Shown here: positions 1 to 64,000 of the stretch, in pieces | Layout of the letters: the number at the start of each line of letters is the position of its first letter | How positions within the stretch are numbered: the stretch's first letter is position 1 | Assembly (NCBI RefSeq): GCF_023101685.1 | Contig: NZ_CP082164.1 | Coordinates: forward strand, 1,922,001-1,986,000 | Origin: Bradyrhizobium sp. 186 | GTDB taxonomy: Bacteria > Pseudomonadota > Alphaproteobacteria > Rhizobiales > Xanthobacteraceae | Length of the DNA stretch: 64,000 nucleotides | Direction: 5' to 3' | The notes under the pieces: model-generated | What the model saw: the letters and a program-made list of their open reading frames with translations, nothing else | Told to the model about the DNA's origin: nothing | Database searches by the model: none | Program-made: the position numbers and the translations under genes

Positions 1-727
1 CGCCGGACTGCTTGATCGCGTTGTCGGTGTCCTGGCCGGCATTGGCGAACGCCACCACGTCGGCCTTCGAACTCTGCGCCTGGAGCGCAAAGGAGGAGAA
101 GTCCGCTGTATTGGTCGGATGCTTCACGCCGCCCAGAACCTTGCCGCCCATCTCGTTGATAAAGCGGGTGGCGTCCTTCTCGAGCTGCTGGCCGAAGGCA
201 TAGTCCGCCGTGATGAAGTACCAGGACTTTCCGCCTTCCTTGATCACGGCCGATGCCGTCACCTTGGATAGCGCGTAGGTATCGTAGGTGAAGTGCACGG
301 TGTTCGGGCTGCACAGCTCGTCGGTCAGCGAGCTCGCGCCGGGGCCGGAGAGCAGCGCGATCTTGTTGCGCTCGCGCACCATGTTGTGGACGGCGATCGC
401 GATGCCGGAATTGGGGATATCGACGACGGCGTCGACCTTGCCGTTGTCGAACCAGCCGCGCACGATCTGCACGCCGACATCGGTCTTCATCTGGTGGTCC
501 GCGCTGATGATCTCGATCGGCTTGCCGAGCACGGTGGGTCCGAATTCCTCGACCGCCATCTTGGCGGCCTCGACTGACCCCGGCCCGCTGTTGTCGCGGC
601 CCCAGCTCGACAGATCCGTCAGCACGCCGATCCGCACCGCGTCGTCGGAGACTTGCGCGGTGGCCATGGACGTCATCGCTGCTGAAGTCATGGCCGCGAG
701 CATGGTGCAGGCCAAAAGCCCTCTCAT
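1..727 (-). CDS. ABC transporter substrate-binding protein, branched-chain amino-acid type (3' end outside window)
   Basis: Periplasmic receptor of a LivJ-type ABC importer. The minus-strand reading frame starts at the ATG at 727, preceded by a GAGAGGGAACG ribosome-binding site, and runs off the left edge, leaving about 242 codons. The N-terminus is a Sec signal peptide ending near ATAQ. The mature protein begins with VRIGVLTDLSS, then carries RGWFDNGKVDAVV, the usual layout of the Peripla_BP_6 family (type I periplasmic fold), in which ligand is held between two lobes. No permease or ATPase partner lies in the visible part; they may be to the left. Family assignment is firm. The ligand is unknown, because members bind aliphatic amino acids, amides, urea or aromatic acids. 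Confidence 0.85.
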   Translation of the reverse strand, partial: MRGLLACTMLAAMTSAAMTSMATAQVSDDAVRIGVLTDLSSWGRDNSGPGSVEAAKMAVEEFGPTVLGKPIEIISADHQMKTDVGVQIVRGWFDNGKVDAVVDIPNSGIAIAVHNMVRERNKIALLSGPGASSLTDELCSPNTVHFTYDTYALSKVTASAVIKEGGKSWYFITADYAFGQQLEKDATRFINEMGGKVLGGVKHPTNTADFSSFALQAQSSKADVVAFANAGQDTDNAIKQSG

Positions 728-1121
728 CGTCGTTCCCTCTCTTTTACGGGCCGCTTGGCGCGGCCGTTTGTTCTGACGATAAATTAGATATTAGCGAATA
801 AGTTTGTCAATGGCGAAGTTGGGTTCAGATCGGGTCCTCCGCCGTCGTCCAGGCCGGCGGTGGGGTAGGGCACAGCCGGTTCAACAGACTCGTCATTGCG
901 AGCCACCGGGTCCGCGCGAAGCGCGCCCGATGACAGGCTCCGTGAAGCAATCCAGAATCGTTCCGCGGAGACAGTCTGGATTGCTTCGTCGCAAGGGCTC
1001 CTCGCAATGACGGGTGTTGAAGCAGTCGCGCACAAATCGCGCGGCAAAAGCCAACACCCGGGCTGGTTGCAACCGTCATCGCGATTGGCCATGATGCCAT
1101 CCGGAAATTCTGGGGCATGGC
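728..1121. other. Intergenic region without a gene; holds a palindromic repeat
   Basis: Divergent region between the leftward binding-protein gene and the rightward MFS gene. Positions 780-800 are AT-rich (aaattagatattagcgaataa) and could hold the promoter of the leftward gene. Most of the rest is the palindromic repeat at 891-1012. Open frames here lack a convincing ribosome-binding site and protein family features, so no gene is called. Confidence 0.6.
891..1012. repeat. Dispersed palindromic repeat (REP-like)
   Basis: The element is bounded by a perfect 12-bp inverted repeat, CGTCATTGCGAG at 891-902 and CTCGCAATGACG at 1001-1012. A second nested pair, GAAGCAATCCAGA (945-957) and TCTGGATTGCTTC (975-987), flanks a centre containing tccgcggaga. 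Elements with these same words are scattered in many copies through Bradyrhizobium and Rhodopseudomonas intergenic DNA (general knowledge). The single-stranded form would fold into a long hairpin. Confidence 0.8.
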
Positions 1122-2423
1122 ATGACGGCAGCAACGGGGGTCTCCACCGCGACGGAGAGATCGACGACGGCGCATGTGGTGTGGGCGAGCGCGCTCGGCA
1201 CCGCGATCGAGTGGTACGATTTTCTGATCTACGGCACGGCCGCTGCACTTGTGCTCAACAAGCTGTTCTTTCCGAGCTTCGATCCGTTCGTCGGCACGCT
1301 GGCGGCGTTCTCGACCTATGCGGTCGGCTTCGTCGCGCGGCCGATCGGCGGCGCGATCATCGGGAATTATGGCGACCGGCTCGGACGCAAGAGGATGCTG
1401 GTCGCGACCATGATCGCGATGGGGCTCGGCACCTTCCTGATTGGCTGCCTGCCGACCTACAGCCAGATCGGCGTCTGGGCGCCGATCTTCCTCGTCATCC
1501 TGCGCTTCATCCAGGGCATCGGGCTCGGCGGCGAATGGAGCGGCGCAGTCGTGATGGTGGTCGAGCATGCCGGCAACCGGCGCGGCTTCTACGGCAGCCT
1601 GGTGCAGATCGGCTTTCCCGTCGGCGTCGCCGCGTCCACCGGCATCTTTGGCCTGATGACGAAACTGCCGGAGGCCGATTTCCTGAGCTGGGGCTGGCGC
1701 GTGCCGTTCCTGATCAGCATTTTGCTCGTCGGTGTCGGCTTCATCGTCCGGTTGAAGCTCGCTGAGACGCCGCACTTCAAGGAGGTCGTGGAGCGCAAGG
1801 AGGTGCTGGCGCAGCCGGTGATGGAGGTGCTGCGCCGCGACTGGCGCAGCTTCCTGCTCGCGGTCGGAATCACGGTTTCAGAGGTGGGGCTCGCCTATCT
1901 CCTCACCGTCTTCACCGTGGTCTATGCCACCACAAAGCTCGGACTGCCGCGCCAGGTGATCCTGGATGCGGTCGTCTGCGCCGCAATCATCGAGTTCGCG
2001 ACGCTGCCGCTCGCCGGCTGGCTGTCCGACATCTTTGGCCGCAAGGCGCTGTATCTCGCCGGCAGCGTATTCTCGGTGGCGCTGGCGTTTCCGCTATTCT
2101 GGTTCCTCGACACCAGGGAGCCGGCGCTGATCACGCTGGCCCTCGTCGTCACGATGACGCTGACGCATGCGCTGCTGTTCGGGCCGAAGGCGGCGTTCAT
2201 GCCGGAACTGTTCCGCACCCAGGTGCGCTACAGCGGTGCCTCGTTGGGCGCCAACGTCGCGGCCGCGCTCAGCGGTGGCTTCTCGCCGTTGATCGCTACC
2301 GCGCTGCTCGCATGGGCCGGCGCCTCATGGGCGGTGTCGCTCTACATCATCGCGCTCTCGATCATCACGATCATCGCAACGCTGATGGCGCCGGAGACGG
2401 CGCGCGACACGCTCAGGTCGTAA
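1122..2423 (+). CDS. MFS transporter, metabolite:H+ symporter (MHS) family
   Basis: Inner-membrane proton symporter for a carboxylate or similar metabolite. The 433-residue protein has the MHS opening (SALGTAIEWYDFLIYGTA, an acidic residue in helix 1), the MFS loop 2-3 motif GDRLGRKRML, and about 12 hydrophobic segments split by a central polar loop around residues 215-240. Length is typical of the ShiA/ProP/KgtP group. The start ATG follows gggcatggc and has no strong ribosome-binding site. The gene ends four bases before the convergent glycosidase gene and is not clearly part of an operon. Substrate cannot be read from sequence; relatives carry shikimate, alpha-ketoglutarate, citrate or proline/betaine. 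Confidence 0.85.
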   Translation: MTAATGVSTATERSTTAHVVWASALGTAIEWYDFLIYGTAAALVLNKLFFPSFDPFVGTLAAFSTYAVGFVARPIGGAIIGNYGDRLGRKRMLVATMIAMGLGTFLIGCLPTYSQIGVWAPIFLVILRFIQGIGLGGEWSGAVVMVVEHAGNRRGFYGSLVQIGFPVGVAASTGIFGLMTKLPEADFLSWGWRVPFLISILLVGVGFIVRLKLAETPHFKEVVERKEVLAQPVMEVLRRDWRSFLLAVGITVSEVGLAYLLTVFTVVYATTKLGLPRQVILDAVVCAAIIEFATLPLAGWLSDIFGRKALYLAGSVFSVALAFPLFWFLDTREPALITLALVVTMTLTHALLFGPKAAFMPELFRTQVRYSGASLGANVAAALSGGFSPLIATALLAWAGASWAVSLYIIALSIITIIATLMAPETARDTLRS

Positions 2424-2427
2424 GCGG

Positions 2428-3969
2428 TCACCGGCAGGCGGGGTTTGCGGCGTCCGGAACCACCAGGAAGGTGATGGTCGCCGGCGCAAGCCGGATCGCT
2501 CCCGCAACTGTTGCGCGCGCGTCAAGCCGGGGCAGTTTGTCATCCGCCGTCAGCGCGAGCATCTCTCCGTTCAGCTGCACGATGGCGTCTTGCAGCCGCG
2601 CCGCATGCAGCGTGTATCGCTCGGCGGGACGTGACAGCGTCAGCACGCCTGACTCGCGCCGGGACGCGTTGATCGCGAGCACGGACACCGCGCCCTGCCT
2701 GTCCGGATGGCAATGCGCATAGAGATGGAGACCGGGCACGGCGGGTGCGCCCGCGTCGAGCACGATCGTGCCCATCAGCCGGTGCCAGAGCAGCGCAGCC
2801 CAATAATTCGGCCGCGGACGGAATGTCCCTTCGTCAAGCAGGCCATAGTCGCTGGCGGCGAACGTGTTGTGCATCACGACCTGGACGCCGGCTCTTGCCA
2901 GGCGTCCGAGCTGGTCGAGATAGCGGAACGTGTCGAGAAAAGTTGCATCCCAGCGGTTGCCGCCGCAGGCGGCGTCCGCCGTCTCCGTCAGCCAGATCGG
3001 CTTGTCCGGCTCGAATGCGTCGCGCAAGGCCCGATAGGTCGCGAGCGTCGCATCGGTGCGGGCAAGCCATTGCCCGGAGAGCGCCAGCGCCGGGTCATCG
3101 CGGCCGCCGCAGCGCGGCGAGATCGTGTTGTAGTGATGATAGGAGAAGCGATCGACACCGGGGCCTGATGCTGCAAGCAGATCGCGCGTAGTGATGCCAG
3201 ATCCAGATGGCGACGGCACATCGCCGACCGAGCCCGGACCGACGACCAGCGTCTCCGGCGCGGCGCGCTGTATCCATTCGCGAAAGATCTTGAAGTCCCG
3301 GCCATAAGTGGCCGCATCATATCGGAGCGGCGCGCCGTTCGTGGCAGCAAGCGTCGGCTCGTTCATGAACTCGGCGGCAGCGATGTGGCCGCCCAGCGAA
3401 CGCGTTGTATCGATCAGGCGTTGCGCCTGATCCGTCTTCCAGACGCCATCGGTACCGCGGCTGCCGGGACTGATCGCGAAGGAGGTGACGATTTTCGCAT
3501 CGACTGCGCGCGCAAAATCGATGACGCCACGCCACTGTTGACGGCTGAGCACGGAATCGAATCCCGGCGGTGGCGTGTCCGGCGCACGGTCCGTGTCGGC
3601 AAGGAACGTCGCATTGGCCCAGGTGCCGCTCACGCGCAGATAGGCCGGCGACAACGCCGCCGCGAGCCTGCGCAGGCGCGCATTGGCAAGATCGACCGGC
3701 GGCCTCGTGCTGTAACGATCCCGCTGATCGAACGCGCGTGTCGTTTTTGGATAGGGCTTCCAGAACCGCCCGCCGGTCACCTCCACCATCTCGATGTTGT
3801 AGGATTGAAAGCGCGCATCGACCGTGCCGATCGCCTTCAGTTCCGTGGGCGCGATGGACACATCGCCGGCGTGCGCCGCGCACAACCTTGCGGCAGCGAG
3901 CAGCGCGATTGTCGTCACGCCTGCTGCGCGAACGAGCCCGCACGATCGAAGCCATCGCCTTGTATGCAC
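2428..3969 (-). CDS. Secreted glycoside hydrolase, GH79 (heparanase/beta-glucuronidase)-like
   Basis: Predicted retaining glycosidase with a TIM-barrel fold. With the GTG start at 3969 the product has 513 residues and begins MHTRRWLRSCG, followed by a hydrophobic core ending in CAAHAGD, a good Sec signal. The start is chosen because AAGAAGG lies 9 nt upstream; a TTG at 4005 in the same frame has no such site. ALSPAYLRVSGTWAN, AAEFMNEP and KPIWLTETADAACGG match GH79. Glu about 204 in NEP would be the acid/base, Glu about 329 in LTET the nucleophile. A beta-rich C-terminal part (about residues 390-513) is also usual. Substrate is unknown: GH79 members act on glucuronides, heparan sulfate or arabinogalactan. 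The neighbour genes give no pathway context. Confidence 0.7.
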   Translation of the reverse strand: MHTRRWLRSCGLVRAAGVTTIALLAAARLCAAHAGDVSIAPTELKAIGTVDARFQSYNIEMVEVTGGRFWKPYPKTTRAFDQRDRYSTRPPVDLANARLRRLAAALSPAYLRVSGTWANATFLADTDRAPDTPPPGFDSVLSRQQWRGVIDFARAVDAKIVTSFAISPGSRGTDGVWKTDQAQRLIDTTRSLGGHIAAAEFMNEPTLAATNGAPLRYDAATYGRDFKIFREWIQRAAPETLVVGPGSVGDVPSPSGSGITTRDLLAASGPGVDRFSYHHYNTISPRCGGRDDPALALSGQWLARTDATLATYRALRDAFEPDKPIWLTETADAACGGNRWDATFLDTFRYLDQLGRLARAGVQVVMHNTFAASDYGLLDEGTFRPRPNYWAALLWHRLMGTIVLDAGAPAVPGLHLYAHCHPDRQGAVSVLAINASRRESGVLTLSRPAERYTLHAARLQDAIVQLNGEMLALTADDKLPRLDARATVAGAIRLAPATITFLVVPDAANPACR

Positions 3970-4164
3970 GGCCTGACGCCTTCTTATGCGCGCTGCCAAA
4001 AGCAAATGCAGCGGAGCGAACCATTAGCCGCGTTTATACGGCCGATTTTTACTTCCAATTTTACTTCGCAAAATCCCGCCAATAGCCTCACGCGCAATTG
4101 ATCACATCCGCAGCCGGTCAATGACGACCGGTGCGAGCGTTCATTGTAACCAGCGAGGGTTGCC

Positions 4165-5514
4165 ATGCTTGACAGGGACAAGGGGAAATCCACTGCCAAT
4201 CCGGCGGGGACGAGCGACGAGTCTGGGAAAAAGCTGAGCCGGCGTACGCTGTTGAAGGGCGCAGCCGCAGTTGCGGGCGCGGCCGCAGGGTCGGACGCGA
4301 TCCGCGGATTCCCGACCATCTGGGCGCAGGAGATCAAGGACATCGAGCTGCGCCATGTCGGCGTCTCCTATTCGGTGGTGAAGGCGATCGGCGACCAGGC
4401 GGCCAAGGATCTCGGCTTCAAGGTGACGATGCAGAACCTCGACACCTCGGCCGCCATCAACCGCTTCATAAGCCAGCCAAATACGGTCGATATCGCCGAT
4501 CTCGAGGGCTGGCAGGCCAAGCTCGCCGCCAAGCGCGGCGTGATCCAGGGTATCGAGGTCAAGAAGGTCAAGGAGTTCGACAACATCCTGCCGATCTTCA
4601 CCAAGGGCGAGATCGACGGCCACAAGATCCCCCGCCAGGGCATCTCGCCCTACGAGGCAATGTATATATCTAAGCCCGATGCGACCGACCTGCACGACGG
4701 CGTCACGGAATGGGCGACCTTCCTGCCGCAGGTCTACAACGCCGACTCGATCGGCTACCGCCCCGATCTCGTCGGCCACGAAGTGACCGAATGGAAGGAC
4801 CTGATCGATCCGAAATTCAAGGGCAAGGCCGCGATCCTCGACGTGCCCGCGATCGGCATCATGGATGCGGCGCTCTGCTTCGAGAGCGCCGGCCTGATCA
4901 AGTACGGCAACAAGGGCAACATGACCAAGGAGGAGATCGACTTCACCTGCAACAAGCTGATCGAGCTGAAGAAGCAGGGCCAGTTCCGCGCGACCTGGAC
5001 CACCTTCGACCAGTCGGTGCAGCTGATGGCGGCGGGCGAGGTTGTCATCCAGTCGATGTGGTCGCCGGCGGTTGCCGCGGTGCGCGTGAAAGAAATCCCC
5101 TGCGTCTACGCGCCGGTCAACATCAAGAACGGCAAGGAAGGCTATCGCGGCTGGTGCAACGGCATGGGCCTGATGAAGCATCTCTCCGGCAAGAAGCTCG
5201 ACGCCGCCTACGAATATCTCAACTGGTACCTCTCGGGTTGGCAGGGCGGCTTCGTCGCGCGTTACGGCTACTACAGCCCGGTGCCGTCGACCGCGAAGAA
5301 GTTTCTGACGCCGGCGGAATGGGCGTTCTGGTACGAGGGCCAGCCGGCGCCGGAGGTTGTCAACGATCCCTATGGCGTGCCGATGGAGAAGACCGGCACC
5401 AAGCGCGACGGCGGCTCGTTCCTCGATCGCGTCAAGAACATCTCGTGCTGGAACACGCTGATGGACGAGGCGGCCTACATGAACAAGCGCTGGAACGACT
5501 TCAAGGTGGCCTGA
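4165..5514 (+). CDS. ABC transporter substrate-binding protein, spermidine/putrescine (PotD) type, Tat signal
   Basis: Periplasmic receptor of the importer encoded by the next three genes. The 449-residue protein has a long N-region and a twin-arginine motif, SRRTLLKG (residues 25-32), a hydrophobic stretch and probable cleavage after IWAQ. The mature part resembles SBP_bac_8/PotD proteins: QVYNADSIGYRPDLVG, EWKDLIDPKFKGKAAILD, and SMWSPAVAAVR near the ligand cleft. It is the first gene of a cluster running to 13711, with a 36-81 nt gap to the permease depending on start. Export folded via Tat is common for this subgroup in rhizobia. The ligand is not known; the downstream molybdenum hydroxylase and amidase suggest a nitrogenous compound rather than a polyamine. 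Confidence 0.88.
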   Translation: MLDRDKGKSTANPAGTSDESGKKLSRRTLLKGAAAVAGAAAGSDAIRGFPTIWAQEIKDIELRHVGVSYSVVKAIGDQAAKDLGFKVTMQNLDTSAAINRFISQPNTVDIADLEGWQAKLAAKRGVIQGIEVKKVKEFDNILPIFTKGEIDGHKIPRQGISPYEAMYISKPDATDLHDGVTEWATFLPQVYNADSIGYRPDLVGHEVTEWKDLIDPKFKGKAAILDVPAIGIMDAALCFESAGLIKYGNKGNMTKEEIDFTCNKLIELKKQGQFRATWTTFDQSVQLMAAGEVVIQSMWSPAVAAVRVKEIPCVYAPVNIKNGKEGYRGWCNGMGLMKHLSGKKLDAAYEYLNWYLSGWQGGFVARYGYYSPVPSTAKKFLTPAEWAFWYEGQPAPEVVNDPYGVPMEKTGTKRDGGSFLDRVKNISCWNTLMDEAAYMNKRWNDFKVA

Positions 5515-5595
5515 AACCTGCTTTCCCTGACGTAGCGACGAGCCGGCGCGGTGACGCGCCGGTGCAAGAAGACCGACTTCGAGGCGTTCGCCGAT

Positions 5596-6486
5596 ATGCA
5601 GCCAAGTCCAAGTCCCGCTCAAACTCCGTCACGCGCGAATCTCGCCGGCTGGCTCTATGTGTCGCCGCTGGTGCTGGTGCTGGTGCCGTTCTTCGTGGCG
5701 CCGATCCTGGTCGTGCTGGCCGCGAGCTTCTTTGCCACCGACGGCTTTGGCGGGCTGACGCCAGGGTTCACGCTGGCAAGCTATGTCGAGGTGCTGCATT
5801 CGGCGCTGACGCTGAAGCTTTATCTCGCGACCATCAAGTTCACGGTGCTGACCTGGATCTTCACGCTGATCATCGGCTTCTTCGTCGCCTACTTCCTGGT
5901 GTTCCACGTCCGCAGCCAGCTCCTGGCGATCGGGCTGTTCCTGCTCTGCACGGTGCCGTTCTGGACCTCCAACATCATCCGGATGATTTCGTGGATCCCG
6001 CTGCTGGGCAAGGAAGGCCTGATCAACCAGGCGCTGCTCGCGCTGGGTGTGATCCGCCAGCCGCTGGAAGTGCTGCTGTTCTCCGATCTCGCGGTGGTCA
6101 TCGCCTATGTCCACCAGCTCACCATCTTCATGATCGTGCCGATCTTCAATTCCATGGCGCGGATCGACAAGAAGCTGATCGAGGCCGCGATCGACGCCGG
6201 CGCCAGCCGTTTCGACATCATGCGGCTGATCGTGGTGCCGATGTCCAAGAGCGGCATCGCGCTCGGCACCATCTTCGTGGTCTCGATCGTGATGGGTGAT
6301 TTCTTCGTGGTGAAAGTCATGTCCGGCGGCGGCTCGGCTTCGGTTGTCAGCGCGTTCTATGAAGACGTCGGCGTGCTGCAATATCCGACCGCCGCGGCAA
6401 GCGCGGTCCTGCTGACTCTGGTCTTGGTCGCTGTCGTCTCGCTGATCCTGCGCACCGTCGACATCCGGCAGGAGATCACGCGATGA
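5596..6486 (+). CDS. ABC transporter permease, PotB type
   Basis: Inner-membrane channel subunit of the polyamine-type importer. The chosen ATG at 5596 has GAGG about 11 nt upstream and gives 296 residues; a GTG at 5551 would add 15 residues without a ribosome-binding site. The protein has about six hydrophobic segments and the binding-protein-dependent transport signature near residues 190-210 (EAAIDAGASRFDIMRLIVVPMSKSG contains the EAA loop that docks on the ATPase). It ends at 6486, 15 nt before the second permease. The two permeases presumably form a heterodimer. Confidence 0.9.
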   Translation: MQPSPSPAQTPSRANLAGWLYVSPLVLVLVPFFVAPILVVLAASFFATDGFGGLTPGFTLASYVEVLHSALTLKLYLATIKFTVLTWIFTLIIGFFVAYFLVFHVRSQLLAIGLFLLCTVPFWTSNIIRMISWIPLLGKEGLINQALLALGVIRQPLEVLLFSDLAVVIAYVHQLTIFMIVPIFNSMARIDKKLIEAAIDAGASRFDIMRLIVVPMSKSGIALGTIFVVSIVMGDFFVVKVMSGGGSASVVSAFYEDVGVLQYPTAAASAVLLTLVLVAVVSLILRTVDIRQEITR

Positions 6487-6501
6487 GCGCGGTCGCCTGA
6501 C

Positions 6502-7371
6502 ATGTCCGGGACCGTTGCCCCCGCGACGGCCAAAGCGATCGCGCCGAGCAAGGGTGGTCGGCCCTGGACGTTCTATGTGCTGGCGACGCTGTTCACACTC
6601 TATGTGCTCGCACTCTACGGCCCGATGTTCTGCATCTACGTCCTGTCGTTTCAGGACATCCGCGGCGGCCTCGTCTTTCCGATGAAGGGCCACTCGCTGC
6701 ACTGGTTCGTCGACCTCTTCACCCAGGTGCGGACCGGCGACGTCAAGGGCTCGTTCGACCGCTCGATCAAGCTCGCGGTCATCGTCACCGTCATCACGGT
6801 GGTGGTCTCGTTCCTCGCTGGGCTCGGCTTTCGCAAGCGCTTTCGCGGCGACACCGTCGTGTTCTACATGATGATCGGCAGCCTGGTTGCGCCGGGTCTC
6901 GTGCTCGGCCTCGGCACGGGGCTGCTGTTCCAGGCGCTCGGGCTGAATGCAAGCTGGTACACTTCGGCGCTCGGCGCGCAGCTTTCGTGGACGCTGCCGT
7001 TCGGCGTGCTGGTGATGTTCGCGGTGATGTCGCGCTTCGACCACGTCTGGGAGGAGGCGGCCTACGATCTCGGCGCCACCCGCTGGCAGTCGATCCGGCT
7101 GGTCATGATCCCGGTGCTGGCGCCCGGCCTGGTCGCGGTCGCGTTGTTCGGCTTCACGCTGTCCTATGACGAATTCGCCCGCAGCCTCCAGACCGCAGGC
7201 TCGCTCAACACGCTGCCGCTGGAGATCTGGAGCATGACGCTGAACGTCACCTCGCCCTCGCTCTACGCGCTCGGCACGGTGACCACCATCGTCTCCTTCG
7301 TCGTCATCGGCGCGAGCCTCGGCAGCATCGTGCTGATCCAGAAGAAGCGCGGCAACAGCGCGAAAGGCTAG
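6502..7371 (+). CDS. ABC transporter permease, PotC type
   Basis: Second channel subunit of the same importer, 289 residues with about six transmembrane segments. The EAA loop reads EEAAYDLGATRWQSIRLVMIP (split here only by description), and the helix after YDEFARSLQTAG is typical of PotC proteins. An ATG overlapping the stop of the previous gene (6483) opens a frame of only five codons, so the ATG at 6502 is taken as start. The next gene, encoding the ATPase, begins 13 nt after the stop, which supports one transcript. Confidence 0.9.
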   Translation: MSGTVAPATAKAIAPSKGGRPWTFYVLATLFTLYVLALYGPMFCIYVLSFQDIRGGLVFPMKGHSLHWFVDLFTQVRTGDVKGSFDRSIKLAVIVTVITVVVSFLAGLGFRKRFRGDTVVFYMMIGSLVAPGLVLGLGTGLLFQALGLNASWYTSALGAQLSWTLPFGVLVMFAVMSRFDHVWEEAAYDLGATRWQSIRLVMIPVLAPGLVAVALFGFTLSYDEFARSLQTAGSLNTLPLEIWSMTLNVTSPSLYALGTVTTIVSFVVIGASLGSIVLIQKKRGNSAKG

Positions 7372-7384
7372 AGGTTTTCTTGGA

Positions 7385-8491
7385 ATGAACAGAGAGCGCG
7401 GCGATATCGAACTGGCGGGCGTCTGCAAGAGCTTTGACGGCGTGACCAACGTGGTCGACGGCGTCAACCTCAGGATCGCGGACGGCGCCTATTGCTGCTT
7501 CATCGGCCCCTCCGGCTGCGGCAAGACCACGATCCTGCGCATGATCGCGGGCCACGAGGACCCGACCGCGGGCGAGATCGTGATCGGCGACCAGAACGTG
7601 GTGGGGCTCGCGCCGGTGCAGCGGCGCACCGCGATGATGTTCCAGTCCTATGCGCTGTTCCCGCATCTCACGGTGCGCGACAACATTGCCTTCGCGCTGC
7701 GTGTGCGCGGCATGTCGAAGGCCGACCGGTTGCGCGCCGCTGACGCCATGATCGAGAAGGTGCGGCTGACCCAATTCGCCGACCGCCTGCCGGCGCAGCT
7801 CTCCGGCGGCCAGCAGCAGCGCGTCGCGCTGGCGCGCGCGGCGATCACCGAGCCAAGGGTGCTTTTGCTCGACGAGCCGCTGTCGGCACTCGACGAGCAG
7901 CTGCGGGTGCAAATGCGACAGGAGTTGCGGCGGATGCAGCAGGAGCTCGGCATCACCTTCATCCACGTGACCCACACCCAGCTCGAGGCGATCGCGCTCG
8001 CCGATCTCGTGGTGGTGATGGAGCAGGGTAGGATCAAGCAGGCGGGCGCCGCGCGCGACGTCTACGCCCATCCGCATGATCGCTACGTTGCCGAGTTCAT
8101 GGGCGGCCAGAACGTGCTGTCGGGGCGGGTCGAGAAGGTGAACGGTGCGAGCTTTACGCTCGCGCAGGCCGCACCCTCGGGCATCGAGGTGCCGCTTCAG
8201 GCGCGATCCTCAATCAGCGTAGGCGACAAGGTCGATATCGCGGTACGTCGCGACGACGTCGCGCTGGTCCGGCCGGGGAGGCAGCTGCCGCCCGGCTGCA
8301 CCACGTCGCTGCCGAGCCGGGTGCTGGCGATCGAATACCAGGGCTATTTCGTCAAGGTCATGCTCGACACCGTGCCGGACGACGCGTTCGTCGCCTACGT
8401 GCCCGAAAAGACCTTCTTTGCGGATCCCTTCACCGTCGGCGATGTCGTGATGGCCACCTGGGCCACCGGCAGCGCCCTTCCACTCGCCTAA
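7385..8491 (+). CDS. ABC transporter ATP-binding protein, PotA type
   Basis: Cytoplasmic ATPase that powers the importer at 4165-7371. The 368 residues contain Walker A GPSGCGKTT, Q-loop FQSYALFP, signature LSGGQQQR, Walker B VLLLDEPLSALDE and the switch histidine in HVTHTQLEA, all intact. The C-terminal 120 residues form a TOBE/MOP-type beta domain (residues about 250-360), as in PotA and FbpC, often used in regulation. The start ATG follows gaggttttcttgga. The next gene, encoding the iron-sulfur subunit of the molybdenum hydroxylase, follows 21 nt later, so transport and oxidation are probably co-transcribed. Confidence 0.92.
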   Translation: MNRERGDIELAGVCKSFDGVTNVVDGVNLRIADGAYCCFIGPSGCGKTTILRMIAGHEDPTAGEIVIGDQNVVGLAPVQRRTAMMFQSYALFPHLTVRDNIAFALRVRGMSKADRLRAADAMIEKVRLTQFADRLPAQLSGGQQQRVALARAAITEPRVLLLDEPLSALDEQLRVQMRQELRRMQQELGITFIHVTHTQLEAIALADLVVVMEQGRIKQAGAARDVYAHPHDRYVAEFMGGQNVLSGRVEKVNGASFTLAQAAPSGIEVPLQARSSISVGDKVDIAVRRDDVALVRPGRQLPPGCTTSLPSRVLAIEYQGYFVKVMLDTVPDDAFVAYVPEKTFFADPFTVGDVVMATWATGSALPLA

Positions 8492-8512
8492 GACCCGTCG
8501 CGCACAGGGAGT

Positions 8513-9004
<492 letters not shown>

Positions 9005-9006
9005 CC

Positions 9007-11394
9007 ATGGGCAATGTGATCGGGATCGGCGCGTCACCGAAACGGAAGGAAGACCAGCGCTTTCTCACCGGACGCGGCAATTACGTCTCCGACATCAAGC
9101 GTCCCGGCATGACGGCCGGCGTGTTCGTGCGCTCACCTCATGGACATGCGAAACTGCGCGGCATCGACAAGAGCGCGGCACTCGCAGCAACCGGTGTCAT
9201 CGCTGTCCTGACCGGGGATGACGTCGCCGACGATGGACTCGGTTCGCTACCCTGCGGCTGGGGCATCACGGACGCCAAGGGCGTGCCGATGAAGGAGCCG
9301 CCGTTCCCGATGCTGGCGCAGGACAAGGTGCGCTTCGTCGGCGACATGGTGGCCTTCGTCATCGCGGAGACGCCGGAGCAAGCGAATGCGGCGGCTGAGC
9401 TGTTGACGATCGATTACGAGGTGCTGCCCTCGGTGGTCGGCGTGCTCGAGGCCGTCCGGCCCGGCGCGCCGCAATTGTTCGACGACGTGCCGAACAACAT
9501 CTGCTGCGACTGGGAGCTCGGCGACAAGGCCGCGGTGGAGACCGCATTCCGTAAAGCCGCGCATGTCGCGAAGCTCAGTCTCGTCAACAACCGGCTGATC
9601 GGCAATCCGATGGAGCCGCGCGCGGCTATCGCGGAATATGAGCCCGGAACCGATCGCTTCACGCTGTGGACCACCAGCCAGTTCCCGCACGTCGTGCGCT
9701 TCCTGATGGGCGCGCTGGTGCTGAATATCCCGCAGCACAAGCTGCGCGTGGTCGCGCCCGATGTCGGCGGCGGTTTTGGCGTGAAGCAGTTCCATTACGG
9801 CGAGGAGGCCGTGATCACCTGGGCCGCCAAGCGGGTGATGCGGCCGATCAAATGGGTGGCGAGCCGCTCGGAAGGTTACGTGTCCGATCGGCACGGCCGC
9901 GATCACGTCACCGAGGCCGAGCTCGCGCTCGACGAGAACGGAAAGTTTCTGGCCTTCCGCGTCAAGACGCTCGCCAATATGGGCGGTTACCTCTCGACCT
10001 TCGGCCCGAACATCCCGACCAACCTCTACGGTCCGCTGCTCGGCGGCGTCTACACCACGCCCGCGATCTACTGCAATGTGAAGGTGGTCTTCACCAACAC
10101 CGTTCCTGTCGATGCCTATCGTGGCGCGGGCCGGCCCGAGGCGACCTTCGTGCTGGAGCGCATCGTCGATGTCGCAGCCAGTGAAATGGGGATCGATCGC
10201 GTCGAGATCCGCCGCCGCAACATGATCCCGAAGGAGGACTACCCGTATCAGACACCGGTGCTGGTGCAGTACGATTCCGGCGATCCGATGGGCTGCCTCG
10301 ACGGCGCGCTGGTGGCCGCAAACGTCAAGAATTTCGGCGTGCGCAAGGCGGAGTCGGCGCGCAGAGGCAAATTCCGCGGGCTCGGCTACTCGACCTATGT
10401 CGAGGCCTGCGGTCTTGCGCCGTCGCGCTTCGCGGGCCGGCTCGGCGCCCGCGGTGGTCTCTATGAAAGCGCTACGGTGCGCGTACATCCGACCGGCCAG
10501 GTGACGGTCATGATCGGAACTCACAATCATGGCCAGGGCCATGAGACGACGTTTGCGCAAATCGTCTCGGAAAAGCTCGGCGTGTCATTTGAGAACGTCG
10601 ACATCGTATTCGGCGATACCGACCGCGTGCAGTTCGGCATGGGTACCTATGGCTCGCGCTCCCTGGTAGTCGGCGGTGCGGCGCTGTCGAAGGCGACGGA
10701 CAAGGTGGTCGCGAAGGGTAAGAAGATCGCGGCGCATCTGCTCGAAGCCGCCGAAGTGGATATCCAGTTCGAGGCCGGCAAGTTCTCGGTCGCGGGCACC
10801 GACCGCATGAAGACGTTTGAGGAGATCGCGGGCGCCGCCTACGTGCCGCATGACTATCCGCTCGAAGTGCTGGAGCCGGGGCTGGAGGAGCAGGCCTATT
10901 ACGATCCCGTCAATTTCACCTATCCCGGCGGCTGCCACATCGCCGAGGTCGAGGTCGATCCGGAAACGGGCACGGTGACGCTGGTCAACTACACGGCGGT
11001 GGACGACGTCGGTACGGTCATCAACCCCATGATCGTCGAGGGCCAGTTGCACGGCGGCATCGTGCAGGGTGTCGGCCAGGCGCTGTTCGAGAACGCGGTC
11101 TACGACGAGGGCTCGGGCCAACTGCTGTCGGGCTCGCTGATGGACTACTGCATGCCGCGCGCGGATCACATGCCGATGATGAAGGTCGAGACGCATTCGA
11201 CGCTGTGCACGCACACGCCGATGGGCGTGAAGGGCTGCGGCGAGGTCGGCACCATCGGCTCGCCGGCCGCCGTCATCAATGCGGTGGTTGATGCGCTCTC
11301 GCATCTCGGCGTCACCCATGTCGACATGCCGGCGACACCGAACCGGATCTGGCGCCTGCTTCAGAACGCGTCGCTGCCAGTCGCCGCGGAATAG
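9007..11394 (+). CDS. Molybdopterin-binding large subunit of an aerobic CO-dehydrogenase/xanthine-dehydrogenase family enzyme
   Basis: Catalytic subunit that hydroxylates an organic substrate using the molybdenum cofactor and water. The ATG at 9007 (after GGGAGAGTGACC) gives 795 residues, starting [22 protein letters not shown] at the usual conserved point; an open frame extends upstream to 8647 but lies inside the small subunit gene. [22 protein letters not shown] and [11 protein letters not shown] are cofactor/substrate motifs. The active-site loop reads AYRGAGR, the form II type, not the AYxCSFR loop of true CO dehydrogenase, so CO is not the expected substrate. Relatives act on nicotinate, quinolines, carbon-nitrogen heterocycles or aldehydes. 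Confidence 0.92.
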
Positions 11395-11406
11395 GGAGGG
11401 ATAACA

Positions 11407-12204
11407 ATGAAACCGTTTGCCTATCACCAGCCGAGCGAAATTCCCGACGCGGCGAAGCTACTGACCTCGATCGAGGACAGCAAGCTCGTCGCCGGCGGCA
11501 TGACGTTGATCCCGACGCTGAAGCAGCGGCTTGCGAGTCCGGTAGCGCTGATCGATCTCTCCAGTCTCGGAAACTTGAAGGGCATTGCCGACGACGGCGC
11601 AACGATTACCATCGGCGCGATGACGGCGCATGCGGTGGTGGCCGCCTCGAAGCTGGTGCAGGCAAGGATTCCCGGGCTCGCCGCGCTGGCCTCGATGATC
11701 GGTGATCCCGCTGTGCGCAGCCGCGGCACCATCGGCGGCTCGGTCGCGAACAACGATCCGGCCGCGGATTATCCCGCGGGCGTGCTCGGTCTCGGTGCAT
11801 CCATCGTAACCAGCACGCGCGAGATTGTGGCCGACAAATTCTTCCGCGGCCTGTTCGAGACCGCACTTGAACCGGGCGAGATCATCACTGCGATCCGCTT
11901 TCCCGTGCCGCTCAAGGCGGGCTACGCGAAATTCAAGGCGCCGGCGTCACGCTACGCGCTGGTCGGCGTGTTCGTCGCGAAATTCGCCGATGGCGTCCGC
12001 GTGGCCGTGACTGGAGCGGGCTCCGGTGTATTCCGGGTGCCGCCGATGGAAGAAGCGCTGTCGCAAAATTTCGATCCGTCCGCGATCGCGGCGATCAAGA
12101 TCGATACCGACGGCCTCACCTCCGACATCCACGCCGAAGCCGACTACCGTGCGCATCTCGTCACGGTGATGGCCAAGCGTGCGGTCGACGCGTCGCTCAG
12201 CTAG
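11407..12204 (+). CDS. FAD-binding medium subunit of a molybdenum hydroxylase (CoxM-like)
   Basis: Flavoprotein subunit that takes electrons from the iron-sulfur subunit and passes them to an acceptor. The 265 residues start MKPFAYHQPSEI, then AGGMTLIPTLKQ and the FAD pyrophosphate loop GTIGGSVANNDPAADYPA. The C-terminal CO_deh_flav_C domain covers about residues 165-262. Start follows GGGAGGGATAACA. It lies 12 nt after the large subunit. The S-L-M gene order differs from the M-S-L order of classic cox operons, which again argues for a catabolic hydroxylase rather than a CO dehydrogenase. Confidence 0.92.
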   Translation: MKPFAYHQPSEIPDAAKLLTSIEDSKLVAGGMTLIPTLKQRLASPVALIDLSSLGNLKGIADDGATITIGAMTAHAVVAASKLVQARIPGLAALASMIGDPAVRSRGTIGGSVANNDPAADYPAGVLGLGASIVTSTREIVADKFFRGLFETALEPGEIITAIRFPVPLKAGYAKFKAPASRYALVGVFVAKFADGVRVAVTGAGSGVFRVPPMEEALSQNFDPSAIAAIKIDTDGLTSDIHAEADYRAHLVTVMAKRAVDASLS

Positions 12205-12217
12205 CTCTTTAGGGTTT

Positions 12218-13711
12218 ATGATGACTGATGGTTCCGGCCGAACGGCCTTCCCGCCGGCGCCGACTGGCCTTGGCGCGCTCTCTGCAACCGAGATCATGGC
12301 CGGTTATCGGCGCAGGGCGTTCACCCCGTGCGATGTCGTCGACGACACGATCGCCGCGCTTGAGAAGACAGACGCAGCCTGCAACGCAGTGGTGACGCCG
12401 ATGTACGAGCAGGCGAGAGCGGATGCCGACCGTCTCACCAAGGAAATGCGCGCAGGCGAAGCCATGGGGCCGCTCGCCGGCGTGCCGGTCACGATCAAGG
12501 ATCTCGTCTTCGTCGCGGGCGTGCCGGCCTATGGCGGCTCTCCGCTGAACAAGGCATTCGTGCCCGAGGTCGATGCCGCCGTGGTGTCGGCGCTGAAGGC
12601 GTCCGGCGCGATCATCACCTGCAAGACCACGACCTGCGAGTCCGGCTACAAGCTGACGGCGGACAGCCCCGTCACGGGTACCACGCGAAACCCCTGGAAT
12701 CCCGGTCGCACCAGTGGCGGGTCGAGCGGCGGCGCGGCGGCGGGCGTTGCCGCCGGCTGCGGCCCGATCGCGATCGGTACCGACGGCGTCGGCTCGATCC
12801 GCGTGCCCTCGTCGTTCTGCGGCGTGTTCGGCCTCAAGCCGACCTTCGGCCTGGTGCCGCGCTCGCCCGGCTTCTCGCCGCCGTCCTGGGCCTCGCTCGC
12901 CCACACCGGGCCGATCGCGCGCACGGTCGCGGATGCCGCGCTCGCGCTGGAGATCATCGCGGGCTACGATTTGCGCGATCCCGCGAGCCTGCCGGTGTCG
13001 CCGCGCCGCTTCGATACAAATCCCGCTCCGTTGAACGGCATTCGCATCGGTGCCAGCGCCGATCTCGGCTACGCCGCCGTCAGCCCCGACGTGCGTGCGG
13101 CCTTTGCCAAGGCGCTCGCCATTTTGGAATCCTGCGGCGCGCAGGTCAGCATCGATGATCCCGGTCTCGATCCCGGCATTCTCGAGCACACGCTGAAGCC
13201 GATCGCCTTCACCGAGCAGGCGGCGGCCGTTGCAGGCAAGACGATGGCCGATCTCGCGGACTCGGAGGCCGACTATCGCGATGTCATCAATGCCGGACGC
13301 CATTACAGCGGCACCGACTATATCGAGGCTGGCTACCGCCGCGGCCAGGCCCGCAACGCTTTCCTGAAACTGTTCGAGCGCGTCGATGCGCTGGTGACGC
13401 CGACGGTCGCGGTGACCGCGTTCGAGGCAGGCCAACTCGGCGTCGACCGCATCGACGGCAGCAAGATCGATCCGCATCTCGGCTGGTCGCCCTTCACCTG
13501 GCCGATCAACCTCGCCGGCCTTCCGGCCGCCACGCTGCCCTGCGGTTTTGATCGCGACGGCTTGCCGATCGGTTTACAGATCATCGCGCCCTGGCTCGAC
13601 GAGCCAACCATCTTCCGGATTGCCGCAGCGTTCGAGCAGGGGCAGCCCTGGGCAAAATTCTGGCCGTCGCTGGCGCTGCGGGAGGAGGGGCGGGCGCGGG
13701 CGAGGGTGTGA
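12218..13711 (+). CDS. Amidase signature family hydrolase
   Basis: Cytoplasmic amide or related C-N bond hydrolase with a Ser-cisSer-Lys triad. Taking the ATG at 12218 (after agggttt) gives 497 residues. Lys94 in VTIKDLVF, Ser169 in TSGGSSGG and Ser193 in GVGSIRVPSS have the family's 24-residue serine spacing, so the catalytic triad is complete. The C-terminal GLPIGLQIIAP is also diagnostic. It lies 13 nt after the FAD subunit gene and is the last gene of the cluster that begins at 4165. A likely role is releasing ammonia from the substrate of the hydroxylase or its product; GatA is unlikely because gatB and gatC are absent. Confidence 0.9.
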   Translation: MMTDGSGRTAFPPAPTGLGALSATEIMAGYRRRAFTPCDVVDDTIAALEKTDAACNAVVTPMYEQARADADRLTKEMRAGEAMGPLAGVPVTIKDLVFVAGVPAYGGSPLNKAFVPEVDAAVVSALKASGAIITCKTTTCESGYKLTADSPVTGTTRNPWNPGRTSGGSSGGAAAGVAAGCGPIAIGTDGVGSIRVPSSFCGVFGLKPTFGLVPRSPGFSPPSWASLAHTGPIARTVADAALALEIIAGYDLRDPASLPVSPRRFDTNPAPLNGIRIGASADLGYAAVSPDVRAAFAKALAILESCGAQVSIDDPGLDPGILEHTLKPIAFTEQAAAVAGKTMADLADSEADYRDVINAGRHYSGTDYIEAGYRRGQARNAFLKLFERVDALVTPTVAVTAFEAGQLGVDRIDGSKIDPHLGWSPFTWPINLAGLPAATLPCGFDRDGLPIGLQIIAPWLDEPTIFRIAAAFEQGQPWAKFWPSLALREEGRARARV

Positions 13712-13806
13712 CGGACAAGGCGGACGTTGCGTCAGTTGGCCACGGACCCGGCCAGCGAACGATCAGACGATTTCAGGCACCTGACATCAGCCTCAAATCA
13801 GATTTT

Positions 13807-14691
13807 TCAGGTCTGCAAAGCTCGAACCTGTTGCCAGGCGAAGAAATTCGTTCCGCTCCGCAGGATCGAGCAACTTCGGCGCTGCCAAGAGGCGTAGTTC
13901 GCGACCGTACCAACGCAGCTTGTCGGCGGTAAGGCGTTGGCATCGTTCCGATCGACATATCTCAGAGCCTCGCTCTCGAGACGCTGCCCAATCGCCACAA
14001 TCCTGCTACCGCTCGTAGGATGAGTCATCTGCCCCTGTTCCATCGCCGCAGTTGCGAAAAACAGGAAAGGTACTCCCAAGGCAAGGATATGGAGTTCGGC
14101 CATCGCGTCGAGCGCATATCCATCCGCTGCGCGCTCCTGCTCCTGCGAGGCAATGTTGGTGAGGGCGATCGTGTGGTTGAGAGCAAGATGTCCGAGTTCA
14201 TGCAAGAGCAGGAAGCACAATGCGCCGTTGAGGCACTTGCTGGAGACGTCTTTGACGGACTCGTCCTGGTAGATCGAAGCATCAACGCCGAACGCTTCAA
14301 ATGGCCCAGGCGGTGTCGAAGATGAGGGGGCAGCTGCCATGGCGGCAAACAGCATGCAAAGGATCAGGGCCTTTGCTTCGAGGGTTCGATGTAACCAAGC
14401 CCAGATACCCGCGTATTCGTCGAGCCACCTGATTGTCCGCAGAGGCAGTATCACCGCGCGTCTGTTTGGGTCAGCGCCGACGTGCAAGGGAAAGCCGGGG
14501 TCGGCCCCATACTCCGCAGATAGATTGACGGGAACCTCGAGCCCGACTCTTCCCAGGGCCGCCCTTCGGGTCGGCGTCATTGCAGCGAGTAGATTGGTCT
14601 CGAAAACATACCTCAGCCATGGTTCGTATTGGCCGCGGCTGTCTTCAAGTTGCTCTAGGCTGTAGAGGCCTGTCACGTGTCTGTCCGTCAT
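13807..14691 (-). CDS. M48-like zinc metallopeptidase, hypothetical
   Basis: A 294-residue protein of unknown role. LLLHELGHLAL gives a zinc motif HELGH (His164, Glu165, His168), and ERAAD (Glu186 to Asp190) has the ExxxD spacing of the third ligand in M48 peptidases. A hydrophobic segment around residues 108-121 may be a membrane anchor. The N-terminal 100 residues contain no domain I recognise. The start codon lies inside the 3' end of the upstream membrane-protein gene (47-bp overlap in another frame), which suggests translational coupling. It may act on the partner or be regulated by it; function is otherwise unknown. Confidence 0.7.
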   Translation of the reverse strand: MTDRHVTGLYSLEQLEDSRGQYEPWLRYVFETNLLAAMTPTRRAALGRVGLEVPVNLSAEYGADPGFPLHVGADPNRRAVILPLRTIRWLDEYAGIWAWLHRTLEAKALILCMLFAAMAAAPSSSTPPGPFEAFGVDASIYQDESVKDVSSKCLNGALCFLLLHELGHLALNHTIALTNIASQEQERAADGYALDAMAELHILALGVPFLFFATAAMEQGQMTHPTSGSRIVAIGQRLESEALRYVDRNDANALPPTSCVGTVANYASWQRRSCSILRSGTNFFAWQQVRALQT

Positions 14692-15271
14692 TGAGCCGAC
14701 TCATCTCTGACGCGAGTTCCGTGTTTAGCCGCGCGTTGTAGATTTCACTGACGGGGCCGTCTGACGGTATGTGTCCTTCTACGATCCTCATGAATGCGGC
14801 CGTATCACCCCAAGCGGGATTCCAGTTGCGCGCCATCAAGGCGACGCGAGCCTGGTGCGTTGCTCGTTCGACATCGGAATGGTCGAGATCGCGTGGGGAA
14901 GCGGCCGCAATCGCATTGAGTACGGCGATGTCGTTCTTGAGCCGTATTAAATCTCCAGAAGCGCTCTCGGTAGGGAGACCGAAGCGAACTAAGCGATTCT
15001 TAATCGGTCCCTTCTGCGACTCGTCGATAGTTACGACGGCGCCGAGACATCGCCACAGCAAAAAGATGCCAAAGCCGGCAAATACAATGCCGGGGCCGAC
15101 CTTGGTCACGGTAACGATATAGCTGCCCCATTTCACATCGATGTTTGAATCGCCCAACGGGACGGTTTGAAACAACTCATAACCGAACCAGACGCAGAGA
15201 ACCCCGGCGCCGACGATTGCGAGGCGCTCGATCGCGCGAGCCAAAGATACAAACGGCGTTGCGTCGCTCAT
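14645..15271 (-). CDS. Hypothetical membrane protein, overlaps the metallopeptidase gene
   Basis: A 208-residue protein with two hydrophobic segments, at about residues 16-36 (LAIVGAGVLCVWFGYELF) and 57-75 (GPGIVFAGFGIFLLW), then a polar C-terminal half of about 120 residues. I do not recognise a family. It is transcribed with the M48-like gene, whose start lies 47 bp before this stop. The shared strand, overlap and similar topology suggest a two-protein unit such as a membrane-anchored peptidase and its partner. Confidence 0.65.
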   Translation of the reverse strand: MSDATPFVSLARAIERLAIVGAGVLCVWFGYELFQTVPLGDSNIDVKWGSYIVTVTKVGPGIVFAGFGIFLLWRCLGAVVTIDESQKGPIKNRLVRFGLPTESASGDLIRLKNDIAVLNAIAAASPRDLDHSDVERATHQARVALMARNWNPAWGDTAAFMRIVEGHIPSDGPVSEIYNARLNTELASEMSRLNDGQTRDRPLQPRAT

Positions 15272-15381
15272 GGGTGGCCGCCTTGACGATCAACTCATTG
15301 TTTATAGATGTTATGGTCGCTCTATGATAGATGTCTTGTACAAATTAACGTTTAGGATGTTTCTGCCGCGGGGAGGCTGAC

Positions 15382-15729
15382 GTGCCGAATGACCCGTTTT
15401 TGAGCTTGTTTCTGTATTTCTGGCCCTTTCTGATCATTCTAGTTGTGATCGGAATCATGATCCGGGTTGTAATCTTCTTTGCATTCGCCTGGACGGCGAT
15501 GAAGCAAATAAATCAGTTCCAGCGCCAGCTCGACGGAATCGTTCTCAACCTGCCGCCGCCAGGCTCGTACCCTTCTCATCAATGGATCGGAGAAGCGACC
15601 ACATTGGCTACGACCTGGAACCAGTTGGCGCCGATACAACAGGCGCGATTGGAGAACCGAAAGGCCGATATCATGGCGACGTTCACGAGCGCTGGTGTGC
15701 CTTTCACCCCGCCGTCGGGCTGGCGATGA
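15382..15729 (+). CDS. Small hypothetical membrane protein
   Basis: A 115-residue protein starting at GTG 15382, with GGGAGG 7 nt upstream. The N-terminal third is hydrophobic: one or two membrane segments between residues 6 and 40 (FWPFLIILVVIGIMIRVVIF). The remainder is polar and without known motifs. It is divergent from the membrane protein/metallopeptidase pair and followed by a hairpin at 15764-15783. No function can be assigned. Confidence 0.6.
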   Translation: MPNDPFLSLFLYFWPFLIILVVIGIMIRVVIFFAFAWTAMKQINQFQRQLDGIVLNLPPPGSYPSHQWIGEATTLATTWNQLAPIQQARLENRKADIMATFTSAGVPFTPPSGWR

Positions 15730-15763
15730 TTGCCGTCATGTAGAGCCAGTAAATTATTAGCGT

Positions 15764-15783
15764 CATCACCCGAACGGGTGATG
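15764..15783. terminator. Hairpin between convergent genes, possible bidirectional terminator
   Basis: A perfect inverted repeat, CATCACCCG then AA then CGGGTGATG, lies between the stop of the rightward small membrane protein and the stop of the leftward LysR gene. No long T run follows on either strand, so Rho-independent function is only plausible. Confidence 0.45.
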
Positions 15784-15940
15784 CGGCTGGCGGTGCGATC
15801 ACGAGGCTGCGACGCTAGCTAAGAAAGATCGCGAACTGAAACCCGATGCAAAATGGGCCAGGCAACATCGGCTGCGCGGTTTCATGGGCTGTTGCAGGAA
15901 GCGGTCGAGAGGCCGCAATTCGACGTGGTCTCGCTGCGGG

Positions 15941-16840
15941 TCACGACAGCTCGATCGGCAGATCCCTGCCGCTGAGCTCTTCGTCGAGGCGCAGATAGTG
16001 CGCGAGATAATCGTGCAGCGCGGTCGCCGCTTTGGAGGTGGCGCCGCTCGATTTGTAGAGCAGGAGCTCGATCTTCGGCAGCGGCGGCAGGCCCTCATTC
16101 GGGCCGATCTCGCGCATCGCCGGCACCAGCGCGCTGCGGCCGAGCACGGTGACCGCCATGCCGGCGAAGGCTGCTGCCTGAAGTCCTCCGACGCTTTCGC
16201 TGACGCAGGCGATGCGCCAGCGCAAGTTCGCGCGCTCCAGCGTATCGATCGCGTAGTCGCGATAGATATTGCCGGGCGGCAGCAGCGCCAGCGGGATCGG
16301 GCGTTCCTGATGGGCAGCGGATTGTTCGCCGGTCATCCAGACCAGCTGCTCGCGCCGCACCACCTGACCGCCCGTAAAATCGTTCATGCGGGTAACGAGC
16401 GCGATGTCGACGTCGCCGCGCTTGACGAGGCCGACGAGCGGCGTCGACAGAGCACAGTTGAGCTCGACCTGGACGCGGGGAAACGACTTGCGGAACACGC
16501 TGAGGATCGACGGCAGCATGAACGCTGCATAGAGATCCGGCGTGCCGAGCACGACCTGGCCCTCGATCTCCTGCGACGCCAGTTGCGAAATCAGCTCGTC
16601 ATGCAACCGCAGGATGGATTTGGCGTAGGTGAGAACGGTGGTGCCGTCCTCGGTCAGCATCAGCCGGCGGCCGGCGTGCTCGAACAATTGCTTGCCGGTG
16701 AGCTCCTCCAGCCGCTGCAATTGCAGGGTGATGGCAGGCTGGGTGCGGCCCAACCGTCGCGCGGTCTCGGTGATGCTGCCGGTCTCGACCACCGAGATCA
16801 GCGACCGGAGCATGCGGATGTCGAGACTGATGAGGTTCAT
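15941..16840 (-). CDS. LysR-family transcriptional regulator
   Basis: A 299-residue regulator with an N-terminal winged helix-turn-helix (residues about 5-65: MLRSLISVVETGSITETARRLG, then TQPAITLQLQRLEE) and a C-terminal LysR_substrate effector domain (about 95-295). It is encoded on the minus strand, with its start 67 nt downstream of the stop of the second LysR gene. Target and effector are not evident: it is not divergent from any gene in the window, since the next gene upstream is on the same strand. Confidence 0.9.
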   Translation of the reverse strand: MNLISLDIRMLRSLISVVETGSITETARRLGRTQPAITLQLQRLEELTGKQLFEHAGRRLMLTEDGTTVLTYAKSILRLHDELISQLASQEIEGQVVLGTPDLYAAFMLPSILSVFRKSFPRVQVELNCALSTPLVGLVKRGDVDIALVTRMNDFTGGQVVRREQLVWMTGEQSAAHQERPIPLALLPPGNIYRDYAIDTLERANLRWRIACVSESVGGLQAAAFAGMAVTVLGRSALVPAMREIGPNEGLPPLPKIELLLYKSSGATSKAATALHDYLAHYLRLDEELSGRDLPIELS

Positions 16841-16907
16841 GCGGCGTCCATATCGCCCAGAATTTATGCAAGTTCCATGCTAGGGGGCCGCGTGGCCCCG
16901 TCGTCCG

Positions 16908-17873
16908 TTATCTCGCCCGAGATGCTGTGGAGGCGGATTTTCCGCCGGTGCGGCCCTTGCGCACCGTATTCCAGAAATTCTCGGCCGCCCGCGTCATGCG
17001 AGCGCGCACGCGGAACAAGGAAATACTGATCGCGATATCCCAATCCTCGGCGCCCGCGCGCAGGAGCCGGCCGCTTTCGAGGTCGGCACGGACGAGGCTG
17101 AGCGGCGCCCATGTGATGCCGCGTCCCTCGCGCGCCATGTCGATCAGCAGCATGACCGGCGCGGAGAAGCTCGGAACGAGCCAGGCCGCCGGCTCCTTCG
17201 TCGCCAGGAACGACGTGACGATTCGCCCTACGCCGGAGCCGGGATGGTAGGCGAGATAAGGCAGCGGCGCTCCGGCCGCGCCTGGCAGTGCGTAGCGCGG
17301 CTTTGCCTTGCTGCGGCGTCCGCCACGTGCGGCCTTGGTGAGCGGCGCGCTGATCGGGATCAGCACGTCGGTCGAGAGCTCGATGCGCTGGAAGCGGTCC
17401 ATGTCGAGCCGGCTCACCAGTGACGGATGATGATGCGCCAGAAGGAAATGCGCCTGCGCATCCAAGAGCAGCTTTTCGCAGCCGGCGAAATTGGAGGCGA
17501 CCAGCTGCACGGCCGAGTTGGCGCGTGCGCTGTCCGAGCTCCGGATCCATTCCGGAAAGAAAGTTTGTGACAGCGCATGCGTGGCCGCGAAGGTGATGGT
17601 CTCGGCTTTCAGCCGCGCCATTTCGAGCGCTTCCTCCCGCCCGACCAGGACCCGTCGCAGCACGTCTTCGGCCACGGAACGAAAACTCTCGCCGGCCGGC
17701 GTCAGCGTGATGGTGTGTGTCGAGCGCTCGAACAGCGCCGTTCCCAGCCATTCCTCGAGCGACCTGATGCGGCGGCTCAGCGCCGGCTGGGTCACGTGCC
17801 GTCGCTCGGAGGCGCGCGAGAACCCGCCCTCCTCAGCGATGGCAAGGAAATCCTCCAGCCAAATCAGGTCCAT
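16908..17873 (-). CDS. LysR-family transcriptional regulator, divergent from the symporter/MmgE operon
   Basis: A 321-residue regulator starting at ATG 17873 with AAGGAC upstream; 35 more codons are open upstream but begin outside the conserved HTH start. The HTH spans MDLIWLEDFLAIAEEGG to about residue 62, and the effector-binding domain about 90-295. It is transcribed away from the operon starting at 17988, with a 114-bp shared intergenic region holding a T-N11-A dyad. By the usual LysR arrangement it probably controls that operon in response to a pathway metabolite. Confidence 0.88.
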   Translation of the reverse strand: MDLIWLEDFLAIAEEGGFSRASERRHVTQPALSRRIRSLEEWLGTALFERSTHTITLTPAGESFRSVAEDVLRRVLVGREEALEMARLKAETITFAATHALSQTFFPEWIRSSDSARANSAVQLVASNFAGCEKLLLDAQAHFLLAHHHPSLVSRLDMDRFQRIELSTDVLIPISAPLTKAARGGRRSKAKPRYALPGAAGAPLPYLAYHPGSGVGRIVTSFLATKEPAAWLVPSFSAPVMLLIDMAREGRGITWAPLSLVRADLESGRLLRAGAEDWDIAISISLFRVRARMTRAAENFWNTVRKGRTGGKSASTASRAR

Positions 17874-17894
17874 ATGACGTTTTGTCCTTAAATC

Positions 17895-17909
17895 ATACCG
17901 ATACGGCAT
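17895..17909. promoter_or_regulatory. Candidate LysR-binding dyad (T-N11-A)
   Basis: ATACCG-ATA-CGGCAT is an interrupted palindrome with one mismatch, and contains T (17896), 11 bases, then A (17908). It lies 22 bp upstream of the LysR start and 79 bp upstream of the symporter start, a normal place for an autoregulatory LysR box. Binding is inferred only. Confidence 0.45.
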
Positions 17910-17987
17910 TAGCGCCTGAAAGACCGCTGGTCCAATGTAAACGGCATTGAAAGACAAGAACAAAGCGCCACCACGCATGGCGCGACG

Positions 17988-19322
17988 ATGTCGTGGGAGG
18001 AAAGCAAATTGCAGGTCGCCGCAACGCCGCTATCTGAGCCCATATCGAGGCCGGTTTCCGAAGGGCGCCGCAAACCGCTCTGGCGCGAGCAGTATGTCCT
18101 GGTGGTTGCCGGCGCCGCGCTCGGCGTGCTCTTCGGCGCCCTGTTTCCGACCGTCGCCGTCGATTTCAAGCCGCTCGCCGACGCCTTCATTTCGCTAATC
18201 AAGATGACGATCGCGCCGCTGATCTTCCTGGTCGTCGTCACCGGCATCGCGCAGGTCGGTGACATGAAGGCGGTCGGCCGCATCGGGCTGAAGGCCTTCG
18301 TCTATTTCGAGGTCGTGACGACCGTCTGCCTGTTGATCAGCTTCGTCGTCGTGCGCTGGGTTCAGCCCGGGGCGGGCGTGGCGCATGCCACCGCGCAGCA
18401 GGCCGAGACCGTCGCCCGCTATTCGCAAGCGCATGTCGGATCGCTGTCGGCCTATATCCAGCACATGATCCCGGAAAGTTTTGTCGGCGCGTTCGCGAGC
18501 GGTGACGTGCTCCAGGTGCTCGTGCTTGCGCTGCTCTGCGGCATTGGTCTCCTGCTGCTTGGCGAAAAAGCAGCACCATTGCGGACCGGGATGGAGCGGG
18601 TGACCGAGTTGGTGTTCAGCGTCGTCCATGTCGTCGTGGCGCTGGCGCCGATCGGCGCCTTCGGCGCCATGGCTTTCACGGTCGCCAAGTTTGGTGCCGC
18701 CACGCTCTATGCGCTGGCGCTGCTGGTCGGCACTGCCTGGGCAATCATGGCGTTCTTCATCTTCGTCATTCTCGGCACGATCTGCCGTTTGGTCGGCATT
18801 CGCCTGATGGATTTGCTGCGGCTGTTGCGGAACGAGCTGCTGGTCGTGCTTGGCACCTCGTCGTCGGAGACCGCGATCCCCGGCATGATGGAGAAGCTGC
18901 CGAAGGCGGGCGTCGGGCGCGCGGTCGCGGGCCTGGTCATTCCCTCCGGCTATTCCTTCAATCTCGACGGCGTCGCGCTGACGCTGCCGCTCAGCACCAT
19001 GTTCGTCGCCCAGGTCTACGGCATCGAACTTTCGGCCGCGCAGCAATTGAGCCTGTTCGTCGTGATGTTGTTCACCAGCAAGGGCGCGGCCGGCGTCACC
19101 GGCGGCGCATTCGCCGCGCTCGCCGCGACCGTGATTGCCGCGGGGTTGCCGGCGGAGGGCTTGGCGCTGCTGCTCGGCATCGATCGCTTCATGTCGCTGG
19201 CGCGCGCCATCACCAACACCATCGGCAATGCGGTCGCCTCGATCGTGGTCGCGAAGTGGGATGGAGAATTCAACCGGGAGGACTGGGCTCAGTCCGCCGC
19301 TCAAATCCAGCGAGTGAAGTAA
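17988..19322 (+). CDS. Sodium/proton:dicarboxylate symporter (SDF/DAACS family, DctA/GltP-like)
   Basis: Inner-membrane secondary transporter of C4-dicarboxylates or acidic amino acids. The 444-residue protein contains the serine-rich hairpin motif GTSSSETAIPGMM and GYSFNLDGVALTL, both characteristic of the family, and about eight hydrophobic segments. It is the first gene of the rightward operon and lies 6 nt from pdxA. Since the operon encodes oxidative and hydrolytic enzymes, it may import the substrate or a carboxylate product formed in the periplasm. The start at 17988 leaves a 35-residue polar leader before the first helix, slightly long; a later start is possible. Confidence 0.88.
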   Translation: MSWEESKLQVAATPLSEPISRPVSEGRRKPLWREQYVLVVAGAALGVLFGALFPTVAVDFKPLADAFISLIKMTIAPLIFLVVVTGIAQVGDMKAVGRIGLKAFVYFEVVTTVCLLISFVVVRWVQPGAGVAHATAQQAETVARYSQAHVGSLSAYIQHMIPESFVGAFASGDVLQVLVLALLCGIGLLLLGEKAAPLRTGMERVTELVFSVVHVVVALAPIGAFGAMAFTVAKFGAATLYALALLVGTAWAIMAFFIFVILGTICRLVGIRLMDLLRLLRNELLVVLGTSSSETAIPGMMEKLPKAGVGRAVAGLVIPSGYSFNLDGVALTLPLSTMFVAQVYGIELSAAQQLSLFVVMLFTSKGAAGVTGGAFAALAATVIAAGLPAEGLALLLGIDRFMSLARAITNTIGNAVASIVVAKWDGEFNREDWAQSAAQIQRVK

Positions 19323-19328
19323 GGATCC

Positions 19329-20375
19329 ATGGTTTTTAATATGGCTATCAACACCAATGAACTGCCCATCGTCGCGCTGACGCCGGGCGATTGCACCGGC
19401 GTCGGCCCCGAACAGATCGCGCGCATCCTGTCCGACGACCGGCTCGCTGACGCCGCACGTCTCGTCGTGATCGGCGATGCCCGCGTGCTCGAGATGGGCA
19501 TGGCGCATGCCGGCGTGAAGTTGAAGGTCGAGCGGATCTCCTCGCCCAATGCGGCATCCTGGAGCAGCAGTGCGGTGCAGCTCGTCGATCTCGGCAACAC
19601 CGATCCCGCGAAATGTCCAATCGGCAAGGCCAGCGCCGAATCCGGCCGGCTGACCGGCGAGACGCTGTCGCGCGCGATCGATTTCGCCAAGGCCGGCGAG
19701 GTCGACGCGATCACCTTTGCGCCGCTGAACAAGCGCGCGATGTTCGACGGCGGCTGGAAGTTTCCCGACGAGCACAGGATGTTCGCGAGCCTGCTCGGTC
19801 ACAAGACCTATTTCTCCGAGATGAACGTGCTCGACGGGCAATGGATGTCGCGCGTCACCGGGCATCAATCGCTGCGCGAAGCGCTGGACGGCATCAATCC
19901 GGCCAGCATCACCGACTCGATCGAGCTGGTCGACCGCATGATGCGCAGAACCGGCGTCGCCAAGCCGCGCATCGCGGTGGCCGCGCTCAACCCGCATGCG
20001 GGCGAGGGTGGCCTGTTCGGCCGCGACGAGATCGAGATGATCCGGCCGACCGTGGAAGCCGCCGCAAAGACCGGGATTGCCTGCACCGGGCCGTATCCTG
20101 CCGACACCGTTTATGTGCGGGCGTTCGCCGGCGAGTTCGACAGCGTGGTGGCGATGTATCACGACCAGGGCCAGATCGCGACCAAGCTGCGCGGTTTCAA
20201 CCGCGGCGTCACCGTCACCGCCGGGCTCGAGACCGTCTTTACGACACCGTCACACGGCACGGCGTTCGATATTGTTGGCCAAGGCCTGGCGAAGACCGGG
20301 GCGCTCGAGAGCGCGGTTCGCCTCGCGGCGCAATTGGTATCTATGAAGGTCAAGGAGGCATCCTATGCACACTGA
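19329..20375 (+). CDS. PdxA-family 4-hydroxythreonine-4-phosphate dehydrogenase homologue (probably catabolic)
   Basis: NAD-dependent, metal-dependent beta-hydroxyacid oxidative decarboxylase fold, 348 residues. NPHAGEGGLFGRDE and YHDQGQIATKLRGF are PdxA motifs with metal-binding His and Asp. The usual GHTEF element is altered here (EHRMFASLLGH), as in PdxA2-like paralogues. Such paralogues act in catabolism of four-carbon sugar acids, and TphB of terephthalate degradation also belongs to this family. The operon context (transporters, MmgE/PrpD) favours a catabolic role over pyridoxal phosphate synthesis. The ATG at 19329 has AAGGA very close upstream; ATG 19341 is an alternative. It overlaps the next gene by 11 bp. 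Confidence 0.82.
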   Translation: MVFNMAINTNELPIVALTPGDCTGVGPEQIARILSDDRLADAARLVVIGDARVLEMGMAHAGVKLKVERISSPNAASWSSSAVQLVDLGNTDPAKCPIGKASAESGRLTGETLSRAIDFAKAGEVDAITFAPLNKRAMFDGGWKFPDEHRMFASLLGHKTYFSEMNVLDGQWMSRVTGHQSLREALDGINPASITDSIELVDRMMRRTGVAKPRIAVAALNPHAGEGGLFGRDEIEMIRPTVEAAAKTGIACTGPYPADTVYVRAFAGEFDSVVAMYHDQGQIATKLRGFNRGVTVTAGLETVFTTPSHGTAFDIVGQGLAKTGALESAVRLAAQLVSMKVKEASYAH

Positions 20376-21819
20376 TCGCAGAACCCTGCTCCAGGCGGCG
20401 GCCGCGCTGCCGCTCGCCGCCGTCGGCACTAATGGCGCCTTCGCGCAAGTCCCGGCCGCGGCGCCTGCAGCCGCGCCGCCCAAGGACGTCACGCGCGCGC
20501 TCGCACATTATCTGGTGACCGCGGGCTACGACGACCTGCCGGCCAATGTCCGCAAGGAGGGCGTCCGCACGCTTCTGAACTGGGTCGGCGTCGCGATCGG
20601 CGGATCGCATCATCAGACGGTCGACATCGCGGTCGCGGCCCTCGGCCCATTCTCGGGCCCGCACCAGGCGTCTCTGTTCGGGCGCCGCGAGCGATTCGAC
20701 ATCATGAACGCGGCCTTCATCAACGGCGTGTCGAGCCACATCTTCGACTATGACGACACCCATCTGAAGACGATCATTCATCCCGCGGGCCCCGTGGCCT
20801 CGGCCATTCTCGCGCTGTCGGAACTGCAGCCGGTCTCCGGCAAAGAGTTCCTGAACGCGCTGGTGCTCGGCGTCGAAACCGAGTGCAGAATCGGCAACTC
20901 CGTCTACCCAAACCACTACGATGTCGGCTGGCACATCACCGGCACGGCCGGCGTGTTCGGCTCTGCCGCCGCCGTCGGCAAGCTGTTGAAGCTCAACGAG
21001 CAGCAGATGATCTGGGCGCTTGGTCTTGCCGCGTCGCAGCCGGTGGGCCTGCGCGAATCCTTCGGCTCGATGAACAAGAGCTTCAATCCGGGCCGCGCTG
21101 CCTCCAGCGGCATCTTCGCGGCCATCCTCGCCTCGAAGAACTTCACCTCGTCCGACTCGATGATCGAGGCCAAGCGCGGCTGGGCCAACACGATCAGCAC
21201 CAAGCAGGACTACAACGAGATCCTCGGCGACCTCGGCAAACGCTATGAGGCAGCGCTGAACACCTACAAGCCGTTCGCCTGCGGCATCGTCATGCATCCG
21301 GCGATCGATGCCGCGATCCAGCTCCGCAACGAGAACAAGGTGACCGCGGACCAGATCGAGCGCGTCGACCTCAAGGTCCATCCGCTGGTGCTGGAGCTGA
21401 CCGGCAAGAAGACGCCGAGCCAAGGGCTCGAAGGCAAATTCAGCATCTACCACGCGGTCGCGGCTGCGATCGTCGAGGGCGCCGGCGGCGAGAAGCAGTT
21501 CAGCGATCGCGCCGTGACCGATCCGACCATCGTCGCGCTGCGCGGCAAGGTGAATCCGGTCATCACTGCCGGCATCAAGCCGGAGCAGGTCGATCTCACG
21601 ATCGTGCTCAAGGACGGGCGCAAGCTCAATCGTTACATCGAACACGCCATCGGCAGCGTCGAGGTGCCGATGACCGACAAGCAGCTCGAGACCAAGTTCT
21701 CCGATCTTGCCGAAGGCATCATTCCCGCTGCGACGATCCGGCATGTGATGGACGCCTGCTGGAATGTCGAGAACCTGCCGAACGCTGCCGACATCGCCAA
21801 GATGTCGGTCGCGGCCTGA
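20365..21819 (+). CDS. MmgE/PrpD family protein with twin-arginine signal peptide
   Basis: Lyase/isomerase of the 2-methylcitrate dehydratase family, which also includes cis-aconitate decarboxylase and iminodisuccinate epimerase. The 484 residues begin with a Tat-type signal, DRRTLLQAAAALPLAA, and a probable cleavage after GAFA. Family cytoplasmic members lack such a leader. The all-alpha domain covers about residues 45-290 (IFDYDDTHLKTIIHPAGP carries the conserved Asp/His cluster), followed by the alpha/beta lid domain. It begins 11 bp before the end of pdxA and is 17 nt before a second MmgE/PrpD gene, so the operon encodes a pair, possibly a hetero-oligomer. Substrate unknown. Confidence 0.85.
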   Translation: MHTDRRTLLQAAAALPLAAVGTNGAFAQVPAAAPAAAPPKDVTRALAHYLVTAGYDDLPANVRKEGVRTLLNWVGVAIGGSHHQTVDIAVAALGPFSGPHQASLFGRRERFDIMNAAFINGVSSHIFDYDDTHLKTIIHPAGPVASAILALSELQPVSGKEFLNALVLGVETECRIGNSVYPNHYDVGWHITGTAGVFGSAAAVGKLLKLNEQQMIWALGLAASQPVGLRESFGSMNKSFNPGRAASSGIFAAILASKNFTSSDSMIEAKRGWANTISTKQDYNEILGDLGKRYEAALNTYKPFACGIVMHPAIDAAIQLRNENKVTADQIERVDLKVHPLVLELTGKKTPSQGLEGKFSIYHAVAAAIVEGAGGEKQFSDRAVTDPTIVALRGKVNPVITAGIKPEQVDLTIVLKDGRKLNRYIEHAIGSVEVPMTDKQLETKFSDLAEGIIPAATIRHVMDACWNVENLPNAADIAKMSVAA

Positions 21820-21836
21820 CCGCCAGGGAGAGCAGC

Positions 21837-23273
21837 ATGCCGTCACGCCGCCATTTCCTGCAATCCGCCGGCTCGATCGCCGCCCTGGCCGCGACCGGTG
21901 GCCGCGCGGCCCTGGCGGCGGGCCCGGGCGTGACGGAGCGGCTCGCCCGCTACATGGTCGCCGCGCGCGACCAGGAGCTGCCGGCGCAGGTCCTGCTCGA
22001 ATGCAAGCATCGCATTCTCGATACGCTCGGAGCGATGGTGTCTGGCTCGCGCATGCGGCCGGGCGAGATGGCGCTGAAATATGTTCGCACGCTCGGCGGC
22101 GACGCGCAGGCCTCCGTGGTCGGCTCCGATTTCCGGACCACGGCGGTCAACGCGGCGCTGGCCAATGCCATGTGCGCCCATGCCGACGAGACCGATGATT
22201 TCGAGCCCGTCACCAAGGCGCATCCGGGGTCCGCGGTCGTACCGGCCGCGCTCGCCCTCGGCGAACGGGAGCATCGCAGCGGCCAGGACGTCATTCGCGC
22301 CGTCGCGCTCGGCTACGATTTGACCTGTCGCCTGCTGATGGCGCTGGGCCCAGATCTCGTGCGCGGCTCGCATCGGAGCGCCGAGGGAACGTCGTCGACA
22401 TTCGGTGCGCTCGGCGCCGCCGCCTCGCTGGCGCAGCTCGACGAGACCGGGATGCGTTATGCGATCTCCTATTCGGCGCAGCAGGTGTCCGGCCTCTGGA
22501 GCTGGGTCAAGGACAAGGACCATATCGAGAAGGCGTTCGATTTCGCCGGCATGGGCGCCCGCAACGGCGTGATGGCCGTCGACATGGTGAAGAACGGCCT
22601 GACCGGCGTCGACGATGTGCTCGACGGCACGCATAATCTCTTCATCGCGCTGTCGTCCGATCCGAAGCCCGAGGAGATGGTGAAGGATCTCGGCAGCCGC
22701 TTCTACGTCACGGAGACGGCGATCAAGACCTTTTCGGTCGGCTATCCCATCCAGTCGCCGCTGGATGCGACCCTGACGCTGCGCAAGCAGCATGGCCTGA
22801 CCCCCGACAACGTGCGCAGCATCCTGGTCAAGCTTCCGACCGACGCGATGGGGATCGTGGGCGAGAGCGCGATGCCCGACGTCAACTGCCAGCACCTTGT
22901 CGCGGTCGCGCTGGTCAAGGGGGCCGTTTCGTTCAACGACAGCCACGATGTCGCGCTGATGCACGATCCCAAGATACTCGAACAGCGCGTCAAGGTGACG
23001 CTGGCCGGCGACAGGGCGCTGATGGATCCGGCTGCGCCGCGTGGCGCTGTCGTCGAGGTGACATTGACCGATGGCAAGAAGGTGGAGCACTTCACGAAGT
23101 ATCCGCCGGGCACCAAGGAAAACCCGCTGAGCACGGAAGCGGTGGCGGCGAAGACGCGGGACCTGATTGCGCCGGTGCTGGGCCGCGACAGGGCCGAGAA
23201 GCTGATCGAGCAAGTCCGCAATCTCGAACGGCTTGACGACGTCGGAAAGTTAGGGCCATTGCTGACCGCGTGA
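21837..23273 (+). CDS. Second MmgE/PrpD family protein with twin-arginine signal peptide
   Basis: A 478-residue paralogue of the preceding gene product. The leader PSRRHFLQSAGSIAALAAT is close to the SRRxFLK consensus, with likely cleavage near ALAAG. HADETDDFEPVTKAHPGSAVVPAALALGER is the conserved family active-site region, carrying Asp/His residues equivalent to those in the first copy (quoted in parts: HADETDDFEP and KAHPGSAV). Start follows GGGAGAGCAGC. Two exported MmgE/PrpD proteins in tandem suggest either a two-subunit enzyme or two consecutive steps on one carboxylate in the periplasm. No catalytic assignment can be made from sequence. Confidence 0.85.
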   Translation: MPSRRHFLQSAGSIAALAATGGRAALAAGPGVTERLARYMVAARDQELPAQVLLECKHRILDTLGAMVSGSRMRPGEMALKYVRTLGGDAQASVVGSDFRTTAVNAALANAMCAHADETDDFEPVTKAHPGSAVVPAALALGEREHRSGQDVIRAVALGYDLTCRLLMALGPDLVRGSHRSAEGTSSTFGALGAAASLAQLDETGMRYAISYSAQQVSGLWSWVKDKDHIEKAFDFAGMGARNGVMAVDMVKNGLTGVDDVLDGTHNLFIALSSDPKPEEMVKDLGSRFYVTETAIKTFSVGYPIQSPLDATLTLRKQHGLTPDNVRSILVKLPTDAMGIVGESAMPDVNCQHLVAVALVKGAVSFNDSHDVALMHDPKILEQRVKVTLAGDRALMDPAAPRGAVVEVTLTDGKKVEHFTKYPPGTKENPLSTEAVAAKTRDLIAPVLGRDRAEKLIEQVRNLERLDDVGKLGPLLTA

Positions 23274-23313
23274 TGAATCAACCAATAACAAGACAAACAT
23301 CGAGGAAATGCCC

Positions 23314-24285
23314 ATGCGCGGGATATTGCGCCGCTCCTTTCTTGCCGCCTGCGCGGCTGTTCTGTTCTGCGGCGCCGCGGTAGCGCAGGACTATCCCTCC
23401 CGTCCGGTCAAGATCATCGTGCCGTTCCCGGCCGGGGGCTCCAACGACATCATCACCCGCATCGTCGCGCAGAAGCTGGCCGAACGGTGCGGGCAGACCT
23501 TCATCGTGGAAAATCGCGGCGGCGCCGGCGGCAATATCGGCGCCGAGACGGTCGCGAGCGCGGAAGCTGACGGCTACACGCTGCTGCTGACCGCGCCGCC
23601 GCCGCTGACCATCAACGGCTCCCTCTACAAGACGCTGCCGTTCGATCCGGCCAGGGCGTTCGCGCCGGTGGCGCTGATCGCGTCGGTGCCGATCATCCTG
23701 GTCGTGAATCCGTCGGTGCCCGCGAAGAACGTGGGCGAGCTGATCGCACTGGCCAAAGCCAAACCCGGCTCGCTGAATTTCGGCTCGTCCGGCATCGGTT
23801 CGACCAACCACCTTGCGGGCGAGCTGCTCAAGAGCACGGCCGGCATCGATATCGTCCATGTTCCTTATCGCGGCGCGGCGCCGGCGATGAACGACCTGCT
23901 TGCCGGGCAGATCCCTTTCATGTTCGACAACATTCCCGCGGTGCTGCCCCAGGTTCAAGGCAAGGCGATCAATGCGATCGCGGTCGCCGGTGCGAAGCGC
24001 GCAGACGCCTTGCCGGATGTGCCAACGGTCGCCGAGACCGTTCCCGGTTTCGAGGCCTCGTCCTGGTTCGGGCTGGTGGCGCCGGGCAAGACACCCGCGC
24101 CTGCGCTTGCGAAGCTGCGCAGCGAGCTCGAGGTCATCCTGAAGATGCCTGACGTCAAGAAGAGGCTCGCCGAGCTTGGCGCCGAGCCCGGCACCGTATT
24201 CGGCGAGGCTTTCGGCCAGTTCCTTGCCGAGGAGACGACGAAGTGGGGCAAGATCATTCAGGCCTCGGGCGCCACGGTAGACTAG
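23314..24285 (+). CDS. Bug-family (TctC) tripartite tricarboxylate transporter substrate-binding protein
   Basis: Periplasmic binding protein of 323 residues from ATG 23314, which has GAGGAAAT 8 nt upstream; the ATG six bases earlier sits too close to that site. A Sec signal ends near AVAQ. DYPSRPVKIIVPFPAGGSND, then VENRGGAGGNIG and VPYRGAAPAMNDLLAGQ are hallmark Bug motifs. TctA and TctB membrane partners are absent from the window, as for most Bug proteins, which may use distant permeases or act in sensing. Ligands in this family are carboxylates such as citrate, aromatic acids or nicotinate; the operon context agrees with a carboxylate. Confidence 0.9.
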   Translation: MRGILRRSFLAACAAVLFCGAAVAQDYPSRPVKIIVPFPAGGSNDIITRIVAQKLAERCGQTFIVENRGGAGGNIGAETVASAEADGYTLLLTAPPPLTINGSLYKTLPFDPARAFAPVALIASVPIILVVNPSVPAKNVGELIALAKAKPGSLNFGSSGIGSTNHLAGELLKSTAGIDIVHVPYRGAAPAMNDLLAGQIPFMFDNIPAVLPQVQGKAINAIAVAGAKRADALPDVPTVAETVPGFEASSWFGLVAPGKTPAPALAKLRSELEVILKMPDVKKRLAELGAEPGTVFGEAFGQFLAEETTKWGKIIQASGATVD

Positions 24286-24301
24286 GCAGGAAGACAGCGT
24301 C

Positions 24302-25090
24302 ATGGATTTGAATCTGGGCGGCAAGGTTGCCGTCGTCACCGGCGGCAGCATCGGCATCGGACGGGCGATTGCCGCCGAACTCGCGCGCGAGCAGGCGCAT
24401 GTCGTGATCGTCGCGCGCGACGCCGAACGGCTTGCGGCAGCCGCGCAGGAGATGTCGCGCGAGACCGGCCGGCGCGTGATCGCCTGCGCCGGCGACATGA
24501 CCAAGCCCGACGATATCGAACGGGCAATGAACGCCGCGCGCGAGACCTTCGGTCGCATCGATATCCTCGTCAACAATGCCGGGGCGTCGCCCATGGGCCG
24601 GATCACCGAGACGCCCGATGCGACCTGGGCCAAATCGATTGAACTGAAGCTGCTCGGCTATGTGCGCTGCGCGCGCAGCGTCTTGCCGGCGATGCGCGAT
24701 CGCCGCTGGGGCCGCGTCATCAACATCATCGGCCGCAGCGGCCATCAGCCGCGCGCGGCGTATATGGCTGGCGGCGCGGTCAACGCGGCGCTGCTCAACT
24801 TCACCTTGGCGCTTGCGGAGGAGTGCGCGCCCGACAATGTGCTCGTCACTGGCGTCAATCCCGGGCCGGTGCAGACCGACCGTTGGGACAGCCTGGTCTC
24901 GCAGGGCGCGACCATTGCGGGCCAGGACCGCGGGACGGCAAACGCCGCGGCGATCGCCTCGGTGCCGCTCGGGCGTGTCGGGCAGCCGCACGAAGTGTCC
25001 GGCCTTGTTGCCTTCCTCTGTTCAGACCGCGCGTCTTTCATTACTGGAACCTGCATCAATGTCGATGGCGGTGGGACGAGGTGTATCTAA
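24302..25090 (+). CDS. Short-chain dehydrogenase/reductase family protein with atypical active site
   Basis: Rossmann-fold protein of 262 residues. The cofactor motif TGGSIGIG (13-20) and NNAG (91-94) are intact, so NAD(P) binding is expected. At the active site Tyr154 is present in RAAYMAGGA, but the Lys expected four residues later is Gly158, and the Ser expected 13 residues earlier is Asn141. Thus two of the classical Ser-Tyr-Lys residues are missing. The same divergent motif occurs in some SDR subfamilies, so the enzyme may use another mechanism or a different reaction. Its stop overlaps the start of the next gene by one base (TAATG), showing tight coupling. Confidence 0.82.
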   Translation: MDLNLGGKVAVVTGGSIGIGRAIAAELAREQAHVVIVARDAERLAAAAQEMSRETGRRVIACAGDMTKPDDIERAMNAARETFGRIDILVNNAGASPMGRITETPDATWAKSIELKLLGYVRCARSVLPAMRDRRWGRVINIIGRSGHQPRAAYMAGGAVNAALLNFTLALAEECAPDNVLVTGVNPGPVQTDRWDSLVSQGATIAGQDRGTANAAAIASVPLGRVGQPHEVSGLVAFLCSDRASFITGTCINVDGGGTRCI

Positions 25091-25908
25091 TGGCTAGCGA
25101 ACTGCGGAAGATCGGTGTCAGCGACGATTGCGAGCTTGCGGTTCGCATCGACGACTATCTGTTGCCATGGGACATCAAGCCGCCGGTCGTGATGCTGCAC
25201 GGGCTCGCCGAAAGCGGCGAAGCGTTCCGGCGCTGGGTGCCGTATTTCGCTACGCATCATCTCGTGGTACGCCCTGATTTGCGCGGCTATGGCGATTCGA
25301 CGCCAATGCAGGGCGATTACGTCTATCGCTTCGCCGGCCTGGGCGACGACGTCATCCGGCTGCTGGACGCGTTGAAGCTCGACCGCGTCTTCCTGGTCGG
25401 CGGCAAGATCGGCGGGACGCTGGCGATGCATCTGGCGGCAAACTATCCGGATCGCGTGATCGCGCTTGCCGCGGTCGGTGCGCCGGCTTCGCTCACCTCG
25501 TTCTCCGAGCGGGCACCGACCTGGCGCAAGCAGATTCGCGAGCAGGGCGTCGAGGCCTGGGTGCGCGAGACCACGACCGGCCGGCTCGGCTCGTCGCTGC
25601 CGCTGGCGGTGCTCGACTGGTGGATCAGGCTGATGTCGAAGACGCAGGCCTCGACGCTCGAGGCCTTCCTGAAGATGGTGCCGACGGTCGACGTCATACC
25701 CGAATTGCCGCGGATCAAGCGGCCGACGCTCGTCATCACCACGACCGGCTCGGGGCTCGGCAGCGTCGATTCGGTGAAGGCGTGGCAAGAGACGATTCCG
25801 GGCTCGACGCTCGAAGTGCTGCCCGGGGATTCCTATCACGTCGCCGCAACGGACCCCGACGTCTGCGCGAGGTTGGTCCGGACGTTCTTCGATCGGCTCA
25901 AAACATGA
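25090..25908 (+). CDS. Alpha/beta-hydrolase-fold protein with Lys in place of the nucleophile
   Basis: A 272-residue cytoplasmic protein of the alpha/beta hydrolase fold. The start is the ATG overlapping the SDR stop. VVMLHGLAESGEAF supplies the oxyanion loop and RPDLRGYGDS the usual strand-5 region. The nucleophile elbow reads LVGGKIGG, where the canonical form is GxSxG, so position 106 is Lys rather than Ser, Cys or Asp. His250 in GDSYHVAA is at the normal catalytic place. Either the protein is a non-hydrolytic member or it uses unusual chemistry. It lies between the SDR and a c-type heme protein in the operon. Confidence 0.8.
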   Translation: MASELRKIGVSDDCELAVRIDDYLLPWDIKPPVVMLHGLAESGEAFRRWVPYFATHHLVVRPDLRGYGDSTPMQGDYVYRFAGLGDDVIRLLDALKLDRVFLVGGKIGGTLAMHLAANYPDRVIALAAVGAPASLTSFSERAPTWRKQIREQGVEAWVRETTTGRLGSSLPLAVLDWWIRLMSKTQASTLEAFLKMVPTVDVIPELPRIKRPTLVITTTGSGLGSVDSVKAWQETIPGSTLEVLPGDSYHVAATDPDVCARLVRTFFDRLKT

Positions 25909-25972
25909 GAGACGAGTCCGAATAAGGCCCACAAAGAGGCTCGGACGAAAACAAAAACAAATGGGAGGAACG

Positions 25973-28132
25973 ATGAGCTTGAAGCAAATACTGGCCGGCT
26001 GTCTCGGCGCGACGGCGCTGTTGCATGCCGGCGCAACGATGGCGGCGAACGTCGAGATATCCGCGAGCGACATCGGCGGACAGGTGATCAGCGACAAGGG
26101 AGCCGAGGCCGGGGTCTGGGTGATCGCCGAGACGAAGGACCTGCCGACCAAATACGCGAAGGTGGTGGTGACCGACGATCAGGGCCGGTTCGTCATCCCG
26201 GATCTTCCCGCCGCCAACTACAAGGTCTGGGTACGCGGCTATGGCCTGCAGGACACGGCACAACAGGATGCCCGTCCCGGCAAGGCGCTGGACTTCAAGG
26301 CCGCCGCCGCCTCGCTCAAAGAAGACGCGCAGAACTATCCGGGCATGTATTGGTACTCCATGCTCGACATCCCCAAGCCCGAGGAATTTCCGGGCACTGG
26401 CGACAAGGGCAACAAGATGCCCGAGACCATGAAGTCGCAGGCCCAGTGGGTCGATACGGTCAAGAACATGTGCCAGTCCTGCCACGCGCTCGGGACGCGC
26501 GGAATTCGCGAGATCCCGAAGGTGTTCACCGACGGCTATGATTCCCACACCGCCTGGGCGATCCGCACCCAGGCCGGCCAGGCTCAGGAATACATGGCGA
26601 CGGTGCTGGCCAGCATGGGCCCGGAGAAGGTCTACGACCTCTTCTCGAAATGGACCGATCGCATCGCGGCGGGCGAACTGCCTTTCGACAAGCCCGAGCG
26701 GCCCAAGGGCATCGAGCGCAATGTCGTTTACACGATGTGGGACTGGGCGGCACCGACGCGTTATCAGCACGATGCGATCTCGACCGACAAGCGCAATCCG
26801 CGCCTCAACGCCAACGGCCTGATCTACGGATCGTCGGAGGAGAGCTCCGATCTCGTGCCGACCCTCGACCCAGTGAAGAACATCGCGGGCACCATCAAGC
26901 ATCCTTATCTCGATCCGAATACGCCGTCGTCGACCGACGCGCCGCGGGGCCCGTCGGCCTATTGGGGTGACGAGCCGATCTGGGATGGTCACACCAGCAT
27001 TCACAACGTCATGATGGACGAGTTGGGCAGGGTCTGGTTCACCGCGCGCCTGCGCCCGCCCGCCAATCCGGACTATTGCAAGCAGGGCTCGGAGCTGCCG
27101 TCGGCAAAGATGGCGCCGCAGGCCACCTCGTTGCGCCAATTGTCGCGCTTCGATCCCGCGACAGGTAAGTGGGACCTGATCAACACCTGCTTCACGACCC
27201 ATCACCTCTATTTCGACGATGATGCCAACCAGACACTGTGGACCAGCTCCGGCGGTCCCGGGCTCGGCGGCGGCCTGGTCGGCTGGCTCAACACGAAGCA
27301 GTACCGCGAGACCCACGACGACGTGAAATCGCAGGGCTGGACGCCATTGATCATCGACACCAACGGCAACGGCAAGCGCGACGCCTATGTCGAGCACAAG
27401 GACCCCGTCGATCCGACCAAGGATAAGCGCATCGCGGCATCCTTCTACGGCATCATGCCGAGCCCGGTCGACGACACGATCTGGGGCCAGGCGATGGATC
27501 GTGGCTTCTCGCGCATCGACCAGCCCGGCTACATCGTTCGCGTGATGCCCGGGCCGGATCCCGCAAACACCGCGCTGTCCGAAGTGTATCAGCCGCCAGA
27601 GGGCACGTTTGGTCCGCGCGGTCTCGACATTGGGCTTGATGGCGTAGTGTGGACGGTCTTGTCCAGCGGACATCTCGCGAGCTTCGACCGCAAGCTCTGC
27701 AAGGGGCCGCTGAACGGGCCGGCGACGGCGGACGGCAAGCAGTGTCCGGAAGGATGGAAGACCTGGCGCATGCCTGGACCGCAGTTCAGGGGGCTCGATG
27801 CCAGCGGCAGCGCCAACCACGCCTATTACGTCTGGGTGGACCGCTACAACACGTTCGGACTCGGCGCCAACGTGCCGATCGCGAGCGCCAACGGTAGCGA
27901 GTCGCTGCTCGCGCTGGTCAATGGCCAGTTGGTGAATCTGCGCAATCCGTATCCGCTCGGCTTCTTCACCAAGAACGTCGACGGCCGTATCGACGATCCC
28001 AATACGGGCTGGAAAGGTCGCGGGCTGTGGAGCACGACGGGAACACGTGCGAGCTTCCACGGGGAGGGTGGCAAGGAGGCCTCGCCCAAGGTCTACAAGG
28101 TGCAGATGCGGCCGGATCCATTGGCGCATTGA
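25973..28132 (+). CDS. Periplasmic c-type heme protein with N-terminal carboxypeptidase-regulatory-like domain and beta-propeller-like region
   Basis: Exported 719-residue protein. ATG 25973 is preceded by GGGAGGAA, and a Sec signal ends near ATMA. Residues about 25-90 look like a carboxypeptidase-regulatory beta sandwich (VVVTDDQGRFVIPDLPA). A single heme-binding CQSCH follows at about residue 165. The C-terminal 450 residues contain repeating strand patterns of a Vgb/streptogramin-lyase-like propeller (MMDELGRVWFTAR, LDIGLDGVVWTVL). The order suggests a periplasmic redox enzyme or electron acceptor. Co-transcription with Tat-exported enzymes suggests that it removes electrons from, or senses, the pathway in the periplasm. 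Exact reaction unknown. Confidence 0.75.
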   Translation: MSLKQILAGCLGATALLHAGATMAANVEISASDIGGQVISDKGAEAGVWVIAETKDLPTKYAKVVVTDDQGRFVIPDLPAANYKVWVRGYGLQDTAQQDARPGKALDFKAAAASLKEDAQNYPGMYWYSMLDIPKPEEFPGTGDKGNKMPETMKSQAQWVDTVKNMCQSCHALGTRGIREIPKVFTDGYDSHTAWAIRTQAGQAQEYMATVLASMGPEKVYDLFSKWTDRIAAGELPFDKPERPKGIERNVVYTMWDWAAPTRYQHDAISTDKRNPRLNANGLIYGSSEESSDLVPTLDPVKNIAGTIKHPYLDPNTPSSTDAPRGPSAYWGDEPIWDGHTSIHNVMMDELGRVWFTARLRPPANPDYCKQGSELPSAKMAPQATSLRQLSRFDPATGKWDLINTCFTTHHLYFDDDANQTLWTSSGGPGLGGGLVGWLNTKQYRETHDDVKSQGWTPLIIDTNGNGKRDAYVEHKDPVDPTKDKRIAASFYGIMPSPVDDTIWGQAMDRGFSRIDQPGYIVRVMPGPDPANTALSEVYQPPEGTFGPRGLDIGLDGVVWTVLSSGHLASFDRKLCKGPLNGPATADGKQCPEGWKTWRMPGPQFRGLDASGSANHAYYVWVDRYNTFGLGANVPIASANGSESLLALVNGQLVNLRNPYPLGFFTKNVDGRIDDPNTGWKGRGLWSTTGTRASFHGEGGKEASPKVYKVQMRPDPLAH

Positions 28133-28191
28133 GTGTTTCGTCTTAAGAATAGCACCGCTCCAAAGGGGCGGCCAAGCCAGGGAATAGGACC

Positions 28192-28983
28192 ATGACAAAG
28201 ACCTCTCGACGTGACGTGCTCACTGCCGCAGCGGCAATGACCGCGGCGGGCCTCGCCGACACGGCACCGGCCGCGGCGCAGGCCGGGCCGAAGCCGATCT
28301 TCGCGGTGCCGATGGTTTCGATCCCGATCGTCGGCGAGACAAGCGTGTTCCAGGTACGCCGCATCTACTGCATCGGGCGCAACTACGCCGCGCACGCGAT
28401 CGAGCGCGGCTCGGATCCGAACCGCGAGCCGCCGTTCTTCTTCCAGAAGCCGACCGATGCGATCCAGAACGTCGCAGTCGGCGAGGTCGCCGATCATCCC
28501 TATCCGTCGCTGACCAAGAACTATCATCACGAGGTCGAGCTGGTCGCCGCGCTGAAATCCGGCGGCAGCAACATCCCGGCCGAGAAGGCGCTGGACCATG
28601 TTTACGGCTACGCGCTCGGCCTCGACATGACGCGGCGCGATCTCCAGAACGGCATGGCCGCAGAGAAGAAGCCATGGGAGATCGGCAAGAGTTTTGACCA
28701 CGCCGCGGTGATCGGCCCGATCCACCCGGCAAGCAAGACCGGTCATTTCGACAAGGGCGCCATTTCTCTGGCGATCAACGGGACCGTCAAGCAGAATTCG
28801 GATCTCAGCAAGATGATCTGGAGCGTGGCCGAGCAGATCGCAAAACTGTCGGAGGCCTTCGAGCTGAAGGCCGGCGACATCATCTATTCCGGCACGCCGG
28901 AAAATGTCGGACCGGTCGTGAAGGGTGACGTGCTGCTCTGCAAGCTTGAGGGCTTGCCGGATATGTCGATCAAGATCGTGTAA
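28192..28983 (+). CDS. Fumarylacetoacetate hydrolase (FAH) family protein with twin-arginine signal
   Basis: A 263-residue member of the FAH superfamily, most like fumarylpyruvate hydrolases: RRIYCIGRNYAAHA, PPFFFQKPTDA and HHEVELVAAL. The divalent-metal ligands Glu114, Glu116 and Asp145 (in GLDMTRRDLQ) are present, so hydrolase or decarboxylase activity is plausible. Unlike ordinary cytoplasmic FAH enzymes it begins with TSRRDVLTAAAAMTAAG and an AAQAG cleavage region, a Tat signal. It is 59 nt after the heme protein and ends the coherent operon. A secreted FAH next to two secreted MmgE/PrpD proteins points to carboxylate chemistry outside the cytoplasm. Confidence 0.85.
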   Translation: MTKTSRRDVLTAAAAMTAAGLADTAPAAAQAGPKPIFAVPMVSIPIVGETSVFQVRRIYCIGRNYAAHAIERGSDPNREPPFFFQKPTDAIQNVAVGEVADHPYPSLTKNYHHEVELVAALKSGGSNIPAEKALDHVYGYALGLDMTRRDLQNGMAAEKKPWEIGKSFDHAAVIGPIHPASKTGHFDKGAISLAINGTVKQNSDLSKMIWSVAEQIAKLSEAFELKAGDIIYSGTPENVGPVVKGDVLLCKLEGLPDMSIKIV

Positions 28984-29001
28984 CGGCGGCAGCCCTCTTC
29001 G

Positions 29002-29144
29002 CCTCTCCCCGCTTGCGGGGAGAGGCCGGATTGCATCGAGGATGCGATCCGGGTGAGGGGGAGTCTCCGCGAGTCCAGTTCTCACCGAGGTTGCGGATGC
29101 AGCCACTCACCTCAACCCTCTCCCCATAAGAACGGGGCGAGGGA
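29002..29144. repeat. Dispersed palindromic repeat with strong hairpins
   Basis: The left end is a perfect 11-bp stem, CCTCTCCCCGC/GCGGGGAGAGG with a TT loop (29002-29025). A second imperfect stem around gattgcatcgaggatgcgatc follows, and related words in inverse order (ctcacctcaaccctctcccc, then ggggcgaggg) end the element. Such ctctccccgc elements are abundant between Bradyrhizobium genes (general knowledge). It may stop transcripts of the upstream operon. Confidence 0.7.
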
Positions 29145-29184
29145 GCGCACCGCCAGCTTGTCGGCGGGTCGTCTAATCCTGGAG

Positions 29185-29976
29185 GTGCTGCGGCACGGCT
29201 TGATCGCCACGTTGGGTTTGGTTCTCGTCATGATTGGTGCTCTCGCCGTGAAAGCCGAGGGGCCGAGCGACATCGCGCCAACGGGGCCGTTGCGCGTGGC
29301 GGTGGCCGTCGGCCCCGCCGCCTCGGCCTTCTGGACCACGCGCGATCCGGCGACGGGAAAGCCGCGCGGGGTCACCGTAGAGCTTGCCAAGGCCGCCGCG
29401 AACAAGCTGCACGTGCCGCTGCAACTCGTCGAATACCAGAGCTCTGACGAGATCGCCGCAGCCGGCGGCAAGGACCTCTGGGATATCTCCTTCATGCCGG
29501 CAGACGTCAAGCGCGAGCAGTTTGTCGACCAGGGGCCCGCCTACGTCGCATATATGAGTGGCTATCTCGTGCGCGCGGGCTCGGACATCCGCTCCGTTGC
29601 GGATGTCGATCGCGCCGGACTACGGGTCGGCTGCATCGAGGGGACATCGACGTCACGCACGGTCGAGAAGTCGCTGAGGCAGGCGAAGCTGACAAAGTTC
29701 GTGAAGCCGGAAGAGGCGGCCGAATTGATCGGCAACGGCCAGCTTGATGCGCTCGCGATGGGCATGGGGGCTTTGGGAGACCTTTCGCGAAAGCTGCCCG
29801 GAACCAAGGTGCTGGACGAGGTGATCCAGTCGACCGGCGTGGTCGTGGTTGTTCCCAAGGGCAAGGCCGTGGCGAAGGCTTGGGCCGCTCATTTCCTCGA
29901 TGAGGCCAAGGCGGACGGCACGGTACGGCGCGCGCTCGACAGCAACGGATTCACCAGCGACAAGGTCGCGCCGTAG
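29185..29976 (+). CDS. Orphan periplasmic substrate-binding protein, amino-acid ABC type (SBP_bac_3)
   Basis: A protein of about 263 residues with a Sec signal (LIATLGLVLVMIGALAVKAEG). The mature part follows SBP_bac_3: GPLRVAVAVGPAASAFW, then GKPRGVTVELAKAAANKL and GCIEGTSTSRTVEKSL. The start is uncertain: GTG 29185 gives a charged leader, while GGAGG lies at 29181-29185 and would better serve TTG 29200. The open frame reaches back to 29053, but that part is repeat DNA and is discarded. No permease or ATPase adjoins it, so it may serve distant transporters or sensing. The repeat separates it from the FAH operon. Confidence 0.8.
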   Translation: MLRHGLIATLGLVLVMIGALAVKAEGPSDIAPTGPLRVAVAVGPAASAFWTTRDPATGKPRGVTVELAKAAANKLHVPLQLVEYQSSDEIAAAGGKDLWDISFMPADVKREQFVDQGPAYVAYMSGYLVRAGSDIRSVADVDRAGLRVGCIEGTSTSRTVEKSLRQAKLTKFVKPEEAAELIGNGQLDALAMGMGALGDLSRKLPGTKVLDEVIQSTGVVVVVPKGKAVAKAWAAHFLDEAKADGTVRRALDSNGFTSDKVAP

Positions 29977-30130
29977 AGGGGAGCTGATCTGTCTCCGCTG
30001 GAACCGCGATTGGCGGCGGAGGTCTTTGAATTGCCGGAGTTCCATCGGCCATTGCCCCGTGTTGGGCAACGAACAAACCTCGTGCGGCCATATTTGAGTA
30101 AGAGTGATCTCCCGTGAGGGAGGCGCTCCG

Positions 30131-30553
30131 ATGAAGAAAGCTCTGATCACTGCCATCGTGATGCTGGCTAGTGTGCCTGCAAGCGCCGTTGCGCAGGAGC
30201 GCGCTGGCGCTGCGGCATTGGGCGCCGTGTCCGGCGCCGTCGTGCTGGGGCCGATCGGCGCGGTCGCGGGCGCAGTGGTCGGCTACACCGCCGGACCTTC
30301 GATCGCTCGGTCTTGGGGCGTGAGAGGTTCGCGGTCGGCAAGACACCGGCAGCCGCCTCGTCGCGAGGCGTACCGCGCAACTGCGACCAACGCTCCGCCG
30401 CGCACACGCGAGGCGATGGATGCCAACGGTCAGATGAGAGCCGCCAGCAATCCGAATCCGCCGGTTCAGGCCGCGCCTGCGGCGCAGCCTGTTCAAGCTG
30501 CGCCTGCTGCGCCGGCGGAGACTTCGACGCCGCCCGTTCAGGGATTCGAATGA
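30131..30553 (+). CDS. Small exported protein with glycine-zipper segment
   Basis: A 140-residue protein with a signal peptide (MKKALITAIVMLASVPASAVAQE) and GGGAGG 8 nt before its ATG. Residues about 26-55 form a glycine/alanine-rich zipper, GAAALGAVSGAVV then GPIGAVAGAVVGYTAG, which in other small envelope proteins inserts in or associates with membranes. The C-terminal 60 residues are a low-complexity Pro/Ala repeat (PVQAAPAAQ, PVQAAPAAP). I do not recognise a function. It lies alone between an orphan binding protein and the convergent IclR gene. Confidence 0.7.
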   Translation: MKKALITAIVMLASVPASAVAQERAGAAALGAVSGAVVLGPIGAVAGAVVGYTAGPSIARSWGVRGSRSARHRQPPRREAYRATATNAPPRTREAMDANGQMRAASNPNPPVQAAPAAQPVQAAPAAPAETSTPPVQGFE

Positions 30554-30563
30554 GGCTACGGCT

Positions 30564-31307
30564 CTAAGCCGCGGTGGTCTTCGGCCGTAGCCGATCGACC
30601 GTCCGCGCGATCAGCGCGGCCACTTCGTTGACCTTCGGCCCGATACGGAATTCGGGTCCGGCGACGACGACTGAGAGCCGGCGGTCGCCGATCGGCAGCG
30701 GGATCGCGGCCCCCGCAAGGTCGCGGCTGTAGTCGCCGAAGCTCTGGCAATAGCCGCGCTGAATCGAATTGCGCAGCTCCGCTTCCACCGCCTCGATGCT
30801 GATCGGCGTCGACGGGCCGTACTGCTTGAACTCGATCTTGCGATAAACGGAATCGCGTTCTTCCGGCGAATATTGCAGCAGCAGCGCGCGGCCACTTGCC
30901 GTGGCATGGATCGGCACACGGTGGCCGATGGTGGCGAAATAGCGGATCGCGGCCTGGGACTCGACGACGTCGATGAAAACGGCCATCACGCCGGCCGGCG
31001 CCACGATCGAGGCGGTCTCGCCGGTCTCGGTGGAGAGATCGGCGACCAGCGTATGCGTCCACGGCGGTAGCGGCTCGACCTCCGAGATCATCCGCGCCAT
31101 CGCGAGCCAGCGCGGCGTCGGATAGAAGCCGGCGCGCGGGCGAGGCTCATAGAGGTAGCCCTTCTCCGACAGCGTCGCGAGCAGGTTGAAGGTCGACGAA
31201 CGCGGCCAGCCGAAATGATCGGCGATCTCCGCAAGCGTCGCCGGCTTCCTCGTTTGCGCGAAGAATTCCATGATCTCCAGGACGTTTGCGGCTTGGCGAA
31301 CGATCAT
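30564..31307 (-). CDS. IclR-family transcriptional regulator
   Basis: A 247-residue regulator: an N-terminal winged HTH (residues about 5-65, LAEIADHFGWPRSSTFNLLATL) and a C-terminal IclR effector domain with IRYFATIGHRVPIHATASGRALL. It is encoded 34 nt downstream of the CitE-like lyase gene on the same strand, so it may be part of the minus-strand catabolic transcript. IclR proteins usually control adjacent carboxylate or aromatic catabolism; the likely targets are the divergent promoters around 33920-34120. Confidence 0.9.
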   Translation of the reverse strand: MIVRQAANVLEIMEFFAQTRKPATLAEIADHFGWPRSSTFNLLATLSEKGYLYEPRPRAGFYPTPRWLAMARMISEVEPLPPWTHTLVADLSTETGETASIVAPAGVMAVFIDVVESQAAIRYFATIGHRVPIHATASGRALLLQYSPEERDSVYRKIEFKQYGPSTPISIEAVEAELRNSIQRGYCQSFGDYSRDLAGAAIPLPIGDRRLSVVVAGPEFRIGPKVNEVAALIARTVDRLRPKTTAA

Positions 31308-31341
31308 TCTTTGGTCCCGTCTGTCGCGACGCGTTGTCCTT

Positions 31342-32193
31342 CTACGGCTGGCCGAGGATTTTCTTCGCGGCGCGAAGATGCGGCTTGTCGATCATCATGC
31401 CGTCGAGGCGTAGCGTGCCGGAGTTCGGATTACTTGCGAACGCCGCGATGACTTTTTCCGCCCATGTGCGCTCGGCCTCGGTCGGTTCGAACGCGGCGTT
31501 GACGACGTCGACGTGCTTGGGATGGATCAGCGCCTTCGCGGAGAATCCATCACGTCGCGCCGCGCGCGTTTCCTGTTCGAGCCCCACCAGATTGTCGATG
31601 TCGGTATAGACGGTGTCGATCGGCGCGACCTCGGCTGCGGCGGCCGCCATCAGGCAGAGATCGCGCGCGAGGCGATAGGGGCTGTGGAACACACCGCCCG
31701 ACGCCTTTTCGGTCGCGCCAAGCGACGCCGAGAGGTCTTCCGCGCCCCACATCAGGCCGGCGAGGCGAGGGGAAGAGTCCTTGTAGGTGCCGAGGCCGAA
31801 GATCGAGCCTGCGGTTTCGGTGGCGACGCAGACGATGCGCGTCGCACCGACCGTGATTCCTGCTGCCGCCTCGAAGGCTTCGAGCCAGGTCGCGACCTGC
31901 CGCACGTCGTCGCCGCCGCGCGATTTCGGTAGCACGATGCCGTCGGGCGCGCCGGGCATCACTGCGGCCAGATCGGCGAGCGTCATGCCGGTGTCGAGCG
32001 CATTGACGCGCACATAGAGCTGGTGCGGACCGCGTCGGCCCTTCAGCATCGCGAGCGTCAGCGTGCGGGCCTCCGCCTTCTTATCGGTGACAACGGAGTC
32101 CTCGAGATCGATGATCAGCGCGTCGGCGTTGCCTTCGCTCGCCTTTTCGAATTTGCGCGGGGAATCGCCTGGCACGAACAGCATCGAGCGCAT
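31342..32193 (-). CDS. CoA ester lyase, CitE/HpcH-HpaI family (citramalyl/malyl-CoA lyase-like)
   Basis: A 283-residue TIM-barrel lyase that cleaves a beta-hydroxyacyl-CoA to acetyl- or propionyl-CoA and an oxoacid. The start MRSMLFVPGDSPRKFEKA is the conserved family opening; its ATG overlaps the upstream MaoC stop (TGATG), so a longer frame to 32232 is not used. DALIIDLEDSV, IVLPKSRGGDDV and the metal region ETAGSIFGLG with GLMWGAEDLSA are intact. The combination with MaoC dehydratase and CoA-transferase resembles the itaconate pathway (citramalyl-CoA lyase) or the methylmalyl-CoA route. Cytoplasmic. Confidence 0.88.
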   Translation of the reverse strand: MRSMLFVPGDSPRKFEKASEGNADALIIDLEDSVVTDKKAEARTLTLAMLKGRRGPHQLYVRVNALDTGMTLADLAAVMPGAPDGIVLPKSRGGDDVRQVATWLEAFEAAAGITVGATRIVCVATETAGSIFGLGTYKDSSPRLAGLMWGAEDLSASLGATEKASGGVFHSPYRLARDLCLMAAAAAEVAPIDTVYTDIDNLVGLEQETRAARRDGFSAKALIHPKHVDVVNAAFEPTEAERTWAEKVIAAFASNPNSGTLRLDGMMIDKPHLRAAKKILGQP

Positions 32194-32645
32194 CAGACCG
32201 GCCTCTTGTGCATCATCGCCATGCGGCGGCATTTGCCGACGATCTCATCGTTCTGGTTGTAGGCGTGATGCTCGAACTCGACGATGCCCGCCTTGGGGCG
32301 CGATTTGGATTCCCGCACAGAAAGCACCTTGGTCGTCGCCCGCAGCGTGTCGCCATGGAAGACCGGTTTCGGAAAGGTGACGTCGGTCATGCCGAGATTG
32401 GCGACGGTGGTGCCCATGGTCGTATCATAGACCGTCATGCCGATCATGATACCGAGGGTGTAAAGGCTGTTGAAAATGCGCTGGCCGAACTCGGTCTGGG
32501 CCGAGAAGTGCGCGTCGATATGCAGCGGCTGCGGATTGAGCGTCAGCAAGCTGAACATGGTGTTGTCCATCTCCGTGACGGTGCGGGTCAGCGGATGCCT
32601 GAACTCCCGGCCCACGGAAAAGTCCTCGAAATAAAGCCCGGCCAT
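32193..32645 (-). CDS. MaoC-family acyl-CoA hydratase/dehydratase
   Basis: A 150-residue hot-dog-fold enzyme. PQPLHIDAHFSAQTEFGQRI is the hydratase-2-type segment with conserved Asp and His. MaoC-type proteins of this length include itaconyl-CoA hydratase and mesaconyl-CoA hydratase (beta-methylmalyl-CoA dehydratase). It sits directly upstream of the CitE-like lyase with one-base overlap, so the product of hydration probably feeds the lyase. Start ATG 32645 follows GGGAGGAAACCGCG. Confidence 0.88.
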   Translation of the reverse strand: MAGLYFEDFSVGREFRHPLTRTVTEMDNTMFSLLTLNPQPLHIDAHFSAQTEFGQRIFNSLYTLGIMIGMTVYDTTMGTTVANLGMTDVTFPKPVFHGDTLRATTKVLSVRESKSRPKAGIVEFEHHAYNQNDEIVGKCRRMAMMHKRPV

Positions 32646-32689
32646 CGCGGTTTCCTCCCTGTGTTGTTGCGATTTGGCTAGCGCTGCCG

Positions 32690-33916
32690 TTAAGGCGGCG
32701 GCGCCAAATGAACTGCTTTTTGTTGCGCGAGCTCTTCGATCTCGTCCGCCGAAAAGCCGGCCTCATGCAAAATGTCGCGGCCGTGCTGGCCGAGCGTTGG
32801 CGCGGGATCGGCCGGCTCGGGCTGGGTCACGCTCCAGGTCGACGGCACGCGCATCTGGCGGATGCGGCCTTCCACGGGGTGATCCACCGTCTTGAAGAAC
32901 CCGACCGCGTTGAGATGCGGATCGTCCAGAATGGTCTCCAGCGTATGCATCGGCATCACCGGAATGTCGGCGCGCTCCAGCAGCTCGCGCCACTCCGCGC
33001 TCGTGCGCGTCAGGAAGATGTGGCCGATCTCCTCGTAAATCTCGTCGATATGCCTGGTGCGCGCAGCGTGGTTGGCAAAGCGCGGCTGCTGCAGGAATTC
33101 CGGCCGTCCGATCGCCTCGAAGAAGCTGCGCCAGTGCTTGTCGTTGTAGATGAGGACGCAGAGATAGCCGTCGCTGGTCTTGTAGGGTTTTCGATAGCGC
33201 GAGAGCAGGCGGGCATAGCCGCCGTGGTCGAGCGGTGGGTCATAGGTGAGCCCGCCTAGATGGTCGACCAGCACGAACTCCGTCATCGATTCAAACATCG
33301 GCACGTCGATGCGCTGGCCGACGCCTGTGCGCTGCTGGTGCATCAGCCCGCCCATGATGGCGTTGACCATCATCAGGCCGACAATGCGGTCGGCGATCGT
33401 GACGGGAACGTAGCGCGGCGTTCCGTCGCCGGCGGCTGCGAGCAGCGTGGGGATGGTGGCGGCGCCCTGGATCAGATCGTCGTAAGCAGGCTTTGCGGCA
33501 TAGGGGCCGGACTGGCCGTAGCCGAACGCACCGACATAGACGAGGGCTGGATTAATCGCGGCCAGCGTCTCGTAATGGAGGCCGAACCGGGCCATCGCCT
33601 GCGGGCGCACATTATAGACGAGTGCGTTGGCGCGCTTGGCCAGCCGCAACAGCGTGTCGCGTCCTTCCGGCTTCTTGAGGTCGAGGACGATGCTGCGCTT
33701 GCCGCGGTTGGCGTTGAGAAACATCCCGCCCATGCCGGGCGTTCGGCCGGGACCGATCTGACGAACGATGTCGCCCTCGGGGCTTTCGACCTTGATGATT
33801 TCAGCGCCCATGTCCGCCAGCACCTGGGTGCCGTAGGGGCCCATCAGCACGGAGGTCAGGTCGAGAATGGTGAAGCCGGCGAGCGGTCCCATAGGGCCCT
33901 CATTGGGTGCATTCAT
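32690..33916 (-). CDS. CaiB/BaiF family III CoA-transferase
   Basis: Enzyme that moves CoA between carboxylic acids. The 408-residue form starts at ATG 33916 (MNAPNEGPMGPLAGFTILD); other in-frame starts at 33955, 33937 and 33892 exist and none has a strong ribosome-binding site. Family marks include GPYGTQVLADMGAEIIKVE, ANRGKRSIVLDLK and the catalytic Asp in KPAYDDLIQG. It is followed 44 nt later by MaoC on the same strand. Most likely it activates the imported dicarboxylate with CoA from succinyl-CoA or acetyl-CoA. Confidence 0.88.
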   Translation of the reverse strand: MNAPNEGPMGPLAGFTILDLTSVLMGPYGTQVLADMGAEIIKVESPEGDIVRQIGPGRTPGMGGMFLNANRGKRSIVLDLKKPEGRDTLLRLAKRANALVYNVRPQAMARFGLHYETLAAINPALVYVGAFGYGQSGPYAAKPAYDDLIQGAATIPTLLAAAGDGTPRYVPVTIADRIVGLMMVNAIMGGLMHQQRTGVGQRIDVPMFESMTEFVLVDHLGGLTYDPPLDHGGYARLLSRYRKPYKTSDGYLCVLIYNDKHWRSFFEAIGRPEFLQQPRFANHAARTRHIDEIYEEIGHIFLTRTSAEWRELLERADIPVMPMHTLETILDDPHLNAVGFFKTVDHPVEGRIRQMRVPSTWSVTQPEPADPAPTLGQHGRDILHEAGFSADEIEELAQQKAVHLAPPP

Positions 33917-34034
33917 ATACGTGGAGTTAGAATTCATAAAACGTGCCGGTGTCAATTCGGCGAGCCCAGGTCACGGCGCATAGCTCCATGCACTGTTCAT
34001 ATACTTGACAGATAAATTCACATATATGTATTTT
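33912..34034. promoter_or_regulatory. Divergent promoter region with repeated TTCATATAC and a -35/-10 pair
   Basis: TTCATATAC occurs at 33912-33920 and again at 33996-34004. TTGACA (34005-34010) and TATTTT (34029-34034), spaced by 18 bp, form a plausible sigma-70 promoter for the TRAP genes. ACATATATGT, a perfect 10-bp palindrome, sits between them at 34020-34029. The region is AT-rich against the surrounding DNA. An IclR- or GntR-type operator is inferred. Confidence 0.5.
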
Positions 34035-34122
34035 TGTCTCAAGCAAGAATTGGAGTGAGGGCCGGACGGTAGGCAGCGACAGGCTGCGGCCGTCGGCATG
34101 GGGACGCGCCAAGGAGAACGAG

Positions 34123-35151
34123 ATGAAGACGAACCTGGTCTGGGCTGCCGCGGCGCTCGCACTCTCGCTACCGGTCTCGACGATGTCGGCGCAGGCGCTG
34201 GAACTGAAGGTCGCCGACTCCTTCCCCGCCGGCCACTATCTCGTCCGCCTGATGCTCAAGCCCTGGATGGATGACGTCACCAAGCGCACCAACGGCGCGG
34301 TGACCTTCACCTATTATCCGAACCAACAAATCGGCAAAGCCGCGGACATGCTGCGGCTGACCCAGTCCGGTGTGGTCGACATCGGCTACATCGGACCGTC
34401 CTATGTTTCCGACAAGATGCCGTTGTCGGAAGTCGCACAATTGCCGGGTGCGTTCCAGACCAGCTGCCAGGGCACGCTGGCCTATTGGAAGACCGCGCGC
34501 GAGGGCCTTCTGGCCAAGCAGGAATATGCGCCGAACAAGATCAAGCTGCTGATAGCCGTGGTGCTGCCGCCCTATCAGGTGTGGACCGCCAAGCAAAAGG
34601 TCGAGACGACCAAGGACATGGGTGGCCTAAAGCTGCGCACCACCGGCGGCGCGCAGGATCTGACGCTGCGCGCGCTGAGCGCCGTGCCGGTGCGCATGGC
34701 TGCGCCCGATGCCTATGAGTCGCTGTCGCGTGGCACGATGGACGGGTTGCTGTTCCCGATGGAGAGCGTCGTCGCCTATGGGCTCGAAAAGTTGGTCAAG
34801 CACGCGACCGAAGGCGTCAGCTTCGGCAGCTTCATCGTCGCCTACTCGATCAACCAGTCGGTTTGGGACAAGCTGCCCGAGGACGTGAAGAAGGCGATGA
34901 ACGAGGCCTCCGAGGCGATGGAGCCAACGGCCTGCGCCCAGGTCGACAAGGAAACCGAGACGACCAAGAAGCATCTCCAGGACGAGGGCGTCAGCTTCGA
35001 CCCGCTGCCTGAGGCCACGCGCGCCGAGATGAAGGACAAGCTGAAGGGCGTCGGCCAGGAATGGGCGGCCGGTCTCGACAGCCGCGGCAAGCAGGCGTCC
35101 GCCGCGCTGAAGGAGTTCGAGGGCCTGCTCGCCGCCGGCGGTACCAAGTAA
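34123..35151 (+). CDS. TRAP transporter substrate-binding protein (DctP family)
   Basis: Periplasmic receptor of a TRAP transporter for organic acids, 342 residues. The Sec signal MKTNLVWAAAALALSLPVS ends near AQA. ELKVADSFPAGHYLVRLMLKPWMD, VTFTYYPNQQIGKAADMLRL and TGGAQDLTLRALSAVPVRM are typical of DctP, including the Arg region that pairs with a ligand carboxylate. ATG follows AAGGAGAACGAG. The next two genes encode its membrane subunits. It presumably brings in the acid metabolised by the CoA pathway around it. Confidence 0.93.
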   Translation: MKTNLVWAAAALALSLPVSTMSAQALELKVADSFPAGHYLVRLMLKPWMDDVTKRTNGAVTFTYYPNQQIGKAADMLRLTQSGVVDIGYIGPSYVSDKMPLSEVAQLPGAFQTSCQGTLAYWKTAREGLLAKQEYAPNKIKLLIAVVLPPYQVWTAKQKVETTKDMGGLKLRTTGGAQDLTLRALSAVPVRMAAPDAYESLSRGTMDGLLFPMESVVAYGLEKLVKHATEGVSFGSFIVAYSINQSVWDKLPEDVKKAMNEASEAMEPTACAQVDKETETTKKHLQDEGVSFDPLPEATRAEMKDKLKGVGQEWAAGLDSRGKQASAALKEFEGLLAAGGTK

Positions 35152-35180
35152 TCCGACATCGAAAAAGGGAGGCGCGAGAA

Positions 35181-35735
35181 GTGATCAAGCGGGCAGGAGA
35201 CGTGCTTGGCGCGCTGGAGCGTGCGCTGACGGTGATCGCGGTGGTGTTCCTGTTCGTGATCATGGTGCTTGTCGTGACCGACGTGTTCATGCGCTACGCG
35301 CTGAACCGTCCGTTTTCTTTCACCTACGACCTGATCGGGCTCTATCTCCTTGCCGGCGTGTTCTTCTTCACGGTTTCGGATGCCCTGCGCGAGCACGCCC
35401 ATGTCGGTGTCGACATCCTGTTGTCGCGCTTCTCGCCGGCGGGACGGCGGCTGTCGGAGATCATCACCGCGCTGGCCGGCTTGTTCGTGTTCGTCCTGAT
35501 CTGCAAGGTCGGCCTCGAGCGTGCGATGGAAAATTACGAGCAACATGACGTGCTGGCCGGTGCCATTCCCTGGCCGACCTGGATCTCGGCGGCGCTGGTG
35601 CCGCTCGGCTGCGGCGTTCTGGTGCTGCGGCTGCTGCTCCAGCTCATCGGCAATGTGCTGAGCCTTGTGAGCGGGCGCGACCTCTATCCGCTGCCGCCGG
35701 TGACCGGCGTCGGCGAAGCGCGAAGCTTTGAGTAA
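35181..35735 (+). CDS. TRAP transporter small permease (DctQ family)
   Basis: Four-helix membrane subunit, 184 residues, starting at GTG 35181 after AAAGGGAGGCGCGAGAA; an open frame further upstream overlaps the binding protein and is not used. Helices lie near residues 12-34, 50-68, 90-108 and 130-150; FMRYALNRPFSFTYDL is a common DctQ segment. It is 29 nt from the binding protein and 12 nt from the large permease. Confidence 0.92.
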   Translation: MIKRAGDVLGALERALTVIAVVFLFVIMVLVVTDVFMRYALNRPFSFTYDLIGLYLLAGVFFFTVSDALREHAHVGVDILLSRFSPAGRRLSEIITALAGLFVFVLICKVGLERAMENYEQHDVLAGAIPWPTWISAALVPLGCGVLVLRLLLQLIGNVLSLVSGRDLYPLPPVTGVGEARSFE

Positions 35736-35747
35736 CGGCAGGCATCC

Positions 35748-37037
35748 ATGACACCTTTCATCGTTCTCGCCCTGCTGTTCGGCCTGCTCGCGCTTGGCAC
35801 GCCCGTCGGCTTCGCCATGGCCTTTTCAGGCTCGGTTGGCCTCGTCATGGTCGGCGGCTGGGGCACACTGTTCGGCATCCTCCAGACCGCGCCGCTCTCG
35901 ACCGTCTCGTCCTATGAGCTGATCACCATTCCGATGTTCCTGCTGATGGCGGACCTCGTGCTGCTGTCGGGCGTCGCGGACGATCTGTTCAAGACGGCAT
36001 CCGCCTGGGTCGGCCGTATTCCCGGCGGGCTCGGCATGGCCACCGCGCTTGCCGGCGCCGGCTTCGGCGCGATCTGCGGCACCTCGACCGCCTCGGCCGC
36101 GACGCTGTCCTCGACCAGCCTGCCGGCGATGATCCGCCAGGGCTACGAGCCCAAGATGGCGGCTGGCGTGGTCGCGATCTCCGGCACGCTCTCGATGCTG
36201 CTGCCGACCAGCGTCGCTCTCGTCATCTTCGGCCTGCTGGCCGAGGTGAATATCGGCAAGCTCCTGATCAGCGGCATCATCCCCGCGATCCTGGTGACCA
36301 TCACCATCATGGCCACGATCTATTTCCTGGTCTGGCAGGATCCCTCGCGGGCACCGGCTGCGAAGTCGGTGCCCTGGCGGGAGAAGTTTGCGCTGCTCTG
36401 GCAGGTCTCGCCGATGGTGGTGCTGTTCTCGATCGTCACCGGCACCATCTACCTCGGCGTTGCGACGCCGACGGAGGCCTCCGCCTTCGGTGCGTTCGGC
36501 GCGTTCCTGCTCGCGATCGTCAAGGGCAAGATCACCCCGTCATCGCTCTACAGGACACTGCTGCGTGCCTGCCAGGGCACCTGCATGATCATCATGATTT
36601 TGGTCGGCGCGTCGATCTTCGGCTACTTCTTCACGCTCACCCACGTCACGCAGGACCTTGTCGCCTGGATCGGTTCGTTGCCGGCCTCGCGCTGGGTCAT
36701 CATCACCCTCATCCTGTGCGGCTACATCGTGCTCGGTTCCTTCATGGACCAGATCGCGATCCTGGTGCTCACGGTGCCGATCGTACTGCCGCTGATCAAG
36801 ACTCTCGGCTTCGATCCGATCTGGTTCGGCGTCATCAAGATCGTCACCGCCGAGGTTGGCATGATCACGCCGCCGGTCGGGCTCAACTGCTTTATCGTGG
36901 CCCGCTACGCCAAGCGGCCGGTGGCGGAAGTATTCCACGGCACCTTCCCGCATTTCATCGCGCACCTGATTGTCATTGCGATCCTGGTGGCGTTTCCGAG
37001 CATCATTCTCTGGCTGCCCTCGCAGATGGGGCGCTAA
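35748..37037 (+). CDS. TRAP transporter large permease (DctM family)
   Basis: Ion-coupled translocation subunit, 429 residues with about 12 hydrophobic segments. GAGFGAICGTSTASAATLSST, LLPTSVALVIFG and VGMITPPVGLNCFIV are DctM hallmarks. It is followed 40 nt later by an acyl-CoA dehydrogenase, placing transport and catabolism in one transcript. Confidence 0.94.
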   Translation: MTPFIVLALLFGLLALGTPVGFAMAFSGSVGLVMVGGWGTLFGILQTAPLSTVSSYELITIPMFLLMADLVLLSGVADDLFKTASAWVGRIPGGLGMATALAGAGFGAICGTSTASAATLSSTSLPAMIRQGYEPKMAAGVVAISGTLSMLLPTSVALVIFGLLAEVNIGKLLISGIIPAILVTITIMATIYFLVWQDPSRAPAAKSVPWREKFALLWQVSPMVVLFSIVTGTIYLGVATPTEASAFGAFGAFLLAIVKGKITPSSLYRTLLRACQGTCMIIMILVGASIFGYFFTLTHVTQDLVAWIGSLPASRWVIITLILCGYIVLGSFMDQIAILVLTVPIVLPLIKTLGFDPIWFGVIKIVTAEVGMITPPVGLNCFIVARYAKRPVAEVFHGTFPHFIAHLIVIAILVAFPSIILWLPSQMGR

Positions 37038-37077
37038 GCTCGGGGCCCTCGCGGCTCCCAATAAGGAGATCAAGAAC

Positions 37078-38244
37078 ATGGATTTCGCGCTCACCGATCA
37101 GCAGGAAGCCATTCGCGACGCCATCGCAAAGATCTGCGAAGGCTTTGACGACGCCTATTGGCTGAAGAAGGACCACGACGGTGGCTTCCCGCACGACTTC
37201 CACAAGGCGCTGGCCGATGCCGGCTGGCTCGGCATCTGCGTGCCGGAGGCCTACGGCGGGTCCGGTCTCGGCATTACCGAAGCGGCGATCATGATGCGCA
37301 CCATTGCGGAATCCGGCGCCGGCATGTCCGGTGCGTCCGCCGTGCACATCAACGTGTTCGGTCTCAATCCCGTCGTTGTGTTCGGCACCGAGGAGCAGCG
37401 CAAGCGCATGCTGCCGCCGATGGTCGAGGGCCGCGAGAAGGCGTGCTTCGCCGTCACCGAGCCCAACACCGGCCTCAACACCACGCAGCTCAAGACGCGT
37501 GCGGTCGCCAAGAACGACCGCTACATCGTCAACGGCCAGAAGGTCTGGATCTCGACCGCGCAGGTCGCGCACAAGATCCTGCTGCTGGCGCGCACCACGC
37601 CGCTGGAGGAGGTGCGCTCGCCGACGCATGGCCTCAGCCTGTTCTACACCGACTTCGACCGCAAGAAGATCAAGGTCCACGAGATCGAGAAGATGGGCCG
37701 CAAGATGGTCGATTCCAACGAGCTGTTCTTCGAGGATTTCGAGATCCCGATGGAGGACCGCATCGGCGAAGAAGGCCGCGGCTTCCAATACATCCTCGAA
37801 GGCATGAACCCCGAGCGTATCCTGATCGCCGCGGAAGCGGTCGGCCTCGGAAAACTGGCGCTGTCGCGCGCCACCGAATACGCCAAGACGCGCGTCGTGT
37901 TCAACCGTCCAATCGGCAAGAACCAGGGTATCCAGCATCCGCTTGCGATCAACTGGGTCGAGCTCGAGGCGGCCTGGCTGATGGTGATGTCGGCGGCCTG
38001 GCAATATGACAAGGGCCTGCCCTGCGGCGCTGGCGCAAATGCCGCAAAATATTTGGCGGGAGAAGCCGGATACCACGCCTGCGAGCAGGCCGTGATGACC
38101 CATGGCGGCTTCGGCTACGCCAAGGAGTTCCACGTCGAGCGTTACCTGCGCGAAGTCTTGATCCCGCGCATCGCGCCGGTCAGCCCGCAACTCGCGCTCA
38201 GCTTCATCGCGGAAAAGGTGCTGGGGCTGGCGAAGTCGTACTAG
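37078..38244 (+). CDS. Acyl-CoA dehydrogenase
   Basis: FAD-dependent alpha,beta-dehydrogenase of an acyl-CoA, 388 residues from ATG 37078 with TAAGGAGAT upstream; the frame upstream of this start is inside the TRAP permease. CFAVTEPNTGLNTTQLKT is the FAD-binding middle domain, and THGGFGYAKEFHVERYLRE lies in the C-terminal helical domain. Where many family members carry IYEGT with the catalytic Glu, this one shows PRIAPVS, so the base may lie elsewhere as in some ACAD branches. In this operon a plausible step is dehydrogenation of a succinyl- or methylsuccinyl-type CoA ester. Confidence 0.9.
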   Translation: MDFALTDQQEAIRDAIAKICEGFDDAYWLKKDHDGGFPHDFHKALADAGWLGICVPEAYGGSGLGITEAAIMMRTIAESGAGMSGASAVHINVFGLNPVVVFGTEEQRKRMLPPMVEGREKACFAVTEPNTGLNTTQLKTRAVAKNDRYIVNGQKVWISTAQVAHKILLLARTTPLEEVRSPTHGLSLFYTDFDRKKIKVHEIEKMGRKMVDSNELFFEDFEIPMEDRIGEEGRGFQYILEGMNPERILIAAEAVGLGKLALSRATEYAKTRVVFNRPIGKNQGIQHPLAINWVELEAAWLMVMSAAWQYDKGLPCGAGANAAKYLAGEAGYHACEQAVMTHGGFGYAKEFHVERYLREVLIPRIAPVSPQLALSFIAEKVLGLAKSY

Positions 38245-38275
38245 GCTGAAGCCCGGACTTTACGGCAGGATCGAC

Positions 38276-39829
38276 ATGAACCTCGCTCACCATCTCCTGC
38301 GTGCCGCCAAGGCGAATGCATCTGCGCCGGCGCTGTTCAAGGGACTGACGCCGGTTTCCGATTACGGCGGTCTTGCCACAACGGTAGCGTCGCTGGCCGC
38401 ATCGTTGCGGCAGCGCCTTGGTCTCGCCAAGGGCGACCGCGTTGCCTTGCTGATGAAGAACGTGCCCGACTACGTCGCCTGTCTCTACGCCTGCTGGCAT
38501 GCCGGGCTGGTCGCCGTCCCCATCAATTCAAAACTGCATCCGCGCGAGGTCGCGTTCATTCTCGACAATTCGGGCGCCGCGGTCGTCTTTGTGACCGAGG
38601 ACATGGCGGGTGTTGCTTCGGAAGCCCTGGCGCTCGGCACGGCCAAGCCACGCATCGTCGAGGTCGGATCGGCCGAGTATCGCGGGTTAGGGAAGAGCGA
38701 GGGCATCGCCATCGCCGATGTCGCGATCACCGACCCCGCCTGGATCTTCTACACCAGCGGCACCACCGGCCGGCCCAAGGGCGCGGTGCTCAGCCATCGC
38801 AACTTGCTCGCGATGGCGCTGAATTATCTCGCCGAGATCAATCCGATCGCGCCGGGCGAGGTGCTGCTGCATGCCGCGCCGATGTCGCACGGCTCCGGCC
38901 TCTATATGGTGCCGCATGTGCTCGGTATGGGCGCGCAGATCATTCCCGAGAGCGGCCGCTTCGAGCCGGACGAGATTCTGGAGCTGACGACGAAACGCGA
39001 CGGCATCTCCTTCTTCGCCGCGCCAACGATGGTGCGGCGCCTCACTGTTGCGGCAGAGGCGGCGGGCACGACCGCGCCGGGGCTGAAGACCATCATCTAT
39101 GGCGGCGGTCCCATGTATGTCGCCGATTGCAAGGCGGCGCTCGCGGTGTTCGGGCCGAAGCTTGTGCAGATCTATGGTCAAGGCGAGACGCCGATGACCA
39201 TCACCTATCTGCCCAAGACCATGCATGTCGACGCCGGCCATCCGCGCCACGAGGAGCGGCTGGCTTCGGTCGGCATCGCACAGGGCGTGGTGCAGGTCCG
39301 CACGGTGGACGAGGCAGGGCGAGACATCGCGCCAGGTGAGATCGGCGAGATCATCGTGCGCGGCGACACCGTGATGTTCGGCTATTGGCAGAATCCGGAG
39401 GCGACCGCGAATACTCTGCGCGACGGCTGGCTCTACACCGGCGACATGGGCGCCTTCGATGCCGACGGCTTCCTCACCCTGAAGGACCGCTCCAAGGACG
39501 TCATCATCTCCGGCGGCACCAACATCTATCCGCGCGAGGTCGAGGAGGTGCTGTTGCGGCACGAGGCCGTCGCCGAGGTTTCCGTGATCGGCCGGCCGCA
39601 TCCGGAATGGGGCGAGGAGGTCGTGGCCGTCGTCGTTCCCGCGGCGGGCAAGAGCGTGAGGCGCGACGAGCTGGACCAGATGTGCAACGCCTGGATCGCG
39701 CGGTTCAAGCGGCCGAAGCATTATTACGTCACGGGCGAGCTGCCGAAGAACAGCTATGGCAAGATCGTCAAGACGGAGCTGCGCACGCTCCTGAGCGAGT
39801 CCTCCGCGCGCCTAGTGCCAATGGACTGA
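38276..39829 (+). CDS. AMP-dependent acyl-CoA synthetase/ligase
   Basis: ATP-dependent CoA ligase, 517 residues, in the ANL superfamily. The A3 P-loop IFYTSGTTGRPKGAVLSH, the A5-like IYGQGETPMTITYL, YTGDMGAFDADGFL and the catalytic Lys region NSYGKIVKTEL (A10) are all present. It is in the same transcript as the acyl-CoA dehydrogenase (31 nt gap) and ends 7 nt before the CoA-transferase. It could activate the primary acid or a pathway intermediate; the substrate is not readable. Confidence 0.92.
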   Translation: MNLAHHLLRAAKANASAPALFKGLTPVSDYGGLATTVASLAASLRQRLGLAKGDRVALLMKNVPDYVACLYACWHAGLVAVPINSKLHPREVAFILDNSGAAVVFVTEDMAGVASEALALGTAKPRIVEVGSAEYRGLGKSEGIAIADVAITDPAWIFYTSGTTGRPKGAVLSHRNLLAMALNYLAEINPIAPGEVLLHAAPMSHGSGLYMVPHVLGMGAQIIPESGRFEPDEILELTTKRDGISFFAAPTMVRRLTVAAEAAGTTAPGLKTIIYGGGPMYVADCKAALAVFGPKLVQIYGQGETPMTITYLPKTMHVDAGHPRHEERLASVGIAQGVVQVRTVDEAGRDIAPGEIGEIIVRGDTVMFGYWQNPEATANTLRDGWLYTGDMGAFDADGFLTLKDRSKDVIISGGTNIYPREVEEVLLRHEAVAEVSVIGRPHPEWGEEVVAVVVPAAGKSVRRDELDQMCNAWIARFKRPKHYYVTGELPKNSYGKIVKTELRTLLSESSARLVPMD

Positions 39830-39836
39830 CGCGGAG

Positions 39837-41085
39837 ATGGCTACGGACACGTCGCCGATCGACTTTACCGGCCTGATCCGGGAAGGCGATCTCGTCGTGT
39901 GCGGGCAGGCGACGGCGGAGCCGGTCACGCTGACTGAAGCGCTGGTCGCGCAGGCGCAGCATCTGCCGTCTTTCCGCATGATGGTCGGCGCGTTGTTTTC
40001 GGACACGTTCTCGGCGGCGTGCGCGCCCAATGTCTCATTCCTGAGCTATGGCGTGATCGGCAATGCGCGGCGGCTCGCCAAGGCGGGGCGACTGGATGTG
40101 ATCCAGAGCAATTACAGCGCCTTCTGTGCCGACTTTGCCTCGCATCGCCACCGTGCCGACGTGGTGCTGGTGCAACTTGCAGAGTCCGGGGACGGCCGGC
40201 TCAGCGCGAGCCTTTCCAACGACTACGTCATCGACGCTGCGCGCGGCGCGCGCCTCGTCGTCGCCGAGATCAATCCGGATGCGCCCTGGACGTTTGGCGC
40301 GGAATGGCCGGAGGACGTGCCGATCCATGTGCGCGTGGCTGCCCGCCGTCCGCCCGTCGAACTGCCGCCGACGCCGCTCGACGACGTCTCGCGGCGCATC
40401 GCGCCACATGCAGCCGGCCTGATTGCCGACGGCAGCACGCTCCAGTTCGGCGTGGGACGGATTCCGGATGCGGTCCTGTCCTCGCTCTCGCATGCGCGCA
40501 ATCTCGGCATCCATTCCGGCCTGATCAACGACGCCTTCGTCGATCTGATCGAGCGGGGCGCGGTGACGAACGCGGAGAAGGGGATCGATGCCGGGATCAC
40601 CGTCACCAATCAGGTGATCGGCACCCAGCGGCTCTATCGCTTCGTGCATCAGAACAGGGCAGTTGCGGTGCGTCCGACGTCTTATACACACGGCCAGAAC
40701 GTGCTGGCGCGGATCAACCGGCTGGTCGCGATCAATTCGGCGCTTCAGGTCGGGCTCGATGGCAGCGTGAATTCGGAGACGCTGAATGGCATTGCAATCG
40801 GGGCGATTGGTGGCCAGCTCGATTTCGTGCGCGGCGCCAATGGGTCTCCTGGGGGGCAGGGCCATCATCGCGCTGCCGGCGACGGCGTCTGACGGGACGA
40901 GTCGGATTGTCGCAAACGTCGAAACCGTGACCACGCCGCGCGCCGACGTCGATGCCATCGTGACCGAATGGGGGGTCGCGGAGCTGCGCGGCTGTGGGCT
41001 TGCCGAGCGGGCGCGCCGCATGATCGCGATCGCGGCGCCCGAACACCGCGACGCGCTCTCCGCGCAGCTTCGCGCCGCGCGCTAG
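39837..41085 (+). pseudogene. Acetyl-CoA hydrolase/transferase (Cat1-like CoA-transferase), frameshifted
   Basis: The reading frame from ATG 39837 gives about 345 residues of a Cat1/4-hydroxybutyrate CoA-transferase-type enzyme (ADGSTLQFGVGRIPDAVL, GGQLDFVRGANGS) and then runs out of homology at a G6 run (40851-40856), stopping at 40892. The conserved C-terminus continues one frame over: GGRAIIALPATASDG and VTEWGVAELRGCG, to the stop at 41085. Removing one G restores SPGGRAIIALPAT. So the gene has a one-base insertion: a real mutation, slippage site or sequencing error. The complete family would be about 415 residues. The family includes itaconate CoA-transferase, which suits the neighbouring MaoC and CitE genes. 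Confidence 0.8.
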
Positions 41086-41091
41086 CCGCCC

Positions 41092-41628
41092 TTAGTTCAT
41101 CATCGCGAGCGTCGGCCGCTGGGTCTCGCCGGACTCGATGATCCCGGGAAGATCCGTGACCTCGCCCGCGAGCATGTCTGACATCCGCCAGAACAGATGG
41201 GCGAGGCGGGAGAACACCAACCGCTCGCGCTCGGCGGCGAGCGTGCCGTCCGGGATCGTCACGGTTTCGAGGCCGACCACTTTTTTGAAATCGGGCCAGA
41301 TCGTCATCGATTGCGCGATTACGGAGTAGCAACGCGGATCGTCATCGCTCTCGTCCGGCGCGGGCGGCAAGCCCGGATATTGCACCGGCGCCGCATAGAA
41401 CTTGTAGGCACCGTAGCCGAGTCGGAACAGGAATTTTTCGGAGACGGCGACGTCGTTGGCAAAGGACACCAGCCGCGCCTCGCTCAGTACCTCCGGTTCG
41501 ATAGCGCTAAGGTCCGATGCCCGTAGCGCCGAGCAGAAGGCGAGCTCGCGATGATGTTCTCTGAGCAGATTGGCCAGCGGTTGTTGCTGTTGCACGGTGT
41601 CAGTGAGCAGGATGATGGTCTTGAGCAT
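41092..41628 (-). CDS. Formyltransferase-like protein, possible sugar-modifying enzyme
   Basis: A 178-residue protein, last gene of the minus-strand trio. LVSFANDVAVSEKFL and GYGAYKFYAAPVQYPG resemble the strand and loop of formyl-transferase N-terminal domains, where the catalytic Asn-x-His-Pro-Gly region would be; here it reads KFYAAP, so the catalytic Asn and His are not evident. Activity is therefore doubtful. It lies 12 nt after the glycosyltransferase-like gene and is convergent with the Cat1-like gene. A role in making or handling a formylated amino sugar on flagellin is speculative. Confidence 0.45.
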   Translation of the reverse strand: MLKTIILLTDTVQQQQPLANLLREHHRELAFCSALRASDLSAIEPEVLSEARLVSFANDVAVSEKFLFRLGYGAYKFYAAPVQYPGLPPAPDESDDDPRCYSVIAQSMTIWPDFKKVVGLETVTIPDGTLAAERERLVFSRLAHLFWRMSDMLAGEVTDLPGIIESGETQRPTLAMMN

Positions 41629-41640
41629 CTGTGATGTCCG

Positions 41641-42960
41641 TCAGGGGAAGAGATGGCGTGCAGTCATGACCGAATCGCTGGATGCGTGGGCGGCGAAGAA
41701 ATCGTTGGCGATGCGCTGTCCCGGCGCGATCTCCAGGATGCGATAGCGCGCAAGGGCAGCGGCGTCGCGCGCGGCGCCGACGTCCTCCTGCCAGGCGCAG
41801 AGCGACAGCTCCAGGCGGCCATATCCGCCGCAGTCGGTTGCGTAGGCGCCGGTCACGGCCTCCACGGTGGCAGCCACCGCGCCTGCGTCGCTAGCCGAGA
41901 TGTCGCGCAGGATTACGGAGATGCCGTTGCCGGCTTCGGCCTTCGACGTCATCACCATGAAGGCGTCACGGGCGCCGGCGCGGCCGGCGCGGCGCGCCAC
42001 GCGCACAAGGTTCGCAAAGGCTGGATCAGGTCCGAGCTCCATCGTCGTCGTCTGCCGGTCATGGAGGATCGTCGCGCGGGTCGCGCCGAGGTCGCCCTTC
42101 AGCGCATGATAGGACCGCGGCAGCCATACCGTGTCGAGCGGCACCTGCGACGTGGTCAGGCTCCAGGCCTGGTCGAGCAGATAGCCTTCCCAGATCGCGG
42201 GATAGGACGCGGCAAGCTGCTGCCATGCGCGAAGCAGCCGTTCCGCGCGCACGGAGCGGCCGAGATAGAGCGTGCGCGCTGACATCTCCCAGCGGTTCCA
42301 TTTGTGGAGCGCGACGTCGCAGCCGAGGAAGGACGGCAGCAAAGGCGGCTCGCGCAATGTGGCGTCGGTCTCGACGAACAGCAGCGGCTCGCGATATTTG
42401 TTCCACATCCGCACCATGAACTCCGCCTTCTCGAAGCAGAGGATGCGGTCGTCCAACTGGGTCTCGATCGGCTCGATATGGCAATCGAGCCGCAAGCGTT
42501 CGAGCGATTGCCTTAATACCAGGGCCGCGCTGTCGTCGCTGCCGCGCGGATAGCAGGAGACGATCCGCGGGCGGATGGTGGACGCATCAGCGGCGGTGAG
42601 AAATTTCGACCAGCCGATGCTCCCCCACCACATCTCGTGCGGGCCGTCTGCGCCGCAGGGGCCAACCGTGCCGAACTCGGTCAGCTTGGACTTGAGGAAG
42701 TCGAAGCCAGGATTTTCACTGAAGGGAATGACGACGGCGCTGCCGGGAGTGAGCGAGCGGTAGAACAGCTCGGCCGCCGCGCCGCTCGGCGGCTCCGTGA
42801 GGATGATGACGCCGCTGCGCCGTCCCTCGGTGATGTCGTCCAGCGTCGGTGCGCCGTACTGGCTGGCCAGCCAACTCAGGCGGTCAAGCTGGGCCCGGCC
42901 GAGCCGGATGCCGCCGGATTGCAGCAGCCGATCAAGGTTCGCGTGCGTCTCGTCCGTCAA
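41641..42960 (-). CDS. Glycosyltransferase-like protein
   Basis: A 439-residue protein with a TTG start at 42960 preceded by AGGGGG (7 nt). The middle (residues about 180-300) has features of a GT-A nucleotide-sugar transferase: REPLLFVETDATLREPP, then SARTLYLGRS, LLRAW and a later WEGYLLDQAW, matching the LFVDADxxF...WDQ pattern. The acidic metal motif reads ETDA rather than DxD. A C-terminal 110-residue region is unassigned. No signal peptide. It is the middle gene of the trio divergent from the flagellar genes, so it may glycosylate flagellin. Substrate unknown. Confidence 0.5.
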   Translation of the reverse strand: MTDETHANLDRLLQSGGIRLGRAQLDRLSWLASQYGAPTLDDITEGRRSGVIILTEPPSGAAAELFYRSLTPGSAVVIPFSENPGFDFLKSKLTEFGTVGPCGADGPHEMWWGSIGWSKFLTAADASTIRPRIVSCYPRGSDDSAALVLRQSLERLRLDCHIEPIETQLDDRILCFEKAEFMVRMWNKYREPLLFVETDATLREPPLLPSFLGCDVALHKWNRWEMSARTLYLGRSVRAERLLRAWQQLAASYPAIWEGYLLDQAWSLTTSQVPLDTVWLPRSYHALKGDLGATRATILHDRQTTTMELGPDPAFANLVRVARRAGRAGARDAFMVMTSKAEAGNGISVILRDISASDAGAVAATVEAVTGAYATDCGGYGRLELSLCAWQEDVGAARDAAALARYRILEIAPGQRIANDFFAAHASSDSVMTARHLFP

Positions 42961-43021
42961 TTCCGTGCCCCCTCGTGCCAGCCCTTGGACTTCAACGGGC
43001 CGGGCGGCGCGATCAGGCGCA

Positions 43022-45436
43022 CTATTTGGGGCTGGAACTGAGCGGCGTGATCGCCACGGAATAGATCGCGATGTTCTGCGTCGTCGCGGCGGCCGGGATC
43101 AGCAGGCAGCCGTCCTCGCTCTCAGTGCGATAATGCTCGCCGTTCCGCTGCACGCCGGCATAGACCAGGCGGTCGGCGGCAATGCGGACGACGTCCTGGC
43201 TCTCGGCGGCGTCGCGAACACCGTCTGCGGACTGGATCGTCACGCCATGAAGCAGACCTTCCGGCGCGAACTTCGGCAGGGGCAGCACGATCATGGCGAT
43301 GCCCATGGCGCGCGAGACCGGAATGCGCACGCGCAACTCGCCGAGGCCGGTGCGGTGGACGGTTGCCGTCTCCAGTGTCGCTTCTCCATTCGCGCGGAAC
43401 AATCCGATCTGGACCGTGTCGCAGGCGCTCTCTTCAAAGACGTCCGCCGGCAGGCGGTTGGCGCCGAACAGCGTATAGAGATAGGCATGGGACGGCGACA
43501 GGCGCGCAAAGCTGCCCGCGAGCCACATCGGCGGCGCGGCTGACGTGCAGGCGGCGGAAAGGCCGCGGGCGGTGATCTGATTGCGGACGAAGTCGGCGTC
43601 GATCATCGGCGCCAGCGCATGCGTGCCAAGATTGACGTCGTGCTTCAATTCGCCGAGCAGCGCCAGTTCGTCGTCATCAGGCAGAAGCAGCAGCCGCACC
43701 AGCGTCGCCGTGCACCAGCGCGCGGCGACGTCGGGCGCGGCATAGGGGTTTAGACAAAAGTCGAGCGCGACATCCCCGGCGCTCGCTGCAAAGGCCACGG
43801 CACCGGCCTGGATCTCTGCGGCGAGCGCGATCTGGCTTGCCGGGCGCGGATTGATCTCGCGCAACACCTGGTCGCCGTCATAGTCGCGCACCGAGCCGTC
43901 GGCCGAGCAGCAGACCTGTTCCAGCAGCGCAATGTTGCGGATCAGCATGCGTTTGACATGAGGCGTGACCACGAGGTCGGAAATGAAGCCCGCGTCGCTG
44001 TCTTCCTCGGCAAGATCGTCGAAGGCGTCGTCGAGCGAGAGCAGATAAGCGCCGTGGAGGCGGATATTGAGGCCTTCCATGTCGAAGACGCGGCGCAGCG
44101 CCTTCTGTACGCTGCCGGAATAGCCGAGATCGGCGAGCACGAGGTCGGTGCAGTCGTCAAAGCCGGGAATCATGTGGTGCAGATAGGCGAGCAGTCGCGA
44201 GCGCAGGGACGCCGCCAGCTCGACGATTTCGCCGGCGTCCATCAGTTCGGGAAGTGCCTCGGCGAGCTTCTCGCCGGGGGCGATCCCCTTAGGGAAGCTC
44301 GCGAAGAAGGCTGCGACCTTCGGCGGCATGATTTTCACGATGTCGCGGAAGGTCGGCGCGTCGATCTTGAAGACTTTGCTGAGGAGGTCGACCAGCGGCT
44401 GCATCGTATCCGCTGAGGCGATCAGGCTTACGCGGCGATTGACCTCGAGATAGGCCGACGTCATGCCGTGCAGTTCCCGCCAGATACGGTACGACAGAAA
44501 GCCGTCGCGGCCGAGGAAGCCAAGGGCGACCTTTCGGCCAGAGCCTGAGACCTCCTCGCAACGTCTGGCAACGAAGGCATCGAATGCCGCCATCACAGGG
44601 CCAAGAACTGTCAGCCCCAGGTGAAACGCAGGAGACTTTTCGGCCTCGCGCGCGGTCACCATGCGCCGCAATGTGCGTGCGCCGTGATCGAGCCGCGACG
44701 GTGCGCCCGTGCACAACAGCTCGAACAACGCGCTTTCACGTTGAAACTTCGACGCCAGTTGCGCCGTGGCCTGCGGATAGTAGCGCGGCCGAATGCCGTG
44801 GCGCCGGGCGCCCTTGATGTCGGCCTTGTCGTTATCGCCGACGTGGAAGGAGGCGGCCGCATCGATGCCTTCCTCGGACAGATATTTGGCGAACAGCGTC
44901 TCGCTCTTGCTGCTGCCATGGTCACAGGACGCGTAGAGGAAGTCCCATGTCAGGCCGGGGCGGCAGCCTCGCAGCAACCGTGCCAGCCGATCGGAATCCC
45001 AATAGGTGTCGGAGATGAATCCGACGCGATGGCCGGCGCGCTTCATGTCCAGATATTGCCGAAGCATGTCTGGGTTGGCGCGACAAAGCTCGAGCTCGGC
45101 TGCGAATTCCGATTCGACCAGATCGTTCAGATCAAGGCGTGTGAGGCCGAACAGCCTGAACGGAAAATAGGAATAGATCTCTGCGATGTGGACTTCGCTC
45201 GCGCCGTGCTTCTCCTTCGCGGTTCTGCGTGCGCGTGCTTCGGCCTGGATTCGATGCTGAATGAAACTCACTGAAACATTCGGACAAGTTCTTGAAATAC
45301 CCGAAAGCTCGTAAGTCCTTTCAAATACACCATCTGGCGTCGTGCAGGCGCGAAGCAGAAATGTATCGAAAACATCGAACGACCAAGCAGAAACAATTTG
45401 CGCTCGGCGTTCTACGCCGGCCGTTGCGATCGTCAT
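43022..45436 (-). CDS. Large HAD-superfamily protein, possibly for flagellin or surface glycan modification
   Basis: An 804-residue protein from ATG 45436 (GGGGAAT upstream). The first 210 residues are a HAD domain: motif I SFDVFDTFLLR, a Ser/Thr motif II in FISDTYW, and motif IV FHVGDNDKADIKGARRHGI, so phosphatase-type chemistry is possible. The remaining 590 residues have no domain I recognise. Proteins with this FDVFDT start are frequent in polysaccharide and glycosyltransferase loci. It is the first gene of the trio and diverges from the flagellar sigma-factor gene over a 514-bp AT-rich gap. Export is not indicated. Confidence 0.65.
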   Translation of the reverse strand: MTIATAGVERRAQIVSAWSFDVFDTFLLRACTTPDGVFERTYELSGISRTCPNVSVSFIQHRIQAEARARRTAKEKHGASEVHIAEIYSYFPFRLFGLTRLDLNDLVESEFAAELELCRANPDMLRQYLDMKRAGHRVGFISDTYWDSDRLARLLRGCRPGLTWDFLYASCDHGSSKSETLFAKYLSEEGIDAAASFHVGDNDKADIKGARRHGIRPRYYPQATAQLASKFQRESALFELLCTGAPSRLDHGARTLRRMVTAREAEKSPAFHLGLTVLGPVMAAFDAFVARRCEEVSGSGRKVALGFLGRDGFLSYRIWRELHGMTSAYLEVNRRVSLIASADTMQPLVDLLSKVFKIDAPTFRDIVKIMPPKVAAFFASFPKGIAPGEKLAEALPELMDAGEIVELAASLRSRLLAYLHHMIPGFDDCTDLVLADLGYSGSVQKALRRVFDMEGLNIRLHGAYLLSLDDAFDDLAEEDSDAGFISDLVVTPHVKRMLIRNIALLEQVCCSADGSVRDYDGDQVLREINPRPASQIALAAEIQAGAVAFAASAGDVALDFCLNPYAAPDVAARWCTATLVRLLLLPDDDELALLGELKHDVNLGTHALAPMIDADFVRNQITARGLSAACTSAAPPMWLAGSFARLSPSHAYLYTLFGANRLPADVFEESACDTVQIGLFRANGEATLETATVHRTGLGELRVRIPVSRAMGIAMIVLPLPKFAPEGLLHGVTIQSADGVRDAAESQDVVRIAADRLVYAGVQRNGEHYRTESEDGCLLIPAAATTQNIAIYSVAITPLSSSPK

Positions 45437-45950
45437 GCTGTAATTCCCCACCCACCAGAGCAATTAACGTGCGCAGGTGCAGAGTCAGGCGTCACAATTG
45501 CGAAAAAAGATCACGCGCGATTCAAAATTTCATTCGTCGCGACTGACAGATTCAAAAAATCCGCTAGGTTCGAAAAAGGTGATTCGGAAAAAATTGCCGA
45601 GTGCGGAAGGCGTCTCGCGTTCATTCACACTCGGAAACAATCGCTTCTTCATGCGCCGCGCGCGTGTCGCGTTTGATCACCTAGTGCCGCGTAACTTCAG
45701 CGTTTTCTCCAGAGTGCATCTGTTCAGGATGAATGATCCGCCATGGCGCGAGACGGTGTCGATGATTGCAGGTGTGAAGCGCGAAGAGTTCGCGCGGTCG
45801 GCAATTATTGCCCGATGCTCGGCAAAAGATTCCGGCTAACATCTTGAAAAACAACAAAAATTCTCCGCCTGGATTGTTTTCGTGCCGCGTTCAACGCCTG
45901 GAAGCCGTGTGGCATGTGCGCCGCCGGCATTGCGGGTTGGAGGTTGCGGG
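45437..45950. other. AT-rich intergenic region, no gene called
   Basis: Divergent gap between the HAD-domain gene and the sigma-factor gene. It is richer in A and T than the rest (runs such as ttcaaaaaatccg, cggaaaaaattgcc, ttgaaaaacaacaaaaatt). Open frames of about 90-120 codons exist on the plus strand but lack a ribosome-binding site and any recognisable family. It probably holds promoters for both flanking units. No clear sigma-54 or sigma-28 consensus was found by eye. Confidence 0.5.
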
Positions 45951-46649
45951 ATGAGTTACGCGCTTGATGTCTGGGCTCCCGCCGAGGCCGAGATCACGAC
46001 GACGGTGCCGACTGAGGCGATCGTGCCCGTGATGCCGTCGGTGCCGCTCGCGCCGGACAGTCCGCCGGTCGCCGTCGATATCGTCTTCGACGAGGACAGC
46101 GAACTCCTGGACAGGCTCGCGGCCGGCGATGAGGTCGCGTTCCGCATGCTGGTCGAGAGGCATATCGATCGCGCCTACGCGATCGCGCTGCGCATCGTCG
46201 GCAATGCGGCGGACGCAGAGGACGTGGTGCAGGACACCATGCTCAAGATCTGGAGCCATCGCGGTCGCTGGCAGCACGGCCGCGCAAAATTCTCGACCTG
46301 GCTCTACCGCGTCATTTCCAACCGCTGCATCGACTTGCGCCGCAAGCCGCGCACCGAGAACGTCGAAACGGTGCCGGAAGTCGCCGACGGCCAGCCGGAC
46401 GCCGTTGAAATCATCGAGCGCAACGAACTCAACAGCATGCTGGAACTCGCGATGCAGCGCCTGCCCGAGCAGCAGCGCATCGCGGTGATCCTGTCCTACC
46501 ATGAGAACATGAGTAACGGCGAGATCGCCCAGGTGATGGACACGACCGTGGCCGCGGTGGAGTCGTTGCTCAAGCGCGGCCGCCAGCAGCTCCGCCAGCT
46601 CCTGCGCAAGCACGAGCGCGACATTCGCACCGCGTTTACCGACTGCTAA
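45951..46649 (+). CDS. ECF-type RNA polymerase sigma factor
   Basis: A 232-residue group 4 sigma factor. ATG 45951 follows GGAGG (7 nt spacing); a frame to 45882 lacks that. After a 50-residue Val/Pro-rich leader, sigma2 spans about residues 65-130 (DAEDVVQDTMLKIWSH, STWLYRVISNRCIDLRR) and sigma4 about 165-220 (LPEQQRIAVILSYHENMSNGEIA). Region 3 is absent, as in ECF factors. No membrane anti-sigma factor follows; the next gene is flagellin. It may control this flagellar set, or share the locus by chance. Confidence 0.88.
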   Translation: MSYALDVWAPAEAEITTTVPTEAIVPVMPSVPLAPDSPPVAVDIVFDEDSELLDRLAAGDEVAFRMLVERHIDRAYAIALRIVGNAADAEDVVQDTMLKIWSHRGRWQHGRAKFSTWLYRVISNRCIDLRRKPRTENVETVPEVADGQPDAVEIIERNELNSMLELAMQRLPEQQRIAVILSYHENMSNGEIAQVMDTTVAAVESLLKRGRQQLRQLLRKHERDIRTAFTDC

Positions 46650-46786
46650 TCATAAAATCCAGACCGCGAAAATTTTTGCGCCTGATCTCCTTGCGCTCCT
46701 CCGTTTGAGCGAACGGACGGGGCTGCGCCCGCGTCGTCAGTCTACAACGATGCGGCACGTCCTGCCCATCAGCACAGGAGCTTCCA

Positions 46787-47611
46787 ATGCCCGCAATTTC
46801 CACCAACACCGCGGCGAACTCCGCGGTCCGCTACCTCAACATCAACTCTGCGCAGGAGAGCAGCTCACTCGCAAAACTGTCGAGCGGCTCGCGCATCACT
46901 TCGGCCTCCGACGACGCCGCCGGCCTTGCGATCTCCACGCGCATCTCGTCGGACGTCACCACGCTGCAGCAGGCCGCGACCAACGCCTCGCAGGCGACCG
47001 CGATCCTCCAGACCGCCGATGGCGGTGCATCGAACATCTCCGACATCCTGGCGCGCATGAAGTCGCTGGCCTCCGAGTCCGCCTCGGGCACCACCACCGA
47101 CTCCAGCCGCGCCTACATCAACTCGGAATTCACGCAGCTCACGAGCGAAATCGATTCGATCGCGAGCGGAACGCGCTACTCCAGCCAGAGCCTGCTCGAC
47201 GGTTCCAGCGTGTTCTCCTCCGGCGTCTCGGTCCTGGTCGGCTCCTCCGGCTCGGACACCATCACGATCACGCTGTCGAGCCTGACGGCGTCGTCGCTCG
47301 GCGTGTCCTCGCTCGACGTCAGCTCGCTGTCGGATGCGACCTCGGCGCTGACCGCGCTCGACACCGCGATCGACACGGTCTCGGCCGCCCGTGCCAGCAT
47401 CGGTGCGCAGGAGTCGCGGTTCAACTTCTCGTCCGACTCGATCTCGACCCAGACGCAGAACCTGCAGTCGGCGAATTCGGCGATCAAGGACGTGGATATC
47501 GCAGCCGAACAGGCCAAGCTGTCTTCGGCCGAGGTCAAGACCCAGGCCGCGGTGTCGGCCGAATCCGCGGCGAACCAGATGCCGCAGTACCTGCTCAAGC
47601 TCCTCGGCTAA
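46787..47611 (+). CDS. fliC: Flagellin
   Basis: Filament subunit, 274 residues. N-terminal D0/D1 helices (AQESSSLAKLSSGSRI, SDDAAGLAISTRI) and C-terminal helices (GAQESRFNFSSDSIS, QTQNLQSANSAIKDVD) are intact. The central part is short, so the outer D2/D3 domains are nearly absent; this size fits small rhizobial flagellins of the lateral or secondary type. It is very rich in Ser/Thr, giving many O-glycosylation sites, in line with the sugar-modification trio upstream. ATG follows AGGAGCTTCCA. A hairpin at 47649-47673 separates it from fliD. No flaF or flbT regulators are nearby. Confidence 0.93.
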   Translation: MPAISTNTAANSAVRYLNINSAQESSSLAKLSSGSRITSASDDAAGLAISTRISSDVTTLQQAATNASQATAILQTADGGASNISDILARMKSLASESASGTTTDSSRAYINSEFTQLTSEIDSIASGTRYSSQSLLDGSSVFSSGVSVLVGSSGSDTITITLSSLTASSLGVSSLDVSSLSDATSALTALDTAIDTVSAARASIGAQESRFNFSSDSISTQTQNLQSANSAIKDVDIAAEQAKLSSAEVKTQAAVSAESAANQMPQYLLKLLG

Positions 47612-47648
47612 GGCGCAAGGTCTAGGCGACCGCCTAACGATCGTCATA

Positions 47649-47673
47649 CCGGGCCGGCGTGACGCCGGCCCGG
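47649..47673 (+). terminator. Strong hairpin between flagellin and fliD, possible attenuator
   Basis: CCGGGCCGGCG-TGA-CGCCGGCCCGG is a perfect 11-bp stem with a 3-nt loop, 38 nt after the flagellin stop. No T run follows (tcctcctcgcg), so it may stabilise the flagellin mRNA 3' end or partly terminate, leaving fliD less expressed. Confidence 0.6.
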
Positions 47674-47701
47674 TCCTCCTCGCGATGGATCGGGCAGCAA
47701 A

Positions 47702-49405
47702 GTGACAAGCGTCAGTTCGAGCACCAGCAGCACGTCGACCGCCAGCTCGACCGCATCGAGCGGCTCTACGGTGACCACGACCGGTACCACCACATCGACC
47801 AGCATCGACTGGGACGCGCTGATCACGGCGGCGGTGGACGCCAAGCTCACCCAGGCGACCACGATTTCGACCACGATCACCAACAACGAAGCCAAGATCT
47901 CCGCTTACGAGACACTCCAGACCGACCTCTCGACGCTGTCGAGCGGGCTTTCCTCGCTCGCAACCTCCGTCATCAACTCGCTGGCGACCAACGTCTTCGC
48001 CACCCGCGCGGCGACCATCAGCTCGACCGGCGACGTGAGCGCGTCGTCCGCGCTGTCCATGTCGGTCGGCAATGGGGCTGCGACCGGCGACCACACGCTG
48101 GCGATCAGCCAGGTCGCGACCGCGCAGAAGGTGGTCGGCACCTCGCAGTCGAGCCAGACCGACGAGCTCGGCTACTCCGGTACGTTCTCCATTGGCCTCG
48201 AGGGCGGCAGCACGGCCGACGTCACGATCGACAGCACGATGTCGCTCCAGGACGTCGTCGACACCATCAACGCCCAGACCTCGACCACCAATATCCAGGC
48301 CTCGATCGTCCAGGTGTCGAGCGGGTCCTACGAGATGGTGCTGACGGGGACCGAAGATGCGGCCGACATCACCTATTCGAGCACGTCCGGCGACGACATC
48401 CTGAACAAGCTCGGCGTGACCGACAGCTCCGGCGCCTTCAGCGACGTTCTGCAAACGTCGCAAGCCGCCGAATTTTCGCTCGACGGCATTTCGATGACCC
48501 GGGACACCAACGATATCACGGACGTGCTGACGGGCGTGACGTTCAACCTGCTTCAGGCGACGCCTGATGGAGCGACGGTGAACATCAGCATCGAACCCGA
48601 TACCAGCCAGATCGAAACGGCGGTCGAGACGTTCGTGACCAACTACAACGCCTTTCGCGATGCGGTGATGGACCAGCAGGCCACCGGCTCGGACGGTGCG
48701 GCTTCATCGAGCGCGGTGCTGTTCGGCGACGGAACCATGCGTGACATCATGGATGCGCTCCAGAACGCTCTCAACAGCACCGTGGGCGGTCTCACCATGA
48801 CCGACCTCGGCCTGTCCTTCAACGAGAACAACGAGCTCGAACTCGATACCTCGACGCTGTCCGAGATCCTTATCACGAATCTGAGCGGGGTCACGACGCT
48901 CCTCTCTGCGCAGACCAAGACCTCGTCGAGCCAGCTCAGCGTCGTCAACACCGGAACGTCGCCGCAATCCTTTACGCTCGACCTCGCGGTGGATTCCGAC
49001 GGCAATCTCTCCTCCGCCTCGGTCGGCGGCGACTCCTCAATGTTTACGGTGAGCGGCACCACGATCATCGGCAATGCCGGAACGGCCTATGCCGGCATGG
49101 CCTTCACCTATTCGGGAACGACGTCGCAGTCGATCACGGTGACTTCGACCTCCGGCATCGCCACCCAGCTCTACCAGATTGCCAAGAATTATTCGTCGAA
49201 CTCGGGCGCGTTGCAGACGCTGATCACCAGTCTGCAAGACCGCGACAACGACCTTCAGCAGAAGGTCGACGACATTGAGAGCGCCGCATCCGCCTATAAG
49301 GCGCAGCTCCAGACACAATACGCGCAATACCAGGCTGCGATCGAGAGCGCCAACAACACGCTCGACTATCTCAAGGCCCTGCTCAACTCCAGCTCGAGTG
49401 ATTGA
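47702..49405 (+). CDS. fliD: Flagellar filament cap protein FliD
   Basis: A 567-residue capping protein that promotes flagellin polymerisation at the filament tip. Starts at GTG 47702. N-terminal FliD_N begins after a Ser/Thr-rich leader; IDWDALITAAVDAKL is followed by TTISTTITNNEAKISAYETLQ. FliD_C occupies the later half and ends in helices with QDRDNDLQQKVDDIE. It overlaps fliS by one base (TGATG), so the chaperone and cap are translationally coupled. Confidence 0.92.
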   Translation: MTSVSSSTSSTSTASSTASSGSTVTTTGTTTSTSIDWDALITAAVDAKLTQATTISTTITNNEAKISAYETLQTDLSTLSSGLSSLATSVINSLATNVFATRAATISSTGDVSASSALSMSVGNGAATGDHTLAISQVATAQKVVGTSQSSQTDELGYSGTFSIGLEGGSTADVTIDSTMSLQDVVDTINAQTSTTNIQASIVQVSSGSYEMVLTGTEDAADITYSSTSGDDILNKLGVTDSSGAFSDVLQTSQAAEFSLDGISMTRDTNDITDVLTGVTFNLLQATPDGATVNISIEPDTSQIETAVETFVTNYNAFRDAVMDQQATGSDGAASSSAVLFGDGTMRDIMDALQNALNSTVGGLTMTDLGLSFNENNELELDTSTLSEILITNLSGVTTLLSAQTKTSSSQLSVVNTGTSPQSFTLDLAVDSDGNLSSASVGGDSSMFTVSGTTIIGNAGTAYAGMAFTYSGTTSQSITVTSTSGIATQLYQIAKNYSSNSGALQTLITSLQDRDNDLQQKVDDIESAASAYKAQLQTQYAQYQAAIESANNTLDYLKALLNSSSSD

Positions 49406-49833
49406 TGATGCATAATCCGATGGCGTACATGGCCAACCAGGCCTATCGGGGAACGGCGACCACCGTGCCGCCGCTCAAGGCAGTGTCGATGCTGCTCGGC
49501 GGCGCGATCACCTTCCTCCAGAAGTCGCTGGGCGCGCAGGAGGCACGCCGCTTCGAGGAGGGGCACGAGCACCTGATGAAGGCGACTGCGATCCTGCGCG
49601 GGCTCAGCCACAATCTCGACTTCACCAAAGGTGGGGCCGTGGCCGAGCGGCTGTTCCAGACCTACAACGCCCTGATCCTGGCGAGCCTCACGGCTTACGG
49701 CCGGCCGCACGCCCGCGAAGGTTTCCGGCGCATCATCGCCGCCTTGACCGAGCTGCGGGAGGCCTGGGAGCAGGTCGACGCGACAGTGCGGGGCGGCAAG
49801 GCCGTGCCGGCTGATTCGGCCCGCAGGGGCTGA
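49405..49833 (+). CDS. fliS: Flagellin chaperone FliS
   Basis: A 142-residue cytoplasmic chaperone that binds the disordered C-terminus of flagellin before export. The start is the ATG at 49405, overlapping the fliD stop. AYRGTATTVPPLKAVSMLLGGAITFL and the helices around EEGHEHLMKATAILRGL are typical of FliS. Position after fliD is standard. Confidence 0.9.
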   Translation: MMHNPMAYMANQAYRGTATTVPPLKAVSMLLGGAITFLQKSLGAQEARRFEEGHEHLMKATAILRGLSHNLDFTKGGAVAERLFQTYNALILASLTAYGRPHAREGFRRIIAALTELREAWEQVDATVRGGKAVPADSARRG

Positions 49834-50002
49834 AAAGCTCCGGCTCCCGGAAACTGGAGAGTTCCGCCGATCGTCCGGCCTGCCATTTCCGGCGCTTTCC
49901 GTAGTGCTCGGGGTGATTTTGGCGCCTGAGCCCGCTGAAATCCGGTTTTCGCCACGCCTGCAATGCTTTATGACGGGCCTGACGAGGCGGGACCGGCGGG
50001 CG

Positions 50003-50275
50003 ATGGACGTCACCGAGTTTGAAGAACTGATCGATCGGCTGGGCGAGGATCTCTCTCTCTGGCCCGACGACCGGCGCTTGCCTGCCGAAGAGCTGCTGGC
50101 GCGTTCGTCCGCTGCGCAAGCTCTGCTGGAAGAGACGTGCGTCCTTCGCTGCGCACTCGCAGCCCCGCCGGTTCGAGCGCCCGCGGGCCTCGCCGACCGC
50201 ATCGTCGCCGCGGCGGCGAAAATGAAGAGCGACACCGCCGAGCCGCGCACGGAAGGCGAGACGGCGGAGAGCTGA
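50003..50275 (+). CDS. Small hypothetical protein, ECF-associated type
   Basis: About 90 residues from ATG 50003. FEELIDRLGEDLSLWPDDRR is followed by an Ala/Leu helix (AEELLARSSAAQALLEE). In rhizobia, proteins with this LWPDDRR-like N-terminus are often near ECF sigma-factor genes (general recollection), and this locus has one at 45951, so a regulatory tie is possible. No membrane segment and no zinc-binding anti-sigma motif are seen. A longer open frame starts at 49904 without a ribosome-binding site. Confidence 0.6.
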   Translation: MDVTEFEELIDRLGEDLSLWPDDRRLPAEELLARSSAAQALLEETCVLRCALAAPPVRAPAGLADRIVAAAAKMKSDTAEPRTEGETAES

Positions 50276-50566
50276 GCGTCTCGCTCAATTATCCTTATCT
50301 ATCCTTATCGCATCGATTTGATCGCGTAGGACGCGAGCGGTGGACTGCGCTTTTTCATAACTCAGAAGTCGGCCGGCTTGCGCATCCACTGATGCCGCTC
50401 CGAATTCGGCGCGCATACGCGGCAGAATTTGCCGCGCCCAAAGCCACTTTTCCGCTGGTGAATCCCCGCCTGAATCCGCGCGCCCACGCGTTTCATCAGC
50501 ACACAGATTTCAAGCGCGGCCGGCCGACATCTGATCGCCGGCCGCACAAGAAAGCCGGAGCTTCTG

Positions 50567-51232
50567 ATGACCGTTTCCGCAACGAGTTCTGCGTCGACCG
50601 CCACCACGACGACGTCGTCTTCGAGCACGTCGTCCAGTTCGACGCTGACATCCAGCGACTTCCTGAGCCTGCTCGTCAGCGAGCTCCAGAACCAGGATCC
50701 GTTGAACGCGACCTCGACCACCGACCTCATCAATCAGCTCACCTCCTACGCCAATTTCAGCTCGCAGCAGTCGATCAACTCCAATCTCTCTTCGCTTGCG
50801 GGTTCGTTCTCGAGCCTCGTGACGCTCAACTCGGTCAACTATATCGGCCACACCGTCGAGGCGAAGACCGACACTTCGACGTTGAGCAACGGCTCGGCGA
50901 CGTTTGGCTACACGCTGTCCTCGGCCGCCTCCAACGTCTCGATCAGCGTCAAGGACTCCTCGGGCTCAACGGTATGGACCGGCACCGGGACCGGCAATGC
51001 CGGATCGAACAGCTTCACTTGGGACGGCAAGGACTCCAGCGGCAACCAGCTCAGCGACGGCGGCCAGTACACGATCTCGGTGACCGCGACGGATTCCACC
51101 GGCAATTCGGTCCTCAACTACACGACCGTCACCGGCACGGTGACCGGCATCGACACCTCGACCTCCACACCGTCGCTCACCGTCAACGGCGTTTCCGTCA
51201 GCGCCGCCAACATCATCGGCGTCACGTCCTGA
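50567..51232 (+). CDS. flgD: Flagellar hook assembly protein FlgD (hook cap)
   Basis: A 221-residue scaffold for hook growth. After a Ser/Thr leader (residues 1-30) comes SSDFLSLLVSELQNQDPLN, the diagnostic FlgD N-terminus, then the FlgD Ig-like and tudor-like C-terminal domains (about residues 75-215). The start ATG 50567 follows AAAGCCGGAGCTTCTG. The 291 bp before it carry no other gene. The next gene, flgE, follows 31 nt later. Confidence 0.92.
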   Translation: MTVSATSSASTATTTTSSSSTSSSSTLTSSDFLSLLVSELQNQDPLNATSTTDLINQLTSYANFSSQQSINSNLSSLAGSFSSLVTLNSVNYIGHTVEAKTDTSTLSNGSATFGYTLSSAASNVSISVKDSSGSTVWTGTGTGNAGSNSFTWDGKDSSGNQLSDGGQYTISVTATDSTGNSVLNYTTVTGTVTGIDTSTSTPSLTVNGVSVSAANIIGVTS

Positions 51233-51263
51233 TTTTCCGTCCTGATTTCCCTGGAGTTTCATC

Positions 51264-52529
51264 ATGAGTCTCACCGGTGCATTGTCTTCGGCAATCTCGG
51301 CGCTCAGCGCGCAGAGCCAGTCCCTGTCGATGATCAGCGACAACATCGCCAATTCGGATACGACCGGCTACAAGACGACCACCGGGATGTTCGACGCGCT
51401 CGTGACAGCATCGAGCAACACGACCTCCTATGCCTCGGGCGGCGTCACCGTCTCGGGCCGGGCCAACATCACACAGCAGGGCCTGTTGGCCGCGACCTCG
51501 AACGCCACCGACGTCGCGATCCAGGGCTCGGGCTTCTTCGTTGTGACCAGTGCCACGTCGGGCGGCACCGTCGCCTACAGCCGCAACGGCGCCTTCTCAA
51601 CCGACAACGCCGGCTATCTCGAGAATAACGGCAGTTACCTGGAGGGTTGGCGCACCGATGCGGACGGCAATGTCGTCGGCAACGAATCGGCGAGCAACCT
51701 CGAGGCCATCAACACCCAGGTGGCATCGACCAGCGGCAGCGCCACCACCAAGACCACGATTGCGGCGAACCTGCCGTCGGATGCCGCGACCGGCGACACC
51801 TATACGAGCTCGATGACGGTGTACGATTCGCTTGGCGCGGCCAACTCGATGCAGGTCACCTGGACCAAGACCGGCTCCAACGCTTGGAGCGCGAGCTTCG
51901 TCAATCCGACCTCGGCCTCGGACACCACGACCGCGACGGGCACCGCTTCAGGTACGATCGACATCACCTTCAACAGCGACGGCTCGCTTGCCAGCACCAG
52001 TCCAGACCCGGCGACCGTCTCGATCACAGGCTGGACCGACGGCGCGGCCGACAGCACCATCACCATGGCTCTCGGCACCGCCGGCAAGACCGACGGTCTG
52101 ACGCAATACGCCTCCGGCGAGACGACGCCGTCGGTCAACGTCACCAGCATCGATTCGGACGGCTTGTCCTACGGCAAGCTGTCCAGCATCTCGATCGGCA
52201 AGAACGGCGTGGTCGACGCCACCTATTCCAACGGCCAGACCATCGCGATCTACAAGATCGCGGTGGCGACCTTTGCCGATCCAACCGGGCTCTCCGCCTC
52301 CAGCGACGGACTCTATTCCGCGACCGTGACGTCGGGCAACGCGGCGTTGCAGGCGTCCGGCGAGAACGGCGCGGGCACGATCTACGGCAGCGAGCTGGAA
52401 TCTTCGACCACCGACACCAGCAGCCAGTTCTCGAGCATGATCTCGGCGCAGCAGGCCTATTCCGCGGCGTCCCAGGTCATCTCGACCGTCAACAAGATGT
52501 ACGACACCCTGATCTCGGCCATGAGGTGA
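51264..52529 (+). CDS. flgE: Flagellar hook protein FlgE
   Basis: A 421-residue rod-hook family protein. The N-terminus SLTGALSSAISALSAQSQSL plus SDNIANSDTTGYK carries the flagellar basal-body rod signature (ANxxTxGYK). A central FlgE D2-like beta domain is present (QGSGFFVV and VAYSRNGAFS), and the C-terminal helices end with SAASQVISTVNKMYDTLISAMR-type sequence. Size is within the range for short hooks. It is followed 3 nt later by a small gene. Confidence 0.93.
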   Translation: MSLTGALSSAISALSAQSQSLSMISDNIANSDTTGYKTTTGMFDALVTASSNTTSYASGGVTVSGRANITQQGLLAATSNATDVAIQGSGFFVVTSATSGGTVAYSRNGAFSTDNAGYLENNGSYLEGWRTDADGNVVGNESASNLEAINTQVASTSGSATTKTTIAANLPSDAATGDTYTSSMTVYDSLGAANSMQVTWTKTGSNAWSASFVNPTSASDTTTATGTASGTIDITFNSDGSLASTSPDPATVSITGWTDGAADSTITMALGTAGKTDGLTQYASGETTPSVNVTSIDSDGLSYGKLSSISIGKNGVVDATYSNGQTIAIYKIAVATFADPTGLSASSDGLYSATVTSGNAALQASGENGAGTIYGSELESSTTDTSSQFSSMISAQQAYSAASQVISTVNKMYDTLISAMR

Positions 52530-52532
52530 GCG

Positions 52533-52793
52533 ATGCGCGGTGAGGAAGGCAAAGCTGCCGGAGAGGCGCTGCTGCGCAGACTACGTCGGCTGGTGGCGCG
52601 GGCCGCGACCGTCGAGGGTGGCGACCGCAGGCAATTGCTCGCGCTTATCGACGACGTCGAGACGACGCGCCGCGGCCTGTTGAAGGAATGCGCGGAGGTC
52701 GAGGGCCAGATGAGGCAGGCAACCGTCAGGACGACCGCGATCGGTGCGTATTTGCGCAACTCGCAGGCCGGCCGCGGCAACCGGCATAACTAG
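52533..52793 (+). CDS. Small hypothetical helical protein between flgE and flgN
   Basis: An 86-residue basic, alpha-helical protein (RRLRRLVARAATVE, DRRQLLALIDDVETTRRGLL). It has no recognised family. The tight spacing (3 nt after flgE, 15 nt before the FlgN-like gene at 52809) places it in the same transcript. Small helical proteins here are often export chaperones, for example a FliT- or FlgN-type partner, but this is inference. Confidence 0.6.
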   Translation: MRGEEGKAAGEALLRRLRRLVARAATVEGGDRRQLLALIDDVETTRRGLLKECAEVEGQMRQATVRTTAIGAYLRNSQAGRGNRHN

Positions 52794-52808
52794 AAGAAGG
52801 CGATGACC

Positions 52809-53264
52809 ATGACTGTAGCCCAAGCCACGAGGACAAACGCCGCAAATGGCGACGCGCGGATCAAGTCGCTGATCGCACTGATCGATACGCTGACCGCGCT
52901 GGTCGCGGAGGAGAATGCGGAGCTCGCCAAGGGCCTGCCGGCCTCGCGCCTGAAGCACGTCGATGAGAAGAACCGGCTGGCGGAGATCTTCGAACGGACC
53001 GTTGCCGAGTGCGCGGCCGGAACGACCAGCCTGAGCGTGCCCGACCGGCTCTTGCGCGAGCAGCTCATGGAGCGGATCCTGAAGCTGCGCGCGGCGATGG
53101 ACGAGAATTTGGTGCGCCTGCGCGCGGCGATCGAGGCCAGCAATCGCCGGATCGAGGCCGTCATGCAGGCGATCCGCGAGCAGATCGCGGCGGTCTCGCC
53201 CTATGGCGCCTCCGGCCGCGTCGCCGCGCGCGCCGTCTCCAGCGGCACCAGCCGCAGCGCCTGA
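52809..53264 (+). CDS. FlgN-like export chaperone for hook-filament junction proteins
   Basis: A 151-residue helical protein from ATG 52809, which has AGAAGG 8 nt upstream; ATG 52803 sits too near that site. Residues about 20-120 match the FlgN pattern: LIALIDTLTALVAEENAEL, KNRLAEIFE and long helices to AIREQI. FlgN escorts FlgK and FlgL, which follow immediately, so context supports the call. Confidence 0.78.
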   Translation: MTVAQATRTNAANGDARIKSLIALIDTLTALVAEENAELAKGLPASRLKHVDEKNRLAEIFERTVAECAAGTTSLSVPDRLLREQLMERILKLRAAMDENLVRLRAAIEASNRRIEAVMQAIREQIAAVSPYGASGRVAARAVSSGTSRSA

Positions 53265-53282
53265 CGCCGCGAGGAGCCCGCC

Positions 53283-55058
53283 GTGTCACTCGATATTGCA
53301 CGATCGATCGCCTTCAGCGGGCTGTCGGCCACGTCGGTACAGATCAGCGTGACGTCGTCGAACATCTCGAACGCCGACACGACGGGCTATACCGAGAAGA
53401 CCGCGAACCAGTCGAGCAGCGTCACCAACGGCGTCGGCACCGGCGTCACGGTGACGGGGATCACCTCGACGGTCGATAAGCTGCTGTTGAAGTCGCTGAT
53501 CAGCGCGACCTCCGATCTCGGATCGGCCGACACGACCAACACGTACCTGACCTCGCTCGAAAAGCTCTACGGCTCGACCAGCAGCACCGACGACAGCTCG
53601 ACCGGAACCTCGCTCGCCAACAGCATTGCCTCGCTGGAATCGGCGCTGTTGTCGCTGGCGAGCACGCCGAGCAGCGCGTCGCTGCAATCCAACGTCGTCA
53701 GCGCGCTCGACGACGTCGCCAGCCAGTTGCGGGAGACGTCGAGCGGCATCCAGAAGCTTCGCGCCGACGCCGACCAGGACATCGCGTCCTCGATCGACGA
53801 CGTCAACACGGACTTGCAGCAGATCGCGGACCTCAACGCCGCGATCAAGCAGACGGCAGCGACCGGCCAGTCGACCGCGGACCTGGAAGACCAGCGCAAC
53901 ACTGCGCTCCAGGACGTCGCTTCCAAGATGAACATCAGCTATTTCACGGCGTCGAACGGCGATCTCCAGATCTACACCACATCCGGCCAGGCGCTGGTCG
54001 ACAGCAGCGCGCATACGATCAGCTATACTGCCGCGCCGAATGTGACGTCATCGACGACTTACACCGCTGGTTCCTCGTCGAGCGGCTTCACCGCGATCAC
54101 GGTGAATGGCGTCGACATCACCTCGCAGATCACCGGCGGCGACATCGGCGCGCTGATTACGCTCCGCGACAAGACCCTGCCGGCGGCGCAGTCCCAGCTC
54201 GACCAGCTCGCGCAGCAGCTCGCTTCCGCGATGAACAGCATTTCGAACAGCGCTTCCTCGGTGCCGGCCCCAACGAGCCTGACCGGCACGACCCCTGTCA
54301 CCAGCAGCACTGCGCTGTCCGCCACCGGCACAGTGCGCATCGCCGTCACCGACCAGAGCGGAAATCTGGTCTCCTACGGCGATCTCGATCTGTCGTCCTA
54401 TTCCACGGTCGGCGATCTCGTCACCGCGATCAACGGCATCTCCGGACTGTCGGCCTCGGTCGATTCGGACGGCCATCTCTCGATTACGACGACCGGCTCA
54501 GGCAACGGCGTCGCCATCAACAAGATGACGAGCTCGGTCGGAAGCTCCGGCGAGGGATTTTCCGAGTATTTCGGCCTCAACGATCTGGTGACGGGAACGA
54601 GTGCGTCGGATATCGCGGTCAACAGCAAGGTCCTGTCCGGAACGAACGAGCTTCAGCTCGCGACGCTGGACTCCTCGTCAAGTCTGACGGTCGGCAGCAC
54701 AGTGTTGTCGTCGGGGTCTGCTACCGTCGTCAATGCCTTCTACGATGCTCTGACGGACTCCCGGACATTTTCCGCCAGCGGCGGGCTCGCCGCCACCACG
54801 GGCTCCTTCGCCGACTATGCCTCGGCCATCGTGTCCGATGTCGCGAGCAAGTCGTCGCAAGCATCCACCAATTACACGGCGAAGGAGATTGCGCAGTCGA
54901 CCTATGCGAGCTCGCTGTCGTCGCAGTCGGGCGTCAACCTCGACGAGGAATCGGCGAAGCTCAGCACGCTCCAGAACAAATATTCGGCGGCTTCCGCGCT
55001 GATCCAGGCCATCAACAGCATGTATTCGGCGCTACTGAGCGCCGTGCAGTCGACATAA
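53283..55058 (+). CDS. flgK: Flagellar hook-associated protein FlgK
   Basis: A 591-residue junction protein, starting at GTG 53283 with AGGAG upstream. SLDIARSIAFSGLSATSVQIS and SSNISNADTTGYTEKT form the rod-type N-terminal motif. C-terminal helices with LSSQSGVNLDEESAKLSTLQ are the FlgK hallmark. The middle is a Ser/Thr-rich beta domain. flgL follows 15 nt later. Confidence 0.94.
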   Translation: MSLDIARSIAFSGLSATSVQISVTSSNISNADTTGYTEKTANQSSSVTNGVGTGVTVTGITSTVDKLLLKSLISATSDLGSADTTNTYLTSLEKLYGSTSSTDDSSTGTSLANSIASLESALLSLASTPSSASLQSNVVSALDDVASQLRETSSGIQKLRADADQDIASSIDDVNTDLQQIADLNAAIKQTAATGQSTADLEDQRNTALQDVASKMNISYFTASNGDLQIYTTSGQALVDSSAHTISYTAAPNVTSSTTYTAGSSSSGFTAITVNGVDITSQITGGDIGALITLRDKTLPAAQSQLDQLAQQLASAMNSISNSASSVPAPTSLTGTTPVTSSTALSATGTVRIAVTDQSGNLVSYGDLDLSSYSTVGDLVTAINGISGLSASVDSDGHLSITTTGSGNGVAINKMTSSVGSSGEGFSEYFGLNDLVTGTSASDIAVNSKVLSGTNELQLATLDSSSSLTVGSTVLSSGSATVVNAFYDALTDSRTFSASGGLAATTGSFADYASAIVSDVASKSSQASTNYTAKEIAQSTYASSLSSQSGVNLDEESAKLSTLQNKYSAASALIQAINSMYSALLSAVQST

Positions 55059-55073
55059 AGCGGGAGCAGGCCC

Positions 55074-55985
55074 ATGGTCGCGATGCGTGTGGCCACATTC
55101 GCCCAGTCGAACAAGATGATCGCCGACGCGATGCGCGTGGAGTCGGTCATGGCCAACAAGCAGGTCCAGGAATCGTCGGGCATGATCTCGACTGATTTCG
55201 GCGGCTATGGTTCGGACTCGCAGCATGTCGTCAATCTTCAGGTCTCGGTGACGCGCGCGCAATCCTATATCGATGCCGCCACGCTCGCTGACAGCAAGGT
55301 CCAGGTGATGTATTCGGCCGTCGGCTCGATGACCGACATCCTCACCCAGCTCCGTTCCCAGCTCAGCGCCGCCTCGACCGGGAGCTCGACCGAGACGAAC
55401 TCGGTGATCGGCTCGGCCCAGCAGTTGCTGGAGGAGATGGGCTCGCTCATGAACACGCAATATGACGGCCAGTATGTCTTTGCCGGCGGCAAGACGGACA
55501 CGGCGCCGGTCGATCTCACGAACTTTTCGTCCGGCACCGGCTCCACCACGACGGCAGACACCAGCTACTATAATGGCGACGACGAGATCGCCTCGGTGCG
55601 CGTCGCTGCCGACGAGACCGTGTCCTATGGCGTCACCGCCGACAATTCGGCGTTCGAGGAGGTGATGCGCGTCCTGAAGTTCGTGGCCAATAGCACTTCG
55701 CTATCGTCTTCCGATATCTCCAGCGCGCTCGATCTCGCCAGCACGGCGCTCGACGATACCGCGGCGGTGCAGGCAAAGCTCTCCAACTCGGCGTCGTCGA
55801 TCGAGACGGCGAGCGCCCGTCAGACCGACTACAAGAGCTATGCCGAGACACTGTCGAACGATCTCACCGGCGTCGACGTCGCCGCCATCACGGCGCAGCT
55901 CTCGACCTACGAGGCGCAGCTCACCGCGTCCTATTCGGCGCTCGGCAAGATCCTGAGCCTGAACCTCGCGAACTATCTGAAATAG
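55074..55985 (+). CDS. flgL: Flagellar hook-associated protein FlgL
   Basis: A 303-residue flagellin-like junction protein. The N-terminus (MVAMRVATFAQSNKMIADAM) and the central QLLEEMGSLMNTQYDGQYVFAGG are family marks, and the C-terminal helix pairs with FlgK. It ends the flagellar run. The next gene is convergent and unrelated. Confidence 0.92.
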   Translation: MVAMRVATFAQSNKMIADAMRVESVMANKQVQESSGMISTDFGGYGSDSQHVVNLQVSVTRAQSYIDAATLADSKVQVMYSAVGSMTDILTQLRSQLSAASTGSSTETNSVIGSAQQLLEEMGSLMNTQYDGQYVFAGGKTDTAPVDLTNFSSGTGSTTTADTSYYNGDDEIASVRVAADETVSYGVTADNSAFEEVMRVLKFVANSTSLSSSDISSALDLASTALDDTAAVQAKLSNSASSIETASARQTDYKSYAETLSNDLTGVDVAAITAQLSTYEAQLTASYSALGKILSLNLANYLK

Positions 55986-55991
55986 GGCGGC

Positions 55992-57578
55992 CTATTCGGC
56001 GGCAATCCGCTCCATCGCCATGGCGCGAAGCCTGGCGCGCTGGATTTTTACGCCATTGGCGCTGTCGGTGACGGGGAAGGCCTCGACGACATAGATCCGT
56101 GCCGGAACCTTGTAGCCGGCCAGCCGCTCGCGCAAGCGCGCGGTCAGCGCCTCCTGCTGCGGCGGCCCTTGGTGCAGTTCTTGGGCCGGGATCACGAAGG
56201 CGACGCAGCGGGCCTGGCCGTTCAGATCGACGGCGACGACCTGGGAATCGGCAACGCCGGCGCAGGACTTGAGCTCGTCCTCGATCTCGCCGGGTGCGAC
56301 AAGAAAGCCGCCGAGCCGCATGGCGTCGCCCGCGCGGGTCTCGTAGACGAACGAGCCGTCGCCGCGCAGGCGGCCGATGTCGCCGGTACGGAAGAAACCA
56401 TCCGCGGTGATCGCATCGCGCGTCGCCTCTAGATTATTGAGATAGCCAAGGAAACGCGACGGTGCGCTGATCTCGATCTCGCCGGACACGCCAGTCACGG
56501 CAAGCTCACCTGTCTCGGTGTCACGCACGCGGACCATCGCGTCGGGTGACATCGGCCAGCCGCCACCCTCGATGCGGTCGGCGAAGGCGTCGCTGGCGCG
56601 ACCGATCGAGAACAGCGCTTGCACCTCGCTCGAGCCGTAAAGGCCGAACAGCGGCATGCCGCGTGCCTCGGCCTTCGCGGCAAGCTCGCGCCAGCCCGGC
56701 TGGAACGCAGCGAAGCCGAACGCTTCCGCCTGCGGGAACGGCTGTGGCAAGTCGGTCAGCGCCAGGATACGGCGGAACATCTCGTCGGAGCCGAATGCGT
56801 GCGTGATCTTGTGCTGGCCAAGAATTTTCAACGCTGGTGCCGCCTCGAAGGCGTCCAGGACATGGACCGTCACACCGGCAGCCAGGAAGGCAAGCGAGCT
56901 AGTCATGCCGAAAGTGCCGCAGAACGGCAGCATGGCCAGCAGCGAATGACACTGCGGCGAGAGCGCGAGCGCCTTGGCGACGGAGGCGGCGTGCGTGGCA
57001 AGCGTCCGCTGCGAATGCGCCACGAGCTTTGGGCCCTTGGTCGTGCCTGACGTGGTGTAGAGCAGAACCGGCAGGTCGACGTCGCTGTCGGCGGGGGACG
57101 CGGGCGGGCAGGGCTTGTCGAAGGCGTCGAAGCGCACGGAGGGCCAATGCGCGGGGATCGTGTCCGCGCCGACCACCGCGAGCTTTTGCAGCGTGGGCAC
57201 CTCGGCCTTGGCGACATCTGCGAGAATGGCGGCGAAGTCGATCGAGCGGAACGCGGCCTCGACCACCATGAGTTTGGCGCCGGACACCTTGAGCAGGTGC
57301 GCGACCTCGGCGCTGCGGTAGCGGGTATTGACGGCGGCAACGATGGCACCGAGCCGGGCCGCGGCAAACAGCAGCGCGATCCATTCGACCCGGTTGACCA
57401 GCCAGACCGCGACCACGTCGCCTTTGCCGATGTCTTGCGCAGCAAGCCAGGCGGCGGTTTGCTCGACCTTCCACGAGAATTCCGCGCACGAGACGGGCGT
57501 GCCGTCGAACACGAAGGCGGGGTCGGTGGCGGCCTCGGTCCGGATCAGGGATTGCAGTGAGAAATCGGTAGCGTGCAT
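55992..57578 (-). CDS. AMP-dependent acyl-CoA synthetase/ligase
   Basis: A 528-residue ANL-family ligase that activates a carboxylic acid with ATP and CoA. LLYTTSGTTKGPKLVAHSQRTL is the A3 P-loop, with K-G in place of the usual G before the conserved Pro-Lys. GLYGSSEVQALFS, RTGDIGRLRGDGSFVYETRAG and the C-terminal PVTDSANGVKIQ region follow. Start ATG 57578. It is on the minus strand, 33 nt after upp, and could be co-transcribed with it. Substrate unknown. Confidence 0.88.
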   Translation of the reverse strand: MHATDFSLQSLIRTEAATDPAFVFDGTPVSCAEFSWKVEQTAAWLAAQDIGKGDVVAVWLVNRVEWIALLFAAARLGAIVAAVNTRYRSAEVAHLLKVSGAKLMVVEAAFRSIDFAAILADVAKAEVPTLQKLAVVGADTIPAHWPSVRFDAFDKPCPPASPADSDVDLPVLLYTTSGTTKGPKLVAHSQRTLATHAASVAKALALSPQCHSLLAMLPFCGTFGMTSSLAFLAAGVTVHVLDAFEAAPALKILGQHKITHAFGSDEMFRRILALTDLPQPFPQAEAFGFAAFQPGWRELAAKAEARGMPLFGLYGSSEVQALFSIGRASDAFADRIEGGGWPMSPDAMVRVRDTETGELAVTGVSGEIEISAPSRFLGYLNNLEATRDAITADGFFRTGDIGRLRGDGSFVYETRAGDAMRLGGFLVAPGEIEDELKSCAGVADSQVVAVDLNGQARCVAFVIPAQELHQGPPQQEALTARLRERLAGYKVPARIYVVEAFPVTDSANGVKIQRARLRAMAMERIAAE

Positions 57579-57611
57579 GGCAGCCGGAGTAACCCGATCG
57601 CGCAGGACTGT

Positions 57612-58247
<636 letters not shown>

Positions 58248-58375
58248 GAAACCGCTCTACACGGTTCCGCGAAACTACGCCAGATCGGCCCGGCCTTTTC
58301 CGCGGGATACGCGGCCTCAAGCAGGCGTTGCGACCGCCGAGCGCGCCCGATTGCTCGCCTCGTAGGCAGCCATGC

Positions 58376-58720
58376 TCAACTCCCGTTCGATCGCCGTACG
58401 CATCGCACCGTCAGCGCGATCAGCAGGTTGCCCCGGTTCTCGATGTCGAGCTCGAAGGCTTCGGCAGGAAACACCAGCGCGCACCTTGCCGGCTTGCTCT
58501 GCCGGTTGGCGAAAGCGATCGCCGAGCTCTTGAACAGGAAGAGACCGCCGACGCGGCCGTTCGTCTCGCGCGCGACCCAGAGGCCGGCCTTGTTGCGGCC
58601 GATGAAGAAAGCGGGAATGGAGGCGCTGACGACGTCGGGATCGAGCGGCTTGAGCGGCACCGCCTGCGCCTGCTGGGCGTCAGGCGGGCGAAGGGCCGCT
58701 TGAAGAGCGATTGCGGCCAT
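58376..58720 (-). CDS. Hypothetical protein
   Basis: A 114-residue protein from ATG 58720, preceded by GAGGAGG at 5 nt spacing; an upstream in-frame start at 58750 lacks one. The middle contains IPAFFIGRNKAGLWVARETNGRVGGLF, suggesting a small beta-rich fold. No signal peptide or known domain. It stands in a run of three small hypothetical genes on the minus strand between upp and the kdp operon. Confidence 0.65.
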   Translation of the reverse strand: MAAIALQAALRPPDAQQAQAVPLKPLDPDVVSASIPAFFIGRNKAGLWVARETNGRVGGLFLFKSSAIAFANRQSKPARCALVFPAEAFELDIENRGNLLIALTVRCVRRSNGS

Positions 58721-58768
58721 GGCGGCCTCCTCACACATCTGCAGGGTCATGATGGTCCGCCATGCCGG

Positions 58769-58960
58769 TCAGGCGGCAAGGTGCCAGAGATAGATCACGG
58801 TCTTCAGCGCGATGAGCGCGGCCAGCACGCTGCCCATCGAGAGCAAAGCCAGCGCGCGAAGCGCGACGCGCTTGAGTTGGGCCTTGCGCGCCTTCGATAT
58901 CCGTGGCTGCCGTTCAGTCCAGCCAAAACGGTGCCCAAAGCCATGTGTCAGCATCGACAT
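58769..58960 (-). CDS. Small hypothetical membrane protein
   Basis: A 63-residue protein from ATG 58960 with AAGGA upstream. A basic N-terminal half (RISKARKAQLKRVALRA) precedes one membrane segment (LLSMGSVLAALIALKTVIYL). It is too short for a family call. The good ribosome-binding site and topology support it as real. Confidence 0.55.
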   Translation of the reverse strand: MSMLTHGFGHRFGWTERQPRISKARKAQLKRVALRALALLSMGSVLAALIALKTVIYLWHLAA

Positions 58961-59202
58961 TTTTGGATTCCTTCATCAGCAGCGGCCGTGGCTCGTGTCC
59001 GGCCGCATCAAGCCGAGCATGCTCAGGGCATATTTGAGCGCCGCCGGGCTCTCCCTGGAGAGGCGATGAGCGGAATGAAGCGATTATGCAGGCGGATAGG
59101 CGCAGAGCGAGGCGGACGGCGAAGCGTGTCATCACGCGCGCAGGACTCAGCATGTGCGGTATATCCGGAGATTGCAGCAAGGCTCGAACCCGTCAGGCCG
59201 CT

Positions 59203-59670
59203 CTAGCCGAAATTATCGCAGACGACAGGTTCGTAAAGCGGATCCGGCGCCGCGCGAACAGAAGGAACGCTCGGTCGCGACATCTCCGCAGCGACCGCCT
59301 GGACTTCGATGAAGGCCGACAGCAGGGCGAGCGAAAGATCCGCGTGGCGCGCTTCGACCGCGGCGTCGAGCCAGTCCGGCAGCTCGCGTTCGCGCGACAG
59401 GGCGCAATGCCACTCGCCTTCGTCATAGGCGATGCGTCGGACCTGCCACAGCGGCAGCTCGAGCTCCATCAGCGCCAGCGCCGCATCGGCCCAGGCCTCA
59501 GCGTCGATCAGGCGCACGACGCGCGCGGTGCGCTCGCTTTGTCCGAGTGAAGGGATGCGCCGACAGGCCTTGTCGATGATTTCGAGCATCAGCGGCCGCG
59601 TCATTGCGTGTGCAGCACGCAGGCGCTCGCTGAGCGAGGGTGGATCGTAGCGTCGGAGAGCGGCGGTCAT
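59203..59670 (-). CDS. Hypothetical protein
   Basis: A 155-residue protein from ATG 59670, which has GGGAGG 6 nt upstream; the frame extends to 59820 but lacks support there. Mostly alpha-helical, with Arg/Glu/Leu-rich sequence (SERLRAAHAMTRPLMLEIIDK, LDAAVEARHADLSLALLSA). No membrane segment and no known domain are seen. It faces away from the kdp operon across a 528-bp gap. Confidence 0.6.
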   Translation of the reverse strand: MTAALRRYDPPSLSERLRAAHAMTRPLMLEIIDKACRRIPSLGQSERTARVVRLIDAEAWADAALALMELELPLWQVRRIAYDEGEWHCALSRERELPDWLDAAVEARHADLSLALLSAFIEVQAVAAEMSRPSVPSVRAAPDPLYEPVVCDNFG

Positions 59671-59826
59671 GTCAGGCCTCCCGGAATTGGCGTCGGTCAG
59701 TCGGCCGGCCTCCCCAAGATGGCTGGAAGGGCATTTGAAAACGAGATGAGGGCGGGGCGCGAAATATAGGGATTTCATAAGTGCCGTGATCAGGCTCCCG
59801 CAACCGGTTGGGCTATTCAAGGGAGG

Positions 59827-59948
59827 TGTCGTCCCGGCGAAGGCCGGGATCCATACTCCCAGGGAGAAGTTGTGGCGCGAAGCTGGTCACCACGAGTCTT
59901 CGCCAAACCAAAACTTGTGATTATGGGTCCCGGCCTTCGCCGGGACGA
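59827..59948. repeat. Dispersed palindromic repeat
   Basis: 28-bp terminal inverted repeats with one mismatch: 59827-59854 (starting GTCGTCCCGGCGAAGG) and 59921-59948 (ending CTTCGCCGGGACGAC). The 66-bp centre is not conserved by eye. Elements with these tcccggcgaaggccggga words are widespread in Bradyrhizobium intergenic DNA (general knowledge). A hairpin could form in RNA or single-stranded DNA. Confidence 0.8.
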
Positions 59949-60060
59949 CAGGGGAGCTTGTGTCGCCAGCCAAGCTCCCGCCTTGGTGCCTGCGCGACAA
60001 GCCAAGTCTTGGCCTTTATGAGATTCCTATAACTTCGCCATAGGCCTCATCTCGAAAATC

Positions 60061-60198
60061 TATCTGCGCGGTGGCACTTCAGCACGGTGAAAGTCCCGGC
60101 CGGGCGCAGACACGCGTCGCGTTCGTGCGAAGCAAGCGGTCCGCCGGGATCCAGAGACAGGTTGCGCCGGATATCGTCTCGTAACGAGGAGTATCGCC
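60061..60198 (+). promoter_or_regulatory. Candidate structured 5' leader of the kdp operon
   Basis: TCCCGGC (60094-60100) can pair with GCCGGGA (60143-60149) around a 42-nt loop, followed by tccagagacagg and the GAGGAG site of the first small ORF. This makes a possible cis-acting RNA or Rho/regulator site; it matches no riboswitch class that I can name with confidence. Confidence 0.3.
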
Positions 60199-60282
60199 AT
60201 GATGGACATTCTGATGCTGGCGCTGGGCTTCGGCTTCTTCGCCCTCGCGATAGGTTACACCTACGCCTGCGAACGGCTTTGA
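60199..60282 (+). CDS. 27-residue small membrane protein at the head of the kdp operon
   Basis: ATG 60199, with GAGGAG 8 nt upstream, opens a 27-residue frame: MMDILMLALGFGFF, then ALAIGYTYACERL. It is one membrane helix followed by a short polar tail, like KdpF in size but distinct in sequence. Similar tiny ORFs ending in YACxRL occur before kdpF in other rhizobia, as far as I recall. It lies 11 nt before the kdpF start and could be a further small subunit or regulator of the Kdp pump. Confidence 0.7.
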   Translation: MMDILMLALGFGFFALAIGYTYACERL

Positions 60283-60293
60283 TGGAGCTGACC

Positions 60294-60383
60294 ATGACCT
60301 TCGATTATTCGCTCGCCGGCGCCGTGTCGCTCGGTCTCCTGATCTACCTCACCTACGCGCTGCTGCGGCCCGAGCGGTTCTGA
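60294..60383 (+). CDS. kdpF: K+-transporting ATPase small subunit KdpF
   Basis: A 29-residue single-helix protein (MTFDYSLAGAVSLGLL, then YLTYALLRPERF) matching KdpF, which stabilises the KdpABC complex. ATG 60294 has GGAG upstream; ATG 60282 would extend it by four residues. The helix and RPERF tail are normal. Confidence 0.85.
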   Translation: MTFDYSLAGAVSLGLLIYLTYALLRPERF

Positions 60384-60386
60384 TCC

Positions 60387-60491
60387 ATGCTGCCTCTTCT
60401 CAAACTGCTGCTGGCGGATGCCGTACTCGTCCCGTACCTGCTCGTGGTGCTCTTGCCGCTCATGCGTCGGGCACCAAGCCTGAAGGGTTAA
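60387..60491 (+). CDS. Possible small ORF between kdpF and kdpA
   Basis: A 34-residue frame from ATG 60387, three bases after the kdpF stop, with one hydrophobic segment ([17 protein letters not shown]) and a basic tail (MRRAPSLKG). It ends 4 nt before the kdpA ATG. It lacks a clear ribosome-binding site and could be translated by coupling or be chance. Confidence 0.35.
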
Positions 60492-60495
60492 TTCC

Positions 60496-62199
60496 ATGAC
60501 TGTGATCGGCTGGCTCCAGATCATTCTGTTTTGCGTCACTATCGTCGCGCTGACCAAGCCGCTCGGCTGGTACATGACGCGCGTGTTCAACGGCGAGCGG
60601 ACGTTCCTGTCGCCGGTGCTGCGTCCGATCGAGGCCGGCATCTACTGGATTTCGGGCGTCGACGAGAAGCGCGAGCAGCACTGGCTGACCTACACGGTCG
60701 CCATGCTGTTGTTTCATATCGGCGGCTTCCTCATCATCTACGGCGTGATGCGATTGCAGGCCGTTCTGCCCTTCAATCCGGCCGGGCAGGGTGCGGTCGC
60801 CGAGGATCTCTCCTTCAACACCGCAATCTCCTTCATCACCAACACCAACTGGCAGAACTACGGCGGCGAGAGCACGATATCTTATCTCGTGCAGATGCTT
60901 GGTTTGACGCACCAGAATTTCCTGTCGGCGGCGACCGGCATCGTGCTCGCGGTGGCCTTGATCCGCAGCTTCTCGCGCGCCTCGATGCGCACGGTCGGAA
61001 ATTTCTGGGTCGATGCCACTCGCTGCACGCTCTACGTCCTCCTGCCGGTCTGCGTCGTCTACACGCTCTTCCTGGTCTGGCAGGGCATGCCGCAGACGCT
61101 TGGGGATTACGTTGAAGCGGCCACGCTCGAAGGCGCCAAGCAGACGATCGCGGTCGGCCCGGTCGCCTCGCAGGTTGCGATCAAGATGCTCGGCACCAAT
61201 GGCGGCGGCTTCTTCAACGCCAATGCCGCGCATCCCTTCGAGAACCCGACCGCACTGTCGAACTTCGTGCAGATGCTGTCGATCTTCGTGCTGGGCGCGG
61301 CGCTGACCAATGTGTTCGGGCGCATGGTCGGCAACCAGCGCCAGGGCTGGGCCATCCTCGCCGTGATGGGCGTGCTGTTCATCGCCGGCGTCGCCGTCAC
61401 CTACTGGGCGGAAGCCAACGGCACCAACACGCTCAGCGCGCTGGGCCTGACCGGCGGCAATATGGAAGGCAAGGAAGTCCGCTTCGGCATCGTCGCCTCC
61501 TCGCTGTTCGCCGTGATCACCACGGCCGCCTCCTGCGGCGCGGTCAACGCCATGCATGACAGCTTCACCGCGCTCGGCGGCATGATCCCGCTGATCAATA
61601 TCGAGCTCGGCGAGATCGTTGTCGGCGGCGTCGGCGCCGGCATGTATGGCATCCTGCTGTTCGTCATCCTCGCGATCTTCGTCGCAGGCCTGATGGTCGG
61701 CCGCACGCCGGAATATGTCGGCAAGAAGATCGAGGCGCGCGAGGTCAAGATGGCGATGCTCGCCATTCTCATCCTGCCGCTGATGATCCTGGGCTGGACG
61801 GCGGTCGCCGTGGTGCTGCCCTCGGCAGTCGCCTCGATGGCCAATGCCGGCCCGCACGGCTTCTCCGAAGTGCTCTATGCCTACACCTCGCAGACCGGCA
61901 ACAATGGCTCGGCCTTTGCTGGTCTGACCGGCAATACGCCCTTCTACAACATCACCGGCGGTGTCGCGATGTTCGTCGGCCGCTTCTTCATGATCATTCC
62001 GGCGATGGCGATCGCGGGCTCGCTGGCCGCCAAGAAATCCATCCCGCCGTCGGCTGGCACGTTTCCGACCACGGGCGGACTGTTCGTCGGCCTCGTCGTC
62101 GGCGTGATCCTGATCATCGGCGGCCTGACCTTCTTCCCGGCACTCGCGCTCGGCCCGATCGTCGAGCATCTCGCGATGAACGCCGGCAACGTCTTCTGA
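60496..62199 (+). CDS. kdpA: K+-transporting ATPase subunit KdpA
   Basis: The K+-selective channel-like subunit of the Kdp pump, 567 residues with about ten membrane segments. The four selectivity-loop regions are present: [46 protein letters not shown] and [14 protein letters not shown] 60496 has AAGGG upstream. kdpB follows 19 nt after the stop. High-affinity K+ uptake under K+ limitation, usually controlled by KdpDE, which is not visible here. Confidence 0.97.
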
Positions 62200-62218
62200 T
62201 TGTTTTGGAGCGACCTCC

Positions 62219-64000
62219 ATGGAAACCATGAAACTGCAAAAACGCGCTTCGGTCTCGGCGATGCTCGACCCCAGGATCGTCGTGCCCGCGATCCGCGCGT
62301 CATTCACCAAGCTCGATCCGCGGCTGATGATCAAGAACCCCGTGATGTTCGTGGTCGAGATCGTGGCCGCGCTCACCACCGTGATCTTCCTGCGCGACCT
62401 CGTCACCGGCGGCGAGAATCTCGGCTTCACCTTCCAGATCATCCTCTGGCTGTGGTTTACCGTGCTGTTCGCCAATCTGGCTGAAGCGGTCGCCGAAGGC
62501 CGTGGCAAGGCGCAGGCGGAATCGCTGCGCAAGACCCGCACCGAGAGCCAAGCCAAGCTTTTGACCGGGACGGGGCAGAACTACAAGCTCGTGCCCGGCA
62601 CGGGCCTGAAGGTCGGCGATCGCGTGCTGGTCGAGGCGGGCGACACGATTCCCTCGGACGGCGAGGTGATCGAAGGTGTCGCCTCCGTCAACGAGGCCGC
62701 CATCACCGGCGAGTCCGCCCCCGTGATCCGCGAATCCGGCGGCGACCGGTCAGCGGTCACCGGCGGCACGCAGGTGCTCTCAGATTGGATCCGCGTCCGC
62801 ATCACCGCAGCCCAAGGCTCGACCTTCATCGACCGCATGATCAGGCTGGTCGAAGGCGCCGAGCGGCAGAAGACGCCAAACGAGATCGCGCTCAACATCC
62901 TGCTCGCCGGCCTCACCATTATCTTCGTATTCGCCACCGCGACGATCCCGAGCTACGCTGCTTATGCCGGCGGGTCGATTTCGGTGATCGTGCTGGTCGC
63001 GCTGTTCGTGACCCTGATCCCGACCACCATCGGCGCGCTGCTTTCGGCGATCGGCATCGCCGGTATGGACCGACTGGTGCGCTTCAATGTGCTGGCGATG
63101 TCGGGCCGCGCCGTTGAAGCCGCCGGCGACGTCGACACGCTACTGCTCGACAAGACCGGCACCATCACGCTCGGCAACCGCCAGGCGACGGCCTTCCGTC
63201 CGGTGCGCGGTGTCACCGAGCAGGAGCTCGCCGATGCAGCCCAGCTCGCCTCGCTCGCCGACGAGACGCCGGAAGGCCGCTCCATCGTCGTGCTGGCGAA
63301 GGAGAAATACGGCATTCGCGGCCGCGACATGGCCGAGCTTGGCGCGACCTTCATTCCGTTCACGGCGCAGACCCGCATGAGCGGTGTCGATGCCGGCGGT
63401 TCGTCGGTGCGCAAGGGCGCGGTCGATGCGATCCTCAACTATGTCAACGGCGGTGCGCCGCTGGCACTCGCATCGGGCAACGCGGCGCGTGCCGTTCAGC
63501 CATCCGCCAGTTCGGATGTGGCGCGCGAGATCGGCGCCATTTCTGATGAGATCGCCAAGTCAGGCGGAACGCCGCTCGCGGTCGCCAAGGACGGCCGCCT
63601 GCTCGGCGTGGTGCAGCTCAAGGATATCGTGAAAGGCGGGATTCGCGAGCGCTTCGCCGAGCTGCGCCGCATGGGCATCCGCACCATCATGATTACCGGT
63701 GACAACCCGATGACGGCCGCCGCGATCGCGGCGGAGGCCGGTGTCGACGACTTCCTGGCGCAGGCGACTCCTGAGGACAAGCTCAAGCTGATCCGCGACG
63801 AGCAGGCCAAGGGCAAGCTGGTGGCGATGTGCGGCGACGGCACCAACGACGCACCGGCTCTCGCCCAGGCCGACGTCGGCGTGGCCATGAACACCGGCAC
63901 CCAGGCCGCCCGCGAGGCCGGTAACATGGTCGACCTCGATTCCAACCCGACCAAGCTGATCGAGGTTGTCGAGATCGGCAAGCAGCTCCTGATGACGCGC
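62219..64000 (+). CDS. kdpB: K+-transporting ATPase catalytic subunit KdpB (3' end outside window)
   Basis: P-type ATPase subunit, 594 codons visible. Start ATG 62219 ([16 protein letters not shown]). Conserved points are in order: [11 protein letters not shown] (A domain), [15 protein letters not shown] (phosphorylation Asp), then [14 protein letters not shown] and [12 protein letters not shown] (hinge). No frameshift or stop was found. It ends at the window edge inside the membrane domain ([14 protein letters not shown]). kdpC is expected next. Confidence 0.97.

Follow-up and report, generated by a model that had tools for sequence, protein, structure and literature searches.

Periplasmic aconitate isomerase isomerises its acid ahead of uptake, the order of events proposed below for two exported proteins, and belongs to a protein family other than MmgE/PrpD. 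MmgE/PrpD is a sizeable family with few established functions. Its homologues occurred in 19.2% of species and were mostly uncharacterised (PMC12290011, in its available part); the characterised members include IDS epimerase, cis-aconitate decarboxylase, 2-methylcitrate dehydratase, and (S)-(R)-methylsuccinate isomerase, and the last of these acts on free acids rather than CoA esters according to the same part of that source, so that it fits a step ahead of CoA activation. The itaconate/methylsuccinate cluster of Pseudomonas and Cupriavidus is composed of ict, ich, ccl, mcd, and mmgE, and the available part of PMC12290011 does not name an FAH-family gene in it. MmgE/PrpD figured merely as a neighbour gene in the accessible portion of PMC10924467, that of PMC2275737 gave no match for MmgE, PrpD, or fumarylacetoacetate, and no paper on an exported MmgE/PrpD protein was found in the literature searched.

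The window (the whole 64,000-nucleotide stretch of Bradyrhizobium sp. 186 that was analysed) contained seven ORFs at 20365–28983, every one of them on the + strand and at the place given by a sequence-only reading of this DNA, with families verified by Pfam: (i) Mm1, an MmgE/PrpD protein with leader DRRTLLQ (20365–21819; PF03972 4e-78, PF19305 7e-39); (ii) Mm2, a second MmgE/PrpD protein with leader SRRHFLQ (21837–23273; PF03972 1e-52); (iii) a Bug/TctC solute-binding protein (23308–24285; PF03401 5e-75), whose nearest PDB entry was the terephthalate-binding protein 8hka; (iv) an SDR oxidoreductase (24302–25090; PF00106/PF13561); (v) an alpha/beta hydrolase (25090–25908; PF00561 2e-27), for which the NCBIfam PcaDC/PcaD models scored under cut-off; (vi) a secreted single-heme (CQSCH) protein with a CarboxypepD_reg-like start (25961–28132); and (vii) an FAH-family hydrolase, hereafter FAH, with leader SRRDVLT (28192–28983; PF01557 4e-47). 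Directly upstream on the same strand lay an SDF/DctA-like dicarboxylate symporter (17988–19322; Pfam PF00375 6e-99; 484.5 bits against the NCBIfam DctA subfamily, under its cut-off of 513) and a PdxA-family dehydrogenase (19329–20375; PF04166 5e-87; PDB relatives 4jqp, 2hi1, and 6e85), preceded on the − strand by the LysR regulator LysR2 (16908–17978), whose start was probably about 100 bases further in than the ORF call; its homologues adjoined SDF in Bradyrhizobium loci and accompanied SDF–PdxA–Mm1. PdxA overlapped the start of Mm1 and SDR that of the hydrolase, the remaining gaps being 6–59 bp. A family-3 solute-binding protein (SBP3; 29053–29976, +; PF00497 7e-11) probably closed the operon; Bug and SBP3 may serve substrates other than that of Mm1/Mm2.

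The three leaders on which the sequence-only reading was built were present and were kept in homologues of Mm1, Mm2, and FAH; each displayed an N-terminal RR motif, an uncharged h-region, and an AxA-like end, the features predicted for a Tat signal. A TATFIND-like rule, coded for this analysis to score leaders, was passed by five of the 42 listed window ORFs, namely Mm1, Mm2, FAH, Bug, and SDF, of which the membrane symporter SDF was read as a false positive; the Bug leader had RR too (LRRSFLAA; 10/10 orthologues among those listed), and no leader was seen on the SDR or the alpha/beta hydrolase. Of the 80 Mm1 loci fetched from alpha-, beta-, and gammaproteobacteria, 78 had the leader and two were truncated; RR in the leader was 98% conserved versus a mean identity of 45% over positions 1–40 and 81% from position 46. 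Likewise, RR occurred in 119/120 homologues among the matches listed for Mm1 and in 119/120 among those for FAH, and the leader was kept in 24/24 loci for Mm2 and 13/13 for FAH. Among FAH matches in 249 genomes, the five at 67% identity or more aligned from residues 1–6, and most of those listed at 57% or less started at residue 25 or later, with a few at 7–16. The leader was found in none of 20 distant MmgE/PrpD paralogues (identity at most 41%) and in none of the four other MmgE/PrpD genes of the same genome. A TatC gene was found in the genome. Given these conserved Tat-type leaders, evidence at the level of motifs, export of folded Mm1, Mm2, and FAH, as the sequence-only reading supposed, is the best reading of the sequences.

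Mm1 and Mm2 both scored above the domain cut-off of 32.1 (262 and 134 bits for Mm1; 179 and 99 bits for Mm2), and both shared the two Pfam domains and catalytic residues of the four enzymes named above, including the catalytic His and dicarboxylate-binding residues: H125, D128, H139, Y185, H190, K238, and K302 in Mm1 (79–81 of 81 rows) and H115, E118, H129, H179, K232, and K297 in Mm2 (23–25 of 25 rows). The His and the second base Tyr of Mm1 (the latter in 79/81 rows) aligned with H99/Y145 of IDS epimerase, residues taken from the available part of PMC7347537, while Mm2 had no catalytic Tyr (Leu there in 25/25 rows) and had Q306 where Mm1 had H311. By analogy with the members described in the accessible part of PMC12290011, 1,4-dicarboxylate chemistry would be expected for both; unlike those members, both carried a conserved Tat leader. 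Mm1 (identity at least 74%) was present in 32 of 195 Bradyrhizobium genomes and Mm2 (at least 81%) in 20, adjoining Mm1 in 20/20 (three partial or split), and 24 loci from Bradyrhizobium, Tardiphaga, Burkholderiaceae, and Pseudomonas showed the pair, in one order or the other. Mm2 was split or cut in genomes G193, G086, and G043 and was not found in G202, so it appears dispensable there; outside Bradyrhizobium, Mm1 mostly stood alone.

FAH (PF01557 161 bits, cut-off 23.9) resembled fumarylpyruvate/acylpyruvate hydrolases (6j5y, 4maq, and FAHD1), the first two being its nearest PDB entries, but differed from them in having a Tat leader. Downstream of the operon, the window harbored on the − strand (i) an IclR-type regulator of the CoA route (30564–31307; NCBIfam PcaR/PcaU, IclR-type, under cut-off), (ii) a CitE-type lyase with RipC/Ccl as best model (31342–32232; NF038242 179 bits, cut-off 375), (iii) a MaoC-type hydratase with RipB/Ich as best model (32193–32645; NF038241 130 bits, cut-off 340), and (iv) a CaiB-type CoA-transferase matching succinate/glutarate and mesaconate models (32690–33955; NF052585 223 bits, cut-off 750), followed on the + strand by (v) a TRAP dicarboxylate-type transporter DctP–DctQ–DctM (34123–37037; NF037995 103 bits over 50, DctQ PF04290 100 over 28, and TIGR00786 300.5 over 268) and (vi) an acyl-CoA dehydrogenase (37003–38244) with three acyl-CoA dehydrogenase domains over cut-off and no NCBIfam equivalog reaching its own (best 246 of 640). 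All five gene kinds of the itaconate cluster (hydratase, lyase, CoA-transferase, acyl-CoA dehydrogenase, and MmgE) were therefore found within 20365–38244, in two operons; the likeness to the published cluster is a resemblance, the NCBIfam equivalogs Ccl, Ich, and Ict all scoring far under their curated cut-offs, and the window differed from that cluster in having an exported MmgE in a separate operon. FAH orthologues (E at most 1e-100) occurred in 146/195 Bradyrhizobium genomes, with an alignment that began no later than residue 5 in 144, and FAH lay within 6 kb of a Ccl-like lyase gene in 63/66 genomes, 48 of these without Mm1 there; an acyl-CoA dehydrogenase was near FAH–Ccl in 8/8 FAH-bearing loci (L250–L256 and L259). 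The steady partners of FAH were thus Ccl/Ich-like CoA genes. Mm1 and FAH had a common locus in 17 of the 32 Mm1 genomes, the other 15 having no FAH at the Mm1 locus, and Ccl was missing at the Mm1 locus in 17/32; contig ends may hide some copies in these counts (e.g., genome G166). A partial Ccl copy (79%) with a stop in genome G065 was excluded from the count of 95. The neighbours of FAH in loci L194 and L195 were uninformative, and in the betaproteobacterial locus L076, Ccl/Ich lay about 8.6 kb from Mm1 with genes between, a link treated as weak.

Taken together, the blocks occurred with and without Mm1 and were separable, and the operon locus is composite, its other genes being separable add-ons to Mm1/Mm2. 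The main reading, to which a probability of roughly 50% is given from the sequences, is that Mm1/Mm2 constitute a Tat-exported isomerase/lyase stage for 1,4-dicarboxylates ahead of symporter uptake, with FAH coming from a separate CoA-route neighbourhood. The Tat system would carry folded Mm1 and Mm2 across the inner membrane, outside of which (a putative periplasmic location) they would isomerise, epimerise, or cleave a substituted 1,4-dicarboxylate; the adjoining DctA-like symporter would take in the product, perhaps together with the TRAP carrier in this strain. The 1,4-dicarboxylate class is predicted from family and transporters, and the neighbouring CoA genes point to a branched C4–C5 dicarboxylate. 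FAH would be a further exported hydrolase from a different neighbourhood, commoner across Bradyrhizobium, whose CoA-dependent transferase, hydratase, lyase, and acyl-CoA dehydrogenase resemble those of itaconate/methylsuccinate breakdown. Some Bradyrhizobium have LysR–SDF–PdxA–Mm1–Mm2 ahead of Bug–SDR–hydrolase–(heme)–FAH and beside the CoA route, so that exported and cytoplasmic steps would adjoin. A conserved exported MmgE/PrpD branch with a steady partner offers a strong functional clue: such enzymes would need neither CoA nor NAD(P) and would use free acids outside the cytoplasm. The pairing and export tags suggest that part of organic-acid breakdown runs outside the inner membrane. If so, common soil and plant bacteria would isomerise or cleave acids ahead of uptake, and the annotation 2-methylcitrate dehydratase PrpD, one source's name for many of the 120 Mm1 homologues listed, would imply the wrong compartment.

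The sequence-only reading corresponds to a single dedicated periplasmic pathway, in which one substrate would pass in sequence through Mm1, Mm2, and FAH and the heme protein would take the electrons. The three conserved leaders and the short operon gaps fit such a pathway, and so do the seven of 80 loci with the full gene order; these were all Bradyrhizobium, however, and the order, whose conservation that reading had itself set as a test, was not found outside the genus in the 80 loci. A common operon was rejected as proof of one pathway, FAH tracking Ccl, often without Mm1. The shared substrate is accordingly supported only in part: pairing in different orders and classes argues for it in Mm1/Mm2, but the distribution of FAH versus Mm1 (146/195 against 32/195) argues against it for all three. 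The heme protein is predicted to be secreted, with a signal peptide and one CQSCH (single in 120/120 homologues among the matches listed); RR was unsteady in it (6/10 loci and 12/120 listed homologues, none in the window copy). Its propeller is putative: Pfam matched CarboxypepD_reg below threshold and cytochrome c weakly, and a PDB search gave no convincing relative (best E 0.44). It was absent from 6/17 Mm1+FAH loci and present without Mm1 in locus L180. Because it was optional and Mm1, Mm2, and FAH all belonged to non-redox Pfam families, its role as electron outlet, and with it an electron-transfer module, was rejected, and the single pathway is considered very unlikely. A C4 acid sugar pathway, in which the MmgE pair feeds acid to oxidation by PdxA, would account for SDF–PdxA–Mm1 being kept together in 16/80 loci, for D-threonate 4-phosphate dehydrogenase among the PDB relatives of PdxA, and for locus L191, where a heme homologue adjoined Bug, PdxA, and an SBD_N/NBD_C kinase-like gene; the operon had no such kinase-like gene, though, and the fetched loci outside Bradyrhizobium had no PdxA match, which makes this pathway highly improbable.

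Two further readings concern what the leaders do. They might be relics or inefficient routing signals on enzymes that act in the cytoplasm like their relatives: the available part of PMC12290011 does not describe its characterised MmgE/PrpD members as exported and gave no match for signal peptide, periplasm, secreted, extracellular, or twin-arginine. Against this stand the near-invariant RR within a fast-changing leader, in every untruncated Mm1 locus, and the presence of leaders on separate MmgE/PrpD branches, and it is held the least probable explanation of all. Alternatively, the exported MmgE would act outside the cell to detoxify or salvage unusual dicarboxylates and lactones from plants or fungi, and its partners would vary by host. 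Bradyrhizobium sp. 186 would use FAH, other Bradyrhizobium and Tardiphaga a LigI-like lactonase, and Methylobacterium an MBL-fold lactonase-like protein; the LigI-like gene, whose nearest PDB entry was 2-pyrone-4,6-dicarboxylate hydrolase, adjoined Mm1 in five genomes (L088/L205, which are one strain, L199, L204, L048, and L051) with an RR leader in 5/5, and MBL-fold genes with an RR leader were found in L031, L046, and L047. These loci are few, and Tat-leadered neighbours of Mm1 were not in excess (8/202 near vs. 22/553 far, p 1) in a count that covered loci without PdxA and in which gene calling overlooked some genes, including the LigI-like ones in L088, L048, and L051; that Tat-leadered enzymes generally cluster around Mm1 was rejected on this count, and detoxification or salvage is judged unlikely.

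The exported Mm1/Mm2 stage can be extended, more tentatively and at clearly less than even odds, to a history: two distantly related MmgE/PrpD proteins would have been exported independently and then joined, giving Bradyrhizobium, Tardiphaga, Burkholderiaceae, and Pseudomonas a two-step conversion of a free branched dicarboxylate outside the inner membrane. Bradyrhizobium would have added an itaconate-like CoA route with exported FAH, yielding a split-compartment pathway made up of enzyme families familiar from the cytoplasm. A single origin of the exported MmgE proteins was rejected by one of four row sets (AU p 0.000789, three changes forced), a set with leaderless relatives at 51–54% and 43–44% identity, which was picked after the first trees had been seen and whose tree drew a tool warning that long branches meet; it was not rejected on the three other row sets (AU p 0.237, 0.159, and 0.0545). 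The first tree used 23 of the 24 paralogues offered, L002 being without a match. Elsewhere in the window, the gene at 57615–58247 was that of uracil phosphoribosyltransferase.

The operon on the + strand had the order SDF (DctA-like symporter, 17988-19322), PdxA (19329-20375), the MmgE/PrpD enzymes Mm1 (20365-21819) and Mm2 (21837-23273), Bug (binding protein, 23308-24285), SDR (24302-25090), alpha/beta hydrolase (25090-25908), heme protein (25961-28132), FAH (FAH-family hydrolase, 28192-28983), and probably, as the last member, family-3 binding protein SBP3 (29053-29976); as far as FAH, the spacing comprised two overlaps and gaps of 6-59 bp. The host genome was 10.77 Mb, with Bradyrhizobium as closest relatives. 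The sequence-only reading had claimed twin-arginine leaders in Mm1 (DRRTLLQ), Mm2 (SRRHFLQ), and FAH (SRRDVLT); all three were present, and this observation was confirmed in a form stronger than first stated. Among the best 120 homologues listed for each, an RR motif lay close to the N-terminus in 119/120 for Mm1 and 119/120 for FAH, and a stricter leader rule was satisfied by 118/120 in both cases. Searching named genomes with Mm1 gave 80 loci (48 from alpha-, 29 from beta-, and one from gammaproteobacteria, plus two unclassed records), of which 78 displayed the Mm1 leader; the other two began at a contig edge (L028) or were truncated (L061). In the 81-row Mm1 alignment, R5 and R6 stood at 98%, with means of 45% for positions 1-40 and 81% from position 46 on. 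RR leaders were found on Mm2 in 24/24 loci and on FAH in 13/13. The Bug leader had RR followed by a hydrophobic stretch, with RR in 10/10 orthologues shown, and by this sequence the operon may have a fourth Tat protein in Bug. Elsewhere in the window, a solute-binding protein (SBP_bac_8, 4165-5514) carried the RR leader LSRRTLLKGAAAVAGAAAG, with two permease-like genes after it.

Leaders were also sought among MmgE/PrpD relatives. The host genome had six MmgE/PrpD genes, and no leader was found on the four besides Mm1 and Mm2 (L002, L003, L004, and L006); likewise, none was seen by eye in 20/20 paralogues picked from Bradyrhizobium matches of ≤41% identity to Mm1, nor at the likely ATG starts of seven relatives at 51-54%; in L271, one of these seven, an RR stretch lay ahead of the start and was preceded by no ATG in the part shown. 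Two relatives at 59-60% had the leader. Of four same-family Mm2 relatives, three at 43-44% had no leader and L276 at 40% had one; another Bradyrhizobium lineage close to Mm2 (15 rows listed, 41-44%) showed it in all four members read, as did L236 (60%). Leaders of this second exported lineage (L234, L235, L237, and L238; 41-44% to Mm2) were such as MKRRDFLGLTAAA, and the lineage lay 103-109 kb from Mm1 in six genomes (G178, G002, G084, G122, G187, and G100).

In the tree with close leaderless relatives, well-supported branches forced three changes and the AU test rejected one clade (p = 0.000789), which suggests that the exported MmgE/PrpD proteins are not one clade; trees without these relatives required two changes, and one clade was not rejected (AU p = 0.159, 0.237, and 0.0545). 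Change counts alone do not separate gain from loss; since leaderless relatives lay on both sides, the simplest reading would be that the Mm1 branch gained its leader separately from Mm2. Across 195 Bradyrhizobium genomes, Mm2 at ≥81% adjoined Mm1 in 20/20 holders, three being partial or split, and the order was Mm1-Mm2 in Bradyrhizobium, Tardiphaga, and Pseudomonas and Mm2-Mm1 in Burkholderiaceae loci. This adjacency, in both orders, points to a shared role outside the cytoplasm and is the best evidence for it. Mm1 was often without a full-length Mm2 neighbour, and 12/32 Mm1 genomes had no Mm2 match. In G193, G086, and G043 (L240, L241, and L242), the Mm2 copies were truncated or broken into two frames, and no SDR match was seen in L242.

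Excerpts of PMC7347537 and PMC12290011 describe the catalytic residues and common enolate mechanism of MmgE/PrpD. Compared to IDS epimerase (2hp3), Mm1 kept the catalytic His (H139), Tyr (Y185), and the dicarboxylate-holding residues, whereas Mm2 kept His (H129) but had Leu at the Tyr position, and Gln where Mm1 had a later His; the compared residues were invariant or nearly so in the alignment. From this conservation and these differences, both enzymes look catalytically active, with different reactions.

FAH belongs to a neighbourhood other than that of Mm1. FAH orthologues (E 1e-100 or better) occurred in 146/195 Bradyrhizobium genomes, 144 being aligned from residue ≤5 (scored by alignment start). 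The CitE-type lyase gene Ccl (31342-32232) was found at ≥84% in 95/195; FAH was present in 66 of these 95 and lay ≤6 kb from Ccl in 63/66, with 48 lacking Mm1 there, while FAH and Ccl shared the Mm1 locus in 17/32 and 15/32 genomes, respectively. Ccl and the genes by it, including the MaoC-type hydratase Ich (32193-32645), matched RipC/Ccl, RipB/Ich, and CaiB transferase models, every score below cut-off, and were followed by a TRAP carrier and then acyl-CoA dehydrogenase ACAD (37003-38244). The cluster looks like the itaconate/methylsuccinate route, whose MmgE protein acts as an isomerase of free methylsuccinate (excerpt of PMC12290011); with sub-cut-off matches, this is a resemblance only. 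An acyl-CoA synthetase (over NCBIfam cut-off) plus uracil phosphoribosyltransferase (55995-58247) lay ~15 kb from FAH-Ccl-Ich-ACAD, with flagellar genes between (FlgE-like, 51264-52529; FlgK-like, 53283-55058), and the same pair directly adjoined FAH-Ccl-Ich-ACAD in L250, L252, L254, L255, and L256.

The heme protein had the signal peptide MSLKQILAG, a CarboxypepD_reg start below threshold and a weak cytochrome c match in Pfam, and no convincing PDB relative. A single CQSCH was present in 120/120 listed homologues; RR occurred in its leader in 6/10 loci and 12/120 listed homologues, and thus a Tat leader is no steady trait of this protein. It was found (≥78%, long match) in 16/195 Bradyrhizobium genomes and was missing in 6/17 loci with Mm1 plus FAH, and relatives at ~50% sat in different gene settings. 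One such locus (L191, 11755-16731) had a homologue (~47%) by Bug, PdxA, Fe-ADH, an SBD_N/NBD_C sugar-acid kinase-like gene, and FAD oxidase, possibly a C4 acid-sugar route; another (L192) had Bug and PdxA.

Within flanks of 10 kb or to the contig end, the complete gene order was found in 7/80 loci (L016, L017, L018, L020, L024, L025, and L029) and SDF-PdxA-Mm1 in 16/80, all from Bradyrhizobium. Other loci displayed modular combinations: (i) no heme gene within the fetched flanks in L013, L015, and L019; (ii) no Bug-SDR-hydrolase within them in L014 and L027; (iii) in L031, a heme gene followed by an RR-leadered MBL-fold gene, without any FAH match; (iv) Bug-SDR-hydrolase-FAH without the regulator LysR2 (16908-17978)-SDF-PdxA-Mm1-Mm2 and without the heme gene in G008 and G014 (L251 and L255); (v) FAH adjoining LysR1 in L252 and L254; and (vi) heme-FAH-SBP3 without Mm1 and Mm2 in G042 (L180). 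These combinations indicated that the operon is composite, with at least three blocks put together. The periplasmic route proposed from sequence alone was partly upheld: the Mm1/Mm2 pair, predicted to be exported, is the part that merits following up, while FAH was tied to the Ccl neighbourhood, the full gene order was not found beyond the genus in the 80 loci, and no ground was seen for the heme protein as electron outlet. A molybdopterin-binding xanthine-dehydrogenase-type subunit gene (8647-11394) and the genes following it were seen as flanks in L251, L252, and L254, where the locus took its empty form.

Tat-like leaders were not enriched near Mm1 in loci without PdxA (8/202 within 1.5 kb; 22/553 beyond 4 kb). 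A LigI-like gene, closest to 2-pyrone-4,6-dicarboxylate hydrolase, adjoined Mm1 in five genomes (L088/L205 from one strain, L199, L204, L048, and L051) and started with MLRRD(L/V)LATMAGLGA or MHRRD(I/V)LAAMASLGL; the L199 copy matched 4-sulfomuconolactone hydrolase below cut-off. In Methylobacterium loci L046 and L047, a lactonase-like gene of the MBL fold lay 1.4-2 kb from Mm1 and carried an RR leader. A further Amidohydro_2 protein in the Mm1-SDF neighbourhood (L204, 4945-6117, with the domain seen and no NCBIfam match; L205, 14773-16026) carried the RR leader RRDVMQLAAAG / RREVIQLAAAG.
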